Origin: Terebella lapidaria
Taxonomy: Eukaryota; Annelida; Polychaeta; Terebellida; Terebellidae
Length of the DNA: 64,000 nt
NCBI GenBank assembly: GCA_949152475.1
Contig: OX424557.1
Span: 25,295,462 to 25,359,461 of the forward strand
Direction of reading: 5' to 3'
The notes under the pieces are model-generated. The model was given only the letters and a program-made list of their open reading frames with translations. It was not told the DNA's origin and ran no database searches. Position numbers and translations under genes: made by a program. The first letter of the stretch is position 1. Every line of letters begins with the position of its first letter. Positions 1 through 64,000 of this stretch are shown here, piece by piece.

Positions 1-447
1 AGCCGGGGAAACCCACTTTCCCGGTGACATCAGCGCATTGCACCACACATTTAACCTATCACAACACCGCTTACACTTGGCGGGAAATTACACAGCCACA
101 TGGTCCCTCGGCCCCAGTCATCTGCGCAGTTGAGAAGTAGATGTCCAAGTGAACGGTCGCATCGTATATTGTACCAAGAAGAACGGCCGTAATCGCATAA
201 AAGGAATATAAAAGCTGATATAACGTGGATATATAAACTGTTGTATATATACAGAGGACTATAATATTTTGGATATTCGACTGGGAATCACCGACGTAGG
301 TGTGAGCGGCCCCGTTTGTGGTGTGAGTGTTATCATTGACATTATCGCCACAATAAACAGTTTGAATTGAACTGCCGGCTTGTTGGTCTGTAGCACAACC
401 TCACAGACATTCGGCCTGATACGGGCCAGTGAACCGTATTCTTCACA
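1..447 (+). repeat. 5' LTR, right-hand 447 bp
   Basis: This matches 12667-13113 base for base by eye. It ends in TTCACA just before a TGGCGCC primer-binding-like site. A TATA-like stretch (GCATAAAAGGAATATAAAAG, about 195-214) and an AATAAA at 352-357 are in the order expected for U3 promoter and R/U5 polyadenylation. By comparison with the 3' copy, about 309 bp of the left end lie outside the window. Confidence 0.93.
195..214 (+). promoter_or_regulatory. TATA-like core promoter of the LTR
   Basis: The sequence GCATAAAAGGAATATAAAAG carries two overlapping TATA-like boxes inside the LTR. The AATAAA at 352-357 follows about 140 bp later, so initiation after this site would place R between the two. 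The same sequence is in the 3' LTR. The start site itself is inferred. Confidence 0.5.
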
Positions 448-448
448 T

Positions 449-466
449 TGGCGCCGTAGACCAGGA
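449..466 (+). promoter_or_regulatory. Primer-binding-site-like sequence
   Basis: TGGCGCCGTAGACCAGG begins one base after the LTR end (CACA at 444-447). PBSs pair with the CCA-ending 3' tail of a tRNA and so start with TGG. I do not assign the tRNA. Confidence 0.6.
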
Positions 467-510
467 TCTGAGCTAGTCTCGGATCTTCGACCCAGACCTG
501 ACCGGCATTG

Positions 511-3087
511 ATGGCATTGGCCCCGGGAGCCTCCCGCGGTGAGCCACTCGACCCCACGGATGACGAAGTGACGATCAATCCGAATCCGGCCTTCCGACCT
601 TCCGGCTCTCGCTCAGTTGCCATGAGCGATACAGTTCCACTGTCGCAGGAGCAACAACCGTCCGGCCTTTTCGACTCCATCGGCGATCATTCGTCCCTGA
701 GATCGTTTTCGCCGCCTACCGACCTGGTGCAGGAGTTCCTAGACGAAGACCCGCTCGCGCCGTCACATACAGTAAGTGACATTCTGCGTGCACACGCTAG
801 AGCGTACTCGGCCACGCCGGCTAGAGCGACCCAGGAAAGTGACTTTGCCGACAGAAACTATACGCGCTCACGTCAAAGAGCGAGCGTAGATCGTGATATC
901 GACCCAGAACAATTAGCAGTGAACGTTCGGCCGGTAACCATAGACACGTCAATGGTTACGCACCCACCAAGTAACTCTCGGATACGACAGTGGGTTTGTC
1001 AGTCTGACAATGTTCCGGAATCGACCCCGCCGAACGCTTATTCGGCCAATCGACCCCTGGCGCCGTCCATGACGCCGAGACAACACGACCCCGCGCCAGA
1101 AATGTACTCACGCATACCGACCGAGCCTACGGTGGTAGAGTACACACGACCCAGCCAGACGGGAGCGACATCCGAAGACATCCTGGCGACGACCGTTACC
1201 CGGATCGCGACGCCGCTACGACAACAACGACCCAGCGACACGATGACGGAATCTCGCGCCACCATGCGACAAGCGCGACCCCGACAAGCACCCTCGACAT
1301 CAAGTCGCCGACCCTGCGACCCCGACACGCCGACTTCCGATACACGCGCTCCCGCGCCGACCACGCACCGACCATCGCCGACTACCGGAGAACAACCGCG
1401 CTTCGATCCGTCGCAAGATCAAGTTGTGTCTGCTCCGGCAGAAAGTGTTGTGCCAATGATCGGACCTCCGATCTCACAATCAGTCGGAAACACCAACGGA
1501 TATGGTGTACCGCCAGTCGGATACCCTGGCGCAACAAGCGGTGTTCCAAATGGAGTAGCTGTCGGATACTATTCACCGCATGTCGGCTACGCGAACCCAC
1601 CGCCTGGATATGGTGGCGTTCCCAGCGTGATAGCTGACACCGGCTATCATGGTGCACAACCCGGATTAGTGTACCATGGTGTATGCCCAGATGGATCGGT
1701 ATACCGATATCCACCACCGGCTGTATTCCCACCCTCAGTCGGGATACCATGGGTGACGCCTCCATACAGTCAACCGGCCCCCGCTGCACAAGCACCACAC
1801 GACCCCAGTCACACGACGGCACCACCCGCCGCATCGCTCGCCGTCTCCGCGACGACAGCACCGACCGCCCCCGCTAACGCGACCCCGATCAACCCAGATA
1901 CGACGGCTCCGGCGACTTCGGCTGTTCCGACTCCGACGGCCACTGCAGCGACTACACCAGTTGCAGTGAGTGTTGACACGCCCACGCCACAGAGACTCAC
2001 GTCTGAGCCCCAAACGTTGGCTACGGCTAAAATGGCTCAATGGCGTGCGACCTTCAAGGAGGGCAATCTCACTCAATACATTCGGAGTTTCGAACAATTC
2101 ACTGCGGCTTTTACTTACTCCGACCTCAACAAGACGACGACCTTCCGGAGCACGCTACGCGGCCGCGCTGAAGCGCTAGCCCTAAATATCCCGGTCGCGA
2201 CTCCCTGGGGAGAGTTCCGTCGCCAACTCCTAGAGGGCTGGGAACCCGAGCCCCGTCGACAGTCCAAACGGGACGATTTCCCGTTCCTCAAGCGGGAACG
2301 AAAAGAGGACGCGGAACACTACATGGAGCGACTCCAAGCCCTGGCGGAGCAAGTGTTCGATGACGTTACGCCAACGTCGCGGCAACGAACTGTAATTGCA
2401 CAATTCGTGAACGGCCAACCCGACCCCATTGCCGATAAACTGTGTGCCCTCACTTTTAACAGTTACAGTGAGGCACTGACGGCCGTTCTCAAGGTAGAGA
2501 GTCGTCAGCAGAGGACAGCCAGAGATCGACATCGAGGCACACGACGTGCTGACATTTCCGCAAGCGGATACGCGGAAGACGACCCTGTCAATGAAGAACT
2601 GTCCTGTGCCATGGGACAAGTTACTCAGGGGGAAACACTAACCCCAGAACAAATTGCGGCCTACTACGACCCCGCGGACAGTGACACTACCGGCCTACAA
2701 GGGTGCGACGAACACTCAGTGCCGACCAGCTCACGCGAGTGGGTGGCTGAAGCTTTCCAGTGCGTCCTTAGTGACGAGAATGGACTATGCGAGGAAACGG
2801 CTATCTTTTCTGTCCTGCGAACAACGGCCCCGATGAAAGGTGATCGACCCCCGCAACCCGGACGACCCATGGTTTGCTTCTTTTGCAAGAAGCCCGGCCA
2901 TCGCTGGATGCGGTGCTTTCGGCTTAAGGATGTGCTAGTACGTAACGGCATGAAACCGCTAGCATTTCGGCCTAATGGTCCCGGTACTGACAGAAGGACA
3001 GCTCAAGTGTTGTCAGTACCTAACCAAACCGGTAACCAAACTAAACCGGCCCCACCAACACCTCCGACCCCGTCGTCAAACCAGTAG
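511..3087 (+). CDS. gag: Gag polyprotein of the LTR retrotransposon
   Basis: The protein has 858 residues from the ATG at 511. An upstream TTG codon is in frame but is not a likely start. The first ~500 residues are Pro/Thr/Ser-rich and look disordered, with a Gly/Tyr/Pro-rich patch. A retrotransposon Gag capsid-like region follows at about residues 507-680 (TFKEGNLTQYIRSFEQF onward, ending in the helical LTAVLKVESRQQ). A CCHC zinc knuckle (CFFCKKPGHRWMRC) lies at about residues 789-802 and would bind genomic RNA. Gag assembles the virus-like particle. The length is above the usual for the group because of the long N-terminal low-complexity region. It ends in TAG, overlapping the Pol frame by about 60 nt. 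Confidence 0.92.
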   Translation: MALAPGASRGEPLDPTDDEVTINPNPAFRPSGSRSVAMSDTVPLSQEQQPSGLFDSIGDHSSLRSFSPPTDLVQEFLDEDPLAPSHTVSDILRAHARAYSATPARATQESDFADRNYTRSRQRASVDRDIDPEQLAVNVRPVTIDTSMVTHPPSNSRIRQWVCQSDNVPESTPPNAYSANRPLAPSMTPRQHDPAPEMYSRIPTEPTVVEYTRPSQTGATSEDILATTVTRIATPLRQQRPSDTMTESRATMRQARPRQAPSTSSRRPCDPDTPTSDTRAPAPTTHRPSPTTGEQPRFDPSQDQVVSAPAESVVPMIGPPISQSVGNTNGYGVPPVGYPGATSGVPNGVAVGYYSPHVGYANPPPGYGGVPSVIADTGYHGAQPGLVYHGVCPDGSVYRYPPPAVFPPSVGIPWVTPPYSQPAPAAQAPHDPSHTTAPPAASLAVSATTAPTAPANATPINPDTTAPATSAVPTPTATAATTPVAVSVDTPTPQRLTSEPQTLATAKMAQWRATFKEGNLTQYIRSFEQFTAAFTYSDLNKTTTFRSTLRGRAEALALNIPVATPWGEFRRQLLEGWEPEPRRQSKRDDFPFLKRERKEDAEHYMERLQALAEQVFDDVTPTSRQRTVIAQFVNGQPDPIADKLCALTFNSYSEALTAVLKVESRQQRTARDRHRGTRRADISASGYAEDDPVNEELSCAMGQVTQGETLTPEQIAAYYDPADSDTTGLQGCDEHSVPTSSREWVAEAFQCVLSDENGLCEETAIFSVLRTTAPMKGDRPPQPGRPMVCFFCKKPGHRWMRCFRLKDVLVRNGMKPLAFRPNGPGTDRRTAQVLSVPNQTGNQTKPAPPTPPTPSSNQ
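3024..3087 (+). promoter_or_regulatory. gag-pol overlap, presumed -1 frameshift window
   Basis: The Pol frame is open from 3024 and the Gag stop (TAG) is at 3085-3087, so translation must shift by -1 (or +2) inside these 64 nt. The stretch is A/C-rich. I do not see a standard X XXY YYZ heptamer, so the slip site is unassigned. Confidence 0.55.
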
Positions 3088-6000
3088 GGGAAGGTGCTGA
3101 GGAGCAAGGACCTTCCAGACAACAGGACAACGTTCCCCGCTCCACATCTGCGGTTGTCACGACTACTGTACCGGTAACGACACCAATAACGACCCCGCAG
3201 CCGGCCCAGCCCACACCTCAGCTCCTTGAAGGGGTGTGTACAAAATGTCAAGCTCCGACCCAGAAATCGGCCTCTTTTCATGAAGGGGTGTCCGCACCGC
3301 GGCCACAACGGCCACCACGTGGAAACCGTCGTCCTGAAGGGGTGTCACCCCCGACCGCCAACGGCACCGGAACGGACAGCATGTCCGAGATCGAGTGGAT
3401 ATCCGACGACGGAGGATTCTACGCTTTTCCGAGTGGACCGGAATCCAAACTGCCGCCTCTTCACACACTCTTCCGGCCACCGCTAGACGACCCCGAAATT
3501 CCGGCTGTCATCAACAACTCCAGCGCCACCAATCACAAATGCTGGAAGTTGCCGGTACACGTCGGAAACAAGACGATAAAGGCTGTACTCGACTCCGGAG
3601 CGCAGATCTCCCTGCTCCGACGCGATCAGCTACGTCACGTCCCCGCTGACCAGCGACATTTGCGGTCTACTTCGGCTATTATTCGTGACGTCACCGGACA
3701 GTCGAGCCCGATCGATGGACTGATCGACCTTTCAATACAGGTCGGAACCAACCATATGGTCGTAACCTTTTGTGTGGCTGACATACATGACGACATGATT
3801 CTCGGCATGAACTTTTTTCGGCAAGCTCACGCTGTAGTGAATTACGGTGAAGGGACGATACAGGTACACAAAGAAATCCTGTTCGCACATAAAGACATTG
3901 AGGCCAATGTTGTCAGAATGGCCGTGCGACGAGCTGTCACCGTCCCCGCACGCAGCGAAGCAATAGTGGAGCTGGTCCCGACTTCCCGAGTTCGAGTTCG
4001 ACAACACCCGAGGATAGTCCAGCCACTTACGACCTTTCCCGAGGAAACCGACCTCATCATGGGGAGAACACTTACGACCCTGAATCGGCAGTGCGTAAAG
4101 GTGTCGGTAGTCAATCCAGCAGATACCGGCATTACGCTCACCCGTTCCGACCCTGTCGCCATAGCAAGCCCTGTCGAAAGTGTCGTCGGAGCTCTGCCAC
4201 GACCCGGAGAGGAGCCCGACCCGGCCACGGTAGACGCCAGTCATTACCGCGACCTACCGCCACATCTACAAGAAATGGTGGATCGCGCCGGACTAGCGCC
4301 GGAACAACATCGGCGTTGCGCCAACCTGGTTCACCAATACCAGGACACATTCATGCACCCAGACGGCCAACTGGGACGGACCCAAGTCGTCCAGCATAGA
4401 ATCGACACCGGCAACTCGGCCCTGATTCGACAACGACAGCAACGCGTCCCTCAGCCGCAGCAAAGCATCATCGACGAGGAGATCGACAAGATGCTCCGCT
4501 TGGGGTGTATTGAGCCGTCAGATTCGCCCTGGAGCGCACAGGTAGTGCTCGTGCGGAAGAAGAACGGACAAGTACGCTTCTGTGTCGACTATCGGCTCCT
4601 GAATGATGTCACCCGCAAGGACTCGTATCCCTTGCCCAACATTCAGGACACTCATGACGCCCTGGCAGGCGCCAACTACTTCTCGGCCCTAGACCTGGCC
4701 TCCGGCTACTGGCAGGTCGAAGTCGACCCCAGCGATAGACCCAAGACTGCCTTCGCCACAAGGAAGGGACTCTATCAGTTTAAGGTCATGCCATTCGGCC
4801 TTAGCAACGCCCCGGCAACCTTCGAACGGCTTATGGAGACCATACTCCGTGGTTACTTGTGGACCCGGTGTATGTGCTATCTCGACAACGTGATAGCTTA
4901 CGGCAGAACATTCGACCAGGCACTCGCAAACCTGGAAGCGGTCCTGGATCGAATCAGATCGGCAGGCCTGAAACTTCAGCCCAAGAAGTGTGAGTTATTC
5001 CAACGGGAAATCTTGTACTTAGGGTTCATAGTGAGCGGCCAAGGAATCCGAGTCGACCCCAACAAAGTTAAAGCCATCAGAGAATGGCCGACCCCGTGCG
5101 AGATCACCGACGTCAGGGCTTTCCTTGGTTTCGCCAACTACCACAGGCGATTCATCAAGGACTACGCTGAGATCGCTGAACCTCTCGTAGCGCTTACCCG
5201 AGGTGAATGCCACTTCACTTGGGGACCGGCCCAGCGACGAGCTTTCCAGCGACTCCGCGACGCCCTCATCAAGGCGCCCAAGCTCGCTCATCCGACCCAG
5301 GATCCGGAGGACTACTTCATCCTCGACACGGACGCAAGCGGCTTTGCTGTGGGAGGTGCCCTCTCACAAAGGGTTAACGGGAAGGAGATCCCCATCGGGT
5401 TCGCCAGTAAAACCCTGTCCCGGACCCAGCGGAACTATTGCACCACCTATCGGGAACTACTGGCAGTAGTTGAGATGGTGCAACACTATCGGCACTACCT
5501 CTGGGGTAGGAAATTCCTCCTCCGGACCGACCATAGCTCGCTAAGGTGGCTGAAAAACTACAGCGACGCCGACGGCATGCTCGCTAGGTGGCTCGCCAAG
5601 CTACAGCAGTATGACTTTCGGATAGAGCATCGACCCGGAAAACTACACGGTAACGCCGACGGCTTGTCACGGTGCCACAGTTGCAAACACCAAGACTGTC
5701 CCGGACGACTCGTCACACCTCCGACCGACCCAGAAACAAGTTCCAGAGAACTTCCAGTTCGTCGGATAACTGTTGTTCCGACCCAGACAAGGGCAGACCT
5801 CCTGGACAGTGATTCGATAACATCACCGGTCTTGCCCCAGCTAGTTTCGGCACGCCAAGTTGTTCGAGTCCGTGCTTTGGACGCCACACTTGATGGACAA
5901 AAATGGCTTTCGGACTATTCGACCCAGGACATTGTCGCGGCACAGCAAGCCGACCCCAGCGTCGGAAAAGTGCGGCAATGGATGTTAGCCGGCACCAAGC

Positions 6001-7619
6001 CCGACTCTAGAGAAGTCGCCCGCCAAGGAGAGGAGGTAAAGACACTTGTTTCCCGCTGGAACCTCCTGGCGCTACAAGACGGAGTGCTGGTTCGACATAT
6101 AAAACCTGACCCTGCTGGACGGCCTGTGGTGCAAACCGTGCTCCCCGTAGCACTCAGGACACAAGTTTTGCACCAACTACACGACCTCAAGATTGTCGGA
6201 CATCTCGGCATACAGCGAACCATCGAGAGAGTCAGGCGCCGATTCTACTGGCCCGGCTTGGCGCTGGACGTCGCCCGCTGGTGTGCCCGCTGCCCGCAAT
6301 GTGTAACCCGCAAGGGTAAACCGGCCCCAAAACGATCGCCCCTGACACAGCTACCGACAGGAGCGCCGTTCGACAGAATAGCGATGGACATCCTCGACAC
6401 CCACAAGATCACGGGAAGAGGCCATCGGTATGTACTAGTCGTGTCGGACTACTTTACGAAGTACACTGACGCTTTTCCGCTACGGCGACATACGGCCAAA
6501 AATGTTGCCGACACCCTGGTGAATCGGTGGATAGTCTACCACGGTGTCCCCAAAACGGTCCATAGCGATCAAGGTACTGAGTTTGAGTCGTCCCTGTTCC
6601 GGCATGTTGTGCGTCTACTGGGCGCTAAGAAGGTTCGTACGACCCCATACCGACCCCAGAGCGACGGCCAAGTTGAGCGATTCAACAGGACATTGCTCAA
6701 CATGCTGAGTGCGTTCGTCAGCGATCGTGCAAACGATTGGGACTTGCACCTGCCATATGTGTTAATGGCCTATCGAACCTCAGTACACTCGTCCACGGGA
6801 TGCACCCCGCATCTGATGGTGTATGGACATGAGTGTAACTTGCCAGTCGACCTCATGTTTCCGACCTACGACCCTGAGCCTCTACCTCCGTGTGGTCCGG
6901 AGTATGTGGAGTATTTGCGGCAAGCCATCAGGACGGCCCACGGTTTCGCCCAAGACCATCTCGAAAAAGCGGCAATTCGGCAAAAGATGGGTTATGACGC
7001 CCACGCAAAACCACGACCCCAGTTTCAACCAGGCGAACTGGTCCGGTATTATTATCTGCCACTCACGCAGAATAATAAGTTCGCTCGGCCCTGGACTGGT
7101 CCCTGGAGGATCATCGACCGTGTAACCGAGGTGGATTACCGAATCGCCCTGGTTTCCAACCCTCGGAACACTCGTGTTGTTCATCTGGATGTGCTCAAGC
7201 CATACGAAGGTGACAACCAAGCGGCCCACATCTACTCCGACCCTGTACGACCCACGTCGTCGTCAAGCAAGTCCGACCCAGAACAGTCACCCGACCCTAT
7301 GGGACTTCTCAAGGAGTTCTATTACCCCTGGGAGGTAACAGTCCAAGATCGACATACTGAGTCAGACCAAACAGCAGAGTCTGATTCGCAAACGACCCAG
7401 GATCGTCAATCGCGATCTCCGACTTCATCCGGCTCAAGTCGACATCGGCAACGGAAAAGATCACACAGATCAAGTTCCGACACTCCAAAACCGGCACGCA
7501 AGACGCGCAGGCAAAAGCCTGTGGTATCTTCCGACCCTGAGACAAGCGAGGCTACGCCCCCGCCTGCACGACCAAATCGACCCAGACGCCACGCACGCAG
7601 ACCGGCCCGCTACAGATAA
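3024..7619 (+). CDS. pol: Pol polyprotein (protease, RT, RNase H, integrase)
   Basis: The frame is -1 relative to gag. It opens after a TAA at 3021-3023 and has no ATG near its start, so it is probably made by frameshifting in the 64-nt overlap; I see no classic slippery heptamer. Domains in order: aspartic protease (DSGA at about 3591, ILGMNFF about 3800); RT with first catalytic Asp in FSALDLASGYW (Asp codon 4692) and a YLDN motif at 4878-4889 where YxDD is normal; RNase H (LDTDASG, TYRELLAV, RTDHSSLRWL); integrase HHCC finger (6170-6305) and D,D35E triad (codons at 6387, 6567, 6675); GPW/Y chromodomain-free C-terminal module (GPWRIIDRVTEVDYRI); then a basic Ser/Arg tail. There is no internal stop. 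The Asp-to-Asn change in RT may make this copy inactive or may be tolerated. Confidence 0.95.
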
Positions 7620-9063
7620 CCCCGGCCTTGTTATCTGATTGATATCATTGATGATGAATTATGCATGTCTAATGGACTATGATATCATGTCTTTCCCAAT
7701 AATAATATATTATATTACAATAACAATATATGCATTTAACATGTACAAGATGTCAGTGAGGCAAACTCGATATATACACACTAGATATGATATTATAATT
7801 ATGATGCTGGTGAAAAATTGGTTGCATTATGATATGTGTTTCGACCCCGTATAACATGTACCATTGATCAAGGCGTATGTTACGCAATGACTAAGATTAT
7901 CATGTAAAGCTTCAATCCATGTGCCAGCCGAAGAGGATAAAAACCAGTCACACCGTGAGTAAGGCCACTTAGTTGTCGAAGAGGTGATAGTGTGATTCGT
8001 TCTGGAGTATGCGTCGACAGAGCCTCTACTCACTCCATGTAATATTCGGAGGAACGGCCCAGTGGTACGTGAACCAGTCACTACATAGCTATCATGCCAA
8101 GATGCGGCCTGTCATCAAATTCATCACCCAAAATATTCAAAGCGGTGTGACCGACCCAGATCATTGCAATTTCGACCCCTACAATAATTGCGGCCCCGTC
8201 GTCCTGTGAACTGGCTGAAAATGAATGGAACGATGTCCGCCCCTGTGAGTGATTGATATTCATATCTCAGCCTTTAATAACTGTGTGTCGTCTGTGAAAC
8301 AGCAACTCGACCCCGTAGTTTATTGTGCGCTAATTTGTGGGAGAAGGAACGATAGACTGATTAGTTCACAAGGCACGCACGAGCGCTAATAAACATTTTA
8401 GCTGTTTACAGCACCTACATGAAGTCTCCCCTGCTAAAGACAATAGTGAGTCGTCGGGCAAAAAGAGCCCAGTAATTCGAACAGTCGACTAGTATAAATA
8501 GACAATGATTCGGCACGAGTTATCCAGGGGACGGCAGATGGACATACGGAAATCTGGACAGTGTGAGGGCACCCCTACTGTCGTAATGGACTGACCCAAG
8601 AGGTCAGAGAAGGATCGCTCTGCGTTTCCTTGACGACGGCCCCGCCTTGCTGTGTGTACGCTTGGAACAATGATACATAGCGTAAAGACGTTTTCTATAC
8701 AGATAGAGAGCGCCCCCCGGCCCAGTTCTAAGAATCGAGATGCTGTCAGCATCTTTGTGTACGGCATTGAAGATTAGCGGCAATCAGGTCACTCGCGCCT
8801 GAGACTTTGGAGGAGAAGGACTATTGTCGAAAGTTTCGGATTACCAGAATACAGACTAGTGATACAGAGACTGTGCTAATCGAACAATAATTATCGGCCT
8901 ATAAACTGTGACATTGTATAAATCCTGGTCACAAGACTTTGGAGTTAATTCGGCTTTGAGTATCGGCATTTGAACTAGGCTGGTTTTGAAGAAATCCGGA
9001 CTTTGTTACAACCAGCCTAGTCAGTACTTGGGAAGTACTTCGGCTTGATTTCGGCCCGTCAGC
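7620..9063 (+). other. Inter-ORF spacer of the LTR retrotransposon
   Basis: This is 1.4 kb between the Pol stop and the third ORF. The first 240 bp are strongly AT-rich; the rest returns to the element's usual composition. No credible coding region is present. About 11 copies of CGRCCC occur here although the stretch is non-coding. It probably holds the signals (splice acceptor or internal promoter) that express the downstream ORF, but I could not pin one down. Confidence 0.6.
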
Positions 9064-11862
9064 ATGGCTGACAAACCCGGAGACGACCGGGAAAATAACG
9101 ACCCAGGTGATAATCGGCCCCGCACAGTCAAGTTGGACGGCGATAACATCACCGTCCAAGTAATCGACACCGGGGATGAATCGGATCATCCTATAGTCGT
9201 CCCCGACAACGAAGCTTCGTCCGGCCCCGACTCGCAGCCTGAGCAGCGCGATCCAGTCACGCTCAGTTACACGGCAAGTGGTTCGGAGAAGGGAGCACGA
9301 CCCAAAACGGCCCGGAACAAGCTGGCGCAACGAGGAGAGCGCCATACACCGAGCCCGACTCCGGACGACATTTTTAATATCGACCCCGAACGCTTCCGCC
9401 GACTCGAGGAGGGCGGAAGTATCGTCCAGCGTGCGATTGAGGCACGACAAGCGGCCCAAGAGGCTCAACGAGTCGCCACGGCGAGCCGCCAACCCGACCC
9501 AGCAAATCAGGTGATCGCCCCGATCGCTCCGGCCCCGACTTCACCCGCTTCCAGTTCAGCGGTAGCACGACCTGCGGCCTCCCGTTCTCCAAACAAGAGA
9601 ACTTATACTTCTTTTAAGAAGAAACATGGAGCGGGAGCCCGATCGACTTCTAGCAGTTCGTCGCGCTCTAGTGGCGGATCTGCTGTTCCGGCCCCGACCT
9701 CGACTTTCCGTCGGCAAGTGGCGGAATTGATGGAATTGGTGCCACCTCCCGTGATGCCTTACGGAACTCGGCCCATAGACTGGAACAAGGTTCCACTCAG
9801 CAAACGGAATCGGAGCGCTGGATACGGCCATATCCACAACTTCGATGAACAGTCGACCCTGTCGGAGGGAAACCTCCTCACGTTGGCTCCGCTACAGCGT
9901 GGAGACGGTCGCTACGAGTGCCCCTTCTGCATCGGCGAAGAGGAAGGAGCAGGAGTGCGACAGTGGTCCTCCGTGCCACGACGCGGACCTTTCCGGACGG
10001 CCCAGAGTCTCGACGCGCACGTACTAGCGTACCACTTTCCGTTCTTACGCTACTTCGTGTGCCCGGCCCGCGACGGCTTCCGGACATTGGCCCAGGAGGA
10101 GATGTTCCGGCACCTGTCCCAAGCGACCCCGCAACACGTGACGTCGTTTCCGTTCTACCAGGAGGGACGACTATCGGCATCCGGCCCCATGCTCGTCAGG
10201 TTCGCGCTACGCTGCAGAGTCGACATGCAGCCGAACCCGAATTATCGACCCCCAAGAGTTCCGGCTAACATCCCGATCTTCAGGAGGGATGTTAACACAG
10301 TCCTGACATTCGGCATTTGGCACATGGCGCCAGAGCTCTTTGAGCAGTATCCGCCCAACTCGGCCCCGGAAGTGCAACAGGTACTCCGTCGACTAGAGTA
10401 CAATCGTGCTTCGACCCCGGCAGACGAGATTCGGCTTACCCGCATGGTCAGTGACATTGAGACCATGAATACGCGGGTTCGAATTCGACGACCCAGCACG
10501 ATTTTCTTCGTCCGGCCCATAAATTACCAGACAACATCGGTGAGCACGGCGGAGGAGGTCCCGACAACGACCACCGGTGTTTCGGCCTCAGCAGTCGTCA
10601 CGACGGCTTCGTTCGCGACAGTGGCATCGCCAGCGACAACCCGACCGGTCACCACAGTGACATCTTCGACCCCGTCTAGAGCTCGGCCTTCGGATATTAT
10701 ACCCAGGCGGATGGTTGTGGAGCGACCCACGGCCTCTAACGTCACGGACTACCGAGTCCGTGAGGGATTGATCCCTCCACCTGAGGAGTATCCGCCACTC
10801 CCAAGTCGGCCCCTGAATACCACACCGGTATCGTCATCAACCGGCAGGGAGACTCCTGAGCCAAAGAGTCCAGCTGAGGATCGGCCGCCTCCACTCAGGG
10901 AGATTGCACCCGGATCTCCTGTACGTGCGTCCCCGACACAGTTTTCGACCCCGGAATCCTCACCAGAGCCGTCACGACGGATGGTGGAACCCGTCCCGCT
11001 CCCGCCGTACCTCACGGAGGAAGTGGAACCTCTGTGCTCCGTCCCAACACGCGGCACTGATAGAGATCGGCCCCGACTCCAAGTGGACGACCCGGAGCAG
11101 CTTGAGTCGCTCCACAGGGACCTCGACGAGCGTCTCCCGTTTCATGGGTCCGGCGAGTTTGCGGCCGACTTTCAATTCCTGCGGCAACACGGCAGACGTT
11201 TGGCGACTCGTTCGCTTCCCGGCCTGCAGGCGCTACCCGGCCAGAACCCCGACCTCACGGACTTCCTACGGGATGAGGACGCTCAGCGGCTCCCGAACTA
11301 CCTCGGGTTCCATGAAGATTTTTGGACGGCCCGCCTTGAACAGGCCGCCCATAATGCCGACCCCTTGCTTCTGCCGTCAGAACCGGAAGAGCATTTACCG
11401 ACCCTGGCTCTCGCTCGCGCTGACGACTTGGCGCACCAATACTTACGGCTGATACGTCGGGAGTACTTGTCGGCCCTGGACCATCACATCAGACAGGCAG
11501 AGTACAACGGCCTGTCTGTCGGCTTTGGGATGGGCGCCCTACATGAGCGCCACCAGCCCACGTTCCCGGACGCCCTGTCCGAGGAGAATCTTCGGCTCCG
11601 AGTTCGCGTGACTCAGTTGGAGGATCGGGTTGCTAACCTCCAACAGGAAAACGCTCGGCTCCAAGCAGCATCGACCCCAACTACTCCGGAAGCAACAGCT
11701 CCGCCGACCCCGACCACACCGACCATTCCGGGGGAGCTTTTGGCCACAATTGTGTCCATCCTGCCAAGGTTACCCCCGGATGAGCAGTTGCAGCTCATGC
11801 GGCAAGCTTCGCCAGCGGCCCCGCCTCCTCCCGCCAGCAGGCGTGAACGGGAAGAGAAGTAG
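9064..11862 (+). CDS. ORF3: unknown protein with C2H2-like finger and coiled coil
   Basis: This is a 932-residue ORF in sense orientation, 1.4 kb after pol, where some Metaviridae carry env. It is not env-like: I see no signal peptide, transmembrane segment or furin-like site. The N-terminal ~200 residues are acidic then Ser/Ala/Pro-rich. A finger-like C-x2-C-x29-H-x4-H (CPFC at residues 286-289, HVLAYH at 319-324) sits in a better-ordered region (about 220-430) with a further Cys and His after it. Residues ~500-650 are Pro/Thr/Ser-rich. A helical region follows, and a leucine-zipper-type coiled coil lies near 838-880 (LRVRVTQLEDRVANLQQENA). It is fully open, as are gag and pol, so it is likely functional. 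Nucleic-acid binding is inference. I do not recognise the family. Confidence 0.85.
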   Translation: MADKPGDDRENNDPGDNRPRTVKLDGDNITVQVIDTGDESDHPIVVPDNEASSGPDSQPEQRDPVTLSYTASGSEKGARPKTARNKLAQRGERHTPSPTPDDIFNIDPERFRRLEEGGSIVQRAIEARQAAQEAQRVATASRQPDPANQVIAPIAPAPTSPASSSAVARPAASRSPNKRTYTSFKKKHGAGARSTSSSSSRSSGGSAVPAPTSTFRRQVAELMELVPPPVMPYGTRPIDWNKVPLSKRNRSAGYGHIHNFDEQSTLSEGNLLTLAPLQRGDGRYECPFCIGEEEGAGVRQWSSVPRRGPFRTAQSLDAHVLAYHFPFLRYFVCPARDGFRTLAQEEMFRHLSQATPQHVTSFPFYQEGRLSASGPMLVRFALRCRVDMQPNPNYRPPRVPANIPIFRRDVNTVLTFGIWHMAPELFEQYPPNSAPEVQQVLRRLEYNRASTPADEIRLTRMVSDIETMNTRVRIRRPSTIFFVRPINYQTTSVSTAEEVPTTTTGVSASAVVTTASFATVASPATTRPVTTVTSSTPSRARPSDIIPRRMVVERPTASNVTDYRVREGLIPPPEEYPPLPSRPLNTTPVSSSTGRETPEPKSPAEDRPPPLREIAPGSPVRASPTQFSTPESSPEPSRRMVEPVPLPPYLTEEVEPLCSVPTRGTDRDRPRLQVDDPEQLESLHRDLDERLPFHGSGEFAADFQFLRQHGRRLATRSLPGLQALPGQNPDLTDFLRDEDAQRLPNYLGFHEDFWTARLEQAAHNADPLLLPSEPEEHLPTLALARADDLAHQYLRLIRREYLSALDHHIRQAEYNGLSVGFGMGALHERHQPTFPDALSEENLRLRVRVTQLEDRVANLQQENARLQAASTPTTPEATAPPTPTTPTIPGELLATIVSILPRLPPDEQLQLMRQASPAAPPPPASRREREEK

Positions 11863-12350
11863 GCTCGGCCCCGAACTGTTCGGCCCCTTTGATGCGGCCC
11901 AGTGGTGACCGACCATCCTGGTCACAGGTTTATTTGTGTAAATAGTTGTATATATATTCTCTCCTAGTCACGGCATTCCGTTTTGATACATGTAATTTAG
12001 TTAAGTTTAATCACCATTTTTATTCCAGAGATGAACTTTATAGAGTGATTTTTTCCATTCTACTAGAGAATGTCGAGGAGTTTCGTTTATACATTCCATT
12101 CCATTCTTCATCAGTCATTGTTGTGCATGTATTTGTATATGTATCATCGTAGAGACTGCTGACAGACTGACTGCTGACGTTTATTTTGACAGTTAGGAAT
12201 TTTTATTGTATGAAGTGTTTTCGCATTTCGCGCGGCGTGTGTGTGTGAGTGTTTTTGGGTTTGACCTTTAGGACTGCTTAGCTCTTTTATTGTTTAGTTT
12301 TTGGCGACGGTAGGGTCCGGGGAGGGTAATTCCGAGGGCGTAGAATTAAT
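11863..12350 (+). other. 3' untranslated part of the LTR element
   Basis: This is non-coding DNA between the ORF3 stop and the polypurine tract. It starts with three CGGCCC copies, then becomes T-rich (about 11930-12300). No gene or structural RNA was recognised. Confidence 0.6.
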
Positions 12351-12357
12351 GAAGGGG
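12351..12357 (+). promoter_or_regulatory. Polypurine tract
   Basis: GAAGGGG lies immediately before TGTTATGTAG, the inferred first bases of the 3' LTR. Plus-strand DNA synthesis of Ty3/gypsy elements is primed from such a tract abutting the LTR. Confidence 0.7.
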
Positions 12358-13113
12358 TGTTATGTAGTAATTTTAGCGACTGTTACTCCCGTCCCTCCCG
12401 CGCACTACACATTTCCACAACAAACATTCATTCTACATGACTTACATACAGGACAGGTACACACTATACGATCACAAGCATAAACTCCACGTAGTCATGG
12501 TTACACACACAGGTCAAACCACGCACCTGCGGCCCCGCTAGTTCAGTACACTCGGCCCCGTTTACTCGACCTTGACCTTCACATGCACTGACTTCTAAAC
12601 ATAGAACTTGACACACATACTCCACACATCACGTGCACAGATACAGGCATTACAAGTATTGACACGAGCCGGGGAAACCCACTTTCCCGGTGACATCAGC
12701 GCATTGCACCACACATTTAACCTATCACAACACCGCTTACACTTGGCGGGAAATTACACAGCCACATGGTCCCTCGGCCCCAGTCATCTGCGCAGTTGAG
12801 AAGTAGATGTCCAAGTGAACGGTCGCATCGTATATTGTACCAAGAAGAACGGCCGTAATCGCATAAAAGGAATATAAAAGCTGATATAACGTGGATATAT
12901 AAACTGTTGTATATATACAGAGGACTATAATATTTTGGATATTCGACTGGGAATCACCGACGTAGGTGTGAGCGGCCCCGTTTGTGGTGTGAGTGTTATC
13001 ATTGACATTATCGCCACAATAAACAGTTTGAATTGAACTGCCGGCTTGTTGGTCTGTAGCACAACCTCACAGACATTCGGCCTGATACGGGCCAGTGAAC
13101 CGTATTCTTCACA
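12358..13113 (+). repeat. 3' LTR, 756 bp
   Basis: It begins TGTTATG after the purine tract and ends TTCACA, giving the TGT...ACA ends normal for LTRs. The last 447 bp equal window positions 1-447. The right end is fixed because the two copies diverge at exactly this point: primer-binding-like TTGGCGCC in the 5' copy, host CATTGAAG here. The left end is inferred from the purine tract and TG. TATA-like boxes lie near 12861-12880 and AATAAA at about 13018. Confidence 0.88.
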
Positions 13114-13271
13114 CATTGAAGATATCAGCTGCAGTTTTGCAGCCCAGCGTATCCAACATATAAATTTTAAACACTTTCTCATTCACATTATACCTCATTA
13201 TAAAATGAAGATATCAGTTTACAATATATCATAAGTATCAAAAAGTAGATTTCACTTGAATTTTTGACATT

Positions 13272-13302
13272 AGAGCGTTGGGGGCGAAGCCCCCAACCCT
13301 CT
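13272..13302. repeat. GC-rich perfect hairpin
   Basis: GTTGGGGGC - GAA - GCCCCCAAC forms a 9-bp perfect stem with a three-base loop. AGAG/CTCT extends the stem across one mismatch. It stands out in AT-rich DNA about 160 bp from the LTR end. Function unknown. Confidence 0.75.
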
Positions 13303-14063
13303 ACATGTCTATGTGCTGACTTTTTCATGGAGGTTTCATGCCAACCTATCGACGCATGTTTTGGCATGTAAACGTTTAGATACCTACTTCAAATGAGGAT
13401 TTTCTTTGTCCTTGACATAAAATCTCTCGAATTGATGGGAAACTTTGACTATTCCACAGATATATGAGGCATGAATCGATGTGCTAGGTTTGAGAAAATA
13501 ACGTAAATGTTCAAATTATCGAAAAACGTCCCAAAATGGCGGAGCCGATGGAAATTGACGTTCCCAGAATGCAAAGCAAATTTTACCACAATGACGCGTA
13601 TTTTGAAACACAATTTCTGTTCAGCAATTCGTGTATGCATACATGCATGTGGGCATCTGCGTGTGGACTTTTTTGGCGTTATGAAGTAAACACAGCGATT
13701 CGTCTGCGATGCCACGGGTACATTTACCGTAATTTGACGTATTTTATAACATGACAATTAAGCTGGTGTTCTGTGCTGGATTGCGAAGTCTTTTTATTCT
13801 TAACTGGTATTTTAATTTGCCCAGTAAAGGCATGTGTTAGGCTATATCTGATGTTATCAGATGCAGATATTCCTCATAGTTTCCAATGTTTTGAGGATAT
13901 TTTAATGAGGTTCCATATCATTTTAGCAGGCATATCTGTTCCATTGATCGATTTAAAAAAAAAAGTTTACTTATTAGTAATATGAATGAAGTAGGCCATG
14001 TTTTTCATCCTAGTATACGGAAATGAATTGGAATCACATATGGGATGAAATTATGGCTTCTTC

Positions 14064-14092
14064 TTTCTTTTTTTTGGGGGGGGGGGGGGGGG
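14064..14092 (+). repeat. Homopolymer run (T)n(G)17
   Basis: A T-rich run is followed by 17 consecutive G. Run length is prone to assembly error. Confidence 0.8.
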
Positions 14093-14755
14093 TAGGCCTT
14101 ACGTTGTGTAAGATATATTCAGCTGTCGTGGTGCTGATGATGTGCTCAAGCTCTAATGTCGTCTTCCGCAGTTTGCTGCATTTTCTTGTTGAACAATTTT
14201 AATGTGTGTATACTATTTTACAAACGATTTATAATGTAATTGTCCTCAATTCATGATTCGATAATATTTATCTTTTGTTGATATCAGTAAAAATAAATCA
14301 CTGTTCATGACTTTCTGGTTGACTTTCCAACCGTTGTCCTATGCTACATATGTCACATGTCGAGATGAAGAGATTTCCACGCGATGTGCCAAAATATCCG
14401 AAGCGAACAGCATAATATACTAATATACTAATGACATTTGAGGTGTTTATTAGCTGAACACGCCTTTAGGGTGCAATATTATCTTGGATGTTATAGAATC
14501 ATCAAAAAATTATTGGTGATTTTAGTGAGTGTACTTACCTGAACAACAGTAGCAACACTTCCAGTTTTCCCCTGATTATCCAAATGTTCTGGCGCTAACT
14601 GGATGATTTTTTTAGGGTGGGCACCCAAAGTTTGGTAGAATAAAAAAAACGAATTTCTGCAGTTTACGGTGGCTGATATATGCCATAGTTTTATTTTTCA
14701 GATTTCATTTATTTATTTTTTCCAGATGGACATTCTAAAGAAAATAAAATATTTA

Positions 14756-14938
14756 AATTCACGTACTTAATGTTAAATACGCGTACTTAATATTAAATAC
14801 ACATACTTAATATTAAATACACGTATATAATATTAAATACGCGTATATAATATTAAATACGTGTACTTAATATTAATTACGCGTACTTAATGTTAAATAT
14901 GCATACTTAATGTTAATTACGCGTACTTAATATTAAAT
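14756..14938 (+). repeat. 20-bp minisatellite array (forward)
   Basis: About nine units of a 20-bp AT-rich motif, YRCGTACTTAATATTAAATA, with variation mostly at the YR CG TR positions. Confidence 0.85.
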
Positions 14939-15040
14939 TAGCAAACATTGGATGTGGTTATGTTGCTGTGTATGGCTTGTGAAACAAGGTATGTATCAAG
15001 CGACATGGCGCTGCAAAAAAATAAAATATCTAACTGTCTG

Positions 15041-15470
15041 GTATTTAATATTAAGTACGTGTATTTAACATTAAATACACGTATTTAATATTATATATGT
15101 GTATTTAATATCATGTACGTGTATTTAATATTAAGTACGCATATTTAATACTAAGTACACGTATTTAATATCAAGTACATGTATTTAACATTAAGTACGC
15201 ATATTTAATATTAAATACACGTATTTAATACTATATACACATATTTAATATTAAGTACGCATATGTAATACTAAATACGCGTATAAAACATTAAGTACGC
15301 ATATTTAACAATAAATACACGTATTTAATATTATATACACGTATTTAATATTATGTACGCATATTTAATATTAATTACGTGTATTTATCATTAAATACGC
15401 GTATTTAATATTAAGTACGCGTATTTAAACATTAAATACGCGTATTTAATATTAAGTACGTGTATAACAT
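15041..15470 (-). repeat. 20-bp minisatellite array (reverse)
   Basis: About 21 units of TATTTAATATTAAGTACGTG, the reverse complement of the forward unit, giving an array-scale palindrome with 14756-14938. Confidence 0.85.
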
Positions 15471-15805
15471 GCGTCTGGAAAATATCGTAAATAAATGAAA
15501 ACTAAAGAATAAAACTATGGCATATATCAGCCACTGTAGCAGTTTAATATGTAGTTTCTACAGTGGCTGATGTATGCCATAGTTTTATTCTTTAGTTTTC
15601 ATTTATTTACGATATCTTCCAGACGCATGTAATACACGTACTTAATATTAAATATGCGTACTTAATGTTTAAATACGCATACTTAATATTAAATACGCGT
15701 ATTTAATGATAAATACACGTAATTAATATTAAATATGTGTACATAATATTAAATACTTGTATATAATATTGAATACGTGTATTTATTATTAAATACGCGT
15801 ACTTA

Positions 15806-18800
15806 ATGTACGTAATGTACGATGAATGTAATTTTGATTATAATGTTGATTTTACTTATACAAAAGATGTAAATATTTTCAATCGGTTCAGTGCATTATA
15901 TTGCCTGGACGACATAGATTTTAATAATCATGATAATGATACATCTTGTGATCGATGTGATGAACCGTCTGATAATGTACAAATTGATTGTCCAGTTAAT
16001 ACAGAGGTTCACAGCGTTAATTCTGACATCAGGGTCAATGACATGTATGGGGCTGCTTTCAGTCGTAATGTGTCGAATGAACTACAAAATTCAAACAAAT
16101 CCGATATTGCTCAGTCATGTATTATACATGACGATATTGAACTAAAAGAATTGGTTCCATTCTGTAAGAAATATTCCAGATGTCTCAAAGTGTCACATAT
16201 TAATATAAATAGTGTCAGACACAAATTTGATCCTCTGAAAGAGGCTCTTGTCAAAGGATATGTTGATTTGATGTTTGTTCAAGAAACAAAATTAGACGAT
16301 TCATTTCCAGTAAATCAATTTCATGTTCCAGGATTCAAACATTATAGATGTGATTATAAGCATAATATGGGTGGAATCATGGTGCATGTCCGCAACGATA
16401 TTGTCCACAAAAGACGTGATGATCTCGAAATCAACACAAATGAAAATGGCAGAGTTGAAAGTATTGCCATACAAATAGTTATCAATAATGAAAAATGGCT
16501 CTTTGTAAGCCTGTACAAGCAGCCTAAAGTTCCAGATAATTATTTTAGCAATATTGTGGAATCTATGTATCTGAGCTGCAACAAAGAATTCACCAATATA
16601 GTGTTCACTGGTGATTTCAATGTTGATTTCTCTAAATCAGGCCATTGTCTCATTGATTTTTTAGATATCTATGGTATAAAAAATATTGTGAAAACACCTA
16701 CATGTTTCAAAAGTTCTAAGCCCACATGTATTGATGTTGTGATGAGCAATGCATATAAGCGCTTGCAGGGTGTAATAGTATTTGATACTGGTCTCAGTGA
16801 TTTTCATCATATGGTTTCATTTGCCACCAAAATTCATATTCCATCCAGTAAACCGAAGAAAATTGTTTACAGAAGTTTCAAACATTTTGATGAAACTGAA
16901 TATATTGATGATTTATTTAAGGCACCTTTTCAGGTTGCTGAAATTTTTGATGATGTTGATGATGCATATTGGTTTTGCGAATCTTTATTGAGTGAAGTTA
17001 TTGAGAAACATGCCCCTTGTAAAAGCAAAACCATAAAGCATTCACAAGTGCCGTACATGAATAGCCAATTACGGCGAGCAATTAACTTCAAAAATATGTT
17101 GAGACGAAAATATGAAAAGCACAGGACAAATCAAATCTGGGAAAAATATAGGAAGCAGAGGAATCTAGTTGTAAAAATGAGAAAGCAAAGCCTTGCAGTA
17201 TATATGAAAACCAAATGCAAGGTAGAGAAAGATTCCAAAACATTCTGGAAAACAATTAAGCCCCTTATATCTGATAGATCCGGTGTTGGGAATGACCGAA
17301 TTATGCTGTCTGAAGAAGAAAATCTCATAACTAATCCTGTGGCTGTTTGCACAACACTTAATGAATTTTACAATACTATTGCAAATACTGATAACTCTGT
17401 TGCAATTGTCAGAGATGATCTGAATGATGGATGCCAACACGGGGAACATAATATTTATAATATTTTGCGACATTTTGATGATCATCCCAGTATTTTAAAA
17501 ATACTTGCTTCACGGGATGTCAATAACATATTTGAATTCAAAAAAGTTTCTATTGATGATATTCATAAACAGTTATGCAAGCTTAATCCTTCCAAATCTA
17601 CCGGATATGACATGATTCCACCCAAATTATTGAAGTTGGGAGCTGAGGCTCTCTGTATACCTTTTATGTTCCTAGTCAATGAAAGTATTACATCCGCTAC
17701 TTTCCCAGCTGCATTGAAATATGCTGATATAATTCCTTTGTTCAAGAAAGGTGATATTCTCTCGAAAGAAAATTATAGACCAGTCAGCATTTTGTCAAGT
17801 ATATCTAAACTGTTTGAAAGAATCCTGTTTGAACAGATCTCTAATTATTTTGAGGGTGAATTTAGTATTTATGTATCTGGATTCAGAAAAAGTCATTGTT
17901 GTCAAAATGTTCTGACTCGATTTGTTGAAACAGTCAAATGTAAGCTTGATAATAAGGAAGTTGTTGGAACCGTTATGACAGATTTATCCAAAGCTTTTGA
18001 TCATTTGCCTCATGATTTGTTGATAGCTAAAATGAATGCTTACGGAGTGAATATTCATTCATGTAACTTACTTCTGAGCTATTTTCAGGATAGATTCCAC
18101 AGAGTAAAAATGATGTCTAATGTTAGCGGGTGGCTACCACTTAATGTTGGAGCACCCCAAGGATCAATATTGGGGCCTTTCTGTTATAATGTCCATTGTA
18201 ATGATTTGATGTTTGATATTGAGAATGAATGTGATGTTTTTAATTATGCTGATGATAATACAATATGCTGTTATGGCAAAAATAATGATGAGGTGAAGAC
18301 AAAACTACATCATATAATATCTAAATTATTAAGTTGGTTTGATGATAATAACATGAAAGTTAATTGCAACAAGTTTCAATATATGTTATTTGGAAATGGT
18401 TATAACCAAGATGACTCCATTGTAATTGATGGCAACACTATTCGTGCACAAAAAACTGTTAAGCTATTGGGTGTATATTTTGATGTAAATTTGAATTTTG
18501 ACTACCATGTGCAAGAAATATGTAAGAAAGCAGGAAGGAAATTGAATGTTTTACGTAGGCTGTCAAGAAATCTAAATGAACAAAATAAGATGCTTCTATT
18601 TCACTCATTCATATTATCAAACTTTGAATATTGTTCTATTGTGTGGCATTTCTGTAGTAGGGGTAACATGGCAAAAATTGAAAAACTGCAAAAGCAGGCT
18701 TTAATATATGTGTACAATGATCATGATTCTAACTATAGTTCCCTAAGACGTAAAGCAGCTATCCCACTCATGTATGTAAGGAGATTGAGGTGTATTTTAT

Positions 18801-19096
18801 TAGAAGTATACAAATGTGTCAATAAGTTAAGACCCAGCTATTTACATGATATGTTCGTATTAAAAAATGTACCTTACAATAGGCGTAATATATTACAGGT
18901 GCAACAACATAAATATAGAACAGTCAAAAATGGATTAAATACGATTATGTATCAGGGCAGTAAACTTTGGAATTCGCTTGAAAATGATATCAAAGATGTG
19001 GGATCTCTCACGGCCTTTAAAAGGAGAATTAATATGTGGCAGCCACCAGAATGTAATTGTTCATGTTGTGTTCTATGTCATCTAAAGCAAGTGTAA
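15806..19096 (+). CDS. Endonuclease/reverse transcriptase of a non-LTR retrotransposon
   Basis: This is an intact 1,096-residue ORF. The first ATG lies on the minisatellite junction; the fourth codon (ATG at 15815) is an equally likely start. After ~125 poorly conserved residues comes an APE-type endonuclease (HININSVRHKFDPL; FVQETKL; FTGDFNVDF; TCIDVVMSN; GLSDFHHMV with the catalytic-type Asp-His). A linker follows, then the RT: YRPVSILSSISKLFERIL, SGFRK, MTDLSKAFDHL, GAPQGSILGPF and YADD at residues 814-817. The C-terminus has a short Cys-rich tail (CNCSCCVLC). It nicks target DNA and copies its own RNA there. The jockey/CR1-like supergroup is likely; the clade is not assigned. Confidence 0.92.
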   Translation: MYVMYDECNFDYNVDFTYTKDVNIFNRFSALYCLDDIDFNNHDNDTSCDRCDEPSDNVQIDCPVNTEVHSVNSDIRVNDMYGAAFSRNVSNELQNSNKSDIAQSCIIHDDIELKELVPFCKKYSRCLKVSHININSVRHKFDPLKEALVKGYVDLMFVQETKLDDSFPVNQFHVPGFKHYRCDYKHNMGGIMVHVRNDIVHKRRDDLEINTNENGRVESIAIQIVINNEKWLFVSLYKQPKVPDNYFSNIVESMYLSCNKEFTNIVFTGDFNVDFSKSGHCLIDFLDIYGIKNIVKTPTCFKSSKPTCIDVVMSNAYKRLQGVIVFDTGLSDFHHMVSFATKIHIPSSKPKKIVYRSFKHFDETEYIDDLFKAPFQVAEIFDDVDDAYWFCESLLSEVIEKHAPCKSKTIKHSQVPYMNSQLRRAINFKNMLRRKYEKHRTNQIWEKYRKQRNLVVKMRKQSLAVYMKTKCKVEKDSKTFWKTIKPLISDRSGVGNDRIMLSEEENLITNPVAVCTTLNEFYNTIANTDNSVAIVRDDLNDGCQHGEHNIYNILRHFDDHPSILKILASRDVNNIFEFKKVSIDDIHKQLCKLNPSKSTGYDMIPPKLLKLGAEALCIPFMFLVNESITSATFPAALKYADIIPLFKKGDILSKENYRPVSILSSISKLFERILFEQISNYFEGEFSIYVSGFRKSHCCQNVLTRFVETVKCKLDNKEVVGTVMTDLSKAFDHLPHDLLIAKMNAYGVNIHSCNLLLSYFQDRFHRVKMMSNVSGWLPLNVGAPQGSILGPFCYNVHCNDLMFDIENECDVFNYADDNTICCYGKNNDEVKTKLHHIISKLLSWFDDNNMKVNCNKFQYMLFGNGYNQDDSIVIDGNTIRAQKTVKLLGVYFDVNLNFDYHVQEICKKAGRKLNVLRRLSRNLNEQNKMLLFHSFILSNFEYCSIVWHFCSRGNMAKIEKLQKQALIYVYNDHDSNYSSLRRKAAIPLMYVRRLRCILLEVYKCVNKLRPSYLHDMFVLKNVPYNRRNILQVQQHKYRTVKNGLNTIMYQGSKLWNSLENDIKDVGSLTAFKRRINMWQPPECNCSCCVLCHLKQV

Positions 19097-19235
19097 ATGT
19101 ATCATCTTCACTGTATATATCTCATTCCTCATTGTAAATATCTTGTCATGTCGGTTAATAGCTGAATTCAGCTAATGTTCATGTTATGTGTCTTACCCGA
19201 CGTTAAATAAAGTTTTATCTTATCTTATCTTATGT
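15806..19235 (+). mobile_element. Non-LTR retrotransposon inserted in the minisatellite
   Basis: It runs from the array junction near 15806 to a 3' tail with AATAAA (about 19205) and a short TCTTA repeat (19215-19233), after which the 20-bp array resumes. Microsatellite-like 3' tails are typical of CR1/L2/Rex-type elements. There is one long ORF and no separate ORF1. The 5' end coincides with the ORF start, so the copy may be 5'-truncated. Confidence 0.8.
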
Positions 19236-19785
19236 TAAATACGCGTACTTATTATTACATATGCGTACTTAATATTAAATGTATGTATATGATATTAAAT
19301 ACGTGTATTTAATATTAAATACCCGTACTTAATGTTAAATACTTGTATTTATTGTTAAATACGCGTACTTAATATTAAATACGCATACTTAATATTAAAT
19401 ACACGTACATAATATTAAATACACGTATATAATATTAAATACGTGTATTTAATGTTAAATACACGTACTTAATATTAAATACCAGACAGTTAGATATTTT
19501 ATTTCTTTTTGCAGCGCCATGTCGCTTGATACATACCTTGTTTCACAAGCCATACACAGCAACATAACCACATCCAATTTTTGCTAATTTAATATTAAGT
19601 ACGTGTAATTAACATTAAGTATGCGTATTTAACATTAAGTACGCGTAATTAATATTAAGTACACGTATTTAATATTATATATGCATATTTAATATTATAT
19701 ACGTGTATTTAATATTAAGTATGTGTATTTAATATTAAGTACGCATATTTAACATTAAGTACGTGAATTTAATTATTTTATTTTC
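19236..19785. repeat. Continuation of the 20-bp arrays and core of copy 2
   Basis: Forward units run from about 19236 to 19485, then the inverted ~105-bp core, then reverse-complement units (about 19590-19770). Confidence 0.8.
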
Positions 19786-20469
19786 TTTAGAATCTCCATC
19801 TGGAAAAAATAAATAAATGAAATCTGTAAAATAAAACTATGGCATATATCAGCCACCGTAAGTTTCTCATAGTGCGTAATGAATAAAAAAAATACCGTAT
19901 ATATGATACTAGATCTAGCTACAGGCCATGTATTCAAATGAACCATTATAGTATGTTCATACCAATGTATAGAGTGCAGTTGTGCACCTTTAAGCAGAAT
20001 ATCAGAATAAACATGTTACCAACCCTTATTTCATTGTGTAATGATGTGTCCTAATTGGACGTACAAAACTATTGGATAGTAAATGTAACCATGATGCTGC
20101 TGAAGTGACAATGCACTTGATAACAGCTCTTCTGTTCCATCCATCTTTGTCCTATACACAGCACATCTATCGGTCTGCAACATTAATATATAATGAGTAT
20201 TTGTTGGGGATATAACGCGGGACCGGAATATATGTGTGTGCAACCCTGGATAAGCGTGGGTGGCATGTAAGAATGCCATTTCGCAATCTGTATTTGATTT
20301 CCATGTCTAGACAATCAGAGATGTCGCCAAAACAGAAACAGGGCAAAGAAAATTTGGCACACAGATTCAAAGAATGCACACTGAGAAAACAACAGTGGCT
20401 GATAAGTGACATTGTAAAAAAGTACTTATTTACTTCTCGAAGTAATCGTGACTGATACATAGTTAACAT

Positions 20470-20885
20470 CAGTTACGCGGAAATAACCTCACAGGACAAA
20501 ATCTCACTTATTGTCGACTTTACAGCTTAGGAATCAAGTGTGAACATATAGGGAATGGTTTATCCTGAATATTGTTGTGCCCTTGAATTTGACCTTGATC
20601 TAATTTTCAAGGTCACAAGACAAAATGGCTAATATCTCGTTTAACATCGACTTTTCAGCTTAGGAATCCATTGTGAAATTATAGAAACTAATATATGCTG
20701 AATATTGCCATAACTTTGAATTCGACTTTTGTCCTCATTCTCAAGGTCAGAGCACAAAATGGCTATTATCTCCCCTATTATCGTATTTACAGCTTAGAAA
20801 TCATTTGTGCACATTATAGGGAATGATGTATGCCAAATATTTTGATGACCTTGAAGTTGACCTTGATCTCATTTTCATAACATAC
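20470..20885 (+). repeat. AAGGTCA-rich tandem repeat (~130-bp unit), copy at 20.5 kb
   Basis: There are about three diverged units. Each has CAAAATGGCTAATATCTC, CTTTACAGCTTAGGAATC and TTTGACCTTGA. The same units recur at 33720-34460 (plus) and 52290-52930 (minus). Confidence 0.75.
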
Positions 20886-22090
20886 TAGATCCTACAATAC
20901 TAGTAGCTTAACATTATTGTTCAATATTAAGTCTCAAACACCAGTCAGTTCACCTGATGTCAACACATCATAAGTATACATAAATAGTCGAGGATGCTTT
21001 TTGTTGAGGTTGAGGACATAATCTTGAAAGTTTACTACACCAAGAATCTTGTCCCGTACACAAGGCCAGACATACACGAATCCATACTGAAAGGCAAACC
21101 AGATAAGTGTCATTACTAATGGAAGAGTGGGTAGTATTTCGTGCTTACCTACCTGTTCTCGATGGAATAATTAGCCTGGGTATCTTGTAATAAGCGTGGG
21201 TGCAATGCTTTCATGCACAGTCCAAACGGATACAGCACATTACTATGTGATGCAAGAAGAAACCCTGCAATATTGTAATAACGTATGTAAATGGAATAAA
21301 ATTATCAGCACCCACGCTCATGCCATTTTTAGGTAAATATCGTGTCATTTTCATGGATTACATTGCTGATAGTCTCGTGTGTAGGTTCGAGGTGTAATTA
21401 TTACTATTGCCATTCACTAGATTAATTACAATGGCGTGTGGGATATTTTTTAATTTATCAGAAATTCTTCGTCGTGCAAATGTTTGTTATAGAGAGAATA
21501 TATCCATGTGTGTGTGAGAAATGTAAAAAGATGAAGAAACAAAACTTGAAATTAAAAAAGAACCATTTGCCGAACAGTAGATTTTCCTATTATTAGATGT
21601 CGTTGTGGAGTATTCATTCGAATGAATGAAAATTGCCACTCCAGATCAACCACCTTTATCTCAATATAGCCAATGAAACCGGATTTAAAGAAAATCAAAC
21701 ATCCCGAAGATCATATGATTATTCTGACACAAACCCGCATTCTAATACGACATCTTTTCTGGATTTTTCACCAGCGGTATAGATACATTACAGGAATCTG
21801 AAAGTTTATTGGAACGCTCAATGCATTATGTATTCATCTGAATCAGTGTTACTTTTCTAATTTGTAATTAGTGTAACCACACATCCATAAGCTAATTTGC
21901 TAACTTATTCATGCAGACAATTCTTCTTGTTATCTTTAAAAACCCCCAAGGATTACCTAAGAACATTGACGTTGTGATCGTTAATTCATGCTGTGTCTAA
22001 ATCGTGGTATTACATGCGTAGGTGTATTACATCGGGCCACAGCCTGGGACATGATTACACTCGCATCCTTTCTCTCACAGCCTTTCCATA
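20886..22090. other. No recognised feature
   Basis: AT-rich DNA. I saw no convincing coding region, structural RNA or repeat boundary. Confidence 0.4.
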
Positions 22091-22091
22091 C

Positions 22092-22400
22092 CATCCCAGC
22101 AAACATTTATTGGTTGGCCCAACATTGGGCCAAAGTGAATGATACGTTGGGCCAATGTTATTAACCTTTGTTGGGCCACGGTTGTTTTGCTAATTGGGTT
22201 TACGTTGGGCTAACATAATTCTCTCAAAATTGGCCCAACATAGGGCCTATAAGTTGGGTGTATAGTGGTCCAACTGTGGGCCAACCAAATACTATTTTAA
22301 TCGAGGTGCATTATGTTGGCTTTATTTATTTCTCATCATTGGTACAGCTTAGGGCCTACGTGTTCAGTACGTAGTGGTATGTTTGTGGGCCAACCACAGT
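22092..22400 (+). repeat. CATCCCAGCAAACA repeat with TTGGGCCAAC units, copy 1
   Basis: It begins CATCCCAGCAAACA and continues with repeated GTTGGGCCAA / TTGGCCCAAC palindromic words. A relative starts the same way at 27592. I did not find a matching right-hand terminus, so the class is open. Confidence 0.6.
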
Positions 22401-22440
22401 ATCACATGTGTATTCGACATGGTGAATAAGAACAAACAAC

Positions 22441-22785
22441 CGATACAATATTGAAAGATTTACTTGAAAACATGATACACGTCTTGTACTCTCATCATAC
22501 ATATATCGATAAAACTTAACTCGAACAGCGACTCGAACTTTCTCGACAGGTACCTCTCGTATCTCAAGTGTAAAACCCAGATGCCTTTCTAGGCTTTATC
22601 ATTCTGTGCTAGTTAGTATTCACATGTTAGAAATTACAACAAATCGTCCATTTTGGTCAAGGAATTTTGCAAATGCAACATGAGTTTATCTGCAGAATAA
22701 TAATGTTTATTTGGCATATATATATATTGTATCAATGTACAGAAAGTACCTTCACAGGGACATCCTTGTGTTCAATACTTGAGAC
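22441..22785. other. No recognised feature
   Basis: Only a short direct repeat TTCAATACTTGAGACGAA (two copies, 22771-22807) that straddles the start of the 3.3-kb duplication. Confidence 0.4.
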
Positions 22786-22839
22786 GAAGTTCAATACTTG
22801 AGACGAACTTACAAATACTTTACAACGTGGTGTTTTGAG

Positions 22840-25330
22840 ACAACTACTGCTCAGCATAGCAATTTTTTACTATACTTCTTTTCGGACTAACACCAGACCA
22901 ACGCCATCTGGGAACGATACCAATCCTGCTCCGTAGGGACCACCAAGAGCTCGGGACAGCATCGACCAAAATGGCCCACCAGCCTGGAACCAAGCAGGCA
23001 CTAGGTATAGATGTAGACATCTCGAACAACCTGTAGAGCATCTCTGAGACGATCACTCATCTCATAGCAGCCCTTTCCGAATCAGCTCTTTCAGGAGGAC
23101 CACCCTGCAAGAAGGGCAATAAACTGAAAAAATGCCCTCAGAGGTCTCCACCCATTGCTGATAGCAGGAACAGCCATAAAAGTCACATGACATGGGTTGC
23201 CGCCAGTGCTATGCGCCAGAGGAGGCATGCCGCAGAAACTAGCTACTAGTATACTACAACATCATGGCTCCTCACAAAAACTGTAGAGATAAAAGAATAC
23301 GAGCCCTATCATAGCCCACCAAAGCTCACACCGGAACAACCATCAGCCAGAAATTAAAGTGGAGGACTGCCTGCTCACAGATCCTGCAGAGATCCTGAAC
23401 AATTGGGCTGAGCACTTTCAATCTCTTGTACACCCCAGATGCGATCCAACATTTCATGTGAAGTATGCACATCAAGTTGGAGAATACATGAGTCATATCA
23501 TCAACCTGGCAGCCTCAATCCCATGGCTGTTGTTCACATCTGATGAGCTGCCCTGTGTCACCAAATAGCTCAACACTAACCGAGCCCCTGACCCACAAGG
23601 TCTCATGGCTGAACATTTCCAACTTGCACCACCACCCATACGTCAACTGCATTTTGAGCCTCCTGATCCATATGTCCTCCACATGTTATGTGCCACCAGA
23701 ACTGTGTAGGAACGACCTGATCACCATGCCAAAGGAAGGACAAGATCCAACCATCATGGTATAACGATAACATCTGTCAAGGGGAAATTGAGATAACATC
23801 TACTGTGAAACAAGATCAGACTGCTCCCCCGCAAGCTCCAGCATGAGCTCTAGTATGGCTCCATTCAAGGCCTGTCACTCGTCCTTGCAGCCCCACTGTG
23901 TACAGACACAATGGCGCACAATAGAGAGAAGGATAAATATGTAGCCACTCTGGACGTCTTTGACTGTGCTTGGCTTGACTCGGTCCTCAGGAAGCTCCTT
24001 GGTACCACGGAGGGAAGCTCAGCTTGGCCCCTCCTCGCCTTCCTGATGGGCACTACCCAGATTTGTGTCTGAATCAATATCCGAGTAACAAAACAACGAA
24101 CCTTAGACTAGGTGTAGGACGGGCGAGTATATTATTGATTGACACAAACTGCACATCAAATAACTCTTGAAAAACCTTGAAGTCTGTGAGAGCTACCTAC
24201 CTATGCTGACGGAGCACCTACCTATGATGACGGTGCGATGCACATCAGGGACTCACATTCAGACCTGGAAACTCAACTAGAGACAGTACAGGAGTTGATC
24301 TACTAAAGACTTGAACGTTATCACCTGTAACCTGATGAACCTGTATGTTTATATCTACAATATGTATTTCATGCCACGTTGCACCTACAACCTGGATGTG
24401 ATCTCATGTAACAAAGATGCGGATGAAGAAACTGGAGATCTTCCACAGGTAAACACTGGGGGTCCTCTAAGCCCTGCCTGACTGATGTGCATCAGCCGTC
24501 ATGTACTTCTTTTTTTTGGCGCTACATCTAGAGGCCATTCTCGAAACCGCTACCAGTCATGTCCCAAGCTCAGAAAAACAGCCTCGATACAGCACATCCC
24601 ACATGAACACTGACTACAGGTATCATACAAGCGGTGAAGATGGCCAACACCATGACGACGGCCACTGGACACCTGCTAGGCCATGTTCAAATTGAATCTC
24701 AAGAGCAACCAGCAGCATGTGCGACTTCTGCAGTGAAGAGGGTCAAAATCATGGGGAGGTATACATCCCGCCTTCTCATCGGTTCCTGGATGGCACCATT
24801 ACTCCATCAAAAGTCATCAGGAACGTAGATTCAGTGTGTGGCGACATTCTGTGTGCAAAGTCATGCTCCAAATCATCTTCTTCATCTGCTTGGACCTGTT
24901 GGACGTGATCACACCTCATCTCATCTGGTGTCATGTTCACCTAATCCCAGAGAAGTAGTGAAAACCATCACCAAGGCGAAGATCTTGATGGAAACCTACA
25001 CACTCCAGTCTAGCCATGCGAAATTCAATGAGATGGATGTTGGCCCAACCTGTCCTCTCTGCAAGACATGAAGCGAAGATGCCCTCATATCATCTGTGTC
25101 TGTCCTGCCTTGACAGAAATCAGAACGAAGTTCATCAACATGCTTCTAGAGATGTGAAGCATTAATACCTAGTAGACTGACCACTTGGCACTCACTAGGG
25201 CCATTTTAGAATTCAAACTTGGATGGATGCGATGGAGCGGGCATTACTAGTGTCAACCACACAGCTCAATGGGAGCTTTTTACCTTGCTGCTATTTCAAT
25301 ACAAACCGTGCTCAACTATTGAACATCAAT
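22840..25330 (+). pseudogene. Decayed non-LTR retrotransposon reverse transcriptase (copy A)
   Basis: Broken frames keep fragments in the right order: LTDPAEILNNWAEHFQSL (23375-23430, the linker before RT fingers), KYVATLDVFDCAW (about 23935, RT motif with catalytic Asp), AYDDGAMHI-like (about 24225, YxDD region), and at the end LQSSHAKFNEMDVGPTCPLC (about 25005-25065) followed by a frame-shifted CPALTEIR-like stretch, the usual C-terminal Cys motif of such elements. There are many stops and shifts. No function is expected. Confidence 0.7.
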
Positions 25331-25442
25331 CATAGTGGAGCTGCTTTTCTCTCATAAGCGGAACAACCCGCAAGTTCAAATTACTACCACGAGGTCAATG
25401 CTTGCAGATGACGAGAGCGGTAAACGAGTCATAAAAAAAAGT

Positions 25443-25698
25443 CAATTATTAACTAATTAATATGTTGACAATGTATAATAATATGAAGACTGGTTAGGTT
25501 ATGGCTATAACCTACATTTCATATTCAATGAGAATTTGGAGATAAATTACCAATCAATGAAACCTGCATACAATTATTAACTAATTAATATGTTGACAAT
25601 GTATAATAATATGAAGACTGGTTAGGTTATGGCTATAACCTACATTTCATATTCAATGAGAATTTGGAGATAAATTACCAATCAATGAAACCTGCATA
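25443..25698 (+). repeat. 128-bp tandem duplication
   Basis: Two head-to-tail copies start at CAATTATTAACTAATTAATA (25443 and 25571). The same pair occurs at 30858-31113 in copy B, so it predates the 3.3-kb duplication. Confidence 0.9.
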
Positions 25699-26199
25699 TA
25701 TTAACACCCGAATAAATCTTGAAATAATATTGGTTCTGTTTGATATTCGGTTATTAAATGCACTGTAACTCCGTCATGATTCAGTGTAATAATGTATATT
25801 ATGCTTACTTGGCTTTCTTTTGTTCCACTGAAGAGTTTGATATGCTACTTGACATATCTATTGTCAATAACAAGAAAATTTTATAACCTGAGTGGCCCAC
25901 GGGGAGCTTATGTGAAATATTGCCATAAAAACGACTTCAGAACTATAAATTCAGTTGGGGCTTGCTTTATTCGTGTAATATATAGCTTGAATATTATGTG
26001 GGCAAAATGTGGTACTTTCTTCAAAATTTGAACAATCCCTCCATATTTTCAACCTTATCCGCCCAACTATATAAATATGTGCTTTGAAGAGATACCAATA
26101 TCAATAACAACAGTTTTTGGTCTCAAATTGTTACATGTAAACTCACATAAAGCTATCTCAGTGTGTACATGTATATTCACATGTATTATCCAGTATCCT

Positions 26200-27190
26200 A
26201 TAAATCTGCATGTCAATTTCCCTTTGCCATTTCTCATTTCAGACGACGTCCCTGATTGTCCAGACATGGACATTGAATACAGATTGCAAAATTTCGTTCC
26301 TACAAACCACCCACGCATTTCCAGGGTAGCACCTTAACACTTTGTCTAGATGCTCTATAGATATATGCCGGTTCGGCATTACATCCCCAACAAACACTCA
26401 TTATATATTAATGTTGCAGACCGATGAATGTGCTATGTATAGGACAAAGATGGATGAGACAGAAGTGGTAATTTGTTTTCTGTTATCGAGTATATTGTCA
26501 CTTTAGCATCATGGTTACACATGAAATACGAGTTGCTAATACGTTTGCTATATCTTTGTTTGCAGTAGCAAAACTGTGTCTGATATAAACAATCAAGGTT
26601 AAAACAATCCCATGAAATATATGTAAGCATACTATAATGACTCGTTTAAATATATGACATTTGATCGTTTTTACTCTACGTAGAATTATTTATTTATTCA
26701 TTATTATAAAAAAACTGCTAAATAATCACATATCAAACTGCCGAATTACGTTTTCTCCGACCGCACATTTGGGTGCCTACCTTACCCAAGTCGACCAATT
26801 AGTGCTGATACAGTTGGATGACAAAGTTGCTGTTACAATATGAGACATTACATTTAGCGCAAAACATGTTCATGACAAAAATAACTGCACCCCACAGGCG
26901 TGATTAGCCCCTGAAACACCTTAAATGTCACTCTCCAAGAGTCTGTTATGTTCTTCACTTTGTAAACTTTTGCACATCACGCGGAAATCTCTTCATCTCG
27001 ACATGTGGCGCATTTAGCACAAGGAGAAGGGTCAGAAAGTCAGACGGAACAGGAAAAGGCACCAAGTACTATCATAAGAATTGTGTCATGAAACATATTT
27101 TGCGAGAATATTTTGTGATAGTAATGACAGAAAATCATAAAATCATGAACAGTGATTTAGTTTCGTGTTGATATAATAAAAGGATAGACA
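26200..27190 (+). repeat. Dispersed repeat block B (empty-site counterpart of block A)
   Basis: Inverted and diverged relative to 14267-20450, and lacking the 5.2-kb TIR/minisatellite insertion. It includes an exon-like open stretch after TTCTCATTTCAG (26241) reading DVPDCPDMDIEYRLQNFVPT. The minus strand at 20340-20167 encodes a related DCLDMEIKYRLRN. Whether this is an old gene fragment or transposon coding DNA is unknown. Confidence 0.65.
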
Positions 27191-27224
27191 TTAGGGTTAT
27201 CAGAAATATCAGCAATCACCAGCT

Positions 27225-27384
27225 GGCAGCACTGCTTTATCAGTCTTATGACGTCATTTTACTGTTTTTGCTGGCGTTATCAATAAAAACGTAATTTTCC
27301 CGCCAAAACGTACGTCATTAATGATTACAGACGATATCCGTTTATGATTTTGGCGCCAAAAAGGACTGATAGTACAATGCTGCC
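27225..27384. mobile_element. Short MITE (~160 bp)
   Basis: Terminal inverted repeats GGCAGCACTGCTTTATCAGTC-like (left) and GACTGATAGTACAATGCTGCC-like (right) match at about 17 of 21 positions. There is no coding capacity. Target duplication unclear. Confidence 0.5.
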
Positions 27385-27591
27385 CTCTGTTGAATGATGT
27401 TTGATAAAATTGATCAAACTTTACTTATTGCTATTTTTGTTGGTGTAAATTGATGCCTTCGTTCTCAAAGGGATAATGTCAATTAGAAAGCATTAAAATC
27501 ACTTTATGTTTAAATTTTAGAAGTTGTGATACCGTACACCGGGCTGCATTACATTTACCTCCCCTATAGGTGTCTGAAAATCTCAGTTACA

Positions 27592-27860
27592 TCCCAGCAA
27601 ACATGGTGTTGTTGGCCCTATGTTGGCTGGATGTGGGTTGGTGTTGCATATTGGTCTTACGTTGGCCCAATGTCAGATTGGTATGAAGTTAAAATGGTTG
27701 GTTTCGCTATGACGGGCCCACGTTGGCCCTTCGTTGGCTCACCGCAGTCCTACGTTGGCTCAGCGTCAGAAAATCTGATTGGTGTGAGTTGCTTTCGTGA
27801 TGACGGGCCAACGTTGGCCCTGCGTTGTAGTGCGGCAGATAAGCTAAATTATTGTTCAAA
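27592..27860 (+). repeat. CATCCCAGCAAACA repeat, copy 2
   Basis: Same start as 22092, followed by GTTGGCCCTATGTTGGCTGG-type words repeated about every 30-40 bp. A 128-codon open frame here merely translates the repeat. Confidence 0.6.
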
Positions 27861-28200
27861 TTTGGAAGAAAGTGTCAAATTTGGCACACACATCCCAAAA
27901 CATATATGTTAAATGATAAAAGCAAGCCCCAAGCCAGATTTTTAATTTTAACTTATTTTTGGTGTTCTGCATGTGGTAACCCCTTTTTCGCTAAAGTGCA
28001 GTGAAGTAAAAAAAATGTGTTATCTGAGATTGTTTAAAAGTATATCATGTAGCATGCCAAAGTCTTCAGTGGGACAACAGGAAGACTATAGAGTTATCAC
28101 TTGGTAGTAGAAGCCATTTATTGGTCTTAAAATGTCCATTCATAATTTACACCATGCGAAACAAGGTCTACTCTTGGTGACATTCCCGTCTTTCGACGCC
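27861..28200. other. No recognised feature
   Basis: AT-rich spacer between the second GTTGGCCC repeat and copy B of the 3.3-kb duplication. Confidence 0.4.
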
Positions 28201-31200
28201 GAAGTTCAATACTTGAGACGAACTTACAAATACTTTACAACGTGGTGTTTTGAGACAACTACTGCTCAGCATAGCAATTTTTTACTATACTTCTTTTCGG
28301 ACTAACACCAGACCAACGCCATCTGGGAACGATACCAATCCTGCTCCGTAGGGACCACCAAGAGCTCGGGACAGCATCGACCAAAATGGCCCACCAGCCT
28401 GGAACCAAGCAGGCACTAGGTATAGATGTAGACATCTCGAACAACCTGTAGAGCATCTCTGAGACGATCACTCATCTCATAGCAGCCCTTTCCGAATCAG
28501 CTCTTTCAGGAGGACCACCCTGCAAGAAGGGCAATAAACTGAAAAAATGCCCTCAGAGGTCTCCACCCATTGCTGATAGCAGGAACAGCCATAAAAGTCA
28601 CATGACATGGGTTGCCGCCAGTGCTATGCGCCAGAGGAGGCATGCCGCAGAAACTAGCTACTAGTATACTACAACATCATGGCTCCTCACAAAAACTGTA
28701 GAGATAAAAGAATACGAGCCCTATCATAGCCCACCAAAGCTCACACCGGAACAACCATCAGCCAGAAATTAAAGTGGAGGACTGCCTGCTCACAGATCCT
28801 GCAGAGATCCTGAACAATTGGGCTGAGCACTTTCAATCTCTTGTACACCCCAGATGCGATCCAACATTTCATGTGAAGTATGCACATCAAGTTGGAGAAT
28901 ACATGAGTCATATCATCAACCTGGCAGCCTCAATCCCATGGCTGTTGTTCACATCTGATGAGCTGCCCTGTGTCACCAAATAGCTCAACACTAACCGAGC
29001 CCCTGACCCACAAGGTCTCATGGCTGAACATTTCCAACTTGCACCACCACCCATACGTCAACTGCATTTTGAGCCTCCTGATCCATATGTCCTCCACATG
29101 TTATGTGCCACCAGAACTGTGTAGGAACGACCTGATCACCATGCCAAAGGAAGGACAAGATCCAACCATCATGGTATAACGATAACATCTGTCAAGGGGA
29201 AATTGAGATAACATCTACTGTGAAACAAGATCAGACTGCTCCCCCGCAAGCTCCAGCATGAGCTCTAGTATGGCTCCATTCAAGGCCTGTCACTCGTCCT
29301 TGCAGCCCCACTGTGTACAGACACAATGGCGCACAATAGAGAGAAGGATAAATATGTAGCCACTCTGGACGTCTTTGACTGTGCTTGGCTTGACTCGGTC
29401 CTCAGGAAGCTCCTTGGTACCACGGAGGGAAGCTCAGCTTGGCCCCTCCTCGCCTTCCTGATGGGCACTACCCAGATTTGTGTCTGAATCAATATCCGAG
29501 TAACAAAACAACGAACCTTAGACTAGGTGTAGGACGGGCGAGTATATTATTGATTGACACAAACTGCACATCAAATAACTCTTGAAAAACCTTGAAGTCT
29601 GTGAGAGCTACCTACCTATGCTGACGGAGCACCTACCTATGATGACGGTGCGATGCACATCAGGGACTCACATTCAGACCTGGAAACTCAACTAGAGACA
29701 GTACAGGAGTTGATCTACTAAAGACTTGAACGTTATCACCTGTAACCTGATGAACCTGTATGTTTATATCTACAATATGTATTTCATGCCACGTTGCACC
29801 TACAACCTGGATGTGATCTCATGTAACAAAGATGCGGATGAAGAAACTGGAGATCTTCCACAGGTAAACACTGGGGGTCCTCTAAGCCCTGCCTGACTGA
29901 TGTGCATCAGCCGTCATGTACTTCTTTTTTTTGGCGCTACATCTAGAGGCCATTCTCGAAACCGCTACCAGTCATGTCCCAAGCTCAGAAAAACAGCCTC
30001 GATACAGCACATCCCACATGAACACTGACTACAGGTATCATACAAGCGGTGAAGATGGCCAACACCATGACGACGGCCACTGGACACCTGCTAGGCCATG
30101 TTCAAATTGAATCTCAAGAGCAACCAGCAGCATGTGCGACTTCTGCAGTGAAGAGGGTCAAAATCATGGGGAGGTATACATCCCGCCTTCTCATCGGTTC
30201 CTGGATGGCACCATTACTCCATCAAAAGTCATCAGGAACGTAGATTCAGTGTGTGGCGACATTCTGTGTGCAAAGTCATGCTCCAAATCATCTTCTTCAT
30301 CTGCTTGGACCTGTTGGACGTGATCACACCTCATCTCATCTGGTGTCATGTTCACCTAATCCCAGAGAAGTAGTGAAAACCATCACCAAGGCGAAGATCT
30401 TGATGGAAACCTACACACTCCAGTCTAGCCATGCGAAATTCAATGAGATGGATGTTGGCCCAACCTGTCCTCTCTGCAAGACATGAAGCGAAGATGCCCT
30501 CATATCATCTGTGTCTGTCCTGCCTTGACAGAAATCAGAACGAAGTTCATCAACATGCTTCTAGAGATGTGAAGCATTAATACCTAGTAGACTGACCACT
30601 TGGCACTCACTAGGGCCATTTTAGAATTCAAACTTGGATGGATGCGATGGAGCGGGCATTACTAGTGTCAACCACACAGCTCAATGGGAGCTTTTTACCA
30701 TGCTGCTATTTCAATACAAACCGTGCTCAACTATTGAACATCAATCATAGTGGAGCTGCTTTTCTCTCATAAGCGGAACAACCCGCAAGTTCAAATTACT
30801 ACCACGAGGTCAATGCTTGCAGATGACGAGAGCGGTAAACGAGTCATAAAAAAAAGTCAATTATTAACTAATTAATATGTTGACAATGTATAATAATATG
30901 AAGACTGGTTAGGTTATGGCTATAACCTACATTTCATATTCAATGAGAATTTGGAGATAAATTACCAATCAATGAAACCTGCATACAATTATTAACTAAT
31001 TAATATGTTGACAATGTATAATAATATGAAGACTGGTTAGGTTATGGCTATAACCTACATTTCATATTCAATGAGAATTTGGAGATAAATTACCAATCAA
31101 TGAAACCTGCATATATTAACACCCGAATAAATCTTGAAATAATATTGGTTCTGTTTGATATTCGGTTATTAAATGCACTGTAACTCCGTCATGATTCAGT

Positions 31201-31508
31201 GTAATAATGTATATTATGCTTACTTGGCTTTCTTTTGTTCCACTGAAGAGTTTGATATGCTACTTGACATATCTATTGTCAATAACAAGAAAATTTTATA
31301 ACCTGAGTGGCCCACGGGGAGCTTATGTGAAATATTGCCATAAAAACGACTTCAGAACTATAAATTCAGTTGGGGCTTGCTTTATTCGTGTAATATATAG
31401 CTTGAATATTATGTGGGCAAAATGTGGTACTTTCTTCAAAATTTGAACAAAAAAAAATTTGGATTTTGAACAATCCCTCCATATTTTCAACCTTATCCGC
31501 CCAACTAT
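28201..31508 (+). repeat. 3.3-kb duplicated segment, copy B
   Basis: Near-identical to 22786-26070. It carries an extra AAAAAAATTTGGATTTTG-type insert near 31450 and diverges after GCCCAACTAT. Confidence 0.92.
28255..30745 (+). pseudogene. Decayed non-LTR retrotransposon reverse transcriptase (copy B)
   Basis: It shows the same broken frames, stops and surviving RT fragments as 22840-25330. The shared disruptions show that the element was already dead when the segment was duplicated. Confidence 0.7.
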
Positions 31509-31829
31509 TGGCTTATCGCGCGCCATCTAGCGAATGACTTTCGCTGCCAAGGCCGCACGTGCTGTGAGCCTGGTGACACGCGGTGATGATAAACTCATGC
31601 GTTTTTTTAAGTGCCGTAGTCTTGTGAAATAACAGTAAAATAATTGTCATTTCTGGTTATCGTTCAGTGTGCAGTGTGCTATTTGATTTTTTTTGGGGAT
31701 AAGTTAAACAAAATTTGAAATATTCGACTCTCCAGGGAAAACATCCGCCTAAGGGTGGGTTGGTTACTAACTTACCAGGCAATGATAAATTGACTAAGTC
31801 CAGGAATTCCTTAGCTGGATGGCTGTTTC

Positions 31830-32760
31830 GAGGTTTCATTTAAGATGTCCTTTGAAGATCAGTCTCTGGGGGCTGTCCCTTGGGTCAATACACAAAGTTT
31901 CAAAAGATTCCATGAATCGGTCTCAGAGTTGGAGATGTCTGGACATTCAAAAGTCCAGAACGGGAATGCCAAATAAGAATGCCAAAATGAACAAATTTAA
32001 ATTCAAATTTCTCTTGATATATTCTTCTCACTTTGTTCAAAGTTTCAAAATATATGACCTTGAACCATTTTCGAGTAAACGGCTTTTTCCAAATTGAAAA
32101 ACTTGCATTAGAAAATGGAAGTAAAATTCAAAATCAATTCAGATCAGTTTGTGAGGACTCGCGCACGGTATCCACATACGAAGTTTCAAAAGATTCCAAC
32201 GAGCGATCTCGGAGGAGAAGACTTGAATAATGCAAAGTCTAAAATGGTGCGTTTTTTGGGTCAAAATTGGCCGCCATTTTGAAAATGATGCGAAAACCCC
32301 CAAAACAAAAAAACGTGTTATGGCACCAGCATTCCATAATTTCAATATTTTGGTTCAAAATTTCAGGAAGTTTTTTTTTTCAATTATCGATATTTGGCTT
32401 TTTATAGGCATTTTTTATAAGGTAAAAATAATAGCCAGAAAATGTAAATGAGGAAATTAAAAATTTTAGAGAGATCAATTTGTGGGAACTATCCGATAGT
32501 ATCAACATACATGTTGTTTCAGAAGAATCCATCAGTTTGTGTCGGGAGGAGTTCGATAAAAAATGGCAGCCATTTTGAAAATAATGCGAGAATCAAAGAA
32601 CTAAAATAACTCCCTATTGGAATATTTTTTTAGTATTTTTGTGCAAAATTAGAAAAAAAGACCGTTAGCTTTAAAGATAAAAATGTGGACGATTGACGCA
32701 ATGCGATGCCGATAGGCTATCAGACCAGAGGTGACCTAAAACTTACCCGGCGAATTTGTA
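31830..32760 (+). repeat. Diverged units of the GGCCGCCATTTTG / GGTTACC repeat family
   Basis: GTTTCAAAAGATTCCA-type segments recur at 31895, 32183 and (weaker) 32515, each followed by an AAATGGC...CCATTTTGAAAA block. The end (GATAGGCTATCAGACC...GGTGACCTAAAA, 32705-32741) resembles the terminal AATAGGTTATCGGACC...GGTAACCTAAAA of copies at 48.7 and 53.3 kb. Confidence 0.6.
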
Positions 32761-33289
32761 CCCGGTTGGGCCACGAAGTGATATGGTTTCTGATTGAAAC
32801 TTGTTGTTATTATCGTTGTCATAGACAACAAATGATAGTGAAGTTTGAATGTACAGGTTAATGTCCTTAATTGTTTTAGTCTTTGCTGTGACAATTCTGT
32901 TTTGGAGAGTTTTGACCTGCGAGACAAAATAGCACAGACTATTAGACAACTGATTGGAGAAATGACTTGATACTGTCTAGAACACCAGATATCTTCTTCC
33001 ATGAAATCAAATGAGTCTCAAGATTTTTTTTGTACTATACAAAACTGATAACATATAAATGAATACATATTTAGTTTCATAAACACTATACCTTCATTCT
33101 GTGTGAAGGTAGATTACTTTTGTAATTTTGTCCATTGAGAGAAATAAAATCAGCACGTGTGATTGAAAAAAGCTCACCAGTACTTCCTATTGAACTTTTT
33201 CAACTTTCTTTTCAGCATCTACCTGAAAATGCCATAGTTCACAAGAGTATCGAAGACGAACAAATTTGTAGGAATGCATATTATAGCGT

Positions 33290-33620
33290 TTTCAGATGTG
33301 GGCCGATAAGCTATTGTCGTGGCTTTCCGTACGTCCATCGGCGGCGTCGTCGTCGTCCGCATCGTCTGTTAACATTTTCTTTTTATCTTTTTCGAGCTGA
33401 TGAATTTGCCCATAAATTTGTGTGAATATGTGTTGGGTCAATACCCCCAGGTGTTTGTTTTTTTTACTTTTTTTTTATTAAATCGTTTATGCGGTTTTGA
33501 CGGCCATTTTTATGCCGAAAAAAAAACTGTTTTTGCTGTTCAACTTTTGCTGTTCAATATATTTTCCCAAAAACTGTCTGATCAATTTTGAGATTTTAGT
33601 CTCAAAATGTACCCCTCATC
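33290..33620 (+). repeat. CGTCGTCG-containing low-complexity repeat
   Basis: GGCGGCGTCGTCGTCGTCCG (about 33341-33360) is flanked by T-rich runs. It is similar in style to the GACGACGACG tract at 53287-53345. No coding potential. Confidence 0.45.
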
Positions 33621-33719
33621 TATCATTGTAATGTGTATAAGTTTCAATGCTCTTGAATCGCCGATCTGCGTGTGACGGCCATTCTGATGTTTTCTGCAGG
33701 GCTTAAATATAACTTTCTA

Positions 33720-34470
33720 ATGTTAAATTCTAATGGGTCATATAGGAAATGATATATGCTGAATATTCTCGTGACCTCGAATTTGACCTCTGGTCTCTGG
33801 TCAGAGCACAAAATGGCTAATATCTCACTTAATGTCGACTTTACAGCTTAGGATTCAATTGTGGACATATAGGAAGTGATATATGCTGAATATTCTCATG
33901 ACCTTGAATTTGACGTTTGACCTCATTTTCAAGATCAAAACACAAAATAGCTAATATCTCGACTTTACAGGTTAGAAATCAGTTGTGGACATATAAAAAA
34001 TGATATAGACGTATGCTGAATATTCTCGTGACCTTGAATATGACCTTTTCCTCATTTTCAAGGTCACAGCACAAAATGCGTAATATCTCGCTTATTATTT
34101 ACTTTACAGCTTACGAATCAATTGTGGACATATAGGAAATGATATGGGATATTCTTGTGACCTTGAAGTTGACCTTCGACCTCAAATTCGATGTGAGAGC
34201 ACAAAATGGCTGATATCTCGCTTATCATGGACTTTGCAGCTCAGGAATCAATTGTGGACTGATAGAAATGATGCATGCTGAATATTCTCTTGACCTCGAA
34301 TTTGAACTTTGACCTCATTTTCAAATCACAAAATGGCTAATATCTCGCTTATTATCTACTTTACAGCTTAGGAATCAATTGTGAACATGTATGAAATGAT
34401 AGATGATGAACATTCTTGCGAATTTGAACTTTGACCATATTCTCAAGGTCCCTGAACAAATTGGCTAAGA
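33720..34470 (+). repeat. AAGGTCA-rich tandem repeat (~130-bp unit), copy at 34 kb
   Basis: About six units carry CACAAAATGGCTAATATCTC, TTTACAGCTTAGGAATCA and TGACCTTGAATTTGACCTTTGACC. It is homologous to 20470-20885 and, inverted, to 52290-52930. Confidence 0.85.
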
Positions 34471-36094
34471 TCTAAAACATATATTGTCCGGTAACCTTCC
34501 TTAGCTATTGGGCTAAATTTTACAAACATATATAACAATGAGAGAACTACCAGTTTTCAAAGCTGAAAGTGAACATAATGCACTAATCACTGAGATTTGG
34601 GTGACTGGTGACATTCAGTGTCCAGTCCGATCACTTTTTGGCTAGCCGGTAAGCTACAGGTCCCTTGGGCCTATGTTTTTTTAGTGAACTTGAACCTGAC
34701 GTTACATCCAATTACATTTGGTTTTCTGCTGTGTGACAAACAACTGACAAACAATCAGTAAATTTCCTTGATATTTAGGGAAAGTTTGAAATTCGGTTAC
34801 TTGAATACTGACATGATCCATGCAATAGACAATGACAGGGTATATTTTATGATTTATTGAAGTTAGACCTGTACAAATATATCTATATAACAATACACAT
34901 TTACAGCTGAAACTCTTTTGGACGGATTTCTACTTTGAATTCTTCAGAAATGTACAATGCAAAATTTAGTAAACTGAAACAATGTGTGAGAACATATATG
35001 AGACATTCAATAGTAATATAACCAATACCAGCAAATAACTGAATATTACATTAAACCGTTCCAGGAGAACATTGATAACATTTTGGTGTACAACATTTGT
35101 TTCTAGATATAAGCATTTTTTATATACAGAGTTAGCACTAAACAAATATCACAGACATAAGACTGTTGGTGTAGACATTTTACAAACAGCAACTCGGCTG
35201 TCAGCTCGTTAAATAATGATTACCTACGTGATCACAGTGCCATCAACACGCCATAGATGAAACTTCCAACTCAATATCATCGAGTTATAATTAGTTTGAA
35301 TATGTACACAATCCTTAACAAAACACAAGTGCATCACGAAAAAAACATCACATGCACTATAATAATAGACAGTAAACGGTTTCTGTGATTCAATCACTTG
35401 CACAACAATTTGTTCATAAAAACACGAACTATCACAGACAAGTGTCATACAACAATTGTACAATACCACAAGCAATAAGAAAGTATATTATGTACAATAA
35501 ATTGTACCAAACAAATTCCTGCTATGAACAGTCCGATTCAAACCCATGGAATGTCATTATTGCTGCATGTTTAGTGACTTATCCGAGATAAACACAGACA
35601 AAAAGTTCACAAGATTACTTTAGCCAAGCCAAAAAGCAGTACATTTAAACATGTTATATAATCATGTATAATTACCAGTTCTTATCCCGATATATTCTGT
35701 TCATTTGGCACTGGGTCAGTTAATGAGACAAAACACCATGAAATGACTTGGGAATGATCTGGGGAACATTTATAATATATGCACATACATTTTGCGAATA
35801 TTACCATTTTCATGAGATATGTAACACAACATACATTTGACATACATCACTTGCACATACACATACTGGCACATACATGTACAACTGTTAGACACAGGAC
35901 CACAACACATGTATTATAATTCTTTTACATAAGAACATTGAATTTACACATTACTGAACTGACTTACACAACATTTTTCATGCTATTTACAATTACACTT
36001 TAAACATTTCGATAAATATACTGATATGTACAGAGTATATCATGTTATACAGTGAAACAGTTTTTTTTGCATCCAATTTACTAAGTAATTATAT
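34471..36094. other. Unassigned DNA, may include the 3' UTR of the minus-strand PLAT gene
   Basis: No repeat or coding region recognised. An AATAAA on the minus strand overlaps the PLAT gene stop codon (36094-36099) and is too close to be the only polyadenylation signal. Another TTTATT (minus AATAAA) lies near 34853. Transcript end not determined. Confidence 0.4.
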
Positions 36095-36566
36095 TTATTT
36101 TTTGTCGCTGTCCGGCTTATCGACCTCGAGCTCGCGTTCTGTTTTCCCGTCGTCCTCATCCTTGTCCAGCCACCGGTCACAGGGAAATACCAACTCCTCC
36201 CCGTCCTCAGTTTCCTTGACAACCACCTTGTCCAGGTACCACCCTGACCCAGAACCAGACTGGTCGTGACCGATGATGACCTTCGTCAAAGTGCCAAGGT
36301 CGATCGCTTCAATCGAAAACGTGTCAGTCTGCGGAAGGAGACAAAAAAGGATAAGTGGGGTTTTCAGTTGTAAAGCTTCCTCTCGTAATAAAAGTAGCAG
36401 TATATACCGACCTGTCCCTTCTCGAACTTGTTTTTGCCTTCCTTGCTCTTCTTGAGCCAGCGTTTGCCGGAGTCCCCATTCTCACCACAAAGGGTGATGT
36501 AGGCGTCCGCATCGGTACCACCTCCGAAATCCTTGCCGGTTATTGTCTGTACTGTGTACTTGGTGA
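36095..36566 (-). CDS. LOXHD1: Terminal PLAT domain and stop, 2 exons
   Basis: Exons 36412-36566 ([20 protein letters not shown]) and 36095-36328 ([17 protein letters not shown]...[14 protein letters not shown]). The protein ends in a short Asp/Lys-rich tail 19 residues after the last WLDKDEDDG. Confidence 0.92.
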
Positions 36567-39500
36567 CTGGAAGGGAACGTAATGTGTATTTACAAATCCA
36601 TATAAAGAACAGGTACATGTACATGTAGTATGTGCTTCCATATCCCTATTGGCCAGGAATTGTGAGCCTGGCCAATGGGCCAGGGATCTAAATACGAATT
36701 GATATGTACTTGTCCAGTTAACAGCCAGGTCCAGAAAGAGCCACTGGCAACTTCATTCAAACACCAGTGTGTGCCCGTATACACCATGCATAAGCTAGTT
36801 ACTGTACTGACCTGGTTTAGGTTCCTGGTCGAGCCACTTAGCCGGGAGTTCCCGTGTGCAGTCCCCGTCATCCTCGGCCTCGTCCAGCCACCGGTCCACC
36901 GGGAACTCCAGCTTCTCCAGTGTCTTCTTGTTCTCCATCACAATCTGCGAATGAATCATCTTTATAGAGCTCTCAGAGAGTTTATGTTACCTAGTAAAGC
37001 CCATCTTGAGTGGGATTCGAATGCAGGTCACAAGATTCCAACCGGCCCCTACAAACTACCAAGTGAGCTGCGGGGATATCGCACCAGCCAAGCTAATAAG
37101 AATGTGGGTCACTATTGTTGGTTAATGTCTATAAATTGTGACTGATGTCACTTTGAGTCAGTGCCGGACTTACCTTGTCTAAATGCCAGCCACAACCTTC
37201 AGACTTGTTGTCATGTTCAATTCGGATCTTCTGGATTTTGCCAATAACTTCCGGATCCAATACAATCTGCAGACACATCAAGAGAATACATTTCGAAACT
37301 TGACAACGGATAGTCGTGACATATATTGTATTCTCAGGGAAAGTTTAAATCATTATGGATTTGAATGAAGAACAGAGCTAACAAGAGTAAGCATACATCG
37401 AACTCATCAGTAGCGCCACTCTCAAACAGCCCCTTGTCGGGTTCACCAAGCGGGAGTGGTCCGGAGTCGCCCTTGTCGCCAAACACAGTCAGCGTGACTT
37501 GTGCCTCTGTGCCGCTCTGGTCCTCTGCGTGTGTGGTCACCTGTACTTTCCACTCTCCCTCTGTCAAATGTAATATTCTTGGTATTTTTGTCAAGTTTTA
37601 GCGTAATATCAACGTTTTTGGACTTTGGAGTTCATGATTACCTGAATTTCAGTACAAATTGTGTTGACTGAATTTTTGGTTGATTACCTATACATGTATA
37701 GCTGTTTCATATTTATTTTAATGCTAGGTTGGAGTCATTGAACAGCAGAATTGTACACACCATCAGTGACCTCTGAAAGTTCTAAGTCTCTCTCAATGAG
37801 CCCGTCATCTTCACCCTCATCCAGCCATCTGGAAAATATTACAGTATAATTTATTTATTGAATATCTCTTTTCTGTTTAGTCCATGAAATGTGGAATGCA
37901 ATCATATTTTATGAACAAGTTATTACGAACGAACCTGTCACATTCAAATTGCCAGGGTGGGGATTTCCCATCAGGGTTCTTGACAACGATTTTGTTCAAG
38001 TACCAGCCGGAGCCGATACCTTTCCCATCATGCCCCACTGTGACCTTCTTCAGTGTGTCAAGGTCAACTGCTGTGATTTCAAACTTGTCAATCTGGAAAA
38101 GACAGAAAATGACAGTAGAGTTGATCGCAAGTGCTATTCACGCACAGAAAACCTCTGGAATCAAATGTCAACTCAGAGTCAGTAAAATCATCAAAATCTG
38201 GCCACAAATCACACACCTGTCCAGACTCAAACATCTTCTGTTGGTCTGACTTGAGGAGTCTCCGTTTGCCCGTGTCTCCCCTATTTCCATACAGTATTAG
38301 GTACACATTAGCATCTGTACCCGCTCCGTTCTCCTTCCCAGTGTGTACCTCCACATCGTAGGTCAACACTGTAGATGGGTAATGTACATGTATGGATTTC
38401 ACATGTGTATTTTTAACATGCGAGCATACAGCATTATACCGAGAACATATACAGTGGTCCCTGTAAGATAAGACCTCACCTTTTACAAAAAAAATGAGGT
38501 CTTAACTTACAGGAAGTCTTATTTCACAGGTTCATTTACATGTTAAATTGATCTTTGGGGAATACAAAAAAGTCTTTACAGACAGGGAAGTCTTATTTCG
38601 GAGGTGTCTTATCTTACAGTATACCTAATATTTGACGAAGGCTTAGAATTAGAGTGCTCTGTCACAGTTATGTTAAGTCACATGTGAACTTACCAGGTAG
38701 TGGTGGTGTTTGGCTCTTAGCCTGTGGATCCTTGAGAGCCTCTGGATCCAGCTTTAGGGGGACCTCCACCCAGCCCTCGAGGTCATCATTCCGGATCAGG
38801 TACTCCTGGACCTCAAATGCGTAGTCTCTGCTCCACTTCATGTCTCTTAGCACCAACTACAACAAGCGCAAAACCCACAGCTTGTACCTCTACTTCGATA
38901 GTTAATTTCAATCTTCCAGGTTGAAGAGGAGAATAGAACCGCATAGCATAGCATGACTAACCGTATGTAGGAACCAGCACTGGTCCTTGTCTGTGTCATC
39001 ACTGTATCCAACTCGAACCTTGTACACCTTGCCAATTTCTTGTGGAATTGTGATCTGAAAGTCAATAAATACACACAAATTCCAGTAATTTCGACAAGAG
39101 CCTCGAAAAATATCACCACAATCACATAAACTACATAAACATTATTCAAACGTTAAAGTTCCCCACCTCGAATGCGTCTGTTTTGCCATCCGTGTAGAGC
39201 TCTTCCTCCTCTGACACGAGTGGTATCATCTCGTCTGACTTGTCCTTTTCGCCGTACACTGTGATGACGACTGTCCCAGTCGGCGGCCTGGACTCGGGCT
39301 TGGACTCCTCCTCTTGTGTGTCGTCTTCCTCGGCCTCGCTGCTGTTCTGGTTCATCATCCCAGAGATGGTCCAAACCTTCCAGATTTTGTCTGGGTGGAG
39401 GAAGTCATAACTTTTTGGTGTGTGATGTCATGTCGGTACTATTTTGGCAGTTAATACTTATATAAGAAAAATGTTGCTGATTCTACATACTTTGTTAAAA

Positions 39501-42500
39501 GATTAACATGTTTTAAAATGTCATTTGGAAAAGAGTAATATGTACCATCTTCACTGGCCTCTATCTCACGGACAATCAGGCCATCTTCCTTCGCCTCGTT
39601 CAGCCACCTGGATTTTGTGTGGAAACATTAATGTTTTCGAACTAAAGATAATATTGTAAGCAGTAAACAATCGAATATGCTAATAGAGCCTCAGTTTGCT
39701 TGCCTGTTGCACTTGAAGCACCATATTTCCTCAGGATCTTTCGGGTCGAGAACGGCAACTTTCTCCAGGAACCAACCGTTAGCAGCGCCCTTCCCATCAT
39801 GCCCCACTGTGACCTTCTTGATGGTGCCAAGGTCAACGGCTTTGATCTCGAATGTGTCACACTGCAAACGAATGGATTTTTTTGGGAATTCAGAAATGTA
39901 GATTATTCAAGCAATATCATGGAAAGTTATCAGACAATGTTTGTGTTGAGCATCGCAATACATGTAAACATGATAAATGTCTACATGAAAAAACTAGACG
40001 TCAAGGCCTAAAGATGCCTTGGAGGCATTTCGGTGTGACGAATAATTTATAATATCTACTAGATATCGACGAAAAAGAAAAATGTCGACTCAGCCAAAAA
40101 AATTTCAGGTCAAGTTCAAAGTTCATCCGTAATACCCCTTAGACATTTTTGTCTAGGGCGACTAGTCCGAAAATAACGTCCGTTACGCTCTACGACGCAC
40201 CGTTTCCGAGATATCGTCGAAAACAAAAAATGCCGACTCGGCAAAAAAATTTCGGGTCAAGGTCAAAGTTCATTCATGATACATTTAAGACCTGTTTGCC
40301 TAGGGCGACGAGTCCGAAAATAACGTTCGTTTCGCTCTACGACGCACCGTTTCCGAGATATCGACGAAAACGAAAAATGCCGACTCGGCAAAAAATTTCG
40401 GGTCAAGGTCAAAGTTCATCCATAATACCCCTCAGACATGTTTGTCTAGGGCTACGAGTCCGAAAATAACGTCCGTTTCACTCTACGAAGCACCGTTTCC
40501 GAGATATCAACAAAAACGAAAAATGCCGACACGGCAGAAAAATTCAAGGTCAAGGTCAAAGTTCATACATAATACCCATTAGACATGTTTGTCTAGGGCG
40601 ACGAGTCCGAAAATAACGTCCGTTTCGCTCTACAAGGCACCGTTTCCGAGATATCAACGAAAACGAAAAATTCCGACTCGGCAAAAAATATTTGAGTCAA
40701 GGTCAAAGTTCATCCATAATACCTTTTAGACATGTTTGTCTAGGGCGACGAGTCTGAAAATACATCCGTTTCGCTCTACGACGCACCGTTTCCGAGATAT
40801 CGACGAAAACGAAAAATGCCGACTCGGCAAAAAAATTTCGGGTCAAGGTCAAAGTTCATCCATAATACCCCTTAGACATGTTTGCCTAGGCTGACGAGTC
40901 CGAAAATAACGTCCGTTTCGCACTACGACGCACCGTTTCCGATATATCGCCGAAAAATGCCGACTCAGCAAAAAAATTTCGGGTCAAGGTAAAAGTTCAT
41001 CCATAATACCCCTTAGACATGTTTGTCTAGCACGACGAGTCCGAAAATAACGTCCGTTTCGCTCTACGACGCACCGTTTCCGAGATATCGACGAAAACGA
41101 AAAATGCCGACTCGGCAAAAAAAATTCGGGTCAAGGTCAAAGTTCATCCATAATACCCTCTAAACATGTTTGTCTAGTGCGACAAGTCCGAAAATAACGT
41201 CCGTTTCGCTCTACAACGCACCGTTTCCGAGATATCGACGAAAACGAGAAATGCTGACTCGGCAAAAAAAATTCGGGTCAAGGTCAAAGTTCATCCATAA
41301 TACCCCTTAGACATGTTTGTCTAGGGCGACGAGTCCGAAAATAACGTCCGTTTCGCTCTACGATGCACCGTTTCTGAGATATGCAGGATGCCTCAACAAT
41401 GACTCAGCAAAAAATTATTTTGACCTAGAGGTCAAAGGTCGTTTGAGGTATCGATCCCAAAATCAATAGGGTTCTTCCCTGGTGGTATATAAACCTCCAT
41501 GCAAAGTTCTGCAACTATTGCCTGAATATTTTTTGAGTTATCGTCCGGAAACCAAGTCTCAAAATCAGCCTTGATTTCATCCTCACGGACCTCATGGATC
41601 TCGGAGCTAGATCAAAAAAAATAATTCCCCTTAGAGATGTTTGTCTAGGGCGACGAGTCCGAAAATAACGTCCGTTTCGCTCTACGACGCACGGTTTCTG
41701 AGATATGCAGAAAGCCTCAAGGATGAATCAGCAAAAAATTATTTTGACCTCTAGGTCAAAGGTCGTTTGACGGATCGATCCCAAAATCAATAGGGTTCTT
41801 CCCTGGTGGCATATGAACCTCCATGCAGAGTTTTGCAACTATTGCGTTAATATTTTTCCAGTTATCATCCGGAAACCAAGTTTCAAAATTAGCCTTCATT
41901 TCATCCTCACGGACCTCGGATCCGGCTCAAAAAGAATATGGTTCTTCCACATATCATTCCTGACTTGTGGTGAAAAGTTGACAAGAATCCGTCAAGGCAA
42001 TCTAAAGTTATCGTCCGGAAACCAAAACGGCGGAAGAAAAAAAAAAAAAATTCTGCTAAAACCAGTCGTCAAGACAACAATACAATTTTGGAAATCGCTA
42101 AAATTGATCACCAGAATAACTACCTTTTCTGCTAATGTTTCTACACGTAACACGGTTGGAACACTCACTTGTCCCTGTTTGAACTTGTCTTCATTGTTGG
42201 ACTTGAGGAGCTTGCGACACCCTGTGTCCCCTCGCTCTCCATGTAGCATGAGAAAAACGTTAGCCTCCGTAGACGCGTCCTCCTTGTTGGCTGTATACAC
42301 CTCTACCTTGTACGTGTACACTGGTGAAAGAAGTTAAAGGATTTCAAATATTATAAAGTGGGCAAGGTAGAATACTGCTAGGGCTATATATACTGTCACA
42401 TGTCAGTTTGTTGATGGCTCAACTGGAGACTTGATTATAGATCTAGGCACCTGGCAACATGAGGTCAGCGTGTTCAGCCTGTGGGATCTCCACCCAGCCG

Positions 42501-45500
42501 TCCTCCTCCTTAGTCACAGTCACCCAGTCATTGTACAGGAACTCGTAGGTCTCTCCGGTAGACAGGTTCTCCAGCAGAACCTATAGGGACAAGGTAATAA
42601 TGGCTTCAGATATTATATCAATTTAATACAGCTTCAACTGTATCGATAGAAGCAGTAAAGTTTAATATATTAAGCAGCACCTGATAGTTTGTGTTTTATC
42701 CCAAGAATTTCTCACCTTATCCAGATACCAGAAAGGTTTCTTCTTCTGGTCTTCTTCTGAATATCCGATTCTGATCTTGTAGATGTTACCCAACAACTCC
42801 TCAACATTGATCTATTAAACAAACATAACAGATGTGACCACAATTTCAGTTTGTGATACTGTATTGGTAGAAATACATTTCACAGGAACATAAGCACACC
42901 TCAAAGTCCTCAGTTTTGCCGGGTTGTAGCTGAGTCTGTGGGTCATTTCCAAGCGGCAGGTCTGGAGACCGGTCAAGGTCACCGTAGAGGGCAATCATAA
43001 CCTCAGCCCCGGGGGAGGAGTTCTTCTGCTTCACGGTCGTCACGGTGATCTTCCAGGGGTGGATTTTGTTGACTTCAAGGTCAGTCTCAATCCTACCGTC
43101 CAGTTCACATTCATCCAACCACCTGGAGATTGTTACAGAGTGAAGTGTTGGTAATCTGGATTCATGTTATTTGAACGGATTAGGGTTTTCTGGATATTTC
43201 AATGTCAATGAATGATCAATAAATGACTTGAAAAACATTTAGAAATATTTCTTTCTAAGATTTCGTTGAATATGACATCAAAGCTTTCAACTATTCATGT
43301 ATTTCTACCTATTGCACTCAAATGTAGTTTTCTTGGATTTGACAAACGGATCGTGGATAACAACTTTGTGGAGGAACCAGCCAGCACCAGCCCCCTTCCC
43401 ATCATGCCCCACTGTAACTTTGGTGATCTGCTTCAGGTCCACTGCATCGATCTCGAAGGTATCCACCTAAGTTCACAAGCAAAACGTATCGAAATTTTTC
43501 ACAGGTGAATTTGAGGTATGAGGTATAAATAACTCTTTTTTATTGTGCGAAGATTGTACAATCATAAATATTTTATTTCAGACCTGTCCTTCTTCGAACT
43601 TGTCAAGATGCTGAGACTTGAGCAACTGTCTGTTGCCCGTGTCGCCTCGTTCTCCAGTCAGCTTCATGTAAACGTTAGCGTTGGTCCCTGCTTTGAACCG
43701 GTCACCAGTGTGGACATCCACAGTGTACTTGAGAACTGGAATGCCAGATAAAAATTTTGAGTACCAAGCACGCATGTGTAATCCTTGGCTCTGAGCTTCA
43801 AAATTGCTTGAATTCTATTGTTGACAAAAATATTCATAGATCACAAATTTGTGGATAATTTCAAAATACCTGGCAGCCTGAAGTCTGTGTGTTCCATGAC
43901 TGGGATCTCCACCCAGCCGTCCTGTTCATGGCTGACCTTGACCCACTCATTGTACTCAAAGTCATACTCCTTCCCGGTCTTCTTCTCCAGCACGTGGATC
44001 TGAAAGCCCCAGCATATTTACATTGTATATATAATCTTGCAAGAAACTCACAAGAAATTGTACCTTTCACACATATGTATAGCTGTGATAGGTGGATTAG
44101 GATGCCTTGCCTTGTTCAGGTACCAGGAAGGATTCTCTTCTCTGCTGCCATCTGGATAACCCACCCGGATCTTGTACACGTTGCCTAGGTACTCGCTGGA
44201 ATTGACCTGGATCAGGAAATAACATAAACTTACATGCATGGTCATTTGGCTTCTGGTCATGGTCATATTTTGCGATTCAATGTTTGAAATAGTTATCACA
44301 CGCCACAGATGCAGACCTCGAAGTCCTCAGTTTCCCCTGACTGTAGGCATCGCTGTGGGTTTTCCCCAAGGGGAAGTTCCTGGGAAATCCCCTCATCACC
44401 ATAGAGAACAGCAACCACCTGGGTTCCAGGATTCGCAAGTTTGTGTTTGCCTGTTGTCACGGTAACAAGGTATGGGTTGTTCGTGCGTCGCTCCAAGTCT
44501 GTCTCAATTTTGCCGTCTTTCTCCGCCTCATCGAGCCATCTGGGAAGAAAGTGAGCAGGAATTAGCGGTAATACATTTTATTGCTATGACAACATTCATT
44601 TTGAATCAGGATCTGTTTCAAATATTGCATGATGTTTGTATTGACCTATCAGAAGGAATTCCACAGGTAAAATTCTAAGGTTGTTTGTCTATTTTTTATC
44701 CAATTTACTCACCTGTCACAGTAGAAAGTGGTTGCTTTGCTTTTGTTGTTGACTTCTCGAACTATGACTTTATATAACAGCCAGCCCGCACCAGCACCCT
44801 TCCCATCATGTCCTGCTGTGACCTTAGTTATCGCGCCGAGGTTAACAGCATCAACAGTGAAGGTATCAATCTGGAAAACATAGATGAAGCATATCACTTC
44901 ACTGTTGCACCTTCAAAGAAACAGTAAAACCTTGAACAATCAAAATCTTTCACGGAATATTGATAGATCATATATTTTACCTGGCCCTCCTCAAACTTTT
45001 TCTTGTGTTGAGACTTGAGCAGTTGTCTGTTGCCGGTGTCACCTTGTTCACCAGTCAACATCATGTACACATTGGCATTGGTCCCGGCCTTGTGCTTGTC
45101 TGCTGTGTGAACCTCCAGGCTGTACTGCACCACTGAAAGAGTGACGACAAATTTATTTCCTATTTTTTCCTTTTTTTTAAAATATGGTGTAGGGCAACTG
45201 ATTTATTTAATATGGGCCTATGGCGGGAATCATGAGAGCAAGTGAAAATGCCTGAAATGACTCGAAGTTATATTTTGTTCCAGCAAGAAGACTTATTTCA
45301 CAGGTTCATTTGCTAAAAATTAGCCCAAAGGCTAAGATAGGTTACCGGACAATTTTGGTTTGGCCATGGCAGCATTGGCAGGTAACAGACCTTGAGATTT
45401 ACCAATCAAGGTCATCCGTGTGAACTTCAATGTCACCATTACATGTATGTGTGCGGCATTTGATATTCTATATGTTCATAATACAAAGATATATCTGGGT

Positions 45501-48500
45501 GGAATAGTTTAGGCCACTCAGGTCAATTTACACATTCCAAGTCAGACATTTGGCACTCAAGGTCATCTGACGTCAAGTTCAAGGTCATCATTAGTTGTGC
45601 CATATATGTCTTCCTATATGTTCATAATCATGATAATGCAAACATGAGCTCTATCTGCAAGCATTTCATCTATAGAGGCAAATCTGGGCATTTTTTTACC
45701 CCAAAATGGCTGTTTTGACCTTTCAAGGTCATTGAAGGTCAAATTCAAGGTCACCACACAAGTCGCCATATATGACTTCCCATTTGAAAGTGCCAATTTC
45801 TAAGCTCTATCTTCAAGTGTTCTATGAGTACAGTCCGGACAGCTCCCATTGTGAAGGAAAAAAGTGCCGAAAATTTTCTAAGTCCAAAATTTTTTAAAAA
45901 GGGTGAAAATTTTTTTTTGACTAGAAATGGCCCAAAATGGATAGTAATGCGATTTGGGCCGAAAATTTTTTTTTTCGCCGACCCGCCAAAAATTCAAAAT
46001 GGCCGCCACATGGAAACCGGCGAATTTAGGGCAACCAAACTTATACATATTACAGAGGTATATGAGGGAAATCTTTTGAAACCAAAAACTCAAAACTGAT
46101 CAGACAGTTTTTGAGAAAATGGCCGTCAAAGTCCAAAATTGAGCGTTTTTCGACAAAAACGGCCGCCATTTTGAAAAAAATGCAAAAATAAAAAAATTAG
46201 CCCAAAGGCTAAGATAGGTTACCGGACAATTTTGGTTTGGCCATGGCAGCATTGGCAGGTAACAGACCTTGAGATTTACCAATCAAGGTTCGCAGTGTAA
46301 ACATATGACCTCGGAATTTACCAATCAAGGTCATCCGTATGAACTTCGATGTAACCATTACATGTATGTGTGCGGCATTTGATATTCTATATGTTGGGTG
46401 GAATCGTTTAGGCCGCTCAGGTCAATTTACACATTCCAAGTCAGACATTTGGCACTCAAGGTCATCTGACGTCAAGTTCAAGGTCATCATTAGTTGTGCC
46501 ATATATGTCTTCCTATATGTTCATAATGCAAACATGAGCTCTATCTGCAAGCATTTCATCTACAAAGGCAAATCTGGGCATTTTTTGACCCCAAAATGGC
46601 TGTTTTGACCTTTCAAGGTCATCGAAGGTCAAATTCAAGGTCACCACACAAGTCGCCATATATGACTTCCCATTTGAAAGTGCCAATTTCTAAGCTCTAT
46701 CTTCAAGCGTTCTATGAGTACAGTCCGGACAGCTCCCATTATGAAGGGAAAAAGTGCCGAAAATTTTCTAAGTCCAAAATTTTTTTCAAAGGGTGAAAAT
46801 TTTTTTTTGCCCTAGAAATGGCCCAAAATGGATAGTAATGCGATTTGGGGCGAAAAAAAACTTTTTCGCCGACCCGCCAAAAATTCAAAATGGCCGCCAC
46901 ACAGAAACCGGCAGATTTAGGGCAACCAAACTTATACATATCACAGAGGTATATGAGGGGAATCTTTTGAAACCAAAAACTCAAAACTGATCAGACAGTT
47001 TTTGAGAAAATGGCCGTCAAAGTCCAAAATTGAGCATTTTTCGACAAAAACGGCCGCCATTTTGAAAAAAATGCGAAAATCAAAAAACAAAAAAATACCT
47101 CCTTCTCAAAATATTTTTAGGCATTTTTGTGCAAAATTTCAGAAAGATTCGATCGTTAACTTTAAAGATAAAATTAGCCCAAAGGCTAAGATAGGTTACC
47201 GGACAATTTTGGTTTGGCCATGGCAGCATTGGCAGGTTACAGACCTTGAGATTTACCAATCAAGGTTCGCAATGTAAATCCCAATCAAGGTCATCCGTAT
47301 GAACTTCGATGTTACCATTACATGTATGTGTGCAACATTTGATATTCTATTTGTTGGGTGGAATCGTTTAGGCCGCTCAGGTCAATTTACACATTCCAAG
47401 TCAGACATTTGGCACTCAAGGTCATCTGACGTCAAGTTCAAGGTCATCATTAGTTGTGCCATATATGTCTTCCTGTTCATAACATGAGCTCTCTCTGCAA
47501 GCATTCCATCTACAGAGGCAAATCTGGGCATTTTTTGACCCCAAAATGGCTGTTTTGACCTTTCAAGGTCATCCAAGGTCAAATTCAAGGTCACCACACA
47601 AGTCGCCATATATGACTTCCCATTTGAAAGTGCCAATTTCTAAGCTCTATCTTCAAGCGTTCTATGAGTACAGTCCGGACAGCTCCCATTATGAAGGAAA
47701 AATTAGCCCAAAGGCTAAGATAGGTTACCGGACAATTTTGGTTTGGCCATGGCAGCATTGGCAGGTAACAGACCTTGAGATTTACCAATCAAGGTTCGCA
47801 GTGTAAACATATGACCTTGGGATTTACCAATCAAGGTCATCCGTATGAACTTCGATGTAACCATTACATGTATGTGATATTCTATATGTTGGGTGGAATC
47901 GTTTAGGCCGCTCAGGTCAATTTACACATTCCAAGTCAGACATTTGGCACTCAAGGTCATCTGACGTCAAGTTCAAGGTCATCATTAGTTGTGCCATATA
48001 TGTCTTCCTATATGTTCATAATGCAAACAGGAGCTCTATCTGCAAGCATTTCATCTACAAGGGCAAATCTGGGCATTTTTTGACCCCAAAATGGCTGTTT
48101 TGACCTTTCAAGGTCATCCGAGGTCAAATCCAAGGTCACCACACAAGTCCCCATATATGACTTCCCATTTGAAAGTGCCAATTTCTAAGCTCTATCTTCA
48201 AGCGTTCTATGAGTACAGTCCGGACAGCTCCCATTATGAAGGGAAAAAGTGCCGAAAATTTTCCAAGTCCAAAATTTTTTTCAAAGGGTGAAAATTTTTT
48301 TTTGCTCTAGAAATGGCCCAAAATGGATAGTAATGCGATCTGGGGCGAAAAAAAAATTTTTCGCCGACCCGCCAAAAATTCAAAATGGCCGCCACACGAA
48401 AACCGGCAGATTTAGGGCAACCAAACTTATACATATCACAGAGGTATATGAGGGGAATCTTTTGAAACCAAAAACTCAAAACTGATCGGACAGTTTTTGA

Positions 48501-51500
48501 GAAAATGGCCGTCAAAGTCCAAAATTGAGCGTTTTTCGACAAAAACGGCCGCCATTTTGAAAAAAATGCGAAAATCAAAAAACAAAAAAATACCTCCTTC
48601 TCAAAATATTTTTAGGCATTTTTGTGCAAAATTTCAGAAAGATTCGATCGTTAACTTTGAAGATAAAAATGTTAACGCCGGACGGACGGACGGACGGACG
48701 GCTAGACGGCTAGACGGCCGGACGGACGGACGACGGACGCAACGCCATGCCAATAGGTTATCGGACCAAAGGTCCGGTAACCTAAAAAATACCTCCTTCT
48801 CAAAATATTTTTAGGCATTTTTGTGCAAAATTTCAGAAAGATTCGATTGATAACTTTAAAGATAAAAATGGTAACGCCGGACGGACGGACGGGCAGACGG
48901 AACGGACTTACGGGCCCTTCCCATGTTAAATTTCCTATTTCGACTGGCCCCTAAAATTGCAAAACTGGCCCCTAAAATCTAACTTTTGGCCTAAACCATG
49001 GTTAGGGGCCGTTTTCAGCTTTTCCCAGGCCCCCAACTCCGTTCCGTTAGCCCGGACGGACGGACGACGGACGCAACGCCATGCCAATAGGTTATCGGAC
49101 CAAAGGTCCGGTAACCTAAAAATACATGTAGATCTCTATAGACAAGAAATCTATCAGAGGTGCCTTATCTTGCAGGGACCATTGCATAGACATGTAAGCA
49201 TGTAATAACCTTTGAGTTTGATGTCATCATGCTCCTCCAGAGCTATTTCCACCCAGCCGTCACTTTCGTCTGTTACCTCGACCCACTTGTTGTGTACAAA
49301 CAGATACTCCTTGTCTGAGGCTTGGTCACGGAGCTTGATCTGTGTGACACAAACATACTCATCGATTAGATAATCGTATGTGATGTAGCTAATCACTCCA
49401 ATACTTTACATGCTTCGAGAAGACATAGTGCTGATCCTCCACCTTAGCATAAAGCGTCACTTCGGCAATCGTTAAAACACAGGAAAAGTAACACCATAGC
49501 CTAAAGTGTGAGAGTGTCAGCCCCTAGTATCAAAATACCTACTTGGGAAATGCACTCTCTACTACCAGTATTGAAATTTATTCCTATTTGCAATAAATTA
49601 GCAGTTGTGCCGTGTCCTGAAAACACACACTGACCTCGCCCATGTACCAGGAGGGTTTCTGCGCTCTGTCCTCTGGAGCGTATCCTACTCGGATCTTGTA
49701 CAAATCACCCAGGGACTCGGGAACCATGATCTATGGACAGATATATATATACGTCAACAACAAATAAAGAGAAAGAAACATTTGATTTGGACTCTTTTTC
49801 CATCCAACAATGGAGGGTTAAGACCCTCTACGAACTTTATTTTCTCTCATCTTATGTAGAAGCAAACTGACCTCGAAGTCCTCCGTGACCCCGGAAGCGA
49901 GAGTGGCCTCTGGGTTGGTTCCGAGCGTGATCTCCTGTGACTTGTTGTTGACACCGTACATCACCATGACGATGGGAACCTTGGGGCAGGCATCCCTGTG
50001 TCTTCCCGTCTTTACAGTTGCTGTCCATGGTTTGGTGCCCGCTGGCTCTAGAATCCTCTCAATCAGTCCGTTATCTTCCTGCTCATCCAGCCACCTGCAG
50101 AGATCATGAAGTGCACCATTTCATCTGTACACCTACAGGCTTCACCTGTTACAATACCAATATCATAAACTTTCGTAAATGTGATAACTAATATTCCTTT
50201 GCTGCATGTGATGATCTTACTTGTTGCAGTGGAAGACTTTGGACGTGTTGAGATCGGGATTATGCACCACGACTTTCTCCAGGAACCAACCAGCACCCGC
50301 ACCCTTCCCATCATGCCCCACTAGGACCTGCATGATGTCGTCCATATCCACGGCTCGTATCTCAAATGTGTCCAGCTGCATCAATAGTACAACAAAACAT
50401 GGTAACAACCTTACAGGGCATATTCAAACAGGGGTGACTACAGTGTACCCTTTATACTTCATGCACCACATTCTATTTTTAGGCACATACAAATAAATTC
50501 ATGTTAGCACATGCACTGGTGCCAGTATGTGACTGGCAACAATTTTGAATAATTCTGAAGATCTCCACAAATCCAACAATGCAGTTGATAATTCTATTGC
50601 CCACTATACCATACCTGTCCTTCCTCAAATTTGTCCATGTTTTGTCTTGACTTGAGCAACTGTCTGTTGCCGGTGTCGCCTCGTTCTCCAGTCAACTTCA
50701 TGTACACGTTAGCGTTGGTCCCGGCCTTGAACCGGTCCCCAGTGTATACATCGACCACATATGTAAACACTGAAAACAGACAGTGACAGCTCCTTACAAG
50801 GATATCAGAACGCAGCAACTGACATGCAAGGACATCATACTCTGCTTTATAAATGATCTTGTGAGGATGCATATTTTCGAATTTATGGATACCTTTCAAT
50901 TTAATGTCATCATGTTCCTCGAGGGGAATTTCTGTCCAGCCGTCTTGTTCATCTGTGACTTTGACCCACTCGTTGTACACAAACTCATATTCTTTGTCCT
51001 CTTTGTGGTTTGTCAACTTAATCTGGGAGAAAATTTCATTGTTACTCTCCAACCAAAATTACTGCAGCAATATAAATCAAGTTATATGTTCCTAACACTG
51101 CACACAACTCTACCTTGCTGAGGTACCAGAAAGGATTCTCCTGACGATCTTCAGCTGAGTAACCAACTCTGATCTTGTACACTTCTCCTATTGTGTCTGG
51201 TACCATTATCTACAAATACGAAAACTCTGTCATACATTATACATGTACATAATCGGCCTCTTTTTACAATTTTGTCCATTGACCTAATTTAAAAGTAATT
51301 TCATCACTTTTGTTCGTTTTTTCACAAAATTAACAAACCTCAAAGTTGTCCGTGGCCCCTGACTGTAGATGATAATCTGGATCATTTCCAAGACTGAGGT
51401 CTCCCGTGTTGCCTTCCGAACCATACACTGCTATCTGGACGGGAACCTTGGGACAGGCATTCCTATGTTTGCCGGTTGTCACGGTAACCTTCCAAGGCTT

Positions 51501-54500
51501 GTCTGGCTCAAGTTCAAGGTCCCGCTCGATAAGGAAGTCATCCTCTCCCTCATCCAACCACCTTGAAAATGTGAAAATATTTTCTTAGGTATATATAATT
51601 AATTCTCATATAATATGCTTATGTCTACAGCTGAGTTGAGATGTTTAGTCAAAATTTTTGCACCAAAAAATTATTGTCATTTTGATTGTTTTAGGTATGA
51701 TATCTTGGCCAGCTTTGATATTCCTTGTCTGGTTTAATCAATACCGATAATAAAATAGACCAGTTTTAACCAAACTGTTTATCATAGAGGTAGAAATGTA
51801 CATGTATAAGTATCACATTGTCAACAGACCTGTTGCAGCCAAAAATCTTGGCTGTCTGGTCTGTAGGATCGTGTATGACGACCTTGTCTAGGAACCAGCC
51901 TGAGCCCGCCCCGTCTCCGTCGTGGCCTACAGTTACCTTGGTAACATCCTTCAGACTGACCGCGTGGATCTCAAACGTATCCACCTTGAAAAATTGTAGA
52001 TTCCATTTGACCACTGAATTCACATGAATTGGAGACATCTTCAATTTAGATACAGCTCTATGTATATTGTATTTTGTGACCATTTACCTGTCCTTCCTCG
52101 AACTTGTCCACATGTTGTTGAGATTTGAGCAGTTGTCTTTTCCCGGTGTCACCTCGTTCTCCCGACAATATCATGTACACGTTAGCGTTGGTACCGGCCT
52201 TGAACCGGTCCCCAGTGTGAACATCCACAGTGTACTTGAGAACTGGTTAAAAAATTAGGCCAAGGGCCGAAGATAGGTTACCGGACAAGCCAGGTCACTG
52301 GTCAAGAGAATATTCAGCATATATAATATTAAGCATATATCATGTCCACAGTTGATTGCTAAGTTGTAAATTCAATAATCAGAGAGATATTAGCAATTTT
52401 GTGCTGTGGCCTTGAAAATGAAGGCAAAGGTCAAATTTAAGGTAATCAAAATATTCAGTGTATATCATTTTTTATATGTCCACAATTGATTCCCGAGACA
52501 TACAGTCAATAGAGGAGCAAGATATGAGCCATTTTGTCCTGTGACCTTGAAAATGAGGTCAGAGGTCAAATTCAAGGTCACGAGAATATTCAGCATATAT
52601 CATCCTATATGTCCACAATTGATTCCTAAGCTGTAAAATCCATAATAAGTGAGATATTAGCCATTTTGTCCTATGACCTTGAAAATGGGGTCGAAGGTCA
52701 AATTCAAGGTCACGAGAATATTCAGCATATATCATTTCCTATATGTCCACAATTGATTCCTAAGCTGTAGAGTCGATAATAAGCGAGATCTAAGCCATTT
52801 TGTGCTCTGACCTTGAAACTGAGGTCAGAGGTCAAATTCAAGGTCATGAGAATATTCAGCATATATCATTTCCTATATGTCCACAATTGATTCCTAGTCT
52901 CTGATATCAATATTAAGTGAGATATTAGGCATAATGTGTCCCATTATAAAGCATAGGAGAATTTTACAAGGGAAAGTCCCATTTGGGCCGAGTTTGGGCC
53001 AAAATGGCCCACTTCGAGCGATTCAAGCGCAACGAAATTCATAGACATCATAGGAGTACATATGAGGAGTGTTATATATCAAAAAGAAAAAAAGTTACTG
53101 AACAGATTTTGAGAAAATGGCCGCCAAAGTCCAAAATCAGGCATTTTTCATCGAAAACGGCCGCCATTTTGAAAAAAATGTGAAAATAAAAAAACTAAAA
53201 AATACCTCCTTCTTGAATTATTTTTAAGTATTTTTGTGCAAAATTTCAGAAAAATTCGCCCGTAAACAAAAAAGATAAAAATGTGGACGACGACGACGAC
53301 GACGACGACGACGGACGACGACGGACGCCGGACGACGGACGACGGACGCAACGCCATGCCAATAGGTTATCGGACCATAGGTCCGGTAACCTAAAATTGG
53401 ATAAAACGTGAAGGTCCTGATAATTGTTAGGAATTATTTCAACGTCAATTCGAAAGCCTACAATGTACTGTACAATGAGCATAACGACAAGGGAAAACAT
53501 TCAAAATTCATGTCATTGAAACTTTGAAGAGCTCAATTCAAAGATTACTTAAAAGGGTGTTTTAATTTGGCAATGAATTGCCACCACTACATGCTAACAC
53601 TAGTATGTAGTTGTAAGCACAGACCTGGCAGCATTATATCGTCATGGTCCTGTACTGGAATCTCCACCCAGCCGTCTTGCTCATCAGTGATCTTGACCCA
53701 GGCATTGTACTCAAACTCGTAACTCTCATCGGTGCTGTGGTTGGTAAGCTTCATCTGCAGCAATCATACATTGACATGTTACTTTGAATATCACAATTTG
53801 TACGTAAACGCCTGATGCAACACATTGCGTTTGTGCGTGATAAATATTGATGATATGTTTACCCTGCTGAGTAGCCAGGAAGGTTTGTTTGTGCGATCGT
53901 CATCAGCATAGCCAACTCTGACTTTGTAGAGATCTCCCAACAACTCCGGCACCAGGATCTAAGATAAAAACATGACATTACTATCAGGTGTATAGCTGGG
54001 TGAAACGAAACCAAAGGTCCTTCAGCCTAAGGGCAAAAGATCTATGGGTCTCTTCGATTGGAAATATTCTGGAAGAGGTAGATGCCTACCAAGAAGACGG
54101 AATATGGTTTTGAATCGAATGTGTTCTACCATTTTCAGCAGTGAATTAAAATAAGAAAATGATGTGATATAGCGTAAATATTCATCAAACACTACAAATT
54201 TCCAAACGGTGTTGACTCCGTGCCTAAGATGTACATTCTGTGATAACAGGGTACACCTGATGACTGGTACATTCCCATATTTCGACGAAAAGTGAGGGAG
54301 CACCAATTCGGCCGCCATTTGCAATTCTGCCCCCGCCATATTGCAAAACTCAGAAGATCTACCGTAAACCAGCCTCCGAGCTGGTAGAGCGGCAGAGGTC
54401 TTCCTCTTCCAGAATAACGTCTTCCGTGAGAATCGAAGGGAAAATTTTGGTAAACTAGAATAGGAACAGGCGAATCGAAGAGGCCTTAATATGATTGTCG

Positions 54501-57500
54501 TTTCTTCATGGGTACTAGTGATTAACTTGATCATTATTGTGGCAAGGTCACTTGAATCAATGTGTGATTTTGTATGTACCGACAGACGAAAAATATTGCA
54601 ATAGGTTGTCAATATCATGCATAGATACAAATTGCTCTGGAAGAATACAGATAGTTGTAGATATTTTGGACAAATTCCAGGAATTTCTATAAGTATTTTC
54701 CAGAAACTGATCGCTTTTTATTGGATAGCCACAACAGTTACCATCAGCTAATAATACAATAATGACTAAAACCACTGGAAAATAATATACATCTTTGAAA
54801 TATTTATGGGTCCAATATTATGACTCATTATACAGTCATGTATATGCTACAACTATATAATTTATGCTGGCAACTTTCACAACTTCCATCATACAAACTG
54901 TGGGTTACAGTCATTCTCGACACACTTCAGGATATAAGTACTCAAATTATCCTCTGCACAGTCACTTGTACACACATATGCACAGGCAGAGTTATTAGAT
55001 ATATTAGTGGTGCCAAAAACAGCAAAATAATAACGTACAGCAATTTTCTCCTGTTCAATGGAATATGAGTATAGGTGCTGCGATGATTTCTTGATTTTCT
55101 AAACTGACTTCTGTAACTGCATTCACGGAAAGCACCAAAAAAACTCGAGGTAAGTGTTGGATGACCTACTTTCATTTTGAGTAGCAACTGGTACATTGTG
55201 ACTTTGCTCGTATTTGGTTTGTGCTCAGACAATAAATGCAGATACATGTGCGTTCTTTACTGATAGATCAGCAGTGATATTATATCCGAGTGCTGAGGTG
55301 AGTAGTAAATGAGGAAAATTACAAGGAAATCACCTTGCTTTTCACCAACATTACATGTATAAAGCTGAAATGCAGATCCTATTTAAGTTTCAACTTCAGT
55401 TGGATTTTGCGAAATTCATGATATAACTATTCAAATGAAATCAAATCTCTCAGTTTGATTTGATTTGCAGAGAATTCACAATGGAAGACGCGAGAACATC
55501 AAATCGCTTCACTGTCCTTATCAGACGTGTTTGCCGCAAGAATCCACTGAAAAACTTCCATTGCATCAATGTTATGAAGATTGGCTACATCTGCAAGCCA
55601 TCAAAAGAGCAAAATTTTGACTCCTCTCGGGAAGTACAGGATGGTTTCATCTCAGCAATTATCGTTCTATGTTTGATGATCGCCCTCTCTCTGGCACTGG
55701 TCACATCTCATTTCATCACTTTTCGACACGTGGACGATCGCACCTCTATCACGGATACCTGCCTCAAACACCTGCTCAATATCTACATGCTGGCTGCCAT
55801 AGTAACCATGGCTTGCATGCTTACGAAAAGAGTAAAGGAACAGATTTCAGTGTGTACACCTGGAAACGTAATGTGCAAAAGCGACAATGAAGACAGTGAC
55901 AGCCAGAAATGTTATTCTACCTGTAAGTGGAACTATTTTCAGAACTCGGTAGTGATATTTGGACTGGTGTGCCTGACAACTTTCAACGCCATTGCAGACC
56001 TTCTCCGAGCAATATGTCACTTGACTTGCATTCACGAATTCCACTTAGCTAGCTGGAAGTATACATACGTATTTGCTATGAAAATAGTCTTTGGACTGCT
56101 ACGAATGACACTCTCGATCATGCAAACATGCTTTTGTGCAATATATTATCGAAGGACTTTCAAACGCTGCGCGCTCATTCGATATGGACTTGTGACCATC
56201 TTGGCAGCTTCCATAAGTAACTGGGTTAGCAGCATCGCTTATGATTCTGCAGGCATTGATCATGATTTTGAGATAAGATACACCAATATTTTGCCAGCCA
56301 ATATCAGTGTACGAGTGGGATAATGTATCAATGAGAGCACACCTTACTATGAAGGAGTAAGGACTTTCTCAGAACATGTGCATCCGGTAACACTAAGGAT
56401 TCACATTTTTCTCCTGTCGATTCAGATCATCTTCAGGCGATTTTTCCGAGCAGTGGATGCGAATGAGTTTGAAGACATGAAAAGGGAAGAGAACAAGTAC
56501 AAAACTCAAACTGCTAGTGGTGTCAATAATGATGATAACGTTTCAGTCCTTGATGTGCGCGCAGCTGCACGAATTGTACCTGAAACAAGTCAGGATCAAG
56601 GAGAACATCTGGATCAAAACGATGATGGACAATCTAATGATGGCGACCAGGAACCCCTAATCACAAATATGGAAATCGACAACTCTACTGCTGCCAGAAC
56701 TCAGTGGGAGAAATGCCGTAAAGTTCTGAATTATGTTGTTATTGCTGCATTTGTTGCGATTTTCATCTCGCACTTCGTGATCTGTCGATTGGATGACATC
56801 ATAGATACCTGGCTGGAAACATATGCAATTTACATGTCTATCATTTTAGTTTTATCTGTAATTGCATCTTGCATTGCCATCCACTGCACAAATCACTGTC
56901 AACTCCCCTTGAGAAAACTACCACTTACTTATTTTGAGATAACATCTTTGCTTTCACAGCTTGGTTTCGCGATAAATGCTTGGTTCACGTTGATCGCAAT
57001 TTGCGTCTTGTTGATCTACCATGATCGCCCTGTGAAACAAGTGTTACCAAGCATCTTGCGAGTACTATTTGTTTCTTTGCAAGTCATACTTCAAACGCTC
57101 ATCATGACTAAAGCAGCTCGGCTGGAACTCCTCCTTAAACCAGAAGACCAAAGGCCCAGAATGAGACATTTTTTCCGTCTGTTTGTGCTGTGGATGGCCG
57201 TATTTAATTTGATGCTGTGGTTTTCTGATATAACTCTGTTAAGTGACAAAGCTGAAGCCTTCTTGAAAATTTTGGAATGTTTTTACTTGAAGAGTCACTG
57301 GAATATAATTAATAATAGCTCTCGTCCACTAATTCTCTTCTACAGATTCAGTTGCAGTTTGATTTTTTTCAAAATGTATTTTGCCTGATTACCTTATTAC
57401 TTATACATGTTATACATTGGCACAGAATAGACACATGATACCAGAGCCACTGGTCTCAAAAACTGAGCCAGGAAAATGTTTGTAAAATAATGTAAAATTT

Positions 57501-60500
57501 CTTGTACTATATTTTATGGAGTATTGCCATACCTTTTCTCTGGTGTAATAGATTTGTAGACTTGTCTCACTTGAGATATCTATGGCGAATTCACTTCAAT
57601 CTGCATACTTACATGTAAACATTCATGACGGGTATTGATTGAAAAAACATGTTTATTGTATTTACAACTGTACATGTATATTTCATATATAAACATTAGT
57701 AGCAATTTCTTAGCACCCAGAGTGAGAGCCCAATTTTGATTTTTTACATGTACATGTATGTACTAGTATGTAAATAAACGAATATATTCCAAGCTCTGCT
57801 GCATTTGCCTTGATCCATCATTCGGTAAGAGAGCTATTGAAGTAGGCTATATTGTATTAGTGTAATGGAAACTCATGGGAAATCCTCTATATATATCAAC
57901 ATGAATCATTGCATATGTATTCTATACATATACATGTTAACCTGTGTCAGGATTATTTTCATCATTTTCCACCTTAATTTCCTAGACATTACAACACTTG
58001 CGCTCAATATTTTCATAACGTTTTTATCAGATATTTCATGTAGAATCTGCTGCCTTTGCCAATGATTAGCAGTTTTAGTCAGTCGGATGAGATTAATAGA
58101 AGTTGTTATTTCCAAAATTTGGAATTTTATCAACATTGCCATTTTTGCCACTAAAAATGGCATCCAAATGGTCAAAAACGATGTAATAAAAAAATCTATT
58201 CAGATATTGGTCTAAGCTTAGTATACAGTTTAATTCTGACATATTTATAAGAAAATGCAACACGTCAAACATTACAGACAAAAAACCTGACAATAGCTTA
58301 TCAGCCCACAAATGAGCTTAAACTCTTATCAGACATCTCTGCGATATTGATCATGTTAATGTAATGTCCGTATACAAGTGTGATGCACAAACTACAGACC
58401 TCGAAGTCATCCGTGCCGCCGGCCTGTAGTTGTGTCTGTGTGTCCTCCCCAATGGGCATCTCCTCCGACTTGCCATTGTGACCATAGAGAACAAGGACCA
58501 CGGGCACCCCAGGGCTGGCAAACTTGTGCTGTCCTGTCGTCACGGTTACTGTCCAAAAGGCGCCTTTCGTAGGTTCCAGGTCACGTTCTATGAGACTGTC
58601 ATCTTCACTGGTGTCCAGCCATCTATATATTGTCAGTGAAATGTAATGGCTATGATATCTAGAGCATGAATATTCATAGGCTATGCATGTATCAACATCC
58701 TGTTCTAAGGTAGCTCAGTAGAATGGACAGCAACAACTGACTTGATTCCTACCGTTCACATTCAAATGTCCATTGTTTGGTGTTATCTGCTGTGTTGTTG
58801 ACTATGACGCTATCGAGGAACCAGCCAGAACCCGCGCCGTCATCATCGTGACCGATAGTCAGCTTTGTCACCTCGCCCAGGTCAACAGCCAGCAGCTCGA
58901 AGTGGTCCGTCTTTGTTGGTGTGGGAGACAGGAAATCATTTAAATTGACGGGCAAATTATATGGATTATACAGTTGTGATTTTCAAATGGACTGATTCGT
59001 ACCTTTCCTTCCTCGAACTTGTCTGTGTTATTTGACTTGAGCAGTTGTCTCTTGCCTGTGTCGCCTCTCTCGCCGTACATGATCATGTACACATTGGCAT
59101 TCGTGGCGGCATTGTACTTGTCTGCAGTCTTCACATCAACTGTATACTTGATTACTGCAAAAACACATCGAGACCATTATTAATCAGGTGTCAGAATTCA
59201 CACACAATTCCAAATATTTTTGGTTATTTTATTCTTCCACAGTATTGTAATGTTTGTTAATATTTGGTCTTTGAGTTAGAATTTGGCATATTCAGAATGG
59301 AACACACACCTGGAAGCATATATTCCTCCTGCTGGACAGGAATTTCCACCCATCCGTCGTGGTCTTCTGTGGCTTTCACCCGATCATCGTACAGGAATTC
59401 ATACTTGTCCCCTGTCACCTCATTCTCCAAGATGATCTGCAAAGGAACTCCATATTGAGATTCAACCAATTTGATTTATTCGAAGCAACTGACTTCTATT
59501 GCTAATTGCTTTTTCCCATTCATAAACTTTCTTCGTTTTAGTCATAGACTTCGAGAGATTAAATTTTGTCAATACCTTTTGGAGGAACCACGATGGTTTT
59601 GATGCTCGGTCTGCCTCTGGGTATCCCACTCGAATCTTGTACAGGCTGCCAACAGCCTTCTTCACCAGAAGCTAGAGGCAAATGCAATAAAAGTTATAAG
59701 TTCTTTCGTAATAGTTGAGACTGTTCAAACAACATAACACTAGCACATAGTTTCTAGTTCCATACTCTCACACCTCGCCACAATCAAGTTCATATAGTTC
59801 ATCAGCAACAGAGTAAAGTGTAACTCACATCAAAGTACTCAGTCTTCCCTGGCTGCAGTATTTTCTGTGGGTTGTCCCCCAGTGGTAGCTCGTCTGACTT
59901 GTCGTTATCACCGTACAGTGCGACGACCACTTGGACGCCTGGCGACGCATTCTTGTGGCTCCCCGTGGTCACTGTGGCCTTCCACGGGGTTCCTAGATAT
60001 CGGTAGATTCCAGATATTTAGCAACCCTCGTCTTAAATGTTTGCAGCCCACAACACAAGCAATCTTAGCCTTGTGAATATACACAGCATTAATTCGAATT
60101 TTTTATGAATGCTTTCCTCTGTCATGTATAACTGACCTTTGTCAGGTGCGAGTTCCCGCTCCAACTTTCCGTCATCTTCCCCCTCATCCATCCAACTGCA
60201 TAGACGAAAAATATCAATACAGGAATTTTTGTTGTATGACTTTTATGCAATTTTCAGGGAACTTTCAGTCATTCAAACAAACATTGACTGAAAATATTAA
60301 TTTATTTATTCAACATACCGTTCACAGAGGAAGGTGTTGGGGTCCTGTTTCTCGTTTTGGTAGCGGATGATGACTTTGTCGAGGAGCCAGCCCGCCCCTG
60401 CACCCTTCCCATCATGCCCTGCCACCACTTTCTGAACCTCCCCGAGTTCCACCGCCTTCAGCTCAAACCGGTCCACCTTGCAGAGTAAAGAAGAAAGCAT

Positions 60501-62126
60501 GTGAGCAGGTTCATTCAACTTACGTGATAATCCCAAAGATATTCACATGACTGTTATTATGTACAGCAAGTGCACAAATATGTAGATTGGTAGCTATTGT
60601 ACGAGACGGTATGAACTGCACTTCAGGTACTAGTATTTACAGAAAATTGGTATTATGTTATATTGCAAGAGTATACAGATCGAATACTAGGCGAGGTGAC
60701 AACAATTTGAACAATTTTGTTAATAACTTGAAGAGATTGGAAGATGACCCAAAGCAGATGTCATACGTCCTGTAGGCCAGATAACTCGAGTTGCTTACTT
60801 GTCCCTTCTCAAACTTGTTAGTGTTGTTGGACTTGAGGAGTTGCCTCTTGCCCGTATCTCCACGTTCACCGGTCAGAATGACATAGACATTGGCATTTGT
60901 ACCAGCATTCTTCTCATTGGATGTATGGACCTCAACAGTGTAGGTTAGTACTGTGGAAACAATTTAGAACCTTTATTATTCTGAGTGTATGAGAAATGTG
61001 TGCAATGGAAATCTCAAGAGAGTGCACATATTTATACAATACAATTTACATAATAATAAACTGCACATTAAATCACTCACTGGTGACATGATTTATCACC
61101 TAAACCCCGAAAAATTTTAAAGAAGATTTTGAGGAATTTCTTAAGAGATTCACCTGGCAGCATCTCGTCTGCGTCTTTCTTGTTGAGCGGGATTTCCCGC
61201 CACCCGTCTTCCTCGTCCGTTACTGAGACCCAGTCACTACACAGAAACTCATAGACCTGTCCACTCGTCTCGTCCTCCACTCGTACCTGTCAACATGGCG
61301 CCAAGTAATCTAGTATCTGAACTTTCTGGCAAATGATCAGCTTTTTCGTCCAGATAATTACATACCTGTACCATATTTTTGATGCCCATGAATCTTCAAA
61401 CTGTTTATTGATATTATTTATGTTTATTGATGTTATTAATAAAAAGATTTCCAGCATTCATTATTTCATGTCATTACTTTGAGGCATCAGAGGTGTTTAC
61501 CTTGTCAAGGTACCAGAAAGGTTTGTCTTTTCGCTCCTCCTCGGGGTAACCAACTCGGATCTTGTAGAGGCTGCCCAGGGTCTGGGGGATGACAAGCTAC
61601 AAGAAACAATAGATTGGTCACTTATGTAACACCATCACTGTTGCCCAACCATACTTCTTCTAAGATACTACAAGGCTGTTTATTGCTATTGTATCTGCAG
61701 ATGGTAATCAATGGTATTCAGTCCTCCGTTTGTCACTACAGTAGATATCTAGGACGTACGTCAAAGTCCTCCGTTCTGCCGGGCTGTAGGACGGCTTTAG
61801 GGTTGTCACCTAGCGGTAGTTCTAAGGACTTGTCGTTCTCTCCATACAACACCATTACTACTTGTGTGCCGGGGCTCGAGTTCTTCTGCTTCATAGTCGA
61901 TACAGTCACCTTCCAAGGATTGCCTGGACGACACACAAGGTCATAAAAACTCAAATGGTATGAATCAAGCATTAGTGTGTGTGCATTGGAGCACCCAATC
62001 AATATTTTTGAACACTCTTGGATTGGTGAGTACAGTGTTACTAGAAAAGTATAAATGTGACCTTCACCTTTGGTGGCCAGTAAATCTCTCTGGATAAACC
62101 CATCGTCTTCTCCCTCATCTAGCCAC
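36095..62126 (-). CDS. LOXHD1: LOXHD1-like protein, array of about 18 PLAT domains (3' part; 49 exons)
   Basis: PLAT (lipoxygenase-homology) domains are beta-sandwiches that bind membranes or proteins. LOXHD1, made almost only of them, is needed for hair-cell stereocilia function in vertebrates. I placed 49 exons with AC...CT (minus GT...AG) borders, totalling 7,012 nt: one completing base plus 2,337 codons with the stop, so all phases agree. Each PLAT unit shows VxTYxVEVHTG...GTxANVYxxLxGERGDTG, GHDGKGxGxGWxLxKV, CxRWLDExEDDG or LYKIRVGY...WYLDK, YEFxYNxWVxVTxExDGWxEIP. Phase-1 introns bound the modules. Vertebrate LOXHD1 has 15 PLAT domains; this has at least 18, and the 5' end is outside the window or hidden beyond a transposon at 62.2 kb. 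Two donors are GC. An otopetrin gene is nested in one intron. Confidence 0.93.
36812..38368 (-). CDS. LOXHD1: PLAT module 9: two PLAT domains, 6 exons
   Basis: Exons 38217-38368 ([17 protein letters not shown]), 37935-38092 ([14 protein letters not shown]...FECDR), 37761-37828 ([15 protein letters not shown]), 37397-37560 ([14 protein letters not shown]), 37174-37266 ([15 protein letters not shown]), 36812-36944 ([14 protein letters not shown]). 768 nt. The second domain is the most diverged of the array. Confidence 0.88.
38452..38622. mobile_element. Short MITE with CTGTAAGATAAGAC ends
   Basis: The left end is CCTGTAAGATAAGACCTCA and the right end is GAGGTGTCTTATCTTACAGT, inverted copies of each other. 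A related copy is split across 45285-45312 and 49125-49185 in another intron of the same gene. Confidence 0.6.
38694..42320 (-). CDS. LOXHD1: PLAT module 8: two PLAT domains, 6 exons, with an acidic insertion
   Basis: Exons 42169-42320, 39704-39861 ([14 protein letters not shown]), 39546-39607 ([15 protein letters not shown]), 39167-39390 ([11 protein letters not shown], then a Glu/Asp/Ser-rich insertion of ~25 residues, then [16 protein letters not shown]), 38962-39054 ([14 protein letters not shown]), 38694-38856 (long last exon, [11 protein letters not shown] with a Pro/Gln-rich tail). 852 nt. The donor after 39704-39861 is GC (AACAG then GCAAGC). The intron 39862-42168 holds the 147-bp tandem array. 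Confidence 0.88.
40060..41385 (+). repeat. 147-bp tandem array, about nine units
   Basis: Consecutive CCGTTTCGCTCTACGACGCA anchors are spaced 140-148 bp apart, mostly 146-147. Each unit holds GACGAGTCCGAAAATAACG, CCGTTTCCGAGATATCG, a GCCGACTCGGCA palindrome and TCAAGGTCAAAGTTCATCC. An isolated unit lies at 41625-41710. It lies in the intron between PLAT exons 42169-42320 and 39704-39861. Confidence 0.92.
41386..41935 (+). repeat. Duplicated flank of the 147-bp array
   Basis: A ~200-bp segment (GGTCAAAGGTCGTTTGA, CCCAAAATCAATAGGGTTC, TTTCATCCTCACGGACC) occurs at about 41400-41620 and again at 41715-41925, around one 147-bp unit. This suggests a longer unit of array plus flank. Confidence 0.75.
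42451..43735 (-). CDS. LOXHD1: PLAT module 7: two PLAT domains, 5 exons
   Basis: Exons 43584-43735, 43309-43466 ([14 protein letters not shown]), 42900-43122 ([15 protein letters not shown]), 42716-42811 ([16 protein letters not shown]), 42451-42580 ([18 protein letters not shown]). Regular 152/158/223/96/130 pattern. Confidence 0.92.
43870..45132 (-). CDS. LOXHD1: PLAT module 6: two PLAT domains, 5 exons
   Basis: Exons 44981-45132, 44713-44870 ([14 protein letters not shown]), 44317-44539 ([15 protein letters not shown]), 44111-44206 ([16 protein letters not shown]), 43870-43999 ([18 protein letters not shown]). The donor after 44111-44206 is GC (AACAAG then GCAAGG), not GT. Confidence 0.9.
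45316..49120 (+). repeat. Nested cluster of GGTTACCGGAC-ended repeats in a PLAT-gene intron
   Basis: Four copies of the same head (TTAGCCCAAAGGCTAAG...GGTTACCGGACAA) start at about 45316, 46193, 47174 and 47702. Only the last runs to the full tail (ATAGGTTATCGGACC...GGTCCGGTAACCTAAA, about 48754-48785); a second tail follows to 49118. Bodies are rich in TCAAGGTCA. Junctions fall in A-runs. GACGGACGGACGG microsatellites precede both tails. Head and tail form an imperfect inverted repeat (AGGTTACCGGAC / GTCCGGTAACCT). No coding capacity. Confidence 0.85.
49210..50769 (-). CDS. LOXHD1: PLAT module 5: two PLAT domains, 5 exons
   Basis: Exons 50615-50769, 50221-50375 ([14 protein letters not shown]), 49872-50094 ([15 protein letters not shown]), 49635-49730 ([16 protein letters not shown]), 49210-49339 ([18 protein letters not shown]). 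759 nt with the 155/155 pattern. DACPKVP is shared with NACPKVP of module 4, supporting a recent common origin. Confidence 0.92.
50893..52242 (-). CDS. LOXHD1: PLAT module 4: two PLAT domains, 5 exons
   Basis: Exons 52088-52242, 51830-51984 ([14 protein letters not shown]), 51339-51561 ([15 protein letters not shown]), 51114-51209 ([16 protein letters not shown]), 50893-51022 ([18 protein letters not shown]). The lengths 155/155/223/96/130 differ from the usual 152/158 split and are shared only with module 5, suggesting these two arose from one another. Confidence 0.92.
52250..53396 (+). mobile_element. Complete copy of the GGTTACCGGAC-ended repeat family
   Basis: Head TTAGGCCAAGGGCCGAAGATAG with GGTTACCGGACAA at 52273-52287, tail GGTTATCGGACCATAGGTCC then GGTAACCTAAAA at 53364-53395. 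The body carries about four inverted ~130-bp AAGGTCA units (52290-52930), a GGCCGCCATTTTGAAAAAAA block and a GACGACGACGACGACG tract (53286-53345). It begins within 10 bp of a PLAT exon border (52242). Confidence 0.75.
53625..59154 (-). CDS. LOXHD1: PLAT module 3: two PLAT domains, 5 exons, split by a 4.4-kb intron
   Basis: Exons 59003-59154, 58753-58910 ([14 protein letters not shown]...FECER), 58400-58622 ([15 protein letters not shown]...DDFE, fused form), 53863-53958 ([16 protein letters not shown]), 53625-53754 ([18 protein letters not shown]). Lengths 152/158/223/96/130 = 759 nt. The intron 53959-58399 holds a MITE and the otopetrin-like gene on the opposite strand. Confidence 0.9.
54035..54497. 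mobile_element. MITE with GGYCTCTTCGATT ends
   Basis: The left end is GGTCTCTTCGATTGG and the right end CGAATCGAAGAGGCC, inverted. The interior has GGCCGCCATTTG and CCGCCATATTG words. A ~200-codon open frame on the minus strand across it is not protein-like. An internal GAGCTGGTAGAGC resembles a tRNA A box but no convincing B box follows. Confidence 0.55.
55471..57388 (+). CDS. Otopetrin-like proton channel, two coding exons
   Basis: Otopetrins are 12-pass membrane proteins forming dimeric proton channels. The start is ATG 55481, ten bases after a likely acceptor (GATTTGATTTGCAG, 55470), so a 5' non-coding exon is probable. Exon 1 (to about 56314) has helices near residues 57-80, 100-115, 150-185 and 205-255 ([30 protein letters not shown]). 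The TAA at 56321 would stop it, but an intron 56315-56425 (donor GTGGGA, acceptor TCGATTCAG) of 111 nt removes it in frame, giving about 600 residues. Exon 2 has an acidic loop, then six helices with [20 protein letters not shown] and the family-like end [15 protein letters not shown] at 57773. It lies antisense inside a PLAT-gene intron. The weak donor leaves a pseudogene possible. Confidence 0.75.
57389..58399. other. 3' flank of the otopetrin-like gene within the PLAT intron
   Basis: AT-rich DNA, with AATAAA at 57773-57778 about 385 bp after the stop. No further feature seen. Confidence 0.5.
59310..60950 (-). CDS. LOXHD1: PLAT module 2: two PLAT domains, 6 exons
   Basis: Exons 60799-60950 ([17 protein letters not shown]), 60319-60476 ([14 protein letters not shown]...FLCER), 60137-60195 ([15 protein letters not shown]), 59829-59992 ([13 protein letters not shown]...EYFD), 59576-59671 ([16 protein letters not shown]), 59310-59436 ([18 protein letters not shown]). 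Total 756 nt, a multiple of three. The phase-1 intron between the two domains is kept. Confidence 0.9.
61154..62126 (-). CDS. LOXHD1: PLAT module 1 (partial): one PLAT domain, 4 exons
   Basis: Exons 5' to 3': 62068-62126 ([15 protein letters not shown], tail of the preceding PLAT), 61760-61923 ([12 protein letters not shown]...EDFD), 61501-61596 ([12 protein letters not shown]...WYLDK), 61154-61286 ([18 protein letters not shown]...LPG). The 59+164-nt pair corresponds to the single 223-nt exon of modules 3-7. Its upstream partner exon is not found before the DIRS-like element. Confidence 0.88.
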
Positions 62127-62189
62127 CTAATGGATAGGATAGGGAATTGTATGAATTCAAAGCAAAACAATGCAAGTTCATATTACCAG

Positions 62190-62600
62190 CAAAAGGAAGT
62201 TTTAACTTGTTTAAAACCAGTATTTATTACATACCTACCTCTATAATAAACTCTTTGGGTAATCTTACCTTGGCATTCAAAGAAGAGGAGAGAGAAATGA
62301 ATGTCACAAGAATTTTCTCAAAATTCCTGACATCCATCTCGAACTCGAAATTGAAGGAAATTACTCTCACACATCTCAGATTCCCCGCGGTGTAGATGTG
62401 ACGTCACACCGGTCATATGATTGACCTTAACCGCCATTAATTTGCCCACCTGGTTAAGGCAGGGGAGGCGGGAGGGAGAATAATCGTGTTTATTATAGAG
62501 GTAGGTATGTAATAAATACTGGTTTTAAACAAGTTAAAACTTCCTATTTATTGCCATACCACTACCTCTATAATAAACTCTTTGGGTTATATCAGAATAA
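62190..62600. repeat. Inverted repeats at the 3' side of the DIRS-like element
   Basis: About 58 bp at 62196-62253 (GGAAGTTTTAACTTGTTTAA...CTCTATAATAAACT) recur inverted at 62489-62546. A second partial forward copy (CTACCTCTATAATAAACTCTTTGGG) lies at 62564-62588. Terminal and internal complementary repeats are a hallmark of DIRS-like elements. The ~235 bp between contain GATGTGACGTCACACCGGTC. Confidence 0.75.
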
Positions 62601-62927
62601 CCAAAGGAGGTGGGTTTAACCCTCTCCCGGGAATTTCATCACCGATGTGTGAGAGTAGGAAATATCCATTGAAAGTAGTAAATATTGTGTTTTACTTTTA
62701 AATTATAATTTTAAGTCGAAAATACATATTTACAGGATATTTACAACTATACCATAATACACGCCTGAATTACCTTCAGATGCATGGAGACGAGCAGGGG
62801 CTCTGCAGAGGTGACTTTCCTCTTGCAGAAGAACAAAAATTTCCCTCGCCAAAGAAGAGGAGCAACTCCCCTGGGAGTCGACCTCAGGTGCATCTGTACA
62901 GAGGCGTGCTGATCTATTTACAGGTAT
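62600..62927 (-). other. 3' untranslated part of the DIRS-like element
   Basis: Non-coding DNA between the recombinase stop and the inverted repeats. No additional motif recognised. Confidence 0.5.
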
Positions 62928-64000
62928 CTACAGCTGGACTACACGCTCCGCCGCCACCAGTCGTCCAAGCTGGAGGCCGGAGTCATCCTCCCAAGCTAAC
63001 TCCCTGAGATAGAAAGAAGTGAATGTGTTATGAGATTTCCAGGTACAGGCAGACATGACATCATTCAGAGACACTTTATTTGTAAAGGCAAGTGAAGCCG
63101 CGAGAGCCCTCACATCATGCGCTTTGACTCTGAAACCTGTGGATTTTTTCGCCTGTGACTTTTCATAGCAAAATCTAACACACTTCTTGATCCAAGATGA
63201 GATCGTAGCAGGACGGATATCATTTGGAAAATCCTTAAGATAGGACACGAAAAGCAAACGCTTGCCGAGATGCAGCTCACGCGTACGATTAACGTAGATG
63301 CGGAGGGCTCGCACGGGACAAAGCTTCGCGTCTTCCTCCAGGCCCGGCCCCAGAGAAGGAGTCAGGGCGGGAATGGAAAAGCTCAATAATGGCGTACCTG
63401 CTAATTGAGTTTTGGCCAGAAAGGAGGGAATGACTCCGAGGAGAACCGAGGAGCCATCCGACTTCCACTTAACTTTGGAAAAGGACAGAGCGTGAAGCTC
63501 ACTCCGTCGCTTCCCGGAAGCCAGAGCCAAAAGGAAGACCGTCTTAAACGTCAGCAACTTTAGTGAGGCCCGCTCAAGGGGTTCGAACGGATCTTTTCTT
63601 AAGACGTTGAGAACAAGCGATAGATCCCACTCAGGAACCGGGTTCCTAGCTTTCGGTCTTTCGATCTCGAAACTATTAATCAACGCAGTCAAACCTTGAT
63701 CATGACCAAAATCGATCCCAAGTTTGGGTTTTAGAGTCTTCGCGATAGCCGTACGGTAACCCGCGATCGTGGATGGAGCTCGCCCTTCATTGAACTTTTC
63801 GAGAAGAAATTCGGAAATTAGGGGAGCATCGACTCTGAAAGGACTAACCTTCCGGCGACGACACCAAGCACAGAAGGAAGTCCACTTCGATTGGTAGACT
63901 GCCAAAGAAGATTTTCGATTTGATCGGGCGATCCTAGCGGACACCTCCCTTGAAAATCCCTTCTTTCGGAAACATCGCTCGACAATATCCAGGCATGAAG
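62928..64000 (-). CDS. Tyrosine recombinase (DIRS/Ngaro type), 5' end outside the window
   Basis: Open to the window edge, at least 350 residues. The N-terminal helical DNA-binding part reads SREVSARIARSNRKSSLAVY...WTSFCAWC. The catalytic part shows the conserved Arg in ALASGKRRSELHAL, His-x-x-Arg in AHDVRALAASLA and the Tyr nucleophile in FTSFYLREL, then a short tail (LGRLVAAERVVQL) of a kind seen at the end of DIRS-type recombinases. It integrates circular cDNA without target duplication. The apparent start at 63944 is GTG in the middle of the domain, so translation begins further upstream. No inactivating change seen. Confidence 0.85.
   Translation of the reverse strand, partial: SCLDIVERCFRKKGFSREVSARIARSNRKSSLAVYQSKWTSFCAWCRRRKVSPFRVDAPLISEFLLEKFNEGRAPSTIAGYRTAIAKTLKPKLGIDFGHDQGLTALINSFEIERPKARNPVPEWDLSLVLNVLRKDPFEPLERASLKLLTFKTVFLLALASGKRRSELHALSFSKVKWKSDGSSVLLGVIPSFLAKTQLAGTPLLSFSIPALTPSLGPGLEEDAKLCPVRALRIYVNRTRELHLGKRLLFVSYLKDFPNDIRPATISSWIKKCVRFCYEKSQAKKSTGFRVKAHDVRALAASLAFTNKVSLNDVMSACTWKSHNTFTSFYLRELAWEDDSGLQLGRLVAAERVVQL

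What the first reader, a model, noticed from the sequence alone, without database searches (positions are those of the whole stretch)
1..13113. A strand-specific hexamer, CGRCCC, saturates the LTR retrotransposon in every frame and in its non-coding DNA
By hand I count about 68 CGACCC and 42 CGGCCC on the plus strand of the element, about one per 120 bp, against roughly three each expected by chance. I found no GGGTCG or GGGCCG, the reverse complements. In coding parts the motif falls in all three frames (Asp-Pro as CTC GAC CCC near 549, Arg-Pro as CGA CCC near 1051, Thr-Pro as GCG ACC CCG near 1881). It is also in the LTR, the pol-ORF3 spacer and the 3' untranslated part, so protein or codon selection alone cannot explain it. 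It stops at the LTR edge. Strand-specificity suggests recognition on RNA or on one DNA strand: packaging by Gag, protection from silencing, or binding by the element's own ORF3. Plant VANDAL transposons accumulate short motifs read by their own anti-silencing protein; this could be an animal retroelement parallel.
Basis: partly seen in the sequence, partly recalled or inferred. Interest (0 to 1): 0.9.

Follow-up and report, generated by a model that had tools for sequence, protein, structure and literature searches.

The report
Retrotransposon stamped with one RNA word
A mobile genetic element in an animal genome repeats one short word more than a hundred times along its message strand and never in reverse, and evolution keeps that word intact even where the protein would not mind a change, so it is probably a tag read by an RNA-binding protein.

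Summary
Element 1-13113 has 68 CGACCC and 43 CGGCCC on the sense strand, none on the other. The reading frames hold 90, against 25.0±3.7 (maximum 35 of 150) in shuffles keeping protein, codon usage and dinucleotides. Of 155 places where the proteins allow the word by silent choice, 90 have it. Non-coding parts hold 19 against 1.2. The word extends to CGRCCC, C/A, G.

The word itself is under purifying selection. In 30 ORF3 loci (one is the window's own), fourfold-silent sites in its core differ in 22 of 1530 cells, elsewhere in 1404 of 14940; its R position varies freely, 30 of 270. In a copy 88% identical, 36 of 38 words persist, against 54% of control 6-mers. A lineage 64% identical in ORF3 protein keeps an excess, mostly at other positions. 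A sister family with pol 89% identical lacks the word.

Best reading: an address word on the element's RNA, read along its length by an element-encoded protein; ORF3 is the leading candidate, Gag next.

The parts
1..13113 (+). LTR retrotransposon (Ty3/gypsy-type pol) carrying 111 CGRCCC words on the sense strand, none on the other
   Evidence: counts; Pfam of pol; LTR repeat
1..447 (+). 5' LTR, cut at its left end by the window start; 2 words (109, 307)
   Evidence: 447 of 447 bases identical to 12667-13113
448..466 (+). probable tRNA primer-binding site, starting TTGGCGCC
   Evidence: position directly after the LTR, sequence seen; label inferred, no tRNA matched
508..3087 (+). ORF1, Gag; 22 words in its frame; first ATG is codon 2
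   Evidence: no Pfam match
2875..2916 (+). CCHC zinc-knuckle of Gag (CFFCKKPGHRWMRC), candidate reader
   Evidence: read from the translation; label from recalled consensus
3234..7619 (+). ORF2, Pol: protease, RT, RNase H, integrase; 34 words
7620..9063 (+). non-coding spacer; 9 words, 7 of them full 8-mers
9064..11862 (+). ORF3, 932 aa, no relative found; 34 words; candidate reader
   Evidence: evolves under protein constraint
9919..10035 (+). C2H2-like finger of ORF3 (CPFC at aa 286-289, H319, H324); a further C333 and H follow
   Evidence: kept in diverged copy L053; not recognised by Pfam
11584..11691 (+). coiled-coil-like stretch of ORF3 (aa 841-876)
   Evidence: (sub-threshold bZIP/TSC22 matches)
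11863..12357 (+). 3' untranslated part; 3 words right after the ORF3 stop (11866, 11881, 11895)
12343..12357 (+). probable polypurine tract (GAATTAATGAAGGGG)
   Evidence: label inferred from position
12358..13113 (+). 3' LTR, 756 bp, TG...CA; 4 words (12530, 12553, 12775, 12973)
   Evidence: boundary supported by copy L057
8152..8198 (+). example of non-coding words: CGACCCAG 8152, CGACCCCT 8173, CGGCCCCG 8191

Best explanation
The element's RNA carries about a hundred copies of a linear, single-stranded recognition word, CGRCCC followed mostly by C/A and then G, spread at random over the transcript. Shown: the word is maintained by selection on the sense strand in coding silent sites and in non-coding DNA. 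Inferred: a protein made by the element binds the words along the RNA and so marks the RNA as its own, for coating, nuclear export or packaging. ORF3, which has a C2H2-like finger and a coiled coil, is the most likely reader, because a seven-base specificity is much for the single zinc knuckle of Gag, and because the third-ORF protein CERV of the worm Ty3/gypsy element Cer1 is needed to export unspliced genomic RNA. Multivalent binding by a dimer or oligomer would explain why density counts and spacing does not.
For: Excess over nulls: 90 against 23.5±4.1, maximum 40 of 1000 codon shuffles; 90 against 25.0±3.7, maximum 35 of 150, with dinucleotides kept as well; 90 of 155 allowed places filled, 23.4 expected; reverse word 0 of 42 allowed places, 4.0 expected. 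Non-coding 19 against 1.17. The full 8-mer is more frequent where no protein constrains it: 15 of 19 non-coding against 40 of 90 coding words, Fisher p 0.010. Selection: fourfold-silent differences 22 of 1530 in the core, 1404 of 14940 outside, 30 of 270 at R, over 30 loci of which one (L020) is the window itself. In 29 other copies, non-coding core positions differ in 0-1 of 460 cells each against 5.5% background, and G at +7 in 6 of 693 cells when present. Changes at R are 37 G>A, 1 A>G, 1 G>T; of 33 core changes 16 are one shared variant at 11327 and 17 are singletons, 14 of them C>T or G>A. Copies: L018 36 of 38 words kept against 54% of 1430 controls, L019 37 of 38 against 65% of 1581; silent sites in the motif 1 of 53 against 177 of 780 outside in L018. 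Deeper: L062 (ORF3 73.6% identical) 12 of 19 kept against 13.7% of controls; L060 (63.6%) 8 words against 2.8 in shuffles, 3 of 1000 reaching it, only 3 at the same place. One-sidedness: reverse word 0 in the element, and 0 in each aligned relative segment. CERV precedent: PMC10309623, abstract, passages and section 15.
Against: No binding data. ORF3 has no detected relative and no confident model (pLDDT 30.6), so its role is a guess from sequence. ORF3 and its finger diverge to about 54% (L053) while the word stays the same, which a co-evolving reader need not do. Gag, with its CCHC knuckle, is present in the same RNA and is the ordinary genome binder. The words are as dense in the ORF3 part as in gag and pol, so they do not single out unspliced RNA. 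Predicted unpairedness is only a little higher than for same-composition words (0.507 against 0.441) and flanks show no pairing signal. A reader of double-stranded DNA is not excluded, since VANC21 sites are also in one orientation.
Confidence: 0.5

Rival explanations
1. Gag nucleocapsid is the reader: the words are dispersed packaging or assembly signals, linear counterparts of the multiple packaging signals of RNA viruses.
For: CCHC knuckle at 2875-2916; words cover the whole genomic RNA including LTR; dispersed packaging signals are an accepted model (passages of PMC6281560).
Against: Those signals are stem-loops with degenerate loops; here pair covariation of the flanks equals the shuffled expectation. 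Density is far higher and the word stricter.
Confidence: 0.27
2. A host RNA-binding protein reads the word (export of intronless or unspliced RNA, stability, germ granule entry, or licensing against small-RNA silencing).
For: Sense-strand, whole-transcript, position-independent distribution fits export or licensing marks. Export elements of naturally intronless mRNAs are known (search listing; details recalled).
Against: Family-specific: a sister family in the same genome with pol 89% identical lacks it, and host flanks show no excess (3 forward, 4 reverse in 11.4 kb beyond three copies).
Confidence: 0.15
3. A DNA-level anti-silencing system like VANDAL/VANC: an element protein binds the integrated double-stranded DNA.
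For: VANC21 target motifs are short, dense and in one orientation. ORF3 has a C2H2-like finger. The word contains CpG and the element keeps CpG at 1.09 of expectation against 0.72 in the rest of the window.
Against: 111 to 0 strand bias without tandem repeats; words fill coding silent sites in all frames, where VANC21 motifs lie mainly outside coding regions. A double-stranded reader has no reason to avoid the reverse word (0 against about 4.6 expected in frames and non-coding parts together).
Confidence: 0.06
4. Mutational or compositional by-product (strand-biased editing, codon bias, low-complexity protein).
For: The element is C-rich on the sense strand (3892 C, 3300 G).
Against: Nulls keeping codons and dinucleotides fail by 17 standard deviations; the core is conserved at silent sites while its own R position is free; neighbours one change away are depleted at several positions and not by one type of change.
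Confidence: 0.02

Closest known systems
Cer1/CERV of Caenorhabditis elegans (PMC10309623; abstract, passages and section 15 seen)
   Same: [quoted passage not shown] the product has a cysteine-rich loop, a potential leucine zipper, little similarity to other proteins, and is needed to export genomic RNA.
   Different: In the passages seen, no dispersed recognition word on Cer1 RNA is described. No sequence relation of ORF3 to CERV was tested; ORF3 has its finger and coiled coil in other places.
VANDAL transposons and VANC anti-silencing proteins of Arabidopsis (PMC5735166; passages seen)
   Same: Short family-specific motif at high density in one orientation, related families with different motifs, rapidly changing element protein.
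   Different: DNA transposon, double-stranded DNA binding, motif mainly in non-coding regions and built by tandem repeats; here an LTR retroelement with words in coding silent sites and without tandem repeats.
Multiple dispersed packaging signals of single-stranded RNA viruses (PMC6281560; passages seen)
   Same: Many copies of one recognition feature spread over a genomic RNA and co-existing with coding.
   Different: Those are stem-loops sharing a loop motif; here a linear word with no detected structure, at about one per 118 nt.
Export elements of naturally intronless mRNAs, CAR-E (search listing only; details recalled)
   Same: Short linear RNA elements in sense orientation, acting in several copies.
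   Different: A few copies in host mRNAs, another consensus (recalled).

Membership tests
Ty3/gypsy LTR retrotransposon | RT, RNase H, then integrase in pol | tested here: met
   Pfam order RVT_1 440-600, RT_RNaseH 690-793, Integrase_H2C2 971-1027, rve 1045-1141
Ty3/gypsy LTR retrotransposon | direct LTRs, TG...CA, primer site and polypurine tract | tested here: met
   3' LTR 12358-13113 and identical 447 bp at 1-447; 5' LTR end outside the window; primer site and tract by position only
VANDAL/VANC-like system | motif bound as double-stranded DNA by an element protein | not testable with these tools
   needs binding data
VANDAL/VANC-like system | motif concentrated in non-coding DNA as tandem repeats | tested here: not met
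   90 of 111 words in reading frames; self-comparison shows only the LTRs and one 48-nt inverted match
VANDAL/VANC-like system | related families carry different motifs | tested here: inconclusive
   L063 lacks CGRCCC and has CGRACT 9 to 0, but only 1.5 kb and not significant after correcting for all words
Dispersed stem-loop packaging signals | motif presented in a stem-loop | tested here: not met
   no excess of pairing at eight varying flank pairs
CERV-like third-ORF RNA exporter | protein needed for export of unspliced genomic RNA | not testable with these tools
   no experiment possible
CERV-like third-ORF RNA exporter | homology to CERV | not tested
   CERV sequence was not fetched

The most novel reading that the evidence does not exclude
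A self-versus-other code on RNA: each family of this retroelement clade has its own linear word (CGRCCC-C/A-G in the window's family and, thinner, in the L060/L064 lineage; CGRACT in the L063 family), written into most of the silent places that the proteins allow, and read by its own third-ORF or Gag protein, so that co-resident families sort their RNAs by word.
Probability: 0.3. Interest if true: 0.93.

Novelty: new variant of a known kind. Interest (0 to 1): 0.84.

Why it matters
How retroelements tell their own RNA from everything else in the cell is usually explained by one localised packaging or export signal. Here the identity mark is spread over the whole RNA, so strongly that it dictates silent codon choice and is visible by eye. 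Because many near-identical copies and several diverged lineages sit in one genome, the word gives a direct, testable handle on the reader protein, and on whether related elements change their words to keep apart.

Tried and rejected
Stem-loop idea: CGRCCCCG could form a two-pair tetraloop, but flank pairs fit the shuffled expectation. A general property of gypsy pol: eight distant relatives (32-46% identical) do not show the word. One of them, L001, showed CGACGC 15 against 3.0 in codon shuffles, but with dinucleotides kept the null rises to 7.5 (z 3.8, which tested L001-L004 only); dropped. Protein-level trace in metagenomic pol relatives: of 25 examined none shows an excess of places allowing the word (z -3.5 to 1.3; this element 3.2); their DNA could not be reached. 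Viral contig scans gave no relative. Structure models of pieces of ORF3 and Gag were too poor to use (pLDDT 30.6 and 38.7), so no fold search was made. Rfam and tRNA scans were empty.

Rows that do not help the reading: L017 3 of 4 words kept against 51%; L052 pol 28 of 32 against 85%; L060 3' non-coding 1 of 7 against 34%; L053 ORF3 N-part 0 of 15 at the same place, in a poor alignment; L063 1 of 11. In a seven-copy comparison of 5738-8749, 12 motif columns vary against 17.5 expected, which is not decisive. Several copies (L009-L016, L050-L053, L057) were found because they contain a pair of the words, so they are biased at that site; five of the ten variant pattern hits (L054, L055, L056, L058, L059) hold no part of the element.

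Full report
What was claimed. The count holds: 68 CGACCC, 43 CGGCCC, 0 and 0. In the remaining 50.9 kb there are 6 forward and 7 reverse.

Anatomy. Pfam places protease, RT, RNase H and integrase in ORF2 in Ty3/gypsy order. ORF1 is a Gag-like frame with a CCHC knuckle (label recalled). ORF3 (932 aa) has no Pfam match above its curated cut-off and no relative at E 0.001 in two protein searches; it has a C2H2-like finger and a coiled-coil-like end. The 3' LTR is 12358-13113 and the 447 bases at 1-447 are identical to its end, so the insertion is young. The genome is 761.6 Mb in 438 contigs. For ORF3, 49 of 3415 first-look candidates were scored, all 97-100% identical, 42 of 49 without a stop inside: a large, recently active family. 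The host was not identified; otopetrin and PLAT domains nearby fit an animal.

Is it more than chance? Codon-preserving shuffles of the three frames give 23.5±4.1, maximum 40 of 1000, against 90. Keeping dinucleotides as well gives 25.0±3.7, maximum 35 of 150. The reverse word is 0 against 4.1 and 3.8. A second way to see it: the proteins allow CGRCCC by silent choice at 155 places, 90 have it, 23.4 are expected from codon usage; for the reverse word 0 of 42 with 4.0 expected. In 2,901 nt of non-coding DNA there are 19 against 1.17, maximum 6 of 1000.

What is the word? After CGRCCC follow C or A (88 of 111) and G (73 of 111). The complete 8-mer is more frequent where no protein constrains the sequence: 15 of 19 non-coding words against 40 of 90 coding ones, p 0.010. 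One-change neighbours such as AGRCCC, GGRCCC, TGRCCC and CCRCCC are depleted to 0.2-0.4 of the shuffled expectation. Spacing is random. There is no sign of a stem.

Is it selected? In 30 ORF3 loci (L020-L049; L020 is the window's own copy), fourfold-silent sites in the five fixed positions differ from the window in 22 of 1530 cells, outside in 1404 of 14940, and at the R position in 30 of 270. The copies are related, so cells are not independent, but the built-in control, the free R position inside the same words, shares that relatedness. In the 29 other copies each fixed position in non-coding words differs in 0 or 1 of 460 cells against 5.5% background, and G at +7 differs in 6 of 693 cells where the ref has CGRCCC-H-G against 29 of 231 where it does not. 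Of 33 changes at fixed positions, 16 are one shared variant at 11327 and the others are singletons, 14 of 17 being C>T or G>A, as expected of decay after insertion.

More distant copies. L018 is 88.2% identical over ORF3 and the 3' part: 36 of 38 words kept, control 6-mers 54% of 1430, C-rich CpG controls 62% of 144. L019, 90.6%: 37 of 38, controls 65% of 1581. Silent sites in words: 1 of 53 against 177 of 780 in L018; 1 of 55 against 125 of 823 in L019; R position 2 of 9 in both. L062, ORF3 73.6% identical in protein: 12 of 19 kept against 13.7%, 16 words in the aligned part, 17 in all against 4.4 in shuffles. L060, 63.6%: 8 words against 2.8 (3 of 1000 shuffles reach 8), 3 at the same place. 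In 3' non-coding DNA L061 and L062 keep 7 of 7 against 49-50%, L060 1 of 7 against 34% while having 4 words of its own. In pol, L053 (89.3%) keeps 25 of 32 against 54%, L051 25 of 25 against 81%, L057 (ORF1 side) 23 of 23 against 82%, L052 28 of 32 against 85%. The reverse word is absent from each aligned relative segment. Beyond the ends of three copies, 11.4 kb of flank holds 3 forward and 4 reverse.

Families. Searching the genome with a metagenomic pol relative gave 32 scored hits at 61-62%. Two 1.5-kb pieces could be fetched. L064 is 88.8% identical to the window's pol in DNA and has 7 words (1.9 expected), all 7 shared with the window's 11, controls 51%. Places of L060-type ORF3 lie next to L064-type pol hits in several cases (for example C3:30.95 Mb, C3:7.98 Mb, C11:8.62-8.63 Mb), so they probably are one family with a thinner set of the word. 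L063 is 89.0% identical in protein over 500 aa but 73.8% in DNA; it has CGRCCC 2 (1.8 expected) and its top-ranking word in an open test is CGRACT, 9 to 0, 2.4 expected, reached by 0 of 250 shuffles. The best score over all words in shuffles is 3.4 on average and up to 6.6, against 4.8 here, so this alone is a lead, not a result; in the same stretch the established CGRCCC of the window scores 4.9. More of this family could not be fetched.

Mechanism. Shown: a sense-strand word is selected for itself across the transcript. Inferred: recognition as RNA, since each copy examined has it in transcript orientation and the reverse word is avoided. Inferred: an element-encoded reader, since the word is family-specific within one genome. 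ORF3 is favoured over Gag because seven specified bases exceed what one zinc knuckle is known to read (recalled), and because CERV of Cer1 is a third-ORF protein needed for genomic RNA export (PMC10309623; abstract, passages, section 15). That choice is uncertain and is reflected in the scores.

Known or new. Paper searches for dispersed or over-represented strand-specific motifs in retroelements (listings only) showed none like it; the library holds open-licence papers only. The closest kinds are dispersed packaging signals and the VANDAL/VANC motif system; it fails a tested feature of each, so it is filed as a new variant that works like them.

Noticed in passing
14664-19861: A LINE-type ORF (endonuclease/exonuclease domain and RT, 15806-19096) sits between long inverted arrays of a 20-bp tandem repeat (14664-15029 pairs with 19496-19861 at 96%; 15288-15539 with 15558-15809).
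   Followed up: no
33000-50000: AGGTCA and TCAAGG words are very frequent (AGGTCA 48 forward, 29 reverse), partly within 127-147 bp tandem repeats such as 40061-41382; resemblance to nuclear-receptor half-sites is recalled.
   Followed up: partly
25443-25698 and 30858-31113: The same 128-bp unit, two perfect copies in tandem, occurs at two places 5.4 kb apart.
   Followed up: no
56378-57385: Otopetrin-family protein fragment (Pfam PF03189, E 7.8e-15); 50597-51052 on the minus strand carries a PLAT domain piece (PF01477).
   Followed up: partly
62931-63998: Minus-strand frame that looks like a tyrosine recombinase (recalled resemblance); no Pfam match at E 0.01.
   Followed up: partly
ORF3 of the element versus L051, L052, L053 and L060-L062: Pol and ORF3 diverge unequally: copies with pol 89-97% identical in DNA have ORF3 only 51-77% identical in protein, as if ORF3 and the 3' part were exchanged between lineages or evolved fast.
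   Followed up: partly
L015 and L017: A copy with pol about 97.5% identical seems to lack ORF3 and keeps a diverged 3' end (83%), probably a non-autonomous derivative; the missing part may lie between the fetched pieces.
   Followed up: partly
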